Source of the DNA: Styela clava
Taxonomy: Eukaryota > Chordata > Ascidiacea > Stolidobranchia > Styelidae
NCBI RefSeq assembly: GCF_964204865.1
Contig: NC_135262.1
Coordinates: 8,990,001-9,054,000, forward strand
Length of the DNA stretch: 64,000 nt
Reading direction: 5' to 3'
Positions 1 to 64,000 of this stretch are shown piece by piece (within the stretch, counting starts at the first letter, position 1; each line of letters starts with the position of its first letter). Both the position numbers and the translations under genes were made by a program. The notes under the pieces were generated by a model, which was given only the letters and a program-made list of their open reading frames with translations, searched no databases and had not been told where the DNA came from.

Positions 1-1387
1 AACCTAAATTTTTGGACGTCGTCGTAAAACTTGACCAGCTGAAGGAAGATTTTCTAAAAATAAATCCACTCGGAAAAGTTCCTGTACTAAAAGATGAAAG
101 CTTTTGCTTAAATGAAAGGTAGTATTAGTACATAAATGAAAGTTATCAAAAGACTAGGAACGTAATTGAACAATTTTATGGCGCGTCATTTGGAGAAGGC
201 ATTAGACAAGCAATGGATAACAGGTTAAAAATCAGAAATATTTCAGATCTACATCTGGTTGAGGGGGTGGGTGCGAACATGGAGATTGATTCCGATATTT
301 TAAACCCTCAATGTCAAGATAGGTAAATCCAATTCTTTATCACACCTAGCCTGTTACAGGAACAGGATGAAGCTTTGTATTTAGCCAATGTTCATTTCAG
401 CTTCAAAGTCTTAGTAGAAAGTTTTAACAGAAATACAGGGAATTAATATTTGTCTCAATTGTATTTTGGTCAAATGGGATTAGATTAGAAAGCTCTGAAT
501 ATCTAAATTAAATACAGTTCAGCCATATAATGAACAAATGATTAATGATCATATTCATTTTAATTTTTTTCAAGTATTTATATTTATGATGATATTTTTT
601 ATTCCGCAGTCACGCCATTGCTCAGTATGTCTCTCTCAAATATGAAGAAGATTACAAGTCGCAAAAATTATATCCGACAGATTTGCAGAATCAAGCAAAA
701 GTCAATTCGCTCATGTATCTTGAATCAAATTGCTTTTCAAAAATCTACAATTACGTGGTAAGTGTTTTTAATTGCAACACTGACGATGCTGGTAATATTG
801 TTTTCAAAACTGAAATCTTTAAATGCAAATTTTTGAGACAAGCAAAGCTAAATTTGAAACAAATTTCAGCTTTCTCATAGTATTATTTTAAATACTTGTA
901 ATATGTAATTGTACTTTTAATTTTATTTTTATTAATTATCACCTCACTTTGTAGCACTTAGGACTGTGGTTGAGTGATCAACCACCAAGAAAAGACAGAT
1001 TGAATGATGTTTATTCGAGTTTGAATAGTTTGGAAACAATACTTGAGCGAAGCAAATTTCTTGCCGATGAACATCCAACATTGCCAGGTGAACACAGAAT
1101 TTCAGCTTTTGGAATAAGCATTTATTTATTTTTATTCGTCAGATTTCAGCCTAGTGTCTGATATTAAACTTTCAGATTTGTTTGCTATTGCAACAGTCAA
1201 CTTGCTCGATGTGGCAAAATTCAATGACTACCAGAAATATCCCCATCTTGTGGCGTGGAAACAAAGAATGCAGCAACTTCCACATTACGAAGAAAGCGTT
1301 GGGAAGCACTTTCGAGTGATAAATGATTTCTATCAGTCGAAAGCTTATTTAAACCTTCCTAAAAATGATTATTGGGGCATAAAATAG
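1..1387 (+). CDS. Glutathione S-transferase, theta/delta-like (GST-A), 5' end missing
   Basis: Cytosolic GST, conjugating glutathione to electrophiles. Exons 1-118 (entered mid-codon), 610-757, 955-1087 and 1176-1387 join in frame to 202 residues plus stop. The N-terminal part, with the catalytic serine, lies outside the window. Visible thioredoxin-fold marks are NPLGKVPVL (the conserved cis-proline) and the glutathione-contacting E-S-x-A-I motif, whose serine codon is split by intron 1 (AG|T). The rest is the all-helical C-terminal domain, ending NDYWGIK. Intron phases 2, 0, 1 match every other GST here. Exons 2-4 are nearly identical to those of the next gene, while the introns are not. Class is uncertain: the E-S-x-A-I motif and overall pattern suit theta/delta. 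Confidence 0.93.
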
Positions 1388-4300
1388 TGTGCAGATAACG
1401 CTATCTTTAAAGGTATTGTACGGACTGACAATGCTCATCAATCAATGATAATATTCAACACAATATCTCCTCAATGGATACAGTATAATATACTTTCGTT
1501 GTGAAAATTAAATTTCCCACAATGTTTTCTATAGCGTGATTCTACATCTAACTCTTGGCGGCAGTGAAGCAGAGATAGGAGAAATTTATTATTTCGTCAA
1601 CCAGAAAAACAAGCATTGCATCAATAAAAAAATGTACCACAACATACGCAAAGTTTTCCGGTATAGACTGTGGGACGTAACGACCACACCATCAGAGTCA
1701 GCTTCCCCCAATCAGGATCGTCAGACGATTGTCCACTCAAATTTATGTTTGTTGCAACATTATTGTTAGAGAGTAAAATTAACTTGAAGGCTGGTTACAT
1801 ACTCTTTACAATTCTGCAACAGTGACTCGTATACAACCAACTTCGTATAGGCAGATGATCTGAATTTGAACGAAAAGATACGCTTAGTAAGCACGAGTAT
1901 TGCTATGAAGTTGGCGTACGCTTAAACGCCTGTAACGCCGAAGCAGACCACAATGGTAGGCTACTAGGCTACCTGTAGTCTGACCACCAGATTACTGAGA
2001 CGTGATCACGGAACCACGGTACAGTGCACAATTTTCAATTTTGATGTGAAAAACGATTATCATGGAATACATTGATATTTTTGAAATAAACAATTGTCTT
2101 CTAACGATAACAACGAGCTTTAACCAATGACAATGTCAAGGCAATTGGTCCAACAGTTGAAGGGAAAGACGACTCTTTTACAACAACAACAACAACGTGA
2201 TACATAGGTTCACTTCGTTTTCGATAAATAGTAAAGATTTCAATGGAGGTATAACTATTAATCAATATTATCAGACGAGTTGATTTAAAAATGCTTTTAC
2301 AAATTAATTTGTCACAATTAAATTGGGAAGAATGTAAGAATAAATAGTAGCGAATATCTAGATAACAACACGCATTCCTAATGAAGGGAAATTTCCGTGA
2401 CAAAGTTTCACATTAATCTGACGGACGGCGAGATAATTACGGTAACAATCGAAAATTAGGATTGTTGAAAGGACTCGGGGCGGCATTTCAACTTTTTTAT
2501 TCAAATATCTTATATCTTAATTATCATATATCTATATAATAAGATAAAATAAAGTCTACACTCTACATATATGGCCACGGTGAGGAAATCTTATAATTCA
2601 TTTTGTAATTCTTTTTACAATATCTGAACCATGATGTTGTCAAAAATGGGACTAGAGGAACAGGGTGGGACAAGTGTAAAGAAATGGGACAAATGTGAGA
2701 CAGGCGTTGTAATATCATATATATCTGATAACCCAACTGTTTCTGTAGAGACCTTATACGTGACGTTTCAAAAAAATTTGGGGATGAAAGATAAAATAAT
2801 CGTCACGGATCATCGATCGTTGTCTAATGAAAATTGATTAACAAGTTTCAAATAGTAAGCCTGACCGCTGTGAATGAACGCAAAAAATAAAAATAAGGAC
2901 CGTGCTTTGCAGTTTCGACCTTTTTGCCGTGTCATGTTAGGGCATCACTCTCTAGCTGAGTGATGCGATTCCAAGAAAGGCAATGTGGGGTAAAGTCAAT
3001 GAATATCAATTTGGATTTGTTGAAAAATACCTAAACGAAGAAATACATCTGAAAAATTTATACTGATCAGGCGACAGACAATTTGTCCAGCTATAAGAAA
3101 AATTATCTTATGAATTAATACTTTTACTCTCTAACTTAGTGCAAACTGGACGATTATTATCCAGCTACGAGGTATTTTAATTAAGATAGGTGGTAAGCCC
3201 AATGAACTCGTTAGTATAATCGTGGAAAAGATAACAAATTTCCATACATGGCTGGGTCGAGAATATCAATTTATGATCTAGACTGTAGGTGTAGGATATA
3301 TTCCTTTTCAGAACAAAGCTACGCACAGTCCGTATGGTAAGTAATAAATCTAAAAACCATACATGTACATTGTATAAGAGAAATATTTTCAGGCGATAAA
3401 TGATGGAGTGTGTTTAAAAGTAGCGTTGCATGTGTGCAGGACAAATTCCTTGTTGTGTCCTATTTTTGTTTTTTTTTGGCAGAAAAATGAAATCGAGGAT
3501 TCTATGACTAGATAAATTCTCTAGCGTTACAAGATACGATATATTTCTTTTACAATCTGCAAGCACGCATTGTTTTTTTGTTGTTGAATATTTCCGGTGT
3601 ATAGCAACAATGTGCAAATCAATTTGCACGATGCCATGAATGTCTAGACGCAAGAGCAAAACCTGATCGAAGAGAAAACATCTCAGAGACACTTCAATTG
3701 AGATCTTCTTTATTTCTTATATATACTTGAAAATTCTCGTATTCATAGACGTATTCCAAGTCAAAAGAACGGGAGATTTTATAAGCTAGAGCGATAGACA
3801 GAGATTTATTGTTACAGATGTTTCCAACATTATGAGTAATATTATTCGATGCTTTCACGAGACAGGGTGTCGGCTTGCGAATGGGTACTAGAAGCCAGCG
3901 AAGAGTTAATGGACGGGTATCTGTTTATTTATATTGGTGCATGTGATAATTTCTTATACCATCTGGACAAACTGTCACCTGGTAATGTGGATTGTACAGC
4001 AATCAACTTATGATCGAAACTGGAGCATATATGCCCATTTTCAAACATTGGCACCAATCCACAGTTCTTTTGTCAAGTAATAAATCAGGAATATATACAT
4101 GTATGTTTGTATATTATATTAAATAAAGGAAACGTTATTAGACAACAAGTAATTGAATGCTCATGTGTTCGAAAGTAGCGTGGCATGTGTGCAGGACAAA
4201 TTCCTTGTGTTGTTCTATTTTAGTTTATTGGCAGACAAATAAATTTTGTGATCAAATAAATTTTTTAGTGTTCAAAGATACGATACATTTGATTGCCAAT

Positions 4301-4662
4301 CCGGTGCGTGTAAGCTAAAACGTGCAAATCAATTTCACGTTTTATAATTGAATGCAATCATGCTGTCATAAATGATTAGACGCTAGCGAAATAACATCAG
4401 ATTTTTGTAAAACTACATCATAGAAGATTGAGTACTAGCTAGGCATTTGTAATGTTGCCACAATATTATCGGTTTGATTCAATGAAATGAATTTTGTGGT
4501 TAACTTGGTTGCAACTCAAGATCAACTTGATCTAAGAAAATATATTTATAGACAGTCTTTTTTTAGCATAAATCATAAAACATATCGTACTACTGATACC
4601 GCCTAAATAAAACCAAATATTCTCTCAGTAGCTAGCTTAGAATACTGCAACCTCGAGATTAT
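1388..4662. other. Intergenic stretch between GST-A and GST-B
   Basis: About 3.3 kb with no coding region I can support. Short open frames occur, including one antisense frame whose valine run comes from an ACA repeat near 2185; none has family features or splice-consistent partners. The only clear structure is a duplicated block around 3.4-3.7 and 4.16-4.39 kb, listed separately. Confidence 0.6.
3406..4390. repeat. Local direct duplication upstream of GST-B
   Basis: The stretch from about 3406 to 3690 recurs, diverged and shortened, at about 4158 to 4390. Both begin with an AAAGTAGCGT-like sequence followed by GCATGTGTGCAGGACAAATT, and both end in a CGTGCAAATCAATTT-like stretch. The copies are direct and about 0.75 kb apart. 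The second lies about 0.3 kb upstream of the GST-B start, so it could hold upstream control sequence, but no motif shows this. Confidence 0.6.
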
Positions 4663-6446
4663 ATGCAGAAGATGGAGTTCTACTACCATCCTTTTAGTTC
4701 ACCTTGCATGGGAGTCTGGTTCACTCTCAACCAATTGGGCGTAAACTTTGAACTTAAATTTGTCGACCTAATTACGGAAGTTGACCAGCGAAAGGAAGAA
4801 TTTTTGAAAATGAATCCACTTGGAAAAGTTCCTGTACTTAAAGATGGAGATTTTTGTTTGAACGAAAGGTGAAATATTTATTGCAGTGGAATATATTTAT
4901 CCTATGCTGAAGCACTTTAACGGCTAGGCCATTGCGACGGCGCCATGGTACAAATGGTATGAGTTATATCCAACGTTAATCTTAAACGAAACCGTAACAG
5001 CCTCATCAAAATCCAGCCCACCAACTCATATATAAATTTTCTTAGTATATCTATTTGAGCTTAGCTTTTTATATTCTGCAGTCACGCCATTGCTCAGTAT
5101 TTATGTCTAAAATATGAAGCGGATGATACAGCTCAAAAGTTATATCCGAAAGATTTGCAGAATCAAGCAAAAGTTAATTCGCTTATGTATCTCGAATCTG
5201 ATTGCCTTTCAAAAATCTACAATTACGTGGTAAGTTTTTGTAATTTCAACATGATAATATTATATTGATTGAAAAATAAATTTTAAACACGAATTTATGT
5301 TACATTTCTATCTACACTGATTGCATTTTTATTATGCATGCAACTATATGACTATGTAGACGATATGACTATTTACAGCATAACAAAAAGCTTCAAATTC
5401 AGGACACGGATAATTTTGATGTTTCAACTCATAGTATTACTGTGGAGAAATTTTTAAGTAAATCATGAAAAGTCAGTTCAACTTTAGATTAATTTAACGC
5501 CTTCTCCCTCAGCGATATCTTAAATGCTTGTAATATGGTGTGAAGTCTTCGCAAATTTTAGTATTAGCTAACTCCACTTTTTGTAGAACTTGACCCTCTG
5601 GGCGCGTGATCAACCACCAAGGAAAGACAGATTGAATGATGTTTATTCGAGTTTGAATAGTTTGGAAACAATACTTGAGCGAAGCAAATTTTTGGCCAAT
5701 GAACATCCCACATTGCCAGGTGAATAATCAGCAATATTGATTTATCCGTCCCATTTTACTTTATTTTACGTTATGTCTAGTATTAACTGATGCTCAAAAC
5801 TTATATTTTAATTTTTCCTGGAAAAGGTCGACTAATGAGAGTTTCGTGCATTTTGAATAAGTTGTTTTGAGAATAAACAGAATATAATATAAAATGTGTC
5901 AAATTATCTTCGCAATCAATAGTTAAGTATTCTGAAAGAATTCTCTGATAATATAATTTCGAGCTAAATAAAAATTTCCTTTTTTTTCCTCAATACGTGG
6001 CCAATATACCTAATCCATAAGCCAATATACCAAACAACGTTATACTAATTTCATCAAATCAATACGTCACATTAACAGAACCCATTAATCCATTAACAGA
6101 ACCCTACAGAACTTTTGATCTTCGTCTCTTGAAACTATTCAGTCCAGTCATAAGACATAATGGGGCAAAGTTCTGGTTCTTTTTATTTTTGTTATCATTG
6201 AATGTCACTTTATTTTTTTATGTGAAATTTCCAGATCTGTTTGCTATTGCAACAGTCAACTTGCTTGATGTGGCAAAATTCAATGACTATCAGAAATATC
6301 CCAATCTTGTGGCGTGGAAACAAAGAATGCAGCAACTTCCACATTATGAAGAGAGCGTTGGAAAGCACATTCTAGCCATAACTGATTTTTTCCAGTCAAA
6401 AGCCTATTTAAATTTGCCGAAAAATGACTACTGGGGCATAAAATAA
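4663..6446 (+). CDS. Glutathione S-transferase, theta/delta-like (GST-B)
   Basis: Complete four-exon GST: 4663-4868, 5082-5229, 5587-5719 and 6235-6446, joined in phases 2, 0, 1 to 232 residues. A second in-frame ATG at 4672 (MEFYYHPFSSPC) is closer to the start of its relatives and would give 229 residues; I cannot decide between them. The active-site region is F-S-S-P-C, where serine activates the glutathione thiol in theta/delta enzymes. NPLGKVPVL and E-S-H-A-I follow. The C-terminal domain ends NDYWGIK as in GST-A. Introns differ from GST-A (intron 3 is 515 bases against 88), although the exons are almost the same, which suggests tandem duplication with exon homogenisation. A poly(A) signal lies at 6511. 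Confidence 0.95.
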
Positions 6447-6510
6447 TGTGGAAATATATATGTATTTTTAGTGATATGAAAGAATCATTGTCAAGGGCAT
6501 CATTGCTAAG

Positions 6511-6516
6511 AATAAA
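6511..6516 (+). terminator. Poly(A) signal of GST-B
   Basis: AATAAA lies 65 bases after the GST-B stop codon, the usual distance for a 3' end signal. Confidence 0.6.
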
Positions 6517-7084
6517 TGGTGATATCTATTAACACAATATTCCGTTCATTATTCGATGAGAACGCTGTGTGTTGTTCAAATTTTATCTTCCACACTTGTT
6601 TCTATTGCGTTGTTTGCAGGCATCTTGTGACATCGACATTGAGACAATCAGAATTTTGACTTGTCTGACGAGTGAACTTTCGCCCTTGTTAAAACATTCA
6701 TTACTATCTCGTAACAATGACTTGTATAGCGCCAAGCTCGTTTTATCAATATCTCTCAGAGTAATATTTTAGAAATTTCGGCTAAAGGTGCCGCGGATCT
6801 TCGTTTAATAATTCTTGATGTGTCGACAAATAATACATCAGTTACACAATAAGCCAATGGGAATTAAACGTGTTTTTTCCATCCAGCCTCAAATGACGTT
6901 AGTTTTATCAGTTTTATCGTATCAATAAGCTACTTATAGTTTTCTCTGTTGTTTTCAGTCTTGCCAAATATTTTATTTTGGTGTTTTTATGCTGACGTCA
7001 CCGAAATCGCCAATCGAAGCGCTAAAAATTGCAAATCCCGTAATTTCATTTCAATGATTTCAGCAATAATAATAATTGTGGTAA

Positions 7085-7345
7085 TAGTCCGGCAGATGAG
7101 GGGCCTTTTTGGGCCCTACCTTGTTTTCAGACATAAAGTTTTTTTTATTTGTGATTGTTCATCTTGGGGTTATTGCCAATCATTTCTACATGGGTGTGGA
7201 GTTTGCAGCCTTGAGCAATTTTTTTTACGGCTTGATATTTGTATTAGTGTTTTTCATCAAATCTGTGCACCATAATGGCGCACAACCTGAAACCTAACCT
7301 GTTACAATACTATGTTCTGGTTGTGCACAAACTACGGAAGCACCA
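7085..7345 (+). mobile_element. MITE-like element with foldback end, copy 1
   Basis: Starts near AGTCCGGCAG, runs through GACATAAAGTTTTTTTTATT and GGGTGTGGAGT, and ends in a foldback around ATGGCGCACAACCTGAA with a partial complement TTCTGGTTGTGCAC. The same order of words appears in reverse complement at 9349-9595. Only the foldback end is shared with the copies at 11.4 and 18.1 kb. It has no coding capacity, so it is probably non-autonomous. Ends are approximate. Confidence 0.55.
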
Positions 7346-9348
7346 AATTTACTAGGAAATAAAAATCAATAACTTTTAGGTATTTTTTGAACCCAGCTTT
7401 GGGTCGCGACCCATATACAGTATATGGAAATACTGTTGAAATACGCGTAAAATAAAGAGTACTATTTCAAAATACCCGCTTTTGTTGCAATTACCAATAC
7501 AAGCCTGCTCATGCAGTCGGCAGTGGTTCAAGTGGATATACACCCGGTGGAGAACAGTCAATTATTTGCTAGCAAGGATTGGTATGCAGCGTGATGATCA
7601 CGACGATGCAGTGAAAGATAATGCTATCACGAGAACAAGAATGAGAAAATTGCTACATTTTATAGTATATCCCTGGGAAAGAATGTAGTTCATTCTTATG
7701 TTCCTTACCAATGCTTTTCAAACTACCAAAGACTTTCAACACTTTTGCTTCTTCTCTTCTATGAAAATACATTGGATACATAGGAGGCCGTGGTTCCCTT
7801 TTAGGAAACCCTGTCATAAACTTAAATAGGCAACCGTGCTTCTCTTGCCTGTTGTCATGCTGTCCCTCGAATTCAGCTACAACAAAAAAATTCACAAAAA
7901 CGGGTTTTAGATTTTATGATTTCATTATTATTCTCGACAAGAAATGATATATATACGGTGAATTAATTGTGGTTGTTGGGGATGTTTCAAAAAAAAGGTT
8001 GAATGGAAAAAAAGGATTTGACAAAACGTGAAGGTTTGAGAGTAGTAGAGAAGTGGAAAAAATACTCCCATGTTTCTTCATTTGATAACCACGCCACAGA
8101 ACTTCTCCGATAAATATACGCAGCAATTGCAAGAGGCAGAAATGCCAAGATGGGATTTCATCGCATTGCAAACCAATATTAGCGATTCTCAGATATATTC
8201 GCGCATTCCCATCTGAACAGCGTGGAGAAGATTATACCTATCTACACACTTGAAAAACTATGTCAGATGAGCGTCATATTATTGAATATCAGTGAAGGAA
8301 TAGTGCAATGGGAAAAGACATATAAGGCGGAACTTTCAGTAATATGCATCAAATAATCTTATTGTGGAATATATATATTTAAAAATATTTCGTAACGCCA
8401 ACCGCAGTCCGAAACTTTTTGTCTCTGGCTGAGCTTAGATACCAATTGGCACTCATGTAAACTGGTAAGAGGCACGCGATGGAGCAGATAATATGAGTAT
8501 CCATCCCCCAGCTGTCATTTGAGTAGGTACTGCTGTTTTTATTGCAGATGATACTGATTTTTTTGTGTTAAAGATTTACTGGCATCGCCGATTTAAGGAT
8601 GTCAAGTGATGGATATAAATAAACCATTTGAAAACCAACACGCAGTATTACAAAACTTACTTCCAACACGCGGTTTGAATGAATAAAAAAGCTGAAACTA
8701 GTATTCTTTAAAACAGCAAACAAATTCTATGGAATGAAATCATACACAAAAGCTCGTCAAAAACCTATAGCTCAATAAACAAGTGGAATTTGATGCTTGT
8801 TCGCAAAAATGTGCGCGTTACTACGTACAACCGAAGGACGCAGGAAAATGTGTGTGATGTACTAGTGATCAAAATATTTGACTCAACTATGTTGGCATAA
8901 CAGATGCACATCTCGGTTTCGCATACGCATACCTTCTATCTTCACAAGGATATATTAATTTGACCAAGGTCAATGCTGCACCTGAAAGGTTGCGGTTCTT
9001 CCAAAAGAAAACACGTTACACATCTTTAGATACCAGTGGATGGTTTCACATGGCCTTGTTTGGAGTAAAAGACTAGGTCGAATATTCCAATCCATTTCAA
9101 CTAATGAAATATTTCCCAAGTCCCTAAGCTTTAAGCAGGAAAACGAAATGCCCGCAGCAACACAAATGTAGTTTGACGAGCGCAAAAGAAAGTGGCTAGA
9201 TGCTGTCGATGGATCTTGGCTTATATTAGTGAAATAAACTACCATTTATTCCACTAAAATTGAATTTCTGACATTGTAAGGAGATGCAATGTTACTATGT
9301 ATTCAAAACTAACCCATGTAGTTATGAAATAATTGTTTTTAACGAAAA

Positions 9349-9595
9349 TGTGCTCCCGAAGTATTTGTACCAAGATGGCGCACAACCTGAACATTGCATG
9401 TGTACCAGGTTAGGATTCAGGATGTGCGTCATCTTGGACTTAATACTTTAAATCCACTTAAAAAAAATTGCTCAACATTATATACTCCACACCCACCTGG
9501 GTATCATTATTTATGTCATATACATTATATCTAAACAATAAAAAAAACTTTATGTCCCAAAACAATGTTAAAGCCCGATTCTGCCGGACTATATC
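9349..9595 (-). mobile_element. MITE-like element with foldback end, copy 2
   Basis: Reverse-complement relative of 7085-7345. It holds the foldback pair ACCAAGATGGCGCACAACCT (about 9371) and CAGGATGTGCGTCATCTTGG (about 9418), then the same body words on the minus strand out to AGTCCGGCAG near 9590. The overlapping open frames on both strands here are by-products of the repeat. Confidence 0.55.
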
Positions 9596-9963
9596 GTTTG
9601 TTACAAAATTACATAAGAAAACGCTGGGACTGAAGATAGAATTAGCATGCGTATTTTCAATTTGCTTCAATTTTTTGTGTCCGTTTGCCTAGACAGCTAA
9701 TAAAAAACGATTTGCTTGATTGATATTTCCCATATTTTCTTTCTTGACCTCTTCTATATTTTGAAATGTCAGTGATTTTCGTTATAGGAGCGAGAGTCAC
9801 ATTTTGATGGATTTTCGTTGTAACTTTATGATTTGTAAATGGGAAAGTTTTTTTTTGGTTAATTTATTCACAGGCCTTGGATATATTGCACGTGACTTCA
9901 TCATAGTAGAAGAGAGTGAAAATCTTACGTTGTCTGAAAACTCCGAATCAACAATATAAAGAC

Positions 9964-10284
9964 GAGAATATCGGTCAGAGACTGAAGACTTATCGATCGA
10001 AAGTTAGGGGATCCCCCAAAACAGCACTCTTACTCCATAGTGACACCTTGTGTCCCATCACTAATTAATTAATAACTCGCTAACTATACGACATAATTCA
10101 TCCAAAATCAATAGGCTTCTGGTACGACATATGATGAATGTACATATGTGCTAAATCTGGAGCAGATTCAATCTTGCTTTCGTGAGATATCGCGTGCATC
10201 TAACAGACAGACAGACAAACAGATCAACAAACAGACAGGCATATACCTATCAACATACTCACCGATTAAAATCCATAAGTAATA
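9964..10284 (+). mobile_element. D element, copy D1
   Basis: Dispersed repeat of about 300 bases. It starts GAGAATATCGGTCAGAGAC, contains GACTTATCGATCGA, AACTCGCTAA and CGACATAATTCATCC, then an ACAG-type simple repeat (10202-10240), and ends in CCTATCAACATACT followed by a degenerate ATAAGTAAT. Four more copies lie at 49.8, 52.3, 52.8 and 60.4 kb. No coding capacity. Copy D2 shows that the unit is mobile. Confidence 0.7.
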
Positions 10285-10635
10285 ATGGGATACAAATAGG
10301 CTAACAAAATATTCGTTTGTGCAAAATTGCTGCAAGGGTGTAATGTAGTCCATGGCTATATAGAATATAGATTATGGCAAAGGGCTTGCATGAATAGAGC
10401 GAATCTTCTTTTCTCTCAAACTTTAAAATATGCCCGAGTCAAACAAGTGATTTTCTAATTGCGAGATGGTCATCTATTCTGATAACTATCTAATTGGATA
10501 CCGGGAGAGAGGCCGCAACTTTCTATATGGAGGCGCTCGATTCCCAGAGAAGAAATTCGGATTAATTGTAGTTTAATGAGATGGGGCAAAAATTTTCGCT
10601 GTAAAAGACACACATCAATTTATTATAACTCTTAT

Positions 10636-10811
10636 GTGCAGAAGAAGAAGCTGTAGTATCATAATTTTAGTTCGCCAAGTAGCAGAGTCTTGTCCATTCA
10701 AGAGTGAACTATGAACTTAAATTCGTCGACTTCACCACGAAACCTGATATATCTTAACTTCAAGTTTCTCCAGTGAAAGGAAACAAAAGGGAATTTTATA
10801 TGGATGAAAAG
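10636..10811 (+). pseudogene. Decayed GST exon 1
   Basis: Aligns by eye with GST-B exon 1: GTGCAGAAG for ATGCAGAAG at the start, TTTTAGTTCGCC for the codons around the active-site serine, GAACTTAAATTCGTCGAC for the ELKFVD codons, and an ending GGATGAAAAGTGAGATATTC matching the GST-B exon end and donor. It has no ATG, an in-frame TAG and an internal deletion. No matching exon 2 is visible downstream. It is a relic of another GST copy between GST-B and GST-C. Confidence 0.75.
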
Positions 10812-11441
10812 TGAGATATTCATTAACCTGACAACCAATATCCCGATTTTTTAGACTCCTCCCTTCAAAAATACTCTTGCGAGAGTTCGTAAACCAAACA
10901 AAATGAGAAGGGTGTAATGGCAATTTCACTGAACTTGAGTTTGTATCCTAGCAATTTATTACACGTACATTTACTTGTGATACTATAAGTTATTTGTCAT
11001 ATTATAATCAATGAATTTTTTTTTAAATATTTCGATCGATAGAACTACACTTATGGTAAAAATATTTGACTAATGGGTAATATGGGGTTATGGTTTGGAA
11101 GTGAGGAAGAAAAGTGATTAAAATGAAAAAAAAATTGGCATCTCGTTTTGAACATAATGAGAGTTAACCTATAGGTGTTAAGTAGTTCAAAATTTGGGAT
11201 ATACGTATTGCAAAAAAAAAAATATAATTTAGACGCGTATTATCCCAAACTCACCCAACTATGATTTGAAAGTCTAAATTTATACTTCAGAATGAGTCAC
11301 ATTGGATTGCCCATTGTCCATCTACCTCATTACTACTGTATGTGCTTTGAAAATGTATTTTTATCTCATCAAACTTTGAAATACTATGCACGTCACAATT
11401 CTACGATTACGGTAAAGTGGGTAAACTTATAACTGTTCAAT

Positions 11442-11549
11442 AGGTACTCCTAAAATATGCGCACCAAGATGTCGCACCACCTGGACCCTAACCTTGTACA
11501 CAGTCTGAGTTCAGGTTGTGCGCCATCTTGGTGCGTAATATATTTACCT
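11442..11549. mobile_element. Foldback MITE, copy 3
   Basis: Terminal inverted repeats: GGTACTCCTAAAATATGCGC followed by ACCAAGATG on the left, and CGCCATCTTGGTGCGTAATA towards the right, around a short centre. It is nearly all hairpin and non-coding. The left outer sequence matches the reverse complement of the right end of the 18.1 kb copy, which helps define the element ends. Confidence 0.65.
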
Positions 11550-13992
11550 TGAACCAACAGAGTAGATCGACTTTGTCAGTCAATCATACGACCGAAAGTT
11601 TTATGGCTGTATATTATGATTGACTATGGTCTAACGCTAGAAGAGGCATTGTACATGACAAGTGAACAACAGCAGCAAAAGTAAGTCAGATTAAACTATG
11701 CAGGCAGCATATAACATGTTGGCAAACCCCGCCCTCACATCCAAATAAAAGTTGTGGTAATATAATTAAATATTATAGTAAGTGCAGTGTTTATTTTTTT
11801 GAAAGATCAGTTTTTTCAAATGTTAAAATAAATTACTCGATGTTTTGAAACAGAAATCCCACATCTGCCAACAAATTTTTCAAAATCGCCGATCTTCTGC
11901 ATTGCCTATCTCTAGAACTTGTATAGATAAGATTGGTTTTGAGCATATTGTGAGCATTCTTATGCAGTTGTATTGTTATTTCGAGGTAGCATAGCAACCA
12001 AAAATCCAAACATACAGCCTGAAATAGATCCCCCAAAAAGAGTCTCACAATCCAAAATAAATATCGACGCATTCTTGCTATAAAATGTGTATATTCAATC
12101 CCATAAAATAATTATACACACGTGGTAATATTCAAATTATCAAAGTTTTTGCATATTATATACATTTACTGGCATGTATTGATTTTGGCATAATTTCACC
12201 CAGTATTTTTCAAACTTCTCAAAGATCAAAACTGTAAATTTGGATGCGTGTGGCTTTTGTGTAATAAATGACTTGTGTAGAAATTCTTCATGACCGCAGA
12301 CATAAGTTCAAATCTATCAGTAAGATCACAAAAGAAATATATTTGGCAAATACCTGATATGTTTCAAGTATGATGTAACGAAAAACGTGCTGATTCATTC
12401 AACAGCAACTTTGGTGGGCTTCAGGAAATTCTATTCATTTCTGCATGTAGACGTATAAAAATTATTACACGATTTTTTGTTTGATATATTCGGCTTTGTT
12501 GATGCATGGATTGTGCCTCTATTTCTATATAAACAGGAATGTTTTACGCTGCGTCATCTCATCGACGAAATATTTTAAATGGTATATTCATCGTTGATTG
12601 TGTACATATGTACTATGAGCGATTATAACGGAAAAGTAATAAAATCCTGTTAATAGTTTACTAGACTGTTAAAAAATAATTTGCTACGAGTTGATCAAAC
12701 GAGTAAACTCGTTTACAGATTCCTATTTAACGAGATATCATTCTCTTAAACTACTGGTGAATTTAATGTATTTTGCATGCTTTTTAATGTAGAGAAATTT
12801 GACCCTAATCGTGACAAGGCATAGTGCCTACTCTTTTCACGGCGAAATAGGACGGATATTTATTTCGAATATTGATGGAATGCCGAATGCCCTATTTTGC
12901 CAAACCAACAACTTCTTTTTACCAATGCTGGAATGTTTTCAATTTTTGCATATATGTTGAGAAACTAAACGAGAGGTTACTAGTTTTAGGTAATCCAGTG
13001 TCCGATAACATAATCCTATTTAACACAGATTTGGAAAGAATCTGGGGGTTCTTGTTCAATGTATTTTTAGGTTTAGTGTGTATTGACTACGAGAAGTATG
13101 CAAGTGTTCAAGATATTTTCAAAGCTCGATTACGTGTCTCGAACTAATTTTATTGTATTCTGAATATCTTCGTGTTCTGTATTTCAAGTTTAGAAAAAAA
13201 ATGAGACACTGCTCATTTGTAAAATCAATTTCTCATGAGATGTCTCAAAAAATAAGCTACACAATCAGTATGTACATATAGTTGTTGTTTCAAGCGTTAT
13301 TTACTAAACTGTTCAGATATCAAGCTGTTTCCGTACAACGACGTGGGGAATTAGTTTCCTAGTAGAACAGAATCGTTAAAATAAAAGCAAATTGATTGAT
13401 CTCCTAAGACTTGTCTAATACATATATATCGATAGTAATTTTTGCGAGTCTCTATTTAAAAAGCATTAGTGTATCACATATTGAAAATTACGTCGTTCGT
13501 CAATATTATACGACAGCTTTCAACATCTAACACTTCAATAATCTTTAAAGTGCTATATAACAACAACTCTTGAACGTTATTATAACACAATATCATACTT
13601 TTCGGGAAGAGAAGTAAAGGCTGTAGTCATTAGAGATATAATCAAATCTCTGAAACATGGGAATGCATTCAAAAAGAGCGGATTAGTGAAGCGCAATAAG
13701 TCAGTTTTAGAATATTGAACGGGAAATAGGCAATTTTCGAAAATGTTATGATTCTAAGAACTGACAGTTTATATGATATTCATTTTCTAGCATGAAAGAT
13801 ATGATCCTCCGCAGACAATGCTAATACATGTTGGGAGTAACGACGGAATATAATATATGTTAGAGGTTGCGAGGCAGATAATTCTAATCGAAAAACACTT
13901 GTAAAACATTTGTTAAACATGCAGATTTAAACGGTGTACTTGAAATTCGTAAATAGTTTATTCGTTAGCAAACTAATTCAAGCAAGACAAAT

Positions 13993-15796
13993 ATGCCGGT
14001 TGAATTCTACTACTTGGCTATGAGCCCTCCATGTCGCGGAGTTTGGATGGTATTGGAAGCACTTGGTGTTGAGTATACTGACAAATTCATCAATATATTG
14101 AACCAGGAAAATAAAACTCCGGAATTTGCCAAAATCAACTGGAGACAAAAAATACCGGCAATCCGTGATGGGGATTTTGTATTAGGCGAAAGGTATGAAA
14201 CAAAGATGTTATCATTCAATAAAATGATTCATTGTCAGAATAAAATTTTCACAAAATGTTACTCTTATCAGCAATTTGAATCAGTTTGTATATTTCCAAG
14301 TTTCTACAATTGTGAAATTATGTTTATTATTTAAATGTATTGCTATTTTTATTATACATTATTTCAGTCGTGCAATCGCGACATATCTCTGTGAAGAGTA
14401 TGCTGCAAGAAACAACAAAACATCCATTTATCCGAATGACGCAAAGCTCAGAGCAAGAATCAACCAAATGCTTTATGTGGATGAAAATTGGAGTGAACAA
14501 CTCATGTCTTATATCGTAAGTAGTAAATTTACATCAATGGTCAAATTGGCTGGTAATTAACGCTGAATTAATTAATAATCGTAATTTGTCAATTTTTGAT
14601 TAATTGAGTTATATGAGCCCGGTATACAATCGAGTTACATGAACGCGGAGTATACCTACTGATATTTATTAACCCCGATACCTAAAGCACATAATGTCAT
14701 AGTATTTATCATGCTCCATGTGGAAGTCAAGGAAGCGTTTCCAATGTATTTGCGTAACTTTATAATGAAATATTGAGTGCACTCACCATGATTGCTTCAT
14801 ACCTATTATACCTACCGGGTGGTTATCCCCATTTGTGTCTGCTTTATTTGTTTTATAAGTAAATGTATATTGTGTGTAACACAAGTTTTGTACATGAATG
14901 TAACTTTCAGAATATAGGCGGAGTTGTAATGCGAGGAGAAAAGCCAAAAACAGAAAACGTTGACAAAGTGAAAGAGGTTCTGGGAGCTGTTGAGAAAGTA
15001 CTGAATGAGCGAAAATACATTGCTGCTGACCAACTCACCATTGCAGGTAATGCGGCGATTATTTCATTCTACGGGGGAAAATAAACAGTTTTTTCTTTAT
15101 GAAGTGGGGTTATGCTTTTACTGTCATACTTGATCATTCAATTTCAAAATCACTTCATATGTAGTAATATGTAGTTAACATTAACGTTTGATTGATCACA
15201 ATCTCCAGATGAAAATGTACTCTAGCATTGAAAGCATTTAAATATCTTATCGCAATATTTATATGGGAATATCTTTCAGATGTTACTTGGCTTATCTTTT
15301 CTTAAAAGTGTACCAACCCACATAGATGACAAGCCTTGTACTATAAGGTGAACCAGATTCGACAAAAAGGCAATTACCAAACACAATATACTAACAAATA
15401 TCAGTAACTGTATTAATACTTTAACTGTATCAATACAATGACTGCTAAAATCGAGTTAGAAAAAGTTCCAATATTCAAACGTTATTTGGTTATGTGATAT
15501 GACGAAAATAGATCTTCGATTCAATAAGAGGTACTACTTTGAACAAATTTAGTTATATAATGTGAATAAATATAGTTACAGTATGTAAACAAGGATTTTC
15601 AAACTCTACTCATTCTTCAGATTTTTTCGTGTACGTGACTGTGGGATTGCTTCAAATGACGGAATACAAAGAGTATGATGCGTATCCTAAACTTGTAGCA
15701 TGGCAGAAAACAATGTCAGAACTTCCATATCACAAGAAAACCTGCGAGGAACCTCTGGGGCAACTGGGAGCATTCTACAAATCAAAGCTTCAGTGA
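13993..15796 (+). CDS. Glutathione S-transferase, theta/delta-like (GST-C)
   Basis: Exons 13993-14192, 14368-14515, 14911-15046 and 15621-15796 join in phases 2, 0, 1 to 219 residues, a normal cytosolic GST length. The N-terminal domain shows FYYLAMSPPCRGVW with the serine expected to be catalytic. RQKIPAIRDGDF contains the cis-proline, and the canonical E-S-R-A-I is split at intron 1. The C-terminal domain ends in a typical AWQKTMSELPYHKKT segment. The start ATG is the only one that gives the family N-terminus. It is closer to GST-D than to GST-A/B. A poly(A) signal lies 40 bases after the stop. Expected role: detoxification or peroxide handling in the cytosol, from family membership. Confidence 0.95.
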
Positions 15797-15835
15797 TCGA
15801 CTCATGAAACTTGTCAGCATATTCTGAATTCTCAT

Positions 15836-15841
15836 AATAAA
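15836..15841 (+). terminator. Poly(A) signal of GST-C
   Basis: AATAAA 40 bases downstream of the stop codon. Confidence 0.65.
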
Positions 15842-17444
15842 ACTTTATAATACATATCAAACAATTTTGAACTTAATAAAACTCTTTTGATTCCACACAT
15901 CCTGTTTTAATGTAGCATACATGGTGTTGAAGTAGGGCGTGTATTCCGAATTGGCGTGAGTGGTAAGTGTTGCAACAGCCAGTTTTCATTGCCACACTTG
16001 AACAACCCTTGGATATATTTCAAACAACTAAATTACTAAACCTTACTATATGGTAACTTGGTGAGCGGTTCCACGGGTCGCGGTTTTTAAATGAAATCAG
16101 GGGAAATTGGTAAAAACAGATGCTCATACAGTTGTGGTCATCTCAAAAACTTTGTATATGTTTTGAAGCCTTCCCTTCAAAGGTCCTTAGTTTATATAAG
16201 CTACACCTCACAGCTGTGTATTAGAATTAAACATTCTTCAGACTTGACATTTTGGGACGGTCTCATGGATTAGATATAGTGTCGGACTTTGACGTTGCTT
16301 GAAGGGCACTGTAGGACACATGCGTACTATTTCGTTTACATCAATTTTGAGTTAGGCTTGATGTGGTAAATTCTCAAGCTTGCAACGTGGGGGTCAATTC
16401 CGGCAACGACATCGCATGGGATATTGGAACTACATAGTTGCTACATTACATTATGCAATTTGTTAATTCAGACATACATAGTTGGATATTATTCATTTTC
16501 TAAAGTACTGAGCACATTCCGGAAGAAATAACGAAAAGTAAATAAATTCACTCTTTAGTGAACAAAAACGCCTTTTAGCATGTAGTCATTTTGGTTAATC
16601 ATTTGTAAAATAAGCACATACCTTCATGACGATGCAATTTTTAAATGGGGCTTGTTCAATATTGGATGTATACCAGTAATTTCGTCTGTCACTGTGGTCA
16701 AATATTGATCATGCAACATCCTATGACAAAGCATTTTTAGCCGACCTTCGAAAGGCAACTATTATGAAACATACTGGTTTAGTATTTATTGGATGACTGC
16801 TGTTACGTACCACTCGGAAATATTTTTTTTCATTATCAAAATTTAAAATATATAAATTTTGCTATTCTAGACTTAAATATCTAACTTGAAGTATCTGAAT
16901 TTGATCAAACACTAAACGACATTTCTGACATGGAAAAACAAAATAGGCAGTGTGGTAGGAATGATAAAATAATACATTAAAATTACCTAGGCCTAGACTA
17001 GATGATTGGAATTTCTTTTTAAATATATTTATACTAGGCTACCTGTATTTGTATTAATTACTGCTATTATGTTTTTTTTTCATATAATTCACTAAAAACA
17101 AATGTTGACAATTCTATCAGAAACTTGAATGTGTTGCAAGATTGAGTTAGAGAATGCACTTCATATAATCAATAGTGGCAATCACAATTATAAACACAAT
17201 TTTTTTCGATTGCAACCTTAACAATACATAGGAAAAGAACTCGCAAGTAAAACATGTCTGATTTATCAAATACTCCAAATAAATCCCAGATATTTTTGTT
17301 TAATATTTGAAAATGAGATAAAGTAATTTCAAAGCTTATACAGTGCTCGAGTTACTCGGCAAAATTGCACAACATTAATGTCGATTGTAAAAAAGAACAC
17401 GTTTGGGTAAATACAGTCGAAAAGCAAACATTCGAAAAGAGACT

Positions 17445-17451
17445 TATAAAA
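17445..17451 (+). promoter_or_regulatory. TATA box candidate of GST-D
   Basis: TATAAAA sits 61 bases before the GST-D start codon. It would place transcription start near 17475 and leave a leader of about 40 bases. Confidence 0.45.
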
Positions 17452-17512
17452 GAAACATCGAATGTGCGCAAAGAACATTTACCCTTCGTAATTGCGCTTG
17501 CAGGTCATAACG

Positions 17513-19505
17513 ATGCCGATTGACTTTTATTACACCCCCTTAAGTCCACCGTGCAAAACTGTGTATATGGTCCTAGAGGAACTTGGACTAGAACATACAG
17601 ACCATGATTTGGATTTGAGGAAAGGTGAGCACAAAACTGCTCAATACGCTGAATTGAACCCAAGGCAAAAAGTCCCTGCACTACGCGATGATTCGCTAAT
17701 AGTTGGAGAGAGGTGAGTATTAGAATTTTAATATATTTTAAAACTGAATGTAATTTGGAAATATTGTGGAAAATCTAAATTAACTATTTTCCAAAGTGAA
17801 GTTTTAATAATTTTTTTTTGTTGTTAATTGAATCAATTACATCAGAAATAAATTGTATATGTTGTTGAATAAAAACAACAAAAAAAAATAAATATTTTTT
17901 TTACAGATTTTTGTCAGACCACAAAGATTACGTATTTTTATACTCAATTTGTATACATACGTATCGCTTGTGCCCAGAGTACATACGTTCAGCTGGTCGA
18001 TTACCAAGTACTGATGTATCTGGCAAAACCTTTAAAGTTGCTTTTGGGCCCATTCATATCAAAATAAGCGGACCTCATGAAATATGCGCACCAAGATGGC
18101 GCACAACCTGAACTCATGTTGTGTACCAGGTTAGGGTTCAGGTTGTGCGACATCTTGGTGCGCATACTTCAGGAGTACCAAATAAGCAAATGATCAACTT
18201 TGAACTTGGCGTGATTATAACAATCAATTTCAAATATGTTTTATTTTTTTACCAACCCCATATGCGTCATATTTTATTTTGCTCCGCTTTTCTTTCTCTA
18301 AGTGGTATTTCTAGGTTGATATTACCGCATAAGTCCAAAATGAGCATCACATTTTACTATAACCATATAAGAATTAAATACATTGCTATTATTGTTGTGA
18401 TCTGTTAAATTTTCATTTAAATGTTTCAGTCGAGCTATTGCTTGCTATCTATGCAACGAATACGGAGCGATGAAGAACAAGAAAAATCTTTATCCGACAG
18501 ATCCACGAACACGAGCAAAAGTTGATCAAATGCTTTACATTGATGTTGATTGGTGGGAAAGTATAGTATCCTACGTGGTAAGTTTCGACGTTGGCAAAAA
18601 CTCGACATTCAATATATTTTTTAAGTGGCACAGAAAGCAGAGCACAGTGAACTCACTGTAAGATATATACCCGAATCTTTGCGTTTTTTTGAGCAATCAA
18701 AGAAACCCAAATTAAAGGAATTAAAATTTAATTATAGTAGCATTAACCCTTTATATCACTCTGTTCTGCTCCTGCGTTTGATGAGCTAGATTAAAAAAAC
18801 TGATTTTAGGACACGATTCTGCATAGAAGAGCAAAGCTGCAGTGTACTGATATGTACGTTTGGTGCATTGTTATATTTAAACTTTAGATAGTTTACACAC
18901 TAAAATGTTCAAATGTTCACTTTATTACTATCATTGTTTCTTAGAATGTTCGAGGAGTTTTTCTGCGGAATGAAAAAACTAAAGTCGAAAATGTTGGCAA
19001 CGTCACCGACGTTCTTGCAGCTTGTAATAAAATTTTGTCTGAGAAGAAATACATTGCCGCTGATCATTTGACAATCGCAGGTAATAAATAAGTTAACTTG
19101 TTTGATCCAGTCCAATTTGAGTAAAACATATACCAATTTGATATATAGACATAGACAATAAAACCTAATTTTATTGCCCGCTTAGCGGCTTCAAATCCAA
19201 ATGCACTTCCAGTACAACACATGGTATATATATATCGAAAAGTTTGAATTGTTTCACATTTATTTTACAAAATAACAAAATTCAATAAATCATGACGCTA
19301 ATCTTCGTGTTTTATTTTTTATTTAGACTTTGCTATTTACAACACATTATCGCTGCTCAACATAACGAATTTCAATGACTACGATGCATATCCCAAAGTC
19401 GTATCTTGGAAGAAAACAATTTCACAACTTCCATATCACAAAAAAATCTGCGAGGAGCCGGAGCAAAAGTTTAGAGCATTATATCTGTCCAAACTTGAAG
19501 AATAA
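17513..19505 (+). CDS. Glutathione S-transferase, theta/delta-like (GST-D)
   Basis: Exons 17513-17712, 18430-18577, 18945-19080 and 19327-19505 give 220 residues with phases 2, 0, 1. The start is the ATG of MPIDFYYTPLSPPC; the upstream in-frame TTG at 17492 has no support. Marks are SPPC with the catalytic serine, KGEHKTAQYAELNPRQKVPA with the cis-proline, and E-S-R-A-I. The C-terminal domain has a tandem W-W near the end of exon 2 and ends SKLEE. Intron 1 carries a complete foldback MITE (18079-18170). Two AATAAA signals follow (19528, 19550). Its closest relative here is GST-C. Confidence 0.95.
18079..18170. mobile_element. Foldback MITE, copy 4 (in GST-D intron 1)
   Basis: Two 34-base arms (18079-18112 and 18137-18170) are inverted repeats differing at two positions. 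The left arm runs from GAAATATGCGCACCAAG to CACAACCTGAA and the right arm is its complement. The 24-base centre contains GTACCAGGTTAGGG, also seen in the 9.4 kb copy. It lies wholly inside an intron and does not touch splice sites. Confidence 0.8.
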
Positions 19506-19527
19506 ACTTATAAGCTTCGATTATATA

Positions 19528-19533
19528 AATAAA
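19528..19533 (+). terminator. Poly(A) signal of GST-D
   Basis: AATAAA 23 bases after the stop; a second one at 19550-19555. Confidence 0.6.
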
Positions 19534-20719
19534 CGCGTAATTTAAGAGTAATAAACTTTGAATGACAGTGCTATTGTTAAATTTACTCAAATTTACCAAA
19601 ATGCTAACAACATCTAAAAGGAATAATTTAGTATTTTGGAGAAAATTTTAATTTTTTTGAAATTGTATGTCAATTAATTAAATAATGTATCATTTTTAAC
19701 GTATATAAAATAATAATAATATGTTAAAAAAAATTTTTTGAAGGAAAGTACAATATCAAACAATTACAGTGTACTCTGAATAATACTACAGTAGCGTACC
19801 TCAGTCGTCCGCTCAATGCCCTACACACGTTCGCTTGCTTATAACGTCAGGAAGTTGATCGACTCAGAAGTTAATCTAGTCCAGTGTTGAGATGTTGACA
19901 GTGAATAGATAACAGTGTGCGTGCCCGTATTATGCACTGAAAATGAATCATCAGCAGCAGATGTTTTGTCAATTTTAGACTAATATTAGAAATAAGTTAA
20001 AAGACCAATATATATCAACACACGATTAGATATGTCTTTCGATATATTATACACCAAATTATCAAAAATGTTGATTGCGTTGTAAATTGCAAAACTGACG
20101 GCTTTAGATCGATTTTGAATTCAGCAACAAAAATTTCAATTTTAATAAAAATTCAACATTCGGACCTTATCAATTGGAAATCCTCTTTCATGAAATCGCA
20201 TTAATTCAGGAAAATTATAGTATGATTCAAAGTTCTAAACCGCATGCAAAGCTTTGACAAATTTTAATGAAGGACACTATGGCAGATAACCCCGAGTTTT
20301 GGAATATTTAACCGCTAAATACTGAATATGAATAAATCAAAATATGCTGATGTTCCTGAGACTGAAGTCACGAATAAAACTCTTTGGAAATTACTAACAC
20401 AGGAGGGACTGAAAATTGTGTGCCACTTGTGTCTAATTGTTTTGCATTCCACAATCGGCTTAAAAACATGCTCTTATTTTTTCAAGTTAGTGCGATTTCA
20501 TCGAAGAGGTCATACAAGTTTGAGGGAAGCCTGCCGTTAGGTTAAATTCTGCAAGTTTCAATTTCTGGATTTGCCACTGATGAATTTAAAAACGGTGGGA
20601 AGTCGATTGTTTTGCGAGTTACAACGTAATCTACATTTAAGGTGGTGATAAGGTGGTGTCGGTATGATAACTATAACTTATTTTTTTCCGATATTAGTTC
20701 GAAAACTTAAAAGAATGGG

Positions 20720-21960
20720 GCACTGCTCTCCGGCCTTCCTATCCACCTCTGCTGATATGTTGGCAGTGACAAGCTTTTCTATACTCGACTCGCCTCTCTC
20801 AGCATACATAATTTGGGTCCACTTTCCTATCTCCATCATATTTCATTTCCCCAACCATTGCCCTATCCTCTAAGTCGTTCTAATCTCTCAGCTGTCCTAT
20901 CCGACTTCTCGCCCAACTTCTCTGTTCCTTCATGTTTCCTATCCTTGAACCGCTGCGCTCTTCAGCAACTACCATATCCGCTGCCCACTTACTTTCTTTC
21001 TGGAACTACTTTCAGCCTGCTTTTTACAGGAATACGATCCACAAGCATTTCCTGCCAATTCGTCAGTACAAATAGGTACCGCTGAGTAGAGGTACTACTC
21101 TACAAAATGTAGTAACATGATGTAATCAGATCATGTTCCAGTAGCATAGCAAGTTAACAGTAGCAAGGTTTAAAGCTACAAATTATAGTGGTCGAATACC
21201 ATTTGAGATTCCAGAAAATAAGCCTGCATTAACTGGCTCGACAAATGATGTAAATAGGACGCCATTTTCAAATTTAAAACATTTATCATCATATATCCTC
21301 AACGAGATATAAATTTGTTTCAAACTTAACTATAACCCTAATAACATCTCACAAAGTCATTCAACCTTATGGGCATGTTTCATCGACATACGTTGAAATG
21401 ATCTCATTGGCATAGTTGGGCCATATAACACATGGAAGTTAGCATAAACGTAGACTAAAAAGGCTAGATGTAAGGATCGGAACGTTGGCGAGGAGCGGCT
21501 GGGATTGGGTCTGAGACGGAGGTAACGAGGCGATATGGTGCGGTGGGTTGAGGTTAGGAGGTTGCGGGCGGTAGGAGACTGCAGGAGGACTCGAGAGAGA
21601 AGGGGTGCTAGGTATAAGGCGATGGATCGAGGATGGGAAAGATGAGAATAGGTAGGACAGTGGGTGGAGGCTAAGGCAGAGAGGGGAGGAGCGTTGGACC
21701 GAGGAGTAGAAAGGTTGATTAGGGTGAGGCAGTGTGGGTCGTGGCTAGGAAAAAAAGCTGAAGGAACTCTTCGACCCTCTCAGCATTTCTTCTAATTAGT
21801 CCTCAACTCACTAACTACTGCAACTACACTATCCCCCTCAGCTTTCCCATCTACATCCCTTTATATTTTTCCTGTCCAACAACTTCCCACATTCCTAATC
21901 ACCTGTCCTAGCCCAAGCCACTACTACCCTATCCGCATCCAAATATCCTATGGTCCTCAG
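20720..21960. repeat. Strand-asymmetric purine/pyrimidine block
   Basis: The + strand is strongly C/T-rich at about 20720-21010 (words such as CCTATCC, CTCTC, CTTTCCTATC). It turns strongly G/A-rich at about 21480-21750 (GGAGG, GAGAGAAGGGG, GGTAGGAGAC), then C/T-rich again at 21770-21960. GC content is well above the flanks. The R-rich part resembles a degenerate reverse complement of the Y-rich parts. It may be a degenerate satellite or an imperfect foldback; I could not define a repeat unit. Confidence 0.5.
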
Positions 21961-23820
21961 CCTTCCTATTTTATTTTATAAATTACACCATCGTTTTTTG
22001 TTCGTTTTGAATGTGCCCCAGTGCCTGTCCGAATGTGCCCCACAAGTGTACCCCAGTGGGACACTTGACAGACGTTTTTTAAAGCATTTCAGTGAAAAGT
22101 TGTGTGTTGCTAGGGAATTTCTTAGTCGACGAATAAATACTACATTTACCCCTTTCTGCATTAGCCCCGCAAACCGAAATGAATGTGTAGAATATAGGGC
22201 TCAAAATATGCAAAAGAAAAAGTCCCAACCTTCCCTACTTTACCCTATTGTGCTTAGCACATCAGCTGTATTGGTATGGATGTAGCTTGAATACTTAGTC
22301 AGTTTAAATGACTGATTTCGAGAAATGGATAAAATGTCATTTTTATTGTGTATTGTATTTTGAATAAATTATTGCAATAGAACATGGGCACTTTCGTTGT
22401 TTTCATAAAACTTTAGTTTGAGGCTTAGTTTATTTTCAAAAAGAATAAATTTGACTGAATAATAGATTGTAAATTGTTGACAAAAATTGCTTTATTTCAT
22501 CCAGCTTGAGTATATGTTTACAGTTTTTTTTTTCGAATAATTCTCCATTTTTTTCTAATCGCATTCGACACCATGGTTAGTGTGTACGGTAATGAACACT
22601 ACGCTTATTATAGATTTCAAATTAAAACTTAGTTAACTATATAAAAGCACAGACAAAAAAAATGTTCTCACCTCCTTGATATTTAGGCTATTTTATTCTC
22701 TATAATAGTATACGGTGTTGTGCAAAGTTTGTTATAAATTTAGAAAAAATCAAAGCCCAGCTGTAAAAATACTATTGTGAATACGCTAGTGGGCGCAAAA
22801 CATCTACCGTGATATACATTGCGTGTGTGCCCTTTATGCGCGATAAACAGATGCGTAACTATCCAAATATCAAATAGGCATAGAACATAGGTTACATTTA
22901 AATTATATTTTTGGACACGTAGTGGACATAACGATCGTTTCAATATTATGTTGTTGTTGTTCTTGTTCTTTGACACGTTTTTAAAAAGTCGCTTTTCTCT
23001 TCGAATACTGGACCAATTGCTTTGAAATTTTCAGTGGTTAAAGATTAATTTTTTCGCTAGAAGGCTATTACTTTTATTTATTTCAAAATTTTGCGTGAAT
23101 TCTATGACATTTGATATTTCGTCTAAAATTTTGCTGTATTATTTTTTATCCATGGGAACACGGATTTTAGTCAGTGTCATGACTGGCTGTACGTTTTGAT
23201 TCTGCAAAATTCTTGCTATTGGAAATTCAGAACTTTTTTGAGGGTACCGGTAGCGTCAAAGGTACCGGTAAGGACTGATTCGCTCTGGTCTAACGTGTCC
23301 ATATATTTGTGCGTAGCTCTCTTGTTTTATTTACGAATATTGTTAGACCAAGAAATATTTTTATATTTGAGTTTTGCCGTCCATCACGTGGTTAAAGTAT
23401 AAATAGGGCTTGTCAGACAAAACAATGGTCAGGTACGTTCTACATATCACGTTATCTTATGTGAGATTCTAAGCCCAATTTTATTTGGCAAAATATATTA
23501 TATTTAAAACCCTTAAAAAAAATTTTTATTCTTATATTTCTCTAAATAAATTTGTATTTTGTTATTCTCAAATTAACGATATTTCAGGATAACTACACTC
23601 CAAGAATACCACCCTGCAGCTTTCATACCACATGGTTGTAAATTATAAATCAATTTCACCATAAAATGCCATCCAATTTATTTGTATTCATATGAAATCG
23701 ACTAATAATTCTAAACGAGGTTTTCAAATTATATAATTAAATATATATATATTTATAAAATTCACGAGATAGCAGGAAGTTCACAATTTCTTACAAAAAG
23801 GTGTTAAAATAGATTATAAA

Positions 23821-25449
23821 CTATTGCAGCCCTCTCTTTGCTCTGTATGCATTTCTAGTCATCTCCATGGGATCTTCGTAGGTTTTCTTATGACAGGATA
23901 GTTCCGAAATATGTTTCCTCCACTCTAATATTTTAGGATATGAGCTCATGTCTTCAAAATTTTCCGAGAGTTGGTAAATCAAGCCAGTAGTGACGTAAGC
24001 AAAGAAATCTGTGTATCGAATAGCAGACAAAACGTGTTTATTTATATACCAATATGCTTCAATAATATGACATACAATTTTTATAAAACCACGGTTAGAT
24101 GTGGAAATGAAATCATATATACCTGCGACTGTCAAATGGTTTCCAGCGATAAATTTATTCTCCGTAAGAAATTTTTCAACGGCATCAAGATAGTTTTTTA
24201 CATCCTCTTCGTATTCTTTGCACATATTCGTTTCGCCTCGGAAGAAAACTCCTCCGATATTCTAAAAATATTGGGAAGAAACATTTATATTGACGACATT
24301 ACTCAAAAGAGAATGAAAGTGTATCACAAATGATGTCCTCACTACTGAGATGTTAGACTAGAGTATTCGTTATTTTTGATGCGCCATGTAATCCAGCAAA
24401 TATATATATTGACCCGAAATAAAAAGTATTTGATTGCTTTGTATTAACTTAATATATAATCATGATAGCATGTCGTGAATGATTAAACTTTGTGAGTTTT
24501 AAGGTAGGAAGTACGTATGCCAATTCGATGATCAAAGTAATCAATATTTAAAAATAATGTGTTTTTTGCTGTTCATGCTATAACGCTGTACACAAACGTT
24601 CTTTGAGTTTGGAAAAAAATTTCTTTCAAATAATTTAGTTGGAGGTTTTGGAGGTAAAACAACTACTAGGGCATCATATAGAATGTTACCAGATAATCGA
24701 AAGCTTTGGTTAATTCTGTTATATCACGGTAGAGGTAAGAGTCCACTTTGGCTTTGCATTTCGGATCTTGGGGATACAGAGCATCTTGCTTTTTTTCGTC
24801 TTCCAATTGTCGACAAATGTAAGCGGCTATCGATCGACTGAAATAAAGTCAATTACAATAGTAAATATAATGGGAAATTTGCCAAAACCCCTATTGCTTG
24901 CCTCTGTTTTACGGGGTTTCTGTTTCCTAAAAATATTCTATCAATACAGGAGGAAAATATAACTGTTGCTATCACAATTTCGACATAATTGTAACGTTTT
25001 GTGCCGAGAAGTAAATACTGTATGCCTACGATTACATCTCACGTTGGTTTCATCTTTACATTCTATGTATATATATACCAATACAATGACTGTTCATTTG
25101 GTAAAAGAGTAAAATTTGAGTGTAATATATTATAAGAAATCTAATAAAATAATCATGGATCTGGAAATTGTTTGGTTTCCTGGTTAATTTCACTCCCGAT
25201 CATTAATGCTGAACTCAGAGGTAAATTTAAATTTGAATACCTTTCTCCCATGCAGAAATCGCCATCTTTCAATCCTGGGACTTTTTCAAACACATTAATT
25301 TTCCTGTATTCTTCTGTCTTGTGTGCTCCTGATTGTACGTCAACTACTTTTTCTTCATAATCAGCTCCACAGCCCTTAAAATGTTCTAACAACATCCACA
25401 CCGCGCGACATGACGGACTCGTCGGACTAAAGAAAAATTCTAATGGCAT
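23821..25449 (-). CDS. Glutathione S-transferase, theta/delta-like (GST-E)
   Basis: Minus-strand gene with exons 25449-25241, 24837-24690, 24261-24123 and 24008-23821, joined in phases 2, 0, 1 to 227 residues. The N-terminus MPLEFFFSPTSPSCRAVW carries the active-site serine region. A three-residue insertion (HFKGCG for the usual ALG) follows. FEKVPGLKDGDF holds the cis-proline, and E-S-R-S-I-A-A-Y continues into the helical domain. Exon 3 is one codon longer than in GST-C/D. A long open frame across 23821-24225 reads through intron 3 and is not the real product. The minus-strand AATAAA nearest downstream is at 23677-23682. Confidence 0.93.
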
Positions 25450-27201
25450 TTTTTATATTAGGTCTCAAGAATACAAACTGTAATAGTCAAAAATTGATTT
25501 TCTATGAGTAACACATTCGATATGTTAAAGATATTTCCGACTGCACCTAATCAGTCGTAGTTCTTTGATCAAAGCTTGTCAAAAGTTTCAGCTATGTCAA
25601 ATTAGCTGACATCCCGAATTGTTGCAACATCGATTAGCAATCACCATGTTTTAATTGCATCTGAGGAAGGGTTGGCGCCATTGAAATATAAGACATTAAA
25701 AAAAACTAAAGAAGTTGTTTTGTATGAAATATTAACTGAGAATCGCCACATGGACATGATTAAATCACATGACTGTCATCCTAGATTCCTAGAAGAACCA
25801 TTTTTCAAAATATTGATATCGCCTGTATTATAGTCATCGGTAAACGTTGCTACGCAAGAACATATTTCTGTTAGATGAGAGGCAACCCATTGATGCCCTC
25901 CATCAATTGTCCCAACACCCACGTATGTTATATACGCTTTTTTAAATGTAAATTGAACGTTCCAAACACTATCGAGTGTGAACGACCTTCCAATCCCTTT
26001 TTCTTATCTTCACATCGTATTTGTGCTCGACCTGCAAAATCTCATATTGTATCATCGTGCCGCAATTCTCTAATAATTATATTTAGTCCAACAAAATATT
26101 GTTGTTTGCTAACAGACTAACATTTCAAATGATCTAAGCACTGCCATCCCCAACTCTACCAGTAGATTAAATGAAATTATCAATAGAACATATAAGTTTG
26201 TTTTTCTAAACACATCTATGTACAATGAGAAAGTTTTATTTAAAGACTCTCCACTCATGGTGTGAACTACAGATCAATTCGGCTTGTTTTGACTATTTAA
26301 TACAATCAAACGTATTTGCAAACTCATCACCGCATTCACAAAGACTGAATACGGAAAACATTCGATATCTCCGTCGTTAGGGGCCATACAAAGTTACAAA
26401 ACGACGAAAGAATAATAGCAACAATGATTTAGTAACTGAAATCACAACAACTGGTTTGGTACATACTCCGATCATTATACAAAATTTTCTTTGTTCAAGC
26501 TTGACACTGACAATACCGAGCTCCATGAAATGAATTCTGTGACTTAATAATAATATTAATACCGCGATATGTCAATTTTAAACTAGACTGTATGGAATAT
26601 TAATATGACTATGGTCATATAAAACAATTTGGCAATAAATAAAGTCATGAGGTATAATATAATATATATACAGCAGTAAACAATTGTATACATATATCAA
26701 GTAGGCATACCATATTGTCATCGGTTCCGATAAAAAATAAGATATTTGAGACTTATTAAACAAACCAACGATATATGCATCAATGGCAACGTGATAATTC
26801 ACCTTAGCTTTTGGACATGGTTATTTTGAATTTGGCGCCTTGGTGTTTTAAACCATGATTATGTATGAAATTTGAATATTTTGCACTTCGGCGTTTAATC
26901 TACCCAATTTTGTACATCTCACAGTGAAGAATTTGAGAAATATAGTGGCTCTGGATGCGCCACAGACTTTCGGGACGTAAAATGTTTTTATTTTTGCTCA
27001 ATAGATACTTTCGAATTCATATCACACCATTCATAAAAATCTAAAAATCATATCGCAATAAATTACAGATATTAACATGAAGTCCTTAACGAAAGTAACC
27101 TAATCTTTTTAAAAACAATAGCTCATTTTAAAATCTTTTGTTGTAGTGTTATAATTTTTCAATCTCTCAGTTGAAGTTAATGAGGAACGAAAAAAATCGT
27201 A
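25450..27201. other. Intergenic stretch GST-E to GST-F
   Basis: About 1.75 kb, upstream of GST-E and downstream of GST-F. No coding family, RNA gene or clear repeat seen. Confidence 0.5.
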
Positions 27202-27207
27202 TTTATT
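27202..27207 (-). terminator. Poly(A) signal of GST-F
   Basis: AATAAA on the minus strand, 34 bases past the stop codon. Confidence 0.6.
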
Positions 27208-27240
27208 ATACTATAGTTAATATAAGTGTTCCAAATGTTC

Positions 27241-29728
27241 TCACAAAAATAATGGAGAATACAAAATGCAATTAGGAATAAAATCAAAATATTTTAACGC
27301 ATCTAAACATTTTTGGTATTTTTTCTTTAATTCATCAATATTGCTTCCGACTGTTTCGAATTCGAACGGTATATCGGCAATCTTTGACTTCCATGCGCTA
27401 ACATGAGGATAGTTTTTGAAGTTAAATTTTGCAACATCAAGAAGACAAATTGTGACGTAACAGAAGAAATCTGAACAAAAAACAAAAATATGACGACTCA
27501 AATAAAAATATGCAATTCAAGAGTCCTGCTGCACACTAACACAAATATATTTCTGTAACGTTTCGTCTGACCAAAATCAGACTTCCTCAGACAAGCAGTT
27601 TACAACAACTTGTTTACAACAACTTGGCTTGTTGTAAACTGCTTGTCTGAGGAAGTCTGATTTTGGTCAGACGAAACGTTACAGAAATATATTTGTGTTA
27701 GTGTGCAGCAGGACTCTTGAATTGCATATTATGATATTTTATTCCTGCTACAGCATCCTTGCATTACATGCATACGGATCCACTAGCGCAAATGCATAGA
27801 GAAAGGATTGGGAGTTAGTCTCGCGCAACCTCTACTGATCGTCAAATAAAAATGTCTCTGAAAGTTTTGAATAGAATTTGTCAAGCTAACTCTAGTCGGC
27901 ATTATCCAAAATATATTTGCAGTTGCACCTATTTAATTTCTGATAATGTAATCTATTTCAATATACGTATATATATACATTTCTACTTTTTATGCCTTGA
28001 CGAATCACGGGCACTTATTTTGTTTGAAATATGTCTAAACCTACGGTACGTATTTTAATTAGAAAGAATATTCGCCAACTTTTTCTGTACACAGTTTTGT
28101 AAAGCTGTTTTTTTCGTAGTATCGTAAGGCTTTGTGACTGGGGTACTTTGAACCTCCAATCCCGATAACAATTTGGAACAAGAACTAAGCATGGGCACTT
28201 AGACAGCGTCATTGCAGATCTGAATTTTCTCATGAATACAAATTTAATTTAGCGTTATACGTCAAATTTCTCATGTTGTCATAGACTTCAATCCAAAATT
28301 GCCAGGGAAACCGCGCATTAATTTTGATGACAAGCGATTTCAAGTATCCTATTGAATTCCGAGAAAGACCTGCTACTGATTCCTTCAATATCGAAAACAC
28401 TTAATTTACAACGTTAGAATGGTACTACTGTCAGAGAATCGATTCCTGTGTAATTGCCCAAAATAAAGGCACGTTTAAAAGCGACCCCTCTGATATCAAT
28501 AATCATTTTATGAATAGATAGAAAAAAATGTTTAGCAGTTGTACACTTGACCAGATACATTCATAAAATATCTGTCAGATATAAATATAAAATTGATCTT
28601 GTTCATGTGTGGTAAAATACATTTATTCCTTAGTCCCTTTTTAGAAATCATGAGTTTTTGTCTGCATATTGCGAACGAGTTTCCTATGCCTCCACAATTA
28701 GTGGATGTGGTCTTTAGTTTCTACGATCCGCTAGAATAAACGAAGACACCATACCTGCAACTGTTAGTTCCTCATATGCAATGTAATGATGTTCGGATAA
28801 TTTTTTCTCGTATTGTGAAACAATCTGCTTGACTGTGTTTAGATGTTCGTTATTTAGCCATTGTCCTTCGTTCAGTACTTCGTCGATGTTCTACAAAGCA
28901 TGAATATATTACTACTAATCTCGAATCGACTTAAAAAAACTCTTATAAAAACATTTATTCTTCTCGAGACTGTGTAGCTGATGTCAGTCAAATATATACA
29001 TATAACAAAACGCATTCGATTTTTCATAAAATTTGACTTGTCTCAATGCTAAGAATTAGTACTTGATAAATATATTCTTCGTGAAAGTAAATTAGTATAT
29101 ATATCAAGGACATTCTATGTTTACATAGATTGTCTAAGATTTCTAGTGCTTGACTAACCAAATATGACAAAACTTTTCTTCTTGCTTCCAAATCAATGTA
29201 CATCATCATATCAACCAATCCTCGCTTTTCAACATCTTCGGGATACAATCCAGTATTTCTTGTTTGAGATCCATATTTGTTACACAAGTATGTAGCGATT
29301 GCACGGCTTAACAAATAATATATAATAATAAAACGGAAATAGGTGTTTTTATATGATTGATGAAGGAAAATAAAATATCACAAATTCAGTGAACAACAAC
29401 TATATGATTTCAATAGACTTTTTGTACGATCACGATACTTTTTGTACAGTTTGGTTACTAAGTTATTCGGGTAACCCTACGTAAGCATACTTTTTTATCA
29501 GTATATATAAAATACTATAGAATCTATCACAACTACTAGAACCTACCTTTCAGATAGTACAAAATTGCCATCACGGATAGCGGGAATCCGTTGAGCGGAC
29601 TTTTTTTGAAAAATACCATTCGATAGTTCTTGATCCACTTTAATATATTTTAAGCCAAGTGCCTCCATAGTGAACTGTACTGGCCAACATTCAGGGTCAT
29701 TTTGGTTTGTTAAAAATTCCATTGACAT
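27241..29728 (-). CDS. Divergent GST-like protein lacking the active-site serine (GST-F)
   Basis: Minus-strand exons 29728-29547, 29306-29159, 28890-28755 and 27470-27241 join in phases 2, 0, 1 to 231 residues. The architecture and E-S-R-A-I-A-T-Y-L motif mark it as a GST. However, the region matching S-P-P-C in its neighbours reads TNQNDPECW, with no serine at the catalytic position. The loop before the cis-proline is shortened (QKKSAQRIPAI). The C-terminus runs past the usual end into a hydrophobic tail (YFDFIPNCILYSPLFL). I infer that it has lost or changed catalysis, perhaps to ligand binding. Intron 3 holds a perfect 101 bp inverted repeat. Start: first ATG of MSMEF; the second ATG, two codons on, fits equally. 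Confidence 0.88.
27508..27729. repeat. Perfect 101 bp inverted repeat (foldback) in GST-F intron 3
   Basis: Left arm 27508-27608 and right arm 27629-27729 are exact reverse complements by eye, with a 20-base spacer. The arm contains GTCTGAGGAAGTCTGA then TTTTGG then TCAGACGAAAC. This is a local hairpin flanked by CTGAGGA and GAAAC, the two halves of a hammerhead-ribozyme-like core. It starts only 38 bases upstream of exon 4 in transcript order. It is either a foldback transposon or two head-to-head copies of a retroelement end. Confidence 0.85.
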
Positions 29729-31733
29729 TTTTATTTTAACAAAATATTCAGAAATACGCCTTAGAAGAACAAATTTAACTCGTCTAGAACCAAACCACCA
29801 ACAATTAATTGTGGTACAATACTTGAAAATCTTATTATCTGGTCTATATGTGTCCAGGTAGATTGACGTAACGGACGAAGCATTTATCATGAATTTAGCA
29901 ATCAATCAATAGTCAATAGTTTACCGTTAGATTAATAGATTGATGACAAGCATGATTGGTTGATAACGTAAGTCATTTACACTTGTGCTTTATACTCACC
30001 GGTCTTGGCATAAGCTGAATTACACTTCATCTTCAGTTTCCCTCTATGACAGAAGATGCAAATTATTAAAATTATTTTCTTTGTTTTGTACTATGTTATC
30101 TTATGACTTTTGACAGGCATTTCAGTTCCAATTTTAGATATCTGAGACGTGACTTGAAAATTTCAGACAACATTACGTCAACCTGATTGATGACATCAAG
30201 TTATTAAATTGACTACAGAATAATCACGATGGTCTACAAAAGATAAATTTACGATGGAAAATGAGCTTTGCTTAATGATGTGTAGGATTTACTGCATATA
30301 TTATTTTGAATTAATTAAATTTTTGCAGTTCTGTGTTATTCTTCGTTATGACAATGAGTGAGTAAGTAGTTCACAAGGTCTTCTAATTACTCTCTACTTT
30401 CAAATATATAAAAATAAAAGATTGGCTGGCGGATTTTTCCCGCATGCTGAAACTTATTATTAACACGGTGTATCCATTTACTTCATTGAAAGCAATATTG
30501 TAATTTTGGTAATAAAATTGAATTTCATTCCCAACATCTTCCGTATAATGTCAGGAATATCTATCTCCAGGCGGAATCGCATGTAAAATCTGTGGGATTA
30601 TTAGCAGTTCCTTAAAATGGACAGTATTTGATAGAGGATAATTTTATCAAAATGCGAATGCCAATTTATTATCTCAAAAGAAGATAATTTTTCTAATAAC
30701 TTACGTATTGATTTAAAAATAGATCGTGATACCGGAACACTGTACTGGAAATGGATTTTACAACCACATGATTTGAAAGCGGTAATGGGGACCACAATTG
30801 TTGAATGTAATAATTGAATGATTTTCTCGTTTTTAAATATAAGGAATATAAATAAATTTTTTCACAATGTCGAAATTCAATGAGTGAAATTTTTATTTGT
30901 CTTTCACAAGCTGTAATATTTCTATATGCAGCTTGTGTAATGTTAAAAATGATTGCAATATTAAATGAAGAAATTTACGTTAGCGCTTCTATCTTGAGTT
31001 GAACTCATAACATGTCATAGATAGAAAAATTCCAATTCCCAACATGCCATAGTGGTTACTTTCGATTTGTAATCCCTAATACCAATTGACTCCCACGGGA
31101 TTTGTGTGTTTGTCAAGTAGATACGTTATAGATTCCATTCTCGTTCATCGATGGGCTGGACTTAAATTCAGTTTTCAGACGAGTTTATAAATATGCCAAA
31201 CCAAATACACTCATAGAAAATCTTATGTTGACCGTTAGGATTGGATAACCGCAAAAACAGAAACTCCGAAATGGCCTGATTACCGGTTTCGGGTCCTAAT
31301 TAAATATAACTTATTGACTTACTCCTAAAAGAGCATGTAGTACACAAATAAGATCCATCTAAATTATGCCAGATCTGGGTCAACACGGTATTTCCCAAGA
31401 AAACATGTAAACAGGTTTTTTGATTTGATAACAGTCGGTAAGTATATCATGATTCGACGTTGCAAAGATGTTTCAGTCTGAAAGTGAGTAGTACTGCTCC
31501 GCAATCAAACTGTAAACTCGGTATTTTATGTAGTAGGTTATTGTTGCTTGATTCAATAGCAATACTGATGTGATTAGTTGAATGAACATTTCTAGAGCAT
31601 TCTGTTTGTGTATATCCAAGTATTGTTACCGATATTCTTATTCAATTTGTGCTTCCTTGGTTTTAGCAGTTCAAAGACGACGAAGATATTATTCCGCTGA
31701 AATTATATATAGATAATTAACGAGCCATTCAAT
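29729..31733. other. Intergenic stretch GST-F to intelectin
   Basis: Divergent promoters of GST-F and the intelectin gene should lie here. No coding family was recognised. A TATATATAG string at 31704-31712 is only about 20 bases from the intelectin ATG, so it is a doubtful TATA box. Confidence 0.45.
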
Positions 31734-38088
<6,355 letters not shown>

Positions 38089-38224
38089 ATTTTTATCGTT
38101 CAACAGGAGTGAAATGAAAAACGACTTTTTTAATCTTTTGTCCATTGACAACATTTCGATAATTTGAGTGTACTTGAATTATGTGTACATGTACTCCATT
38201 AATAATTTCATTATTAAAACAGAA

Positions 38225-38230
38225 AATAAA
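38225..38230 (+). terminator. Poly(A) signal of the intelectin gene
   Basis: AATAAA 137 bases after the stop codon. Confidence 0.5.
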
Positions 38231-38807
38231 TATTGAAAATGATAAGAATGTGTGTGAAAAGTGTAAGAATTCGAAGAAGCTCTGTCAATCAATTTTTTAT
38301 ACGTTGCAAAAAGGTCAAAAGTGCTAAAACATACACATTCACTACACAAAGTCATTAAATGTCTAAAATGGTATATTGAGTTGCAAAATACTGATTAACG
38401 AGACGAAATTTTTGGAAAATGACACCTCATTATAATTAGTGTCGGCTTTCATTTCAATAGCTGAATCAAATGCAAACCCAATTGAAAAACAATGTGTTTT
38501 GTGAAATATCTGTTATTTCGAGTGTTGTATGTATAAGTTACAATTTCCAGAAAACACTAATGACACGACAAAAGCGGAATCCATGTTGCATTATCCGCAG
38601 CTGTCGTAAACCCCCTCTGATGATGACTCCCTCCACCCCCTCCCTGACCTGTTGGCACGTGTTAGGATGTCAATGCGAGATAGTATATATATACTGATAT
38701 TGGGAATGAGTATATATATGTACCTTCTTTTTATTCAATGATTAAAAGTTTTTCAAACTATGTCACAAACATTAACATTAGAAAAATACACTGCAAACAT
38801 ATATTAC

Positions 38808-39316
38808 CGTTCGACAAGATGAACTTTTAATATACTAATATCAAGCTTAGTGATTTTAGTGAAACCTAACAAGTAATACGAACCTTGCAAATTTGAATTG
38901 CTCGTATGATTTTATGTATTTTATCGAGAAAGACGATACAAATTAAAACGAGCATGAAATGTGAGCATTTCTAGAACTTTGCTCGACATATTCAAATAAA
39001 AAATATTTTTTATTACGTGTTGACTAATTTTTCCTGGAGCAACAACCACAAAAACACGTTATACACGTTGGACAAAATGAACTTTTAATATACCAATATT
39101 AAGCTTAGTGATTTTAGTGAAACCTAAAAAGTATTACAAACCTTGCAAATTTGAATAGCTCCTATGATTTTATGTATTTTATCGAGAAAGACGATACAAA
39201 ATAAAACGAACATGAAATGTGAGCATTTGTTGAAATTCGCTCGACATATTCAAATAGAATTTTTTTTATTACGTGTTTACTAATTCTTCCTGGAGAAACA
39301 ACCACAAAAACACATT
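38808..39316. repeat. Two tandem copies of a ~258 bp unit
   Basis: 38808-39065 and 39066-39316 are direct copies at roughly 90 percent identity by eye. Shared words include ATGAACTTTTAATATAC, AAGCTTAGTGATTTTAGTGA, TATCGAGAAAGACGATACAA and AACAACCACAAAAACAC. No coding potential. It lies in the gap between the intelectin gene and the C-type lectin gene (38.1-40.5 kb), where I see nothing else. Confidence 0.8.
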
Positions 39317-40482
39317 AAAAAAATTCAATAAACTTTGAAGCAAACAGGAAATTACACATTTCTAACTTGATTATTGCTAGACTCTTGCGTTCTTGGTAAA
39401 AACGAAGACGGGAAAATATGCATTTAGACAAGAGAGAAAACCAAGAGTCTAGTATTTGGAAATTGCAACAGTTTCATGATGTTAAGGAATATATGGAGCC
39501 TATATATGGAGATGTTAAGGAATACGTGGAGCCTGACGCGTTAAAGTGTCATGTTCCTAATTAAATATACTTCGTATTTGTGGTGTTTATTACATTCAGC
39601 ATTTAATAGCGAATAAATCTTATTAATAACAATATTATTTTATCACTAGAAAACTTATATAAACTGTTCTTGTTTGCCATCTGACTACTTCGTCGCAGTA
39701 TAAGACATTGCTACAACATTTGGTTAATAAAACATTGTCGTTGTACAACGTATTTAATGATTTTATATTTAACGTATATAGTGATTTTTATTTAACGTAT
39801 ATAACGATTTCCCATATTTCAAAATGCTATTTTTTTTAATTAAGAGTTATATACAAGTATACAAGTCTTGAAGCTCCAAGTTAGGTGTCAAATTCAAGCA
39901 ATTTTTTCGAGTAGTAGGCCTACTCTCGAATTAAGTGTAAATTGAATCACTGCTTCTTTGAGCGACGAGTCCAAGTAGATTTGATAAATAACGATGAAAC
40001 GAATAAAAGTGAGATTCACAGATTCACTGTAAATATGAAAAAAAATCCATCTTGCGTTAATCAAGAAATATCCATATGTTTAGTTGATTTTTATTTCTTT
40101 AAATAAAATATTTTTAGGCTTCATGACTCAGGTACCTTCAAGATTTAGCAAAATGTCACTCAGATTTGACTCTAGTCGAGTTAAGCTACAGAGCCTCACC
40201 AAAACTGTTACTTTTAAACAATTGCTATACTTTCCTAATTTCTGTTTTGAGCTTTTTGTATAAAACTTATAAAATAATATCTCGGAAATTCGATGAAATT
40301 AGTTTTCAAAAACAGTAAAACAATATTGAAAATAAAAATTGTAAGTCAGAAAATAGTATAATTAATCACAAAAAACAAGTGTTTTATTCGTATCATGTTA
40401 TAGTCTGTGATCATCATAGTGATATTAATATAGTGTAATTTTAACATAACCAAGTTTATTTAAAATTCACAAGAAAGTCACG

Positions 40483-41400
40483 ATGATTTCATTTTTAGCA
40501 ATTGCAATTTTGAGTGTCAGCAGCTCATTGGCTACTGATGGTGAGTTACATTGTTCTACTTTGAATATTTAATTTAGTCGAAGAGTTAGGCTATATAAAA
40601 CAGTATGCTTTTTCTATCAAGCTGTTATTAAAATTCTATCTTTTTTTTCATTTGTTTTAGGACTGTCAGAAGTTTGTGAATTTGTATCCCCGACGAATCA
40701 AGAATTCTGCTACTGGACTGAAGTTCACCAAACTTGGGATACGACGTATGCCCTCGCCCAGGAAATCTGCGAATTGAAAGGATCCAGTCTGGCGGTAATA
40801 AGAGATGAAGCAACATATCAGGCAATCATGGAAAATTTGAGAGAGAAAATCCCCGATTATTGGAACACCTTGTACGCATGGATTGGTAATACGTTTAATC
40901 CGGAGGTAGGTATAGATTACTAAAACAATCATTAAAATTTTCTCAGTTTTTCTGTTTAAAACCGCAGCTATAAATAAAGTACCTATACGCAATAAAATAC
41001 GTTGGCTTGTTTTATTAGTGTTGATGTGACAGTTGTGTTGCTCTATTTTGCTTAATTATATTATAGTAGCCCATAACAAAAAATAAATGTAGACTATATG
41101 TATCAAAGTCCCTGATTGAATTTAATGATTTGATGGAGTTCCTTTAAGTTCCACGATATCGTGAATGGTATTTTTCTTAATATTTTTTTGATTTATTTGG
41201 TTTAGACAAGAACTGTACTTCCTTCTAATTCTTACATCAAATGGTATCCAATAAACGAGCCGAGAACAGAATCCGAATCTTACGACAATTTTTTCTTGCA
41301 CCTCTACGTACAGCGTGATCCTGAGAGTGAGTTGCAAGGGATGGGCAACGTCTATCCAGAGTTTCTGTGGCCAGCTGTAGTTTGCGAATATAAACTGTGA
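40483..41400 (+). CDS. Secreted C-type lectin-like protein
   Basis: Exons 40483-40540, 40661-40905 and 41206-41400 join in phases 1 and 0 to 165 residues. Exon 1 is almost entirely signal peptide (MISFLAIAILSVSSSLA). The rest is one C-type lectin-like domain: paired N-terminal cysteines (VCEF, FCYW), the helix C-E-L-K-G-S-S-L-A-V-I-R-D with the conserved Leu-Ala-x-Ile, then WIGN and YIKWYPINEPR. The sugar-motif position reads E-P-R rather than E-P-N, the W-N-D segment is replaced by WPAVVCEY, and one of the usual C-terminal cysteines is missing. I therefore doubt canonical Ca-dependent sugar binding. It follows the intelectin on the same strand. Poly(A) signal at 41460. Confidence 0.88.
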
Positions 41401-41459
41401 AAGATAATTTTGCTGCATAAGTATTATGAGATATAGATAAGATATAGATACTTAATTTA

Positions 41460-41465
41460 AATAAA
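41460..41465 (+). terminator. Poly(A) signal of the C-type lectin-like gene
   Basis: AATAAA 60 bases after the stop codon. Confidence 0.6.
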
Positions 41466-41864
41466 TTAATCAAAATACAAAAATTATAAAGGGAGCGTTT
41501 GAAATTGTGAGAACATTGGATGTGGCAAAAACGTGACAAAACGTAACATAGTATATTGAACCAATTGTAGCTAGTATTTTGACTACTTAAACTCAAAATT
41601 TTATCAGCAATTTATTCTCCTCCCATATAGAACAAGAGACAAATCTGATGAAATATATTAGCAAATTAATTTAATTCTGCCTATGTTAATTATTAATTTT
41701 GTTGGCCTATTTCCATTGTTTAACGATTGCATGCTTTTGATTGTATGAAAGATTTTTGGAATGAAGAAAAAAATATAAATTGGCTAAAAATGTACAATGC
41801 CTGTTTGTATTGGGAATGAAACATTGTTGGGGAGAAGTTCTTAACCCCACAGTCTAGTCGAGAG

Positions 41865-41950
41865 CAGGGGTGTGCAATCTGCGGCCCCGGGCAAAATTTG
41901 TTTGGCCCGCGGTCAGGTGCCAATTTTGAATGGTGTGCTGCCCGCGAAAC
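41865..41950. mobile_element. hAT-like transposon end fragment
   Basis: CAGGGGTGTGCAATCTGCGG followed by a GC-rich GGCCCGCGG stretch resembles the common terminal sequence of hAT-superfamily elements in animals. No opposite end or target duplication found; probably a remnant. Confidence 0.35.
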
Positions 41951-43082
41951 GAGTTTTTAATTTAGTTCAATCTGGTACGTGCTAGTAATTCCAATATCTT
42001 TGCGTTACAAAGAATATACCTGAGTCAAATTTAGTACTATGCCCATAACATTACAATAACCGACAACTAGGTTGTGCAAGTTAATCACTCGAAGTCATAG
42101 TCAGAGCCATATCAATAAGTTGGCTCGAGTCACACCGAATCTTTGATAAATGATAATTCAAATCCAACTTGAGTGAAGACAATGAAAAACTTGGTCACCA
42201 CTGGAACAAAATGTTCGTTTTCCAAATATTGACTGGATTGGAAGCAAGCTCGACTTCATATTAATATAATCTTCTTCGATAGGAAAAATTCACTCCCCTC
42301 TGTCCGTCGGTTCTCTTTTAATTCAGCATCATGGCCATTAACAGTTTATAGAGAAATATAATCTATGTTTAATGTTACCATTGATGACCTAACAAGGTAC
42401 TTGTTAAGGTATCAATGATGCCACCATGGAACCGCCACACGGTGCGCAATTTTAATTTCGATTGTGTCATCACAAAAACCTAATAGGAAAAAATAATCTT
42501 CTGAAGCTCCTATGCAACCCACGCATTCTTATCTCTGGCCTAGACTACCCATACAAGACGGGAAATGCATGTATCCAACATGTATCTTATATCCCCAACA
42601 GGTCACTAGGTTGGTTTTAGTTTTCTGGTCAAAAATGACATTTGTAATTTTGTTTCTTGAAAATTATGGTGAAGAAGCTGGCTTTTTCAAAGTGGGCATT
42701 CAATTAGTGAACACATTAGCTTTGAGCAAAGCAACTTTGCTAAAACGCGTCATTTAAGTTCCATTTGCTTGTGCAATATCGCGATACTCTAGCCTCGAGT
42801 TGGCCAATCCATGAAGTGAAAATAACACGAACTGACCATTTCTTTGTTTTTGGCCTTGGTCCTGTACTGTAAAATGAAAACGTTTATTTTTTACATTCTC
42901 TTTATATTCACGTTTTACACCAGAACACACATTGGTATTTTACAAAGATGGTTCTTTCTACCATATTCCAGCTCGTACCCCATCAATAATAAACCTATTT
43001 TACTATATGGAACTCTGAAATTGATTTTTCATATTCTCTGCCTATAATAATATAAGTCAACAACATTTTGGTAGAGTAAGTC

Positions 43083-43433
43083 ATGTCACTGATACAAAAT
43101 GTGTTCAGTGCGGTCGGCGAAGCAGTTGGAGAACTCAGTGGAAAGAATAGAAAGATAAGTGAATTGGAGACTGAAAATGATCGAAAGCAAAATGAGATAA
43201 ATAATTTGAAGAGAAATCTGGCACGAAAACAAAGTGAGATACAGAATTTGGAAATAAACTTGGGACAAAAACAAAGTGAGATTGGAAGTCTGCAAATTGC
43301 ATTGGATAATGCGATGGAGAAAAACAAACTACAGCAAAAAGGCTTGGAAAAAACCTATAAACCCAACGGCTTTGTCAAAGCATGTTGTTGTTGCTGCCTC
43401 AAAAAATCGAGGTTTGCTGTAGTTCCACGTTGA
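43083..43433 (+). CDS. CYS-1: coiled-coil protein with poly-cysteine motif
   Basis: Single-exon frame of 116 residues; I do not know the family. An amphipathic Gly/Ala/Val start (MSLIQNVFSAVGEAVGEL) is followed by a charged coiled coil at about residues 22-88. This contains three 14-residue repeats of the form KQsEIxNLxxxLxx. Then comes TYKPNGFVKACCCCCLKK with cysteines 101-105 and a short tail SRFAVVPR. There is no signal peptide. Cysteines next to hydrophobic and basic residues are typical S-acylation sites, so membrane anchoring of a coiled coil is my inference. Its inverted-duplicate partner is CYS-5. AATAAA at 43479. Conservation of the frame between five copies supports coding. Confidence 0.82.
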   Translation: MSLIQNVFSAVGEAVGELSGKNRKISELETENDRKQNEINNLKRNLARKQSEIQNLEINLGQKQSEIGSLQIALDNAMEKNKLQQKGLEKTYKPNGFVKACCCCCLKKSRFAVVPR

Positions 43434-43478
43434 TACTGAACTAAGTCAAGGGGTAATTTATCACTATACAGGCAATTT

Positions 43479-43484
43479 AATAAA
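43479..43484 (+). terminator. Poly(A) signal of CYS-1
   Basis: AATAAA 46 bases after the stop. The matching position after CYS-5 reads AATTAA. Confidence 0.55.
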
Positions 43485-43913
43485 TAGAGTTTACCTTATT
43501 TTTATCCCAATATTGTATTAATTACTCAGATTTGTAATTAAAAACCGAATGTCTCGGTTTATATATTTGTTAATTATTTGCTTCGCAAACATGTTTCATT
43601 TTAATATCGTTACAATTGTCATCATACATTACATTTAATAAATTGAAAAACAATTTTGTTACGTTGACTGTATGCACTTATCACCTTTAATTCAATAAAT
43701 GTGATTTTACCATTTCATAATTATATATATACAGTTATATTTCTTGATTTTGTTAAATTACGAATAAATACTATGTTTGTAACACAATGTCTGAAATTCT
43801 GTCCTGAAGAAACAGTGCTGATGTCGTGTTTAATTGAGTTTTATGATGTTCACAAGAATTTAATTTTATTTTGATTCTTGAAAGTTTTCACGCTTTGAAA
43901 TGAAGTCTGACGT

Positions 43914-44473
43914 CAATGCAAAGGTCACTTTATCAATATATCTAGGTAATTTGATAAAGCACCCTATTGTGCGACTTATCATCAATGGACTAGGAGAAGT
44001 TATGTCAGGATTGAATTGCTAAACACGTTTAAAGTTTCCAAATTTTTTTCATCAGTATTCGTATAGTACAAAATCCTTTAATCATATTCTATTTCATATA
44101 GGCGTAATACGAATATATTTATTATGAGCATTAACAAAAACAAATGAAGATAACGTACAATAGTCTTACACATTCTCATTAATTCGATAAAAAAATCTAT
44201 CTCAGATTGTAAATGGTCTTTTTCAAATTATTTACTACTAGTCTCTGTTTTATTAAGAGTTTGCTGCAATCAAACGAATATATTTTTGTCAAAAAACATA
44301 TGACTTGAAAACAAAATTATATAACACATCACGTTGAATTTTCTGATCATGGAACAAGTTTAAAATATTAAGGTTTTATAAACTCGATTTTGTAGTATTT
44401 GTATAAATATATAAAAACACATTATTATAGGTTTCTGCATTATTGTACACAAGACTAATGTAAGACACGCTAA
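43914..44473. other. Gap between CYS-1 and CYS-2
   Basis: AT-rich sequence after the inverted-duplication arm; nothing recognised. Confidence 0.4.
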
Positions 44474-44956
44474 TTATTCTTGGCTTGGAGAATCCGCGGC
44501 TCCGCAACATTTGCATGGACACATCTTACCAAAACATCCCATTTTACAATTGTTTGAAGGGCACTTACAACAGCCTGTGTTGCAACAGTTATCAGGCAGT
44601 TTACAACAACTGCAACAATCATTTTTGGGGCAAAATTCACAGCAACAACATTGTTTCCTATCAGTTTCTCCTGTTTCTTCATCATTCTCAGCATTGCCTT
44701 CTTCACCATTCTTTAAACTTTGCTTTTCATGGTCAATCTCGTCGATCTTAACTCTTTGTACAAAACAGCAGCAAGTTTTTTTTATGAATCCGCGGATTTT
44801 CATCGATTTTCGTAAAGTAGATTGCAGTTGTTCGATTTCTTCTATTTGTCTTTCATATTTTTCTTTCAAGTCACTTAGTTCTTTCGCTGCTCCCGACATT
44901 TGCTCCACCATGCCGGCAGCTAGAAATCCAGCTGCGTCAATAACCAAATCAGCCAT
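44474..44956 (-). CDS. CYS-2: coiled-coil protein with cysteine-rich tail
   Basis: Single-exon minus-strand frame, 160 residues. It starts MADLVIDAAGFLAAGMVEQM like its relatives, then a coiled coil (about 25-52) and the family motif in the form SMKIRGFIKKTCCCFVQR with cysteines 62-64. Unlike the others it has a long extension: an acidic linker (83-97) and then 20 cysteines between residues 103 and 151 in CC, CxC and CxxC spacings, ending ADSPSQE. The tail resembles metal-binding cysteine clusters in composition only; a metallothionein-like role is a guess. Antisense open frames over the same bases are shadows. Confidence 0.8.
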   Translation of the reverse strand: MADLVIDAAGFLAAGMVEQMSGAAKELSDLKEKYERQIEEIEQLQSTLRKSMKIRGFIKKTCCCFVQRVKIDEIDHEKQSLKNGEEGNAENDEETGETDRKQCCCCEFCPKNDCCSCCKLPDNCCNTGCCKCPSNNCKMGCFGKMCPCKCCGAADSPSQE

Positions 44957-46337
44957 TATTTAAATTATATTTAAACTAAAGTAATAAATTCTCTAATTCA
45001 CTAATGGAACAAATTGCAACTGATTTTTTGAATAACTAGAAGTCATTTTCAACTTTTTTTGTTTGTGTGTTCTATGGGATCAGAAACCCAAACGAACGCA
45101 TCAAATAAGATGCACACTAAAACGTCTTTGTTGTGATAAAAATATTTAGTCAAAAAGTACTCCATCAACAACAAACATATTTTCGAACAAAACACTGTTT
45201 TTCATTGTTGAAAGATATTTTATATTATCCTCACTTCCTTATCAATTGGTGAAGCTTATTTACCAATATCCTTCATTTCAAAAAATACTCGTCGTTGAGG
45301 CAATATATGGAAGACAAAGCGACAACAAAGCTAACTGATACATTCTAGTTTTTGCAGAAAACTGCTGCAATTATTTCGGAACATTCAGATGTACTAAACT
45401 GTTTCATATGTTTTTTCTTTTGATATTATCAGAATGATTAAGCAATAATTGTTGTGATTCACAAAGTATAATAAATATGTGAGGCGGAAATAAAGAACGC
45501 TGCGTAATAATATATACTTATACATATATATATACTTAAAATTAGTAATATTAATGATTTTGCATCTCCTGAACCAGATAGGTACTTGATGGACATAGTC
45601 CATTTGGTAAAAATTTGGACTATTTGAAAAAATAAAGTCTTGTCTTGTCGTCTCGATCAATGAATCTAATCGGTGTAAGAATATATTTCGAAACATACAG
45701 TTTTGCTTTTTGAGGATAAATACTGCCATGGTTTTAATTGAATGAAACACGAATTGTGTTATAATTAATTATCTATCCTACAACTGTAAGCTACATTATC
45801 TTTTAATGTATGAACAACAGTAACAAAGCGAATAAAATATGATTAGAATGACGTTATGTATTTACGTTTATACTCATGATGCATGTGAATATGATTATCG
45901 TAATGTTATCATCGCTAGATTGAATATTATTATATATGTGTAATAATTACTTGACAGTTGCAAATATGTTTTGCTGTTATATTCTATGAAGTGAGATCGA
46001 CGCATTTTAGTTTAACGCTGAAGTATGTGCAAATTATAGAATTTTTTTTCATAATCCGAATTAACTCAGATTGATTTAAAATTGAGTTGATAGATGAATT
46101 TACATAATTTAAGATTTGGAGAAATATGTTACACCCAGTTGATTCTAATTACTGCAAAAGATCTGAGTGTAAACGAATCAGCTCATATATTATGATTTGT
46201 TGATATTTTTCTGGCAGATATTATTTGAATTTGAGTTAGCTATTTGTTTGAAAACAATTTCATGAATTGTTTCATTTCAATTCATTTTTTTAAATAATGA
46301 TATTAGCGATAACAGGGTATTATAAATTTTAAACGAT
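44957..46337. other. Gap between divergent CYS-2 and CYS-3
   Basis: About 1.4 kb that should hold both promoters. A minus open frame near 45.4-45.75 kb has no family features. Nothing else recognised. Confidence 0.45.
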
Positions 46338-46682
46338 ATGGCGGGAATGGTATTGGAAGTCGTTGGAGATGTGGCAGCTAGTGCGATGGAGCAATTCAAT
46401 GAAACAAAAATGGAAATTGAGGAATGGAAAAATAAGGCTGAAAAGAAACAAGAATATATTGACGAACTAAGAATGAGAGCGGAAAAATGTTACAATGTTA
46501 ACAAATTCGTTAAGCTATTCTGTTGTTGTTGTTTAAGTAAAGCTGTAATTCCTGAGCCAGAAGAAGAAGAGCAAGACGAGAGTGAAGAAGAAGAAGAAGA
46601 AAAAACTCCGCGAAGAAAATCAAAATCTAAAAGCAGAAAAAAGTCAGACGCTCAATTAAAAAATAAAAGGAAGTCCAAATAA
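46338..46682 (+). CDS. CYS-3: coiled-coil poly-cysteine protein with acidic and basic tail
   Basis: Single-exon frame of 114 residues. MAGMVLEVVGDVAASAMEQF is the short-residue start, a coiled coil spans about 21-50, and CYNVNKFVKLFCCCCLSK carries cysteines 62-65. The tail is bipolar: a Glu-rich block (73-88) followed by a Lys/Ser/Arg block (90-114). The basic tail could bind acidic lipid or nucleic acid, but this is inference. The stop codon TAA is part of an AATAAA (46678-46683), so a very short 3' end is possible. Confidence 0.8.
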   Translation: MAGMVLEVVGDVAASAMEQFNETKMEIEEWKNKAEKKQEYIDELRMRAEKCYNVNKFVKLFCCCCLSKAVIPEPEEEEQDESEEEEEEKTPRRKSKSKSRKKSDAQLKNKRKSK

Positions 46683-46683
46683 A
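46678..46683 (+). terminator. AATAAA overlapping the CYS-3 stop codon
   Basis: The hexamer includes the TAA stop (46680-46682). If used, the 3' untranslated region would be about 15-25 bases. Confidence 0.35.
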
Positions 46684-47603
46684 ATATTGTTTTGTTGTTT
46701 CATTGTGATTCTACATTCCAATGCATTTGTGATATTTACCAAACTCATCCACAAATGATTATTAATCAAGCTTTTGTTCAGAAGTCAAATATTTATAATC
46801 CATTGTTGCTGAAGTATTCAACTGAAAATTCAGTTTTCGATCAGTCATTGCTATTTCAAACTGTAGAATATGTTCAAGCTTTACTTGTCCAAAACTTATT
46901 GAACTTAATATATAATTTACTAGGGACATCATGCCTCCAGATTCCGCTCAAAATATGATTTAGTTTGTACTTTGATAAGGACTACATTCTAACATTTCCT
47001 CATCTGATGAAATTTTTCAATCGTACTATTGAAGTTATTTTATCTTCTGTTTGATATATTTCTATAGGACAATTACGATTTCGTCGATCTTCAAAGTTTT
47101 ATTGATAAAAACTGTATAGTATATGTTAAACTAAATTATTAAAAAAAATAATCATGTGACATTGACAATGAGTATATATGAATCAAACACACTTATTTAT
47201 TGAGATATTATTTATATAACATTTAGAAAAAAAGGGTAATTTACTTGTGTAAATAAACGGAGTAGAGTAATATGAAATATAGCTAAAAAAAAGTTATCAC
47301 CAAGCAAAACGAAACATGCTTTAATAAATTTTGTACGTGATGAACGTACTGTTTTAGTGTCTACAGTTTGCATAACACTTTTAATTCTTATAGAATGTAT
47401 TATTGTCTGTATTGGCGTTTCTTATTACCACGTTTGATTTGATTTAATTTTGGGTTGTACAATGTACATTACAAAATATGACATACAAAAAGGAATGAAT
47501 ATTGTACGTTTCTGGAATACAATCTGATAGCATTCAAATTTGGAGATAGAATATTTACAATTACTATACAAAGTGGGATGGTGAATTAGACTCGTTTGTC
47601 GTT
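46683..47603. other. Gap between convergent CYS-3 and CYS-4
   Basis: No gene or repeat recognised in about 0.9 kb. Confidence 0.4.
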
Positions 47604-47837
47604 TCAGATCCGCGCTTCATTGTAATGAACTTTGGATGTCTTCGGTTTAAATTTTGTTATGCAACAGCAGCAAAACACTTTTATAAAACTGTTGACTTTG
47701 TATGAGTTTTTTAGTGCTTCTTCCAATTCCACTATCCGGCGTTCTTTTTCTCGCAGTAATTCATTTGTTCCGGAGTATTCTTTATAACCAGCCACAGCGC
47801 CAGCTCCAAGCGCTGCTCCAAAGGATGCCGCCGCCAT
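47604..47837 (-). CDS. CYS-4: short coiled-coil poly-cysteine protein
   Basis: Single-exon minus-strand frame. I start at the ATG at 47837, giving 77 residues, because MAAASFGAALGAGAVAGYKE matches the small-residue start of the relatives. An upstream in-frame ATG at 47885 would add 16 Asn/Ile-rich residues unlike any of them. A short coiled coil (about 23-44) is followed by SYKVNSFIKVFCCCCITK with cysteines 56-59 and a basic tail. It is the smallest family member: almost only anchor plus two to three heptads. Confidence 0.75.
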   Translation of the reverse strand: MAAASFGAALGAGAVAGYKEYSGTNELLREKERRIVELEEALKNSYKVNSFIKVFCCCCITKFKPKTSKVHYNEARI

Positions 47838-47901
47838 TATATCAGTTATATTATTGAAAATAGAACTAATATTGTAATTATTCACAGAAAAAATATAAAT
47901 T

Positions 47902-49010
47902 TTTCAATTATCTAGGTAAATTTTATACCGTTACTAGACTATAAATTCGAGTGTTGCTAGTATGCAAAAGTTTATAATTATTATATACATTACGCGATAA
48001 CAAGCATGATAGATTGATCATTAAACTGTGATTTTGTGAGCGAATGCAAGAAGTTGAGTATTATTTTAAAAGGACGTTACCTGAGTAGAAATTATTTCAT
48101 AACACAGTAAATGTATTCTGATCCAGTTAACTAGATTAAAATTATATCAAGAATATAATACCTCATCAGAAATGTTATAGATTAATATTCTCATTCAACT
48201 CTACACAAAGTATCATGCCCTGTGGTCTGATTGCACATATGAGTTGATTGCTAAATTCTAATAAGAATTCACTAAAAATTAACCTTTCTGAAACCTTTCA
48301 TTAGTATACAAATATTCTCGATATTATTACAGCACTTTCACACAATAGCCTAAGTATAATTTTCAATTCTCTAACACGAGTCACAATTTATCCATAAGTA
48401 TGTGCATGAAGATTGCTGGCAGATCATTTCACGTATGAACAAGTAGTTTACGGATTCCTCCACTATTCACTTTGCTCTACAAACAATTAGTAATAATCAA
48501 CTGGTTAGCTATTCCCACTTCTACCTAAACCGGTAATTGGTAGAAAATCCGCATATGATTAAGCTGTCATAATTAAGTTCCTTTCTTTAGCAAAATGCGG
48601 GAATTTAATCCTAAGACTAGTATTTAAGTAGCGTAAAATACATATAAAGATTCCCGGAACAATGATTTTATATTAACTCAGAATTCATAATTTACATATA
48701 AGCTTAGACGACAACAACAGCTCCTTTGATTCAAGTGGTGTTTCATTGTCGTCAATTTGTATATTGTTTGAACAAGATCAAATTTGCCCTGACAAGCCCA
48801 ACCAACACTTTGACTTAGCCAATATTTGTTGAATGTTTGATTCAAAGTCAAAAGTTCATACAGATCTGAATACCGCTTATAGATGGAATTAGCGCATATA
48901 AAAATAAGGAAGAATGTATTTCTTATTTAAAGTGTTTTTACATACATTCACAAAACATGTTAAAAGGCAAATATCAATTTGATAAATAGAACTTAGATTT
49001 CTTGCCAAGT
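47902..49010. repeat. A-unit, copy A1 (tandem ~1.1 kb)
   Basis: From TTTCAATTATCTAGGTAAAT to GATTTCTTGCCAAG. The same sequence restarts at 49011, so the period is about 1.1 kb. Shared words include TTAAAAGGACGTT, CATGCCCTGTGGTCTGATTG and AAACCGGTAATTGGTAGAAA. It has an empty site for the D2 insertion at about 48665. Possibly an upstream part of the lipocalin block. Confidence 0.85.
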
Positions 49011-49825
49011 TTCAATTATCTAGGTAAATTTCATACCGTTAGCAGATCATTAATTCAAGTGTTGCTAGTATGCAAAAGTTTATAATTATTATATATATTA
49101 CGCGATAACAAGCATGATAGATTGAGCATTAAACTTTGATTTGGTGAGCGAATGACAAGCAGTTGAGTGTTATTTTAAAAGGACGTTTTCTGAGTAGAAA
49201 TTATTTCATAACACAGTAAATGTATTCTGATCCGGTTAACTAGATTAAAATTATATCAAGAATATAATAACTCATCAGAAATTTTATAGAATCTCTAATA
49301 AATATTCTCATTCAACTTTACACAAAGTATCATGCCCTGTGGTCTGATTGCACATATGAGTTGATTGCTAAATTCTAATAAGAATAAACTAAAAATTAAC
49401 CTTTCTGAAACCTTTCATTAGTATACAAATATTCTTGATATTATTACAGCACTTTCACACAATAGCCTAAGTATAATTTTCAATTCTCTAACACGAGTCA
49501 CAATTTATCCATAAGCACGTGCGTGAAGATTGCTGGCAGATCATTTCACGTATGAACAAGTAGTTTACGGATTCCTCCACTATTCACTTTGCTCTACAAA
49601 CAATTAGTAATGATCAACTGGTTAACTATTCCCACTTCTACCTAAACCGGTAATTGGTAGAAAATCCGCATATGATTAAGCTGTCATGATTAGGTTCCTT
49701 TCTTTAGCAAAATGCGGGAATTTTATCCTAAGACTAGTATGTAAGTAGCGTAAAATACATATGAAGATTCCCGGATCAATGATTACTTACCGATCTTAAG
49801 ATCGGTAAGTATGTTGATAGGTATT

Positions 49826-49864
<39 letters not shown>

Positions 49865-50406
49865 ATGTTTGTCTGTTTGTCTGTTAGATGAACGCGATAT
49901 CTCACGTGGTTGAATCTGCTCCAAATTTTGCAGGTGCATGCATCTTACTTCGGACCAGAAGCCTATAGATTTTGGGTTAATTATGTCGTATAATTAGCGA
50001 GTTATTAACTAATTACCGATCTAAGATCGATAAGTCTTCGGTCTCCGACCGATATTCTCGTTTTATATTTTCTCAGAATTCATAATTTACATATAAGCTT
50101 AGACGACAACAACAGCTCCTTTGATTCAAGTGGTGTTTCATTGTCGCCAATTTGTTATCATATATTGTTTGAACAAGATCAAATTTGCCCTGACAAGCCC
50201 GACCAACACTTTGACTTAACCAATATTTGTTGATTGTTTGATTCAAAGTCAAAAGTTCATACAGATCTGAATACCGCTTATAGATGGAATTATCATATAT
50301 AAAAATAAGGAAGAATGTATTTATTATTGAAAGTGTTTTTACATACATTCACAAAACATGTTAAAAGGCTAATATCAATTTGATAAATAGAACTTAGATT
50401 TCTTGC
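49011..50406. repeat. A-unit, copy A2, carrying a D insertion
   Basis: Direct copy of A1, about 1.12 kb without the 276-base D2 element at 49785-50060. It runs directly into the lipocalin-1 upstream region (CGTACGTAGCACTTCACC). Confidence 0.85.
49785..50060 (-). mobile_element. D element, copy D2, with empty-site evidence
   Basis: Inserted in A2 at ..CAATGATT^TTATATT. A1 and A3 have the uninterrupted site GATTTTATATT, and two extra T residues at the junction suggest a TT target duplication. The element starts ACTTACCGATCTTAAGATCG (a palindrome), has a TGTC-type simple repeat at about 49826-49882, and ends CGACCGATATTCTCG. Reverse orientation relative to D1. Confidence 0.88.
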
Positions 50407-50952
50407 GTTTCGTACGTAGTCGTACGTAGCACTTCACCTAACATTTTAAGCTGTACAGATACATGAAGAGTGTACCTACTTTGAAACTTGGGCATGTTTG
50501 TCAAGACCAGAAGACTCGGAAATTAGACGAACGATTATAAAATACAAACACAAATCGAGGTATGGGCCACAAACGAAAGCTATATAAAGATGCTAGCAAC
50601 AATGAATTCATATTAAACTGAGTTTCTAATTTACATATAAGCGCATACGATCGTAAAATCCCCTCCCTACGTGCCGAGTGGTGGTTCAAGGTCGTCAGTT
50701 GTCTTTGTAATCATCCAATATTTGAAAATCAAATTTGCCCGTAAGACGAGCCTTCGACTTATCGACCTATTTTGTGTTACCTATACATCTCACCTGGAAT
50801 ATTAAGATGTCCAGATTTTTAAAAAAATGCAAAAGTTATAAATGTAGGCTTCTACGGTTTTGCTAAAAGCTTAGTCTGATCAAGAGGGATATTTGTCAAG
50901 AAACGATTATACACGAAAACTTCCTGGAAATGTTAAACATACGGTCGCACTG

Positions 50953-50958
50953 TATAAG
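50953..50958 (+). promoter_or_regulatory. TATA box candidate of lipocalin-1
   Basis: TATAAG in CTGTATAAGTAGAATTC, 75 bases before the start codon; identical in the lipocalin-2 upstream region. Confidence 0.4.
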
Positions 50959-52066
50959 TAGAATTCATTCTACACAAGGTAGCTGTACTTTAAGTTGCTC
51001 TTGTATTCGTTTAGTTGAATTACTCCAACAAAATGAAGATTTTTGTGTTTATACTTTGTTTCGTATTCCTGGATGGCATGAACATGAGAGTAACATCTCA
51101 TCGCACAGCAAAGAAATGTGTTTTACCAAAGTCTCAGAAGATTAACTGGAACAAGGTTTGTTTATTATTTTATGCTGCGCTCCCGTTTTAGAGTTTGTCA
51201 AGCCGTCCGTCCCGTCCAACCTCGAAAATAACTAGCTAACGATAAACTACAAATAACATAGTAAAGAGAAAGTATATTTGTTTTATTAATAAAAAAAAAC
51301 GTTGAAAACATGCGAATGGGAGGTAAATAATGAAATAAATGAAGGAAAGTTTCAAAAACAAGCCAATTTTGTCGCAACAGCTCTCCACAATCTCTAACCA
51401 ATAAAGAAATATAAATAACCAAATGACGGCGGGCCAGATAAAATCTAACAAATATATTTGTTTTAAAAAGTTGTCTGCGTCCCGTTGTGGGTCGCGACCC
51501 ACCATTTGTGATCCGCTGTATAGGTTTTCTAATCATATTTGTATAATAGAAAACGTTGGGAAGTCAGTTATAAATATATTGCTCACGGTATAAAGTCACA
51601 TCATACCAATCAATGCACAGGTGTCTATCTACACCAGTTGAACCAAACACAAACTTATTTTTACGTTCGTAGTACTTAGTGGGGATGGTAAACGAATTTT
51701 TGAGCAATTGAAGAATCATACCAATTATGAATGCCTATAAAACATGTAAAGCTAGAAAGATAATTTTAAATTTCCTTGACTAATTTGACATGAAAATAAA
51801 CTATGCTACTCATCAATGGCTCTGAGTTGCCGCTGTCTTGATACTACACGTAACTTTTTTGTATTATATATGAAATAATTGATGTTGAGTTTCACAGATT
51901 CGTGGAAATTGGTACGAAGCCTTAAACAGAAAAAGTCCGTTGGAAAAACTATTAAGCTGTGAAGCCTGGAGTCATGTGGTATCAATTAAGAATGGCATCA
52001 AGCTAAATCTCAGAAACGAAGATTGGTGAGTGATGATGTAGTTGAACGACTATTCTTCTGCCTGTC

Positions 52067-52092
52067 AAATAATATATATATATATATATATG
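52067..52092. repeat. (TA)n microsatellite
   Basis: TA-alternating run in lipocalin-1 intron 2, shortly before exon 3. The corresponding run in lipocalin-2 (about 60184-60207) has a slightly different length. Confidence 0.6.
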
Positions 52093-52320
52093 CAAAGTTT
52101 ACTTCATTTTATACAGGAAAACTCACACATATAGCGTTCTTCCGATGTTCATTAGAATTACAAAATCAGGCACAGGAATTTGGAAACCGCCGACAGGTAA
52201 GTTCCCATATTTTTTGTGCTGTTGTATTGAATAACATACAATTTTTTCTTTTTCTTTTGTCAATCGTAGGTTGTGTAATCTCAAATGTAGAATATTTTCA
52301 ATTTCAAACAATTTGTAAAC

Positions 52321-52623
52321 GAGATAGCGATCAGAGACCGCCGACTTATCGATCTAGCGGCGTGTATCCTTCGCTCTGACTCAATAGCGATACCGCGTGT
52401 CTTATCACTAATTATCTAATAACTCGCTAATTAAAGGGCATAATTTATCCAAAATCAATAGGTTCTGGTCCGAGATATGATGATTACACATGCACAAAAT
52501 TCGGAGCAGATTCAGTCGCGAATTCGTGAGGTATCGCGTAACATACGAAAGTGTCCAACAGACAGGCAGACAAACAAACAAATACCTATCAACATACTTA
52601 CCGATCAAGATCGATAAGTAATA
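52321..52623 (+). mobile_element. D element, copy D3
   Basis: GAGATAGCGATCAGAGACCG to CCGATCAAGATCGATAAGTA in lipocalin-1 intron 3. The same insertion, at the same place, is D5 in lipocalin-2, so it predates the gene duplication. Confidence 0.75.
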
Positions 52624-52826
52624 AAAGTTCAATGACACCATAACGAAAGTTAGCATGGGGATTGTCATTAGTGTCACAATATTACAACCATGACCGATGT
52701 GTAAGTACAGTTTAGTACTGAAATTATAGCATAGTTAGTAAGAATATTAAAATACCAAAATATTAGACATTAGAAAAATGAGTGATATAATCTTGCGTTC
52801 TCTCTGCAAAATAGTGTTGTTGTATT

Positions 52827-53124
52827 ATTACTTATCGATTTTATTCGGTAAGTATGTTGATAGGTATTTGTCTGTCTGTATGTCTGTTAGATGCACGCGA
52901 TATCTCACGAAAGCAAGATTGAATCTTTTCCAAATTTTGCATGTTCATTAATCTTATCTCGAACCAGAAGCCTATTGATTTTGGGCAAATTATGTCGTAT
53001 AATTAGCGAGTTATCAAATAATTAGTGATGGGACACAAGGTGTCACTATGGAGTTAGAGCGCTGTTTTGGGGGATCCCCTAACTTTCGATCGATAAGTCT
53101 TCGGTCTCTGACCGATATTCTCAT
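52827..53124 (-). mobile_element. D element, copy D4
   Basis: Reverse-oriented copy in lipocalin-1 intron 3, from ATTACTTATCGATTTTATTC to CTGACCGATATTCTC. It shares GGGGGATCCCCTAACTTTCG with D1. Lipocalin-2 lacks it: there GTGATATAAT is followed almost at once by the end of the intron, so D4 came after the duplication or was lost with surrounding bases. Confidence 0.75.
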
Positions 53125-54546
53125 TTATAGTATTGACATTGATTCAAATTTAAAATACCCAATTACTGAGATCAAATTACTTCTTTTTAGAATACTTTCA
53201 TGTGCCTTAATTAAAAGATGTCACAATATCCTATTATCCGCTGCAGCGTATCATGTCATATAATATGCTATACATTTTCTAAACTTGTCATTGTACTTGT
53301 TCAAAAGGGTTATATGTAGTCAATTCAACATGTATTTTGACGAAAAGCTTACATTTTTTATTGTTTTTATTTTATACGCAGTGAAAAAATGGTTTGCCTC
53401 TTTGAAACAGAGTTCCGCATCACAATATTGGAAAAAAGCTCATCATGGGTAAATGCAAAATACAATTTATATAAAACATAGTATTATATTTGTTAAAGCT
53501 TTAGTTTGGAATGACATTCTGTCTCATAGTTACTGAAGCTAACAGAATATTTAACAATGGAGGTAAAGCAAAATATCTTTGAATAAACTAAAGAAAAATT
53601 GTTTGCCCAAACTTTTAGATTGCAACCTCCAAATCTGCTGAGCTGTTTGAAATGAATAACCATTTCTGAATCTACGATATGCTTTTACAAGTTTGCTTCT
53701 GTATGTTGCTTTCAGCTATGATAAAATGCTTACTTAACCCATTTTCTTATATACTTTTGCAGAATTGAAATCGATGCAAAAAGCAGGATTCGCATTTTCT
53801 ACAGATTACAAAACCTACTTCATCGTCATGTCATGTGGACGGAACGGTAAACTACAAGTCATTATTATACAGTACATTTGATAGTGTTTTATTTTCTAAT
53901 CAGCTAAATTGTTCAAATGTAACTCGTCGACCATTCAAGAAAGTTAATCTTTCATCAACTATAACTTCTGACTGAAATATTATTTTATTTCTAAATCCGA
54001 TAATGGTATATTAAAGTAATGAAACTGTTATAAAATGCCAATACGTTTCACGCTAGATTGTCCCTTAGTTTTTCTACTCAGATCTTCGTTTACCACTTCC
54101 AGAAATATAGCAAGTTTGAAATATCAGGAATTAAGAGCAATGCCTACGTAAATCATTCATGTATCAAGTGCAATAAAATAGTATTTCAACTATTTTTAAC
54201 AGGCGAGAAATACGTATGGGCGCACACGCGACATCCCTATCCCACTGCTGAATCTTTGGTTGCTATCTTCAACAGTTTGGTGAAAATTGGACACGGATGG
54301 AATGACGAGCCATTGTACTTGTCACAATGCGTCAAGATTTCTAACACATAGCCCAACCTCAAATCATTTCTGTAGAAATGATAATAAACACATACATATT
54401 CAGAGAGAAATTTTATAAAGAGGAAAAGGGAACCGCGAATGATAAGAAAAATAGTAATGAAGCTGCCCTAATACAGTTAATGACACACTTGATAGATGTA
54501 AATGACATTGTAATGTAATCTGAAATTTATTATGAAATGTGATTGA

Positions 54547-54552
54547 AATAAA
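54547..54552 (+). terminator. Poly(A) signal of lipocalin-1
   Basis: AATAAA about 195 bases after the ancestral stop, conserved in lipocalin-2. Confidence 0.5.
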
Positions 54553-54696
54553 TGATGTGAAGGGTTTTCACTCAGAACTATGTCATGTTCTTCAATAACA
54601 GTAACAAAGCCACAGCAAAAATTCAGCAAATCAACCCATATTTACACTTCTCATTCAATAAACCTGTAGGCTGTAAAGTCAATCATGAACTTTTAA

Positions 54697-55730
54697 ACCA
54701 GCGTTTCCCAACCTTTTTCGATCGCGGACTATTTTCTCTCCGGCGAAAACCTTTGTGGACTCAATGTGCGTTTATTGCAACCGTACTCTGTGTAAAAAGC
54801 AATAAAACCAAACACAACAAAACTTTAACGAATTTCAAAATCGAAAATTCGCCGCAATTACGCGTTCGTTAAAAGAGTCGAATTTTCTTGAGTATAAAAT
54901 GGCCTTTTCTGTCGCATAATATTCAATCCAATGACGACGACGAAAATTTTAAATGTCCTTCTATAAAAATATTCTTATAATTCTGCACAGACATATTTCA
55001 GATAATTTATTCATATTTCATTGCAGTTCTTCGACTTTATCTTAAGAAAGTCAAAACATTCTGTCCGCGTCGTGTTGTAAATATTAAGTGTGTTCATGGT
55101 AACTCGCGGTTGCTTTGATTTACGACAAGATGAAAGCATTACTGCTTTAAAATGGCAAGGCAATCTGGAACTATGATGATGTGAGAATATATTGCCCGAT
55201 TATATTTAGTTTGGATAAATATTTTTTTGCGATCTTGCGAATTTGTTGTCGCCGTTAGAAAAATCCTACCATCTGCTATAAATTTCCAGAAAGTACAACT
55301 TGATTTAGCACTTAGTAAAAATATATTTGAAGTATATCAGTAAATTAAAAAAACATATTCATCGCCTTGCTTTATTATTAATTTAATTGTGATCAATATA
55401 ATCTGCGGGCGTGTTGACAAAATAAAAGCAATACTACTCAGGAAATATCATGACAATGCGTGGACACAAAAATGCGTGAAAGTGCCTGATTATATTTTGA
55501 TTCGTATTTTTGTGAATTTGACAAATCTGAGCTGTTCGTACCAATGTGGAGGCTAAAAAAGCGTTTTTAATCGCGGACCATCATAAAACAAAACTTGAGG
55601 TGTTCTCCGTTTTATTTTTAGTATTGCCGCTTTTCAATTTAAAAAATTTGGGTCGCCACCATTGACACTTAGCATCAGAAAAAAAATTATTCCTCGTTGT
55701 TCGAACTCGCGAAACACCATTTAGGTATAT
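54697..55730. mobile_element. hAT-like insertion or remnant after lipocalin-1
   Basis: Homology between the two lipocalin blocks breaks at TTAAACCA. Copy 1 continues with CAGCGTTTCCCAACCTTTTT, a typical hAT-type end, then about 1 kb of unique sequence with GGGTCGCCACC-like and CTCGCGAAACACC-like words that could be the other end. No target duplication identified, so the right boundary is uncertain. No transposase frame seen. Confidence 0.4.
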
Positions 55731-55759
55731 ATCGAAGCGTGTGCAGGCTAGTGTTTTCG

Positions 55760-57865
55760 TCAGACTTCATTTCAAAGCGTGGAAACTTTCAAGAAATAAA
55801 ATGAAATTAAATTTTTGTGAACATCATAATAAACTCAATTAAACACGAAATCAGCACTGTTTCTTCAGGACAGAATTTCAGATATTGTGTTACAAACATA
55901 GTATTTATTCGTAATTTAACAAAATCAAGAAATATAACTGTATATATATAATTATGAAATGGTAAAATCACATTTAAAGAATTAAAGGTAATAAGTGCAT
56001 ACAGTCAACGTAACAAAAGTGTTTTTCAATTTATGAAATGTAATGTATGATGACAATTGTAACGATATTGGAATAAAACATGTTTGCCAAGCAAATAATT
56101 AACTGATATATAAACCGAGACATTCGGTTTTTAATTAATCTGAGTAATTAATACAATAATGGGATAAAAATACGATAAACTCTATTAATTAAATTGCCTG
56201 TATAGTGATAAATGACCTTTCGACTTAGTTCAGTATCAACGTGGAACTACAGCAGCGCTCGATTTTTTGAGACAGCAACAACAACATGCTTTGACAAAGC
56301 CGTTGGCTTTATAGGTTTTTTCCAAGCCCTTTTTCATTTTCTTGATTTCCTTTTGCTGTAGTTTGTTTTCAGCCATTGATTTATCCAATGCAATTTGCAA
56401 ATTCTCAATCTCACTTTGTTTTTGTTCCAAGTTTATTTCCAAATTATTAATCTCTTTTTGCTTTGTATCATTCTCGGTCTTCAATTCAATTATATTTCTG
56501 TTCTTTCCACTAAGTTCTCCAACTGCTTCGCCGACTGCACCGAACACAGATTGTGTCAGTGACATGATTTACTCAACCAAAATGTTGTTGACTTATATTA
56601 ATATAGGCAGAGAATATGAAAAATCAATTTCAGAGTTAGATATAGTAAAATAGGTTTATTATTACAATTTTTCTTGAAAACGCAATAGAGAGACAATAGT
56701 ATTCCAGTCGGAAATTGGATATATCTTCCCTTACACTTCTGAAGAGTGTCCAATAGGTTTCTACTGATCTAAAAGGATTCTTGTTTCTGTTCCATCTATA
56801 AAGAAGACCCAGCGATCTTCAGGAAAAACAAACGAGAAACAACACAAACGAGTAGCAACGGCATGCCTGTATCCTAGCAATATTGGTCTCAGAGAGAGAA
56901 GATTTGTAAAAGCCTTTTGTTAGGCAAATCATTTATTTGTTGAATAGATGGTAGGCCTACAGATGTAACGCCGCGACCGAAAGCTATTATTCAAGAAATA
57001 AATGACTTCTCTAACAAAAGGTTTTCTCAAATCTGAACCATCGTTGTAAAATATCAATGTGTGTTCTGTTGTAAAACGTGAATATAAAGAGAATATAAAA
57101 ATTGAACTTTTCCCTTTTGCAGTACAGGACCAAGGCAAAAAACAAAGAAATGGTCGGTTCGTGTGATTTTCCACTTCATGGATTGGCGAACTCGAGTCTA
57201 GAGTATTGCGATATTGCACAAGCAAATGGAACTCAAATGACGCGTTTTAGCGCAAGTTGCGCATGCTTTGCTCAAAGCTAATGTGTTCACTAATTGAATG
57301 TTCCACTTTGAAAAACCCAGCTTTAAATCTTCTTCCCCATAATTTTCAAAAAACAAAATTACAAATGTCATTTTGACCAAAAAACCAATACCAACCTAGT
57401 GACCTGTTGGGGATGTTGGATACATGCATTTCCCGTCTTGCATGAGTAGGTTAGGCCAGAGATAAGAATGCGAATAAGAATGCAAAGGAGCTTCAGAAGT
57501 TTATTTTCTCCTATTAGGTTTTTGTGATGACACAATCAAAATAAAAAATTGCGCACCGTGTGGCGGTTTCATAAAGGCATTAAACATTGATTACATTTCT
57601 CTCTAAACTGTTGATGGCCATGATGCTGAATTAAACGAGAACCGTTTGGCCAGAGGGGGAGAATTTTTTCGTATCGAGGAAATTATATTAATATGATGTC
57701 GAGCTTGCTTCCAATAAAGTCAATATTTAGAACAATTTGTTCCAGTGGTGATGAGACGCAAGTAATTCATTGACTTTACTCGAGTTGGATTTGAGTTATC
57801 ATTTATCAAAGACTCGGTGTGAATCGAGCAAACCTAATGATATGGCTCTGACTCTGATTTCGAGT
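55760..57865 (-). repeat. Right arm of the inverted segmental duplication
   Basis: Reverse-complement partner of 42087-43913, carrying CYS-5. Besides point changes it has about 280 extra bases near 56.67-57.0 kb. Confidence 0.85.
56236..56565 (-). CDS. CYS-5: coiled-coil poly-cysteine protein, duplicate of CYS-1
   Basis: Single-exon minus-strand frame of 109 residues. MSLTQSVFGAVGEAVGEL starts like CYS-1. The coiled coil (about 22-81) holds two rather than three 14-residue KQxEIxNLxxxL repeats, but it has seven extra residues (EIKKMKK) before GLEKTYKANGFVKACCCCCL; cysteines are 94-98. The tail SSAAVVPR matches CYS-1. The frame stays open despite the repeat-number change and many substitutions, which argues for selection on the protein. 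The AATAAA of CYS-1 is AATTAA here. Confidence 0.82.
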   Translation of the reverse strand: MSLTQSVFGAVGEAVGELSGKNRNIIELKTENDTKQKEINNLEINLEQKQSEIENLQIALDKSMAENKLQQKEIKKMKKGLEKTYKANGFVKACCCCCLKKSSAAVVPR

Positions 57866-57895
57866 GAGACATAACTCAGTGATTAAGTATTATTA

Positions 57896-58514
57896 TTTTA
57901 AAAGGACGTTATCTGAGTAGAAATTATTTCATAACACAGTAAATGTATTCTGATCCAGTTAACTAGATTAAAATTATATTCACTTTGCTCTACAAACAGT
58001 AATCAACTGGTTAACTATTCCCACTTCTACCTAAACCGGTAATTGGTAGAAAATCCGCATATGATTAAGCTGTCATAATTAAGTTCCTTTCTTTAGCAAA
58101 ATGCGGGAATTTTATCCTAAGACTAGTATGTAAGTAGCGTAAAATACATATAAAGATTCCCGGAACAATGATTTTATATTTTCTCAGAATTCATAATTTA
58201 CATATAAGCTTAGACGACAACAACAGCTCCTTTGATTCAAGTGGTGTTTCATTGTCGTCAATTTGTATATTGTTTGAACAAGATCAAATTAGCCCTGACA
58301 AGCCCGACCAACACTTTGACTTAACCAATATTTGTTGAATGTTTGATTCAAAGTCAAAAGTTCATACAGATCTGAATACCGCTCATAGATGGAATTAGCA
58401 CATATAAAAATAAGGAAGAATGTATTTCTTATTTAAAGTGTTTTTACATACATTCACAGAACATGTTAAAAGGCAAATATCAATTTGATAAATAGAACTT
58501 AGATTTCTTGCCAA
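57896..58514. repeat. A-unit, copy A3 (internally deleted)
   Basis: Starts TTAAAAGGACGTTATCTGAG and ends GATTTCTTGCCAAG next to CGTACGTAGCACTTCACC. Compared with A1 and A2 it starts part-way and lacks about 330 bases after AGATTAAAATTATAT. It has an empty site for the D2 insertion at about 58172. Confidence 0.8.
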
Positions 58515-59048
58515 GTCGTACGTAGCACTTCACCTAACATTTTAAGCTGTACAGATACATGAAGAGTGTACCTACTTTGTAACTTGGGGATGTTTGTCAA
58601 GACTAGAAGACTCGGAAATTAGACGAACGATTATAAAATATAAACACAAATCGAGGTATGGGCCACGAACGAAAGCTATATAAAGAGGCTAGCAACAATG
58701 AATTCATATTAAGCTGAGTTTCTAATTTACATATAAGCGCATACGATCGTAAAATCCCCTCCCCATGTGTCGAGTGGTGGTTCAAGGTCGTCAGTTGTCT
58801 TTGTAATCATTCAATACTTGGAAATGAAATTTGCCCGTAAGACGAGCCTTCGACTTATTGACCTATTTTGTGTTACCTATACACCTCACCTAGAATATTA
58901 AGATGTCCAGATTTGAAAAAAAATGCAAAAGTTATAAATGTAGGCTTCTAAGGTTTTGCTAAAAGCTTAGTCTGATCACGAACGATATTTGTCAAGAAAC
59001 GATTATACACGAAAACTTCCGGGAAATGTTAAACATACGGTCGCACTG

Positions 59049-59054
59049 TATAAG
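59049..59054 (+). promoter_or_regulatory. TATA box candidate of lipocalin-2
   Basis: TATAAG, same position and context as in lipocalin-1, 75 bases before the start codon. Confidence 0.4.
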
Positions 59055-59128
59055 TAGAATTCATTCTACACAAGGTAGCTGTACTTTAAGTTGCTCTTGT
59101 ATTCGTTTAGTTGAATTACTCCAACAAA

Positions 59129-62100
59129 ATGAAGATTTTTGTGTTTATACTTTGTTTCGTATTCCTGGATGGCATGAACATGAGAGTAACATCTCATCGC
59201 ACAGCAAAGAAATGTTTTTTACCAAAGTCTCAGAAGATTAACTGGAACAAGGTTTGTTTATTATTCTATGATGCGCTTGCCGTTTTAGAGTTTGTCAAGC
59301 CGTCCGTCCCGTCCCACCTCAAAAATAACTAGCCAACGATAAACTACAAATAACATAGTAAAGAGAAAGTATATTTGTTTTATTAAAAAAAAAATCGTTG
59401 AAAACACGTGAATGGGAGGTAAATAATGAAATAAATGAAAAGTTTCAAAAACCAGCCAATTTTGTCGCAACAGCTCTCCACAATCTCTAAACAATAAAGA
59501 AATGTAAATATCCAAAATACGGCGGGGAAGATAAAATCTAACAAAAATATTTGTTTTAAGAAGCTCCACCCTCTCCTAAATAGTTGTCTACGTCCCTTTG
59601 TGGGTCGCAACCCAACATTTGTGATCCGCTGTATAATTTTTTTAATAATATTTGTATAATAGAAAACGTTGGGAAGTCAGTTATGAATATATTGCTCACG
59701 GTAAAAAGTCACATCATACCAATCAATGCACAGGTGTCTATCTACACCAATTGAACCAAACACAAACTTATTTTTACATTCGTAGTACTTAGTGGGAATG
59801 GTAAACGAATTTTTGAGCAATTGAAGAATCATACCAATTATGAATGCCTATAAAACATGTGAAGCTAGAAAGATAATTTTAAATTTCCTTGACTAATTTG
59901 ACATGAAAATAAACTATGCTACTCATCAATGGCTCTGAGTTGCCGCTGTCTTGATGCCACACGTAATTTTTTTGTATTATATATGAAATTATTGATGTTG
60001 AGTTTACAGATTCGTGGAAATTGGTACGAAGCCTTAAACAGAAAAAGTCCGTTGGAAAAACTATTAAGCTGTGAAGCCTGGAGTCATGTGGTACCTACTA
60101 AGTATGGCATCAAGCTAAATCTCAGAAACGAAGATTGGTGAGTGATTATGTAGTTGAACGACCTTTCTACTGCTTGTCAAATAATATATATATATATATA
60201 TATATGCAAAGTTTACTTCATTTTATACAGGAAAACTCACACATTTAGCGTTCTTCCGATGTTCATTAGAATTACAAAATCAGGCACAGGAATTTGGAAA
60301 CCGCCGACAGGTAAGTTCCCATATTTTTTTGTGCTGTTGTATTGAATAACATACAATTTTTTCTTTTTATATCGTCAATCGTAAGTTGTGTAATCACAAA
60401 TGTAGAATTTTTTCAATTTCAAGCAATTTGTAAACGAGATAGCGATCAGATACCGCCGACTTGTCGATCTAGCGGCGTGTATCGTTCGCTCTGACTCAAT
60501 AGAGACACCGCGTGTCCCATCACTAATTATTCAATAACTCGCAAATTATTAGGACTGGGCATTTTCGAAACACTGGTGTTTCAAAATCGAAACGGAATTT
60601 TGCCTTCGAAACGCAACACACGTTTTTCATAAACAGTAAATTATGATACCATTATTACCCATCGAATTTAATGTATAATCCCATCTATTTTCCACAATTA
60701 CATCCACGAAGGGATAGCACTGAATGCTAATTCCAGAGGATAAAACGATAGTGATAATTCCACGAATGTTTCTGCTCAATGACAAAGTAGCGGCCAAATG
60801 GCACCAGGATAATACAAATTACGTCATTGTTAGAGATGGGGCTCACAAGCAGATGGGGCCTCTCAACGTATCAATGCGGCCCTACCCTCATCTAATGTAA
60901 TGGGCGGGGTCATTTTCTTCTTTATCCGATGCCACAAATCCTTGTGATCCAGTGTGGTTATACCAGGGAGAGCCATAACCGAATACCTGACTATTTCAAA
61001 TACATTCTGGAAAAAGATATTTTTGAATCTCCTGAATTCCGAATACATTCTAAAGTCCAGGAACACAGGAATTGGGCTTTTATTGATTGAAATTATTTTT
61101 TTGCTCTAATGAAAATGGACTTGATAAACTTTACAGTATTTATGAATTGTGGAGTATCTTGGCAAGCACAGAAAAAAGAGCAACTAGATGAAATGTTTAA
61201 ATTATACAGTAAAATCAACATTAACTCGGATTTGTGATACGGCTAATTTTCGTTATGACTCTGATATTCACGATATTCGAATAAATTCGGATATTAAATT
61301 CGAATTGGACATCCCTGAATGATACATTGACTAATTTCAGGTTAAATTTGCTATGATGTCATAATATCCGTTTCGACATATCAGTGTTTCGAAACGCCCA
61401 GCCCTACTAATTGTACGACATAATTCATCCAAAATCAATAGGCTTCAGGTCCGATATATCATGAATACACATGCGAAATTTGGAGCATATTCAATCGCGA
61501 ATTCGTGATATCGCGTAACATACAAAAGAGTCCAACAGACAGACAGACAAACAAACAAATACCTATCAACATACTTACCGATCAAGATCGATAAGTAATA
61601 AAAGTTTAATGACACCATAATAAAGTTAGCATGGGAATTGTCAATACTGTCACAAAATTACAATCATGACCGATGTGTACGAGGTGTGGCTAAAAAGAAA
61701 CGAGACTGACGTCACAGATTGCGCAACACGATTAACCATTGGTAATCAACACTTTTACAGTGTGGTGTAATATGTGTTCTTTGTTCAACAGCTTTTTTGA
61801 CACAATATCGCAATTATTTTTGCTCTTTAGGAGCCATAGGTGAATGTGATTAATTGCTTGTTGAAAAAAAAATTGCCGTGCGAGATCTGATTGAGTTTTT
61901 TGGCGATAGGGGGTTCAATTGCAGAATGACGATTGAGCAATGAATTAACATTAAATTTTGTGTCAAACTTGGAAAAACGGCGACTGCGACTTTGAAGAAA
62001 TTGTGTGATGTTTATGGAGATTCTTCCATGTCCAGAACAAGAGTTTTTGTACAGTTTAGTAGTGAAATTTTAGTATAGTTAGTAAGAATATTAAAATACC

Positions 62101-63152
62101 AAAATATTAGACATAAGAATAATAAGTGATATAATTTAATTGTTTTTATTTTATACGCAGTGAAAAAATGGTTTGCCTCTTTGAAACAGAGTTCAGCAAA
62201 TCACAATATTGGAAAAAAGCTCATCATGGGTAAATGCAAAATACAATTTATATAAAACATAATATTATATTTGTTGAAGCTTTAGTTTGGAATGATATGC
62301 TGAAGCATAGTTACTGAAGCTAACAGAATAATTAACAATGGTGGCAAAGCAAAATATCTTTGAATAAACTAAAGAAACAATTTTTTGCTTAAACTTTTAG
62401 ATTGCAACGTCCAAATCTGCTGAGCTGTTTGAAATGAATTACCATTTCTGAATCTACGATATGCTTTTACAATTTTTGCTTCTGTATGTTGCTTTCAGCT
62501 ATGATAAAATGCTTACTTAACCCATTGTCTTTTATACTTTTGCAGAAATGAAATCGATGCAAAAAGCAGGATTCGCATTTTCTACAGATTACAAAACCTA
62601 CTTCATCGTCATGTCATGTGGACGGAACGGTAAACTACAATTCATTATTATACAGTACATTTGATAGTGTTTTATTTTCTAATCGGCTAAATTGTTCAAA
62701 TGTAACTCGTCGTCCATTCAAGAAAGTTAATCTCTCATCAACTATACCTTCTGACTGAAATATTATTTTATTTCTAAATCCGATAATGGTATATCAAAGT
62801 AATGAAACTGTTACATAATGCCAATACGTTTCACGTTAGATTGTCCCTTAGTGACGTCTGCTCAGATCTTCGTTTACCACTTCCAAAAATATAGCAAGTT
62901 TGAAATACCATGGCCCTTCTAATACCAGGAATTAAGAGCAACGCCTACGTAAATCATTGATGTATCAAGTGCAATAAAATAGTATTTCAACTATTTTTAA
63001 CAGGCGAGAAATACGTATGGGCGCATACGCGACATCCTTATCCCACTGCTAAATCTTTGGTTGCTATCTTCAACAGTTTGGTGAAAATTGGACACGGATG
63101 GAATGATGAGCCATTGTACATGTCACAATGCGCCAAGATTTCTAACATATAG
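59129..63152 (+). CDS. Lipocalin-like secreted protein (lipocalin-2), intact
   Basis: Exons 59129-59251, 60010-60137, 60231-60310, 62161-62229, 62546-62629 and 63004-63152 join in frame to 210 residues. A signal peptide (MKIFVFILCFVFL) is followed by a basic linker and KINWNKIRGNWYEALNRK, which holds the G-x-W-Y signature opening a lipocalin barrel. Later strands include GFAFSTDYKTYFIVMSCGRN, and the last part (SLVAIFNSLVKIGHGW) suits the C-terminal helix. Cysteines at SCEAW, MSCGR and SQCAK could form disulfides. The frame of exon 4 is set by phase; another frame looks lipocalin-like but does not join exon 5. Intron 3 (1.85 kb) holds D5, a hAT element and a mariner fragment. Lipocalins carry small hydrophobic ligands; the ligand here is unknown. 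Confidence 0.87.
60436..61602 (+). mobile_element. D element, copy D5, split by a hAT element
   Basis: Left part 60436-60549 and right part 61407-61602 together match D3. The break lies in AACTCGC^AAATTAT, where the hAT element sits. Confidence 0.78.
60550..61406. mobile_element. 857 bp non-autonomous hAT-type transposon
   Basis: Ends TAGGACTGGGC and GCCCAGCCCTA are terminal inverted repeats that continue imperfectly through TTTCGAAACACTG. The flanks CAAATTAT (60542-60549) and CTAATTGT (61407-61414) are 8-base target duplications with one change each from CTAATTAT, the sequence expected from other D copies. The interior has no recognisable transposase; one 67-residue minus frame shows no hAT motif. 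Confidence 0.88.
61680..62049 (+). mobile_element. Truncated mariner-type transposon (5' part)
   Basis: Begins at TA|CGAGGTGTGGCTAAAAAG. At 61926 it holds the start of a mariner transposase: MTIEQ, then a TGA, then INIKFCVKLGKTATATLKK and YGDSSMSRTRVF, the helix-turn-helix region typical of mariner elements. It stops abruptly at 62049 before another TA. The corresponding site in lipocalin-1 has no element. Broken by the stop codon and truncation, so inactive. Confidence 0.85.
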
Positions 63153-63340
63153 CCTAACCTCAATTCATTTCTGCAGAAATGATATGAACACGTACATATT
63201 CAGAGAGAAATTTTATAAAGAGGAATGATAAGAAAAATAGTAATGAAGCTAATATTGTGCCCCAATACAGTTAATGACACACTTGATAGATGTAAAAGAC
63301 ATTGTAATGTAATCTGAAATTTATTATCAAATGTGATTGA

Positions 63341-63346
63341 AATAAA
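63341..63346 (+). terminator. Poly(A) signal of lipocalin-2
   Basis: AATAAA 188 bases after the stop, in a segment conserved with lipocalin-1. Confidence 0.5.
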
Positions 63347-64000
63347 TGATGTGAAGGGTTTTCACTCAGAACCATGTCATGTTCTTCAATAACAGTAACG
63401 AAGCCACAGCAAAAATTCAGCAAAACAAACCATATTTACGCTTCGCATTCAATAAACCTGTATGCTGTAAAGTCAATCATGAACTGTTAAACCAACATGA
63501 AAGATCGCGCAACCTTTTTATGAAGTGAAGGACTATTTCGTGATCTAATTTTTCATTCATTAATACCGAAGGAAAAGAGAAAATCAATCATGAAAGACAA
63601 AAACTGATGTTAATGAATATGTGATTTTTTTTTTTAAACTTATATTATGCGTCGTATGAACAAATTTAAATTTTCATCATTCATGGGCCATTGGGTCTAG
63701 ACTCTAGCATATACTTTACGGTAAGTCAATATGATCATTTGAAAACTGAACTTGCTGCACAAACAACTAAAGTGAAATCTGCCTCAATATATGGCATGTC
63801 AGTAGCTAATTAAAGAAGACTGAGACGGTAGTGAGACATTGAATTAACTTGGTTCTGAAAAACATGCCAACAAATTTGAGAATGTTCTACAAGAATTCCA
63901 GGGTGGATTTTTAGAGTTCCACTTATATGAGTCAGAATTAATTGTGACTACTGAACCATTTTATGATAATTCAGAGGGTACGCCTACTGAAATGCATTTG
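63347..64000. other. Window end after lipocalin-2
   Basis: Homology with the lipocalin-1 block runs to about 63500 and stops at TTAAACCA. The last 500 bases show no gene or repeat I recognise. Confidence 0.45.

Follow-up and report, generated by a model that had tools for sequence, protein, structure and literature searches.

What do the small, cysteine-rich open frames on contig NC_135262.1 of the ascidian Styela clava encode, and are they genes at all? The window, i.e., the whole stretch of 64,000 nucleotides that was analyzed, had been described in an earlier note as containing five such frames, CYS-1 to CYS-5, and all five are present at the positions given there (Table 1). We propose, with a probability of roughly 0.6, that the proteins form intracellular coiled-coil oligomers, which would be held at the membrane by an S-acylated cysteine–lysine cluster and would act as peripheral scaffolds or adaptors.

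Table 1. Features of the CYS family in the window (position 1 is the first letter of the window)
Feature	Position	Strand	Description
Inverted-duplication arm 1	42085..43912	+	carries CYS-1 and flanks; 82–88% identity
Putative proximal promoter/5'UTR of CYS-1	42985..43082	+	95% identical block upstream of CYS-5
CYS-1 ORF	43083..43433	+	116 aa: Gly/Ala/Val start, ~72-residue coil, anchor YKPNGFVKACCCCCLKK
Tandem unit in CYS-1 coil	43182..43282	+	42 bp (14 residues, two heptads), 2.4 copies
CYS-1 anchor motif	43371..43397	+	F-V-K-A-C-C-C-C-C; strict-pattern match
CYS-2 ORF	44474..44956	-	160 aa; anchor CCCF, cysteine-rich tail
CYS-2 tail	44477..44653	-	20 cysteines in 59 residues
CYS-2 anchor motif	44765..44788	-	F-I-K-K-T-C-C-C; looser-pattern match
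CYS-3 ORF	46338..46682	+	114 aa; anchor, then acidic, then basic tail
CYS-3 anchor motif	46506..46532	+	F-V-K-L-F-C-C-C-C; strict-pattern match
CYS-4 ORF	47604..47837	-	77 aa from first ATG at 47837; glycine-rich start
CYS-4 anchor motif	47661..47687	-	F-I-K-V-F-C-C-C-C; strict-pattern match
Inverted-duplication arm 2	55758..57867	-	carries CYS-5
CYS-5 ORF	56236..56565	-	109 aa; close paralogue of CYS-1
CYS-5 anchor motif	56272..56298	-	F-V-K-A-C-C-C-C-C; strict-pattern match
Same putative promoter/5'UTR block, upstream of CYS-5	56566..56663	-	

Members and duplication history of the family

The claim of five members holds in that all five frames are open, but whole-genome searches raise the number of open frames to seven, all on one chromosome, and add two decayed copies of CYS-2. 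CYS-6 lies 10 kb outside the window. The common anchor reported for CYS-1 to CYS-5, in which F, K and C-C-C are among the invariant columns, is found in all members when the seven proteins are aligned. Its consensus, [YM]-[KN]-x-[NR]-x-F-[VIL]-K-x-x-C(3-5), is located C-terminal to a charged helix and is common to paralogues otherwise 23–34% identical to CYS-5. The Gly/Ala/Val start is less general, being present in six members and missing from CYS-6. The 20-cysteine tail ascribed to CYS-2 was borne out, and this protein has 23 cysteines in total; each of the other six members has its four or five clustered cysteines in a single uninterrupted run near basic residues.

The recurrence of the anchor exceeds chance. 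The strict DNA pattern F-[VI]-K-x-x-C4 gives six matches in the 376.6 Mb genome, five of which are CYS-1, -3, -4, -5 and -6; on inspection, the sixth, on contig C1, proved to have a TGA in frame. A looser pattern, F-[codon with middle T]-K-x-x-C3, gives 40 matches. Eight of these fall in a 0.45-Mb stretch of this region and correspond to the seven members plus one decayed copy; the remaining 32 do not exceed background, given 67 matches for the backwards-pattern control. The match at C17:9475538 is part of a decayed CYS-2 copy, and a motif-like stretch at C17:9423913-9423869, with stops nearby, was set aside as chance. Adjacent cysteines are encoded by mixed TGT/TGC codons in 6/7 genes (all TGT in CYS-3), and because of this mixture a plain DNA microsatellite is unlikely. 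From their open frames, the genes appear to lack introns, and they may be preceded by 5' exons that transcripts would reveal. That the frames are exons of a larger gene was rejected, since every one of them starts at an ATG and ends at a stop of its own, and the searches revealed no larger parent.

Local expansion and retroposition had both been suggested as the origin of the cluster. The former is borne out by shared flanks and by inverted and collinear duplicates: the CYS-1/CYS-5 inverted duplication includes some 1 kb of upstream and 0.5 kb of downstream sequence, and the convergent CYS-1/CYS-2 pair recurs near 9.427 Mb, inverted and collinear. Some 0.1 kb upstream of the CYS-5 ORF, arm 2 of the inverted duplication contains 310 + 31 bp that arm 1 lacks. 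Retroposition is not supported, because flanks and arrangement are common to the copies and genome-wide searches that used five of the seven proteins (CYS-2 to CYS-6) as queries revealed no spliced parent. These searches returned only family members, the decayed CYS-2 copies and two weak matches (E at least 0.2); genes carried by transposons were discounted on the same coding-region results. The decayed copies, near 9.427 and 9.475 Mb on the same contig, contain frameshifts and stops at 75–82% DNA identity, leaving 2/3 CYS-2 copies broken. Segmental and inverted duplications enlarged the family, which also lost copies. The block upstream of CYS-1 is recognizable upstream of CYS-7, with TATATAAA at -40 there. 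Parts of the CYS-1 upstream flank contain dispersed repeats.

Coil, predicted structure and searches for known families

When coil limits were assigned manually, five of the seven coils scored higher than shuffled sequences for the heptad pattern (p 0.0005–0.0065), and the two shortest, CYS-4 (p = 0.057) and CYS-6 (p = 0.091), did not reach significance. Coil lengths range from about 25 to 72 residues across the family, CYS-4 having the shortest in the window. The AlphaFold2 model of CYS-1 consists of one helix (residues 2–91) with block pLDDT values of 86–98 over residues 21–80; its N-terminal segment is helical at 66–74, and confidence is low for the anchor. CYS-2, predicted alone, was uninformative (mean pLDDT 51.8), and Foldseek gave no matches against the PDB.

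The earlier note did not recognize the family, and in Pfam no member (0/7) has a match above any curated cut-off shown, the families shown being the best 25 of 36 for CYS-1 and the best 25 of 33 for CYS-7. For CYS-1, -5 and -7 the matches shown are to generic coiled-coil families and fall short of the curated cut-offs, and CYS-2, -3, -4 and -6 give only matches at E of at least 0.09. NCBIfam has none above cut-off for the five members scanned (CYS-1 to CYS-5). A profile built from five members retrieved 12 PDB sequences at E ≤ 1, none convincing, the best (0.062) being a cGMP-kinase coil. Among viral contigs, 364 pattern stretches included no relatives; among genome contigs, 182 pattern stretches gave one match of 17 residues (E 4e-6) in a Sodalis genome, which we judged a chance poly-Cys similarity. 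The family is probably tunicate. No title in the literature search obviously describes this family, which may still be published. The label "undescribed system" is too strong for what looks like an undescribed gene family with an architecture of known type.

A candidate membrane anchor and its alternatives

Membrane tethering via S-acylated cysteines, as the earlier note had suggested, appears the most plausible function of the anchor. If transcribed, as we infer, the seven small genes would encode intracellular rod proteins comprising a short Gly/Ala/Val N-terminal helix (missing in CYS-6), a heptad-type helix that may dimerize or oligomerize, and the C-terminal anchor F-[VIL]-K-x-x-C(3-5) between basic residues. 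The Phe/Val/Ile and Lys side chains could make the first contact with an anionic membrane, presumably on its intracellular side, where membrane palmitoyltransferases would S-acylate the anchor cysteines. Several acyl chains per oligomer could then provide the membrane hold, and the membrane-held oligomer would serve as a peripheral scaffold or adaptor. Paralogues vary in coil length and in their tails (none, acidic/basic or cysteine-rich), and these features might set the choice of partner.

Clustered palmitoylated cysteines are familiar from SNAP-25 and cysteine-string protein; the family shares the clustering, but the Pfam families shown for it include neither a SNARE nor a DnaJ domain. By analogy, and without homology, its working may be likened to that of plant remorins or of paralemmin. 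Paralemmins contain a coiled coil. As in the present family, they have a C-terminal cysteine cluster, which in paralemmins is acylated, and paralemmin is a proposed adaptor protein (PMC3405040). Unlike paralemmins, with their prenylated CaaX end, 0/7 members have a CaaX box when the protein ends are read directly, and the same source reports that no paralemmin was found in Ciona. Remorins, called plant-specific (PMC8951588), have an acylated cysteine cluster adjoining a coil; PMC11621693 describes a helical oligomerizing coil beside a short anchor at the C-terminus that contains Phe and cysteines prone to acylation. This layout, a coil followed by a C-terminal anchor with acylatable Cys, is present in all seven members. 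However, the Pfam Remorin C-terminal domain is absent among the families shown for the seven proteins and four anchor segments, remorins are reported not to show the classical heptad consensus (PMC11621693), unlike the heptad-patterned family, and their anchors hold up to four Cys, in contrast to the contiguous C5 found here. The alveolin IMC1c, a cytoskeletal protein, also carries cysteines in a C-terminal motif, for which palmitoylation has been demonstrated (PMC5388192); compared by description, it differs in being a Plasmodium protein with alveolin repeat domains. If the proposed mechanism is correct, a one-chromosome gene family has reached a remorin-like coil-plus-acyl-anchor design. Duplication, whole-heptad lengthening of the coil and copy death are also visible side by side, and the family would thereby offer a small case in which ideas on the origin of lineage-restricted membrane scaffolds can be tested. 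Should the genes prove silent, they are a curiosity.

Cysteine runs can bind metals too. It is conceivable, but unlikely, that these are metal or redox proteins whose cysteine runs bind Zn, Cu or possibly vanadium, with the coil only oligomerizing and the neighboring GSTs marking a detoxification locus. The cysteine content of CYS-2 would suit such a role, as would the GST array in the window up to about 29.7 kb (Pfam finds GST_N and GST_C, and tblastn gives six GST_N matches, one of which is the query) and the ascidian vanabins, for which PMC9486056 describes 16–18 cysteines. However, a vanabin- or metallothionein-like stretch occurs only in the CYS-2 tail, which matches 0 Pfam families at E ≤ 5 and 0 PDB chains at E ≤ 1, whereas the other six members have a single run near basic residues. 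Unlike vanabins and metallothioneins, the family also has the coil and the anchor. Moreover, it is CYS-2 whose copies have decayed, and two query exons found no GST match in the 90 kb around CYS-7.

Rather doubtful is a two-ended membrane device, in which the Gly/Ala/Val start would insert into or pack on a membrane, the acylated end would hold the other end, and the coil would be a distance-setting spacer. GxxxG occurs in 4/7 members (CYS-1, -4, -5 and -7, with five sites in CYS-7), coil length changes in heptad steps, and the CYS-1 model shows a helix for the N-terminal segment. Nevertheless, in the six members having one this segment is merely 17–26 residues long, its mean hydrophobicity in the highest-moment window is 0.07–0.54, CYS-6 does without it, and the CYS-7 start matches C19orf12 only weakly (E = 0.028, among the families shown), below the cut-off for that family. 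We regard as quite improbable the further proposal of lineage-specific membrane spacers, with a glycine-zipper helix on one membrane, the acylated poly-cysteine end on another and the coil as the gap. In-register duplications of 7 or 14 residues would lengthen the coil, and the paralogues would represent graded gap widths.

Selection on the open frames

In a three-gene codon model, the diverged copies all being open, omega is 0.457 (LRT 6.62, p = 0.010), which indicates selection on the frames, although an omega of about 0.46 represents only moderate constraint. A neutral substitution ratio between CYS-1 and CYS-5, which the earlier note had named as evidence against its proposal, was not observed (omega 0.40, bootstrap fraction 0.022), with the caveat that divergence is higher in the coding region (dS 0.230, dN 0.091) than in the 3' flank (0.058). 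Because of this excess, the pair alone fails to show coding conservation; flank conversion or uneven rates may be involved. For anchor plus tail alone, neutrality is not rejected (28 codons, p = 0.128).

The 3' flanks, too, often have indels whose length is a multiple of three. The only two coding indels between CYS-1 and CYS-5 (42 and 21 bp) are both whole heptads; of the 3'-flank indels in three pairs, 2/3, 4/6 and 4/9 are not multiples of three. That the frames are non-functional or recently relaxed genes carried by local duplication is very unlikely: their shortness, apparently single exons, homologues not found, moderate omega, two decayed copies and the flank discrepancy would agree with it, but omega is below 1, the coding indels are heptad-sized, the anchor is kept across divergent paralogues, and substitution-only neutral simulations with assumed branch lengths left all three frames stop-free in just 1/4000 and 0/4000 runs.

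Extent and duplication history of the family

CYS-1 to CYS-5, open frames encoding a charged coil followed by a cysteine anchor, F-[VIL]-K-x-x-C(3-5), lie where the earlier note placed them, with an ATG start codon for CYS-4 at 47837. In their alignment, the anchor residues F, K and C-C-C are invariant. The proposed total of five members does not hold, however, since searches of the whole genome (376.6 Mb, 379 contigs) give seven open frames, and the family is local to one cluster region of contig C17, where the window lies at 8990001-9054000. All seven loci were recovered by the CYS-6 query and likewise by CYS-4 (protein search, E ≤ 1). The CYS-3 query returned every member except CYS-1; with CYS-5 at E ≤ 0.001 the matches were its own locus, CYS-1, CYS-6 and CYS-7. 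The CYS-2 query returned CYS-3, -4, -6 and -7 and decayed CYS-2 copies, CYS-1 and CYS-5 being absent. Member and copy counts are lower bounds, because these searches score the best candidates only.

Family members and decayed copies (CYS-1 to CYS-5 in window positions, the others on contig C17)
Feature	Position	Strand	Description
CYS-1	43083-43433	+	open frame
CYS-2	44474-44956	-	open frame
CYS-3	46338-46682	+	open frame
CYS-4	47604-47837	-	open frame
CYS-5	56236-56565	-	open frame
CYS-6	9064298-9064537	+	open frame; additional in-frame ATG upstream
CYS-7	9428140-9428490	-	open frame
Decayed CYS-2 copy	9426727-9427214		genome-wide protein search
Decayed CYS-2 copy	9475460-9475821		genome-wide protein search

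At the DNA level, the strict anchor pattern (F-[VI]-K-x-x-C4) occurs at six places in the genome, five of them inside the cluster. The loose pattern (F, a codon with middle T, K-x-x-C3) occurs at 40, eight inside the cluster, with 67 for the reversed control. Just two protein matches lie outside C17, on C3 (E 0.497, CYS-3 query) and C14 (E 0.205, with stops, CYS-6 query); neither is convincing as a family member.

The family appears to have spread by segmental duplication; retroposition, an origin the earlier note had entertained, is not supported. CYS-1 and CYS-5 occupy the arms of an inverted duplication (42985-43912 and 55758-56663, 88%), with a second block pair at 42085-42954 and 57035-57867 (82%); in the CYS-5 arm, 341 bp without counterpart separate the two blocks. 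A second convergent pair, near 9.427 Mb, is made up of CYS-7 and a decayed CYS-2; it matches the CYS-1/CYS-2 pair in inverted orientation, with four collinear blocks of 72-82% identity. The fate of the duplicated pair is unequal: both extra CYS-2 copies have decayed, and all three CYS-1-type copies were found open.

Sequence about 110-180 bp upstream is common to CYS-5 and CYS-7 and absent from CYS-1 (172 sites; distance 0.29 versus 0.39 and 0.71). CYS-7 carries TATATAAA 40 bp ahead of its ATG, and CYS-1 and CYS-5 have, by inspection, imperfect versions at the aligned position; TATA[AT]A was not found within the 150 bp scanned upstream of CYS-1, -2 and -5. The arrangement would be compatible with a short unspliced leader.

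Selection on the reading frames

Pairwise omega is 0.40 for CYS-1/5, 0.49 for CYS-1/7 and 0.56 for CYS-5/7 (bootstrap fractions with dN ≥ dS of 0.022, 0.015 and 0.051). A codon model of the three genes (102 shared codons) gives omega 0.457 (p = 0.010), with p = 0.024 for the N-terminus plus coil and 0.128 for the anchor plus tail. Neutral simulations limited to substitutions, started from the CYS-5 sequence and run on assumed branch lengths, left all three frames without a stop in 1/4000 (flank-based) and 0/4000 (dS-based) runs.

The neutrality check proposed earlier for CYS-1 and CYS-5 is passed, with a caveat. The ratio is low, but the 3' flank divergence of 0.058 is below both dN (0.091) and dS (0.230, about four times the flank), and therefore this pair alone is no evidence of coding conservation. 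The mismatch (43083-43912 versus 55758-56565) may reflect recombination or gene conversion in the 3' flank, or else a coil that has diversified. Against CYS-7, the 3' flanks of CYS-1 and CYS-5 diverge by 0.33-0.34 and dN is 0.16-0.19, as would be expected of constrained frames. The two CYS-1/CYS-5 coding indels measure 42 and 21 bp, and 11 of the 15 others along the arms, counted from the indel list, are not multiples of three. Multiples of three are nevertheless common among 3'-flank indels (non-multiples 2/3, 4/6 and 4/9 in three pairs), which counts against indels as evidence for selection.

Proposed role of the coil and anchor

An AlphaFold2 model of CYS-1 from the five-sequence alignment is a single helix over residues 2-91 (mean pLDDT 78.9) with a poorly defined anchor. 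Heptad scores, computed with manually chosen coil limits, exceed those of shuffles in five of seven coils. A 42-bp tandem (14 residues) lies within CYS-1, and GxxxG occurs near the N-terminal start of CYS-1, -4, -5 and -7. Of the 59 residues in the CYS-2 tail, 20 are cysteines, and the tail has no match in Pfam (E ≤ 5) or the PDB (E ≤ 1).

By analogy with remorins (PMC11621693), paralemmins (PMC3405040) and alveolin IMC1c (PMC5388192), the CYS proteins are most likely oligomeric coils that multiple S-acylation tethers to the cytosolic side of a membrane. The coil would oligomerise, Phe and Lys of the anchor could assist first membrane contact, and acylation of several anchor cysteines would keep the oligomer there. 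No remorin C-terminal domain appears among the Pfam matches listed for the seven sequences (for CYS-1 and CYS-7, the best 25 of 36 and of 33), and none of the seven ends in a CaaX box, so that membership of the remorins or paralemmins is not supported. Alternatively, the cysteines may serve a metal or redox function. CYS-2 suits this reading best, given its cysteine-rich tail and a glutathione S-transferase array nearby.

Neighbouring sequence

That array spans window 1-30000 (C17:8989922-9019728), with six N-domain and three C-domain tblastn matches, queries included, in separate stretches. A recent duplication adjoins the CYS genes (48059-54700 and 57891-63494; several blocks, 90-99% identity), without a Pfam family in the three frames scanned; a more diverged third copy (76-81%) lies at C17:9058273-9059724. 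Upstream of CYS-1, a dispersed short repeat of roughly 40-80 bp (42428-42494) has at least 31 further matches in the genome. A SINE-like element of about 117 bp (52317-52433) has at least 33 on many contigs (88-94%; 40 of 2353 candidates scored). Animal glycoside hydrolase 6 genes are known from tunicates. A match to this family on C9 (E 1.5e-6) lies in a short open frame amid other short frames, an arrangement that resembles a split gene.
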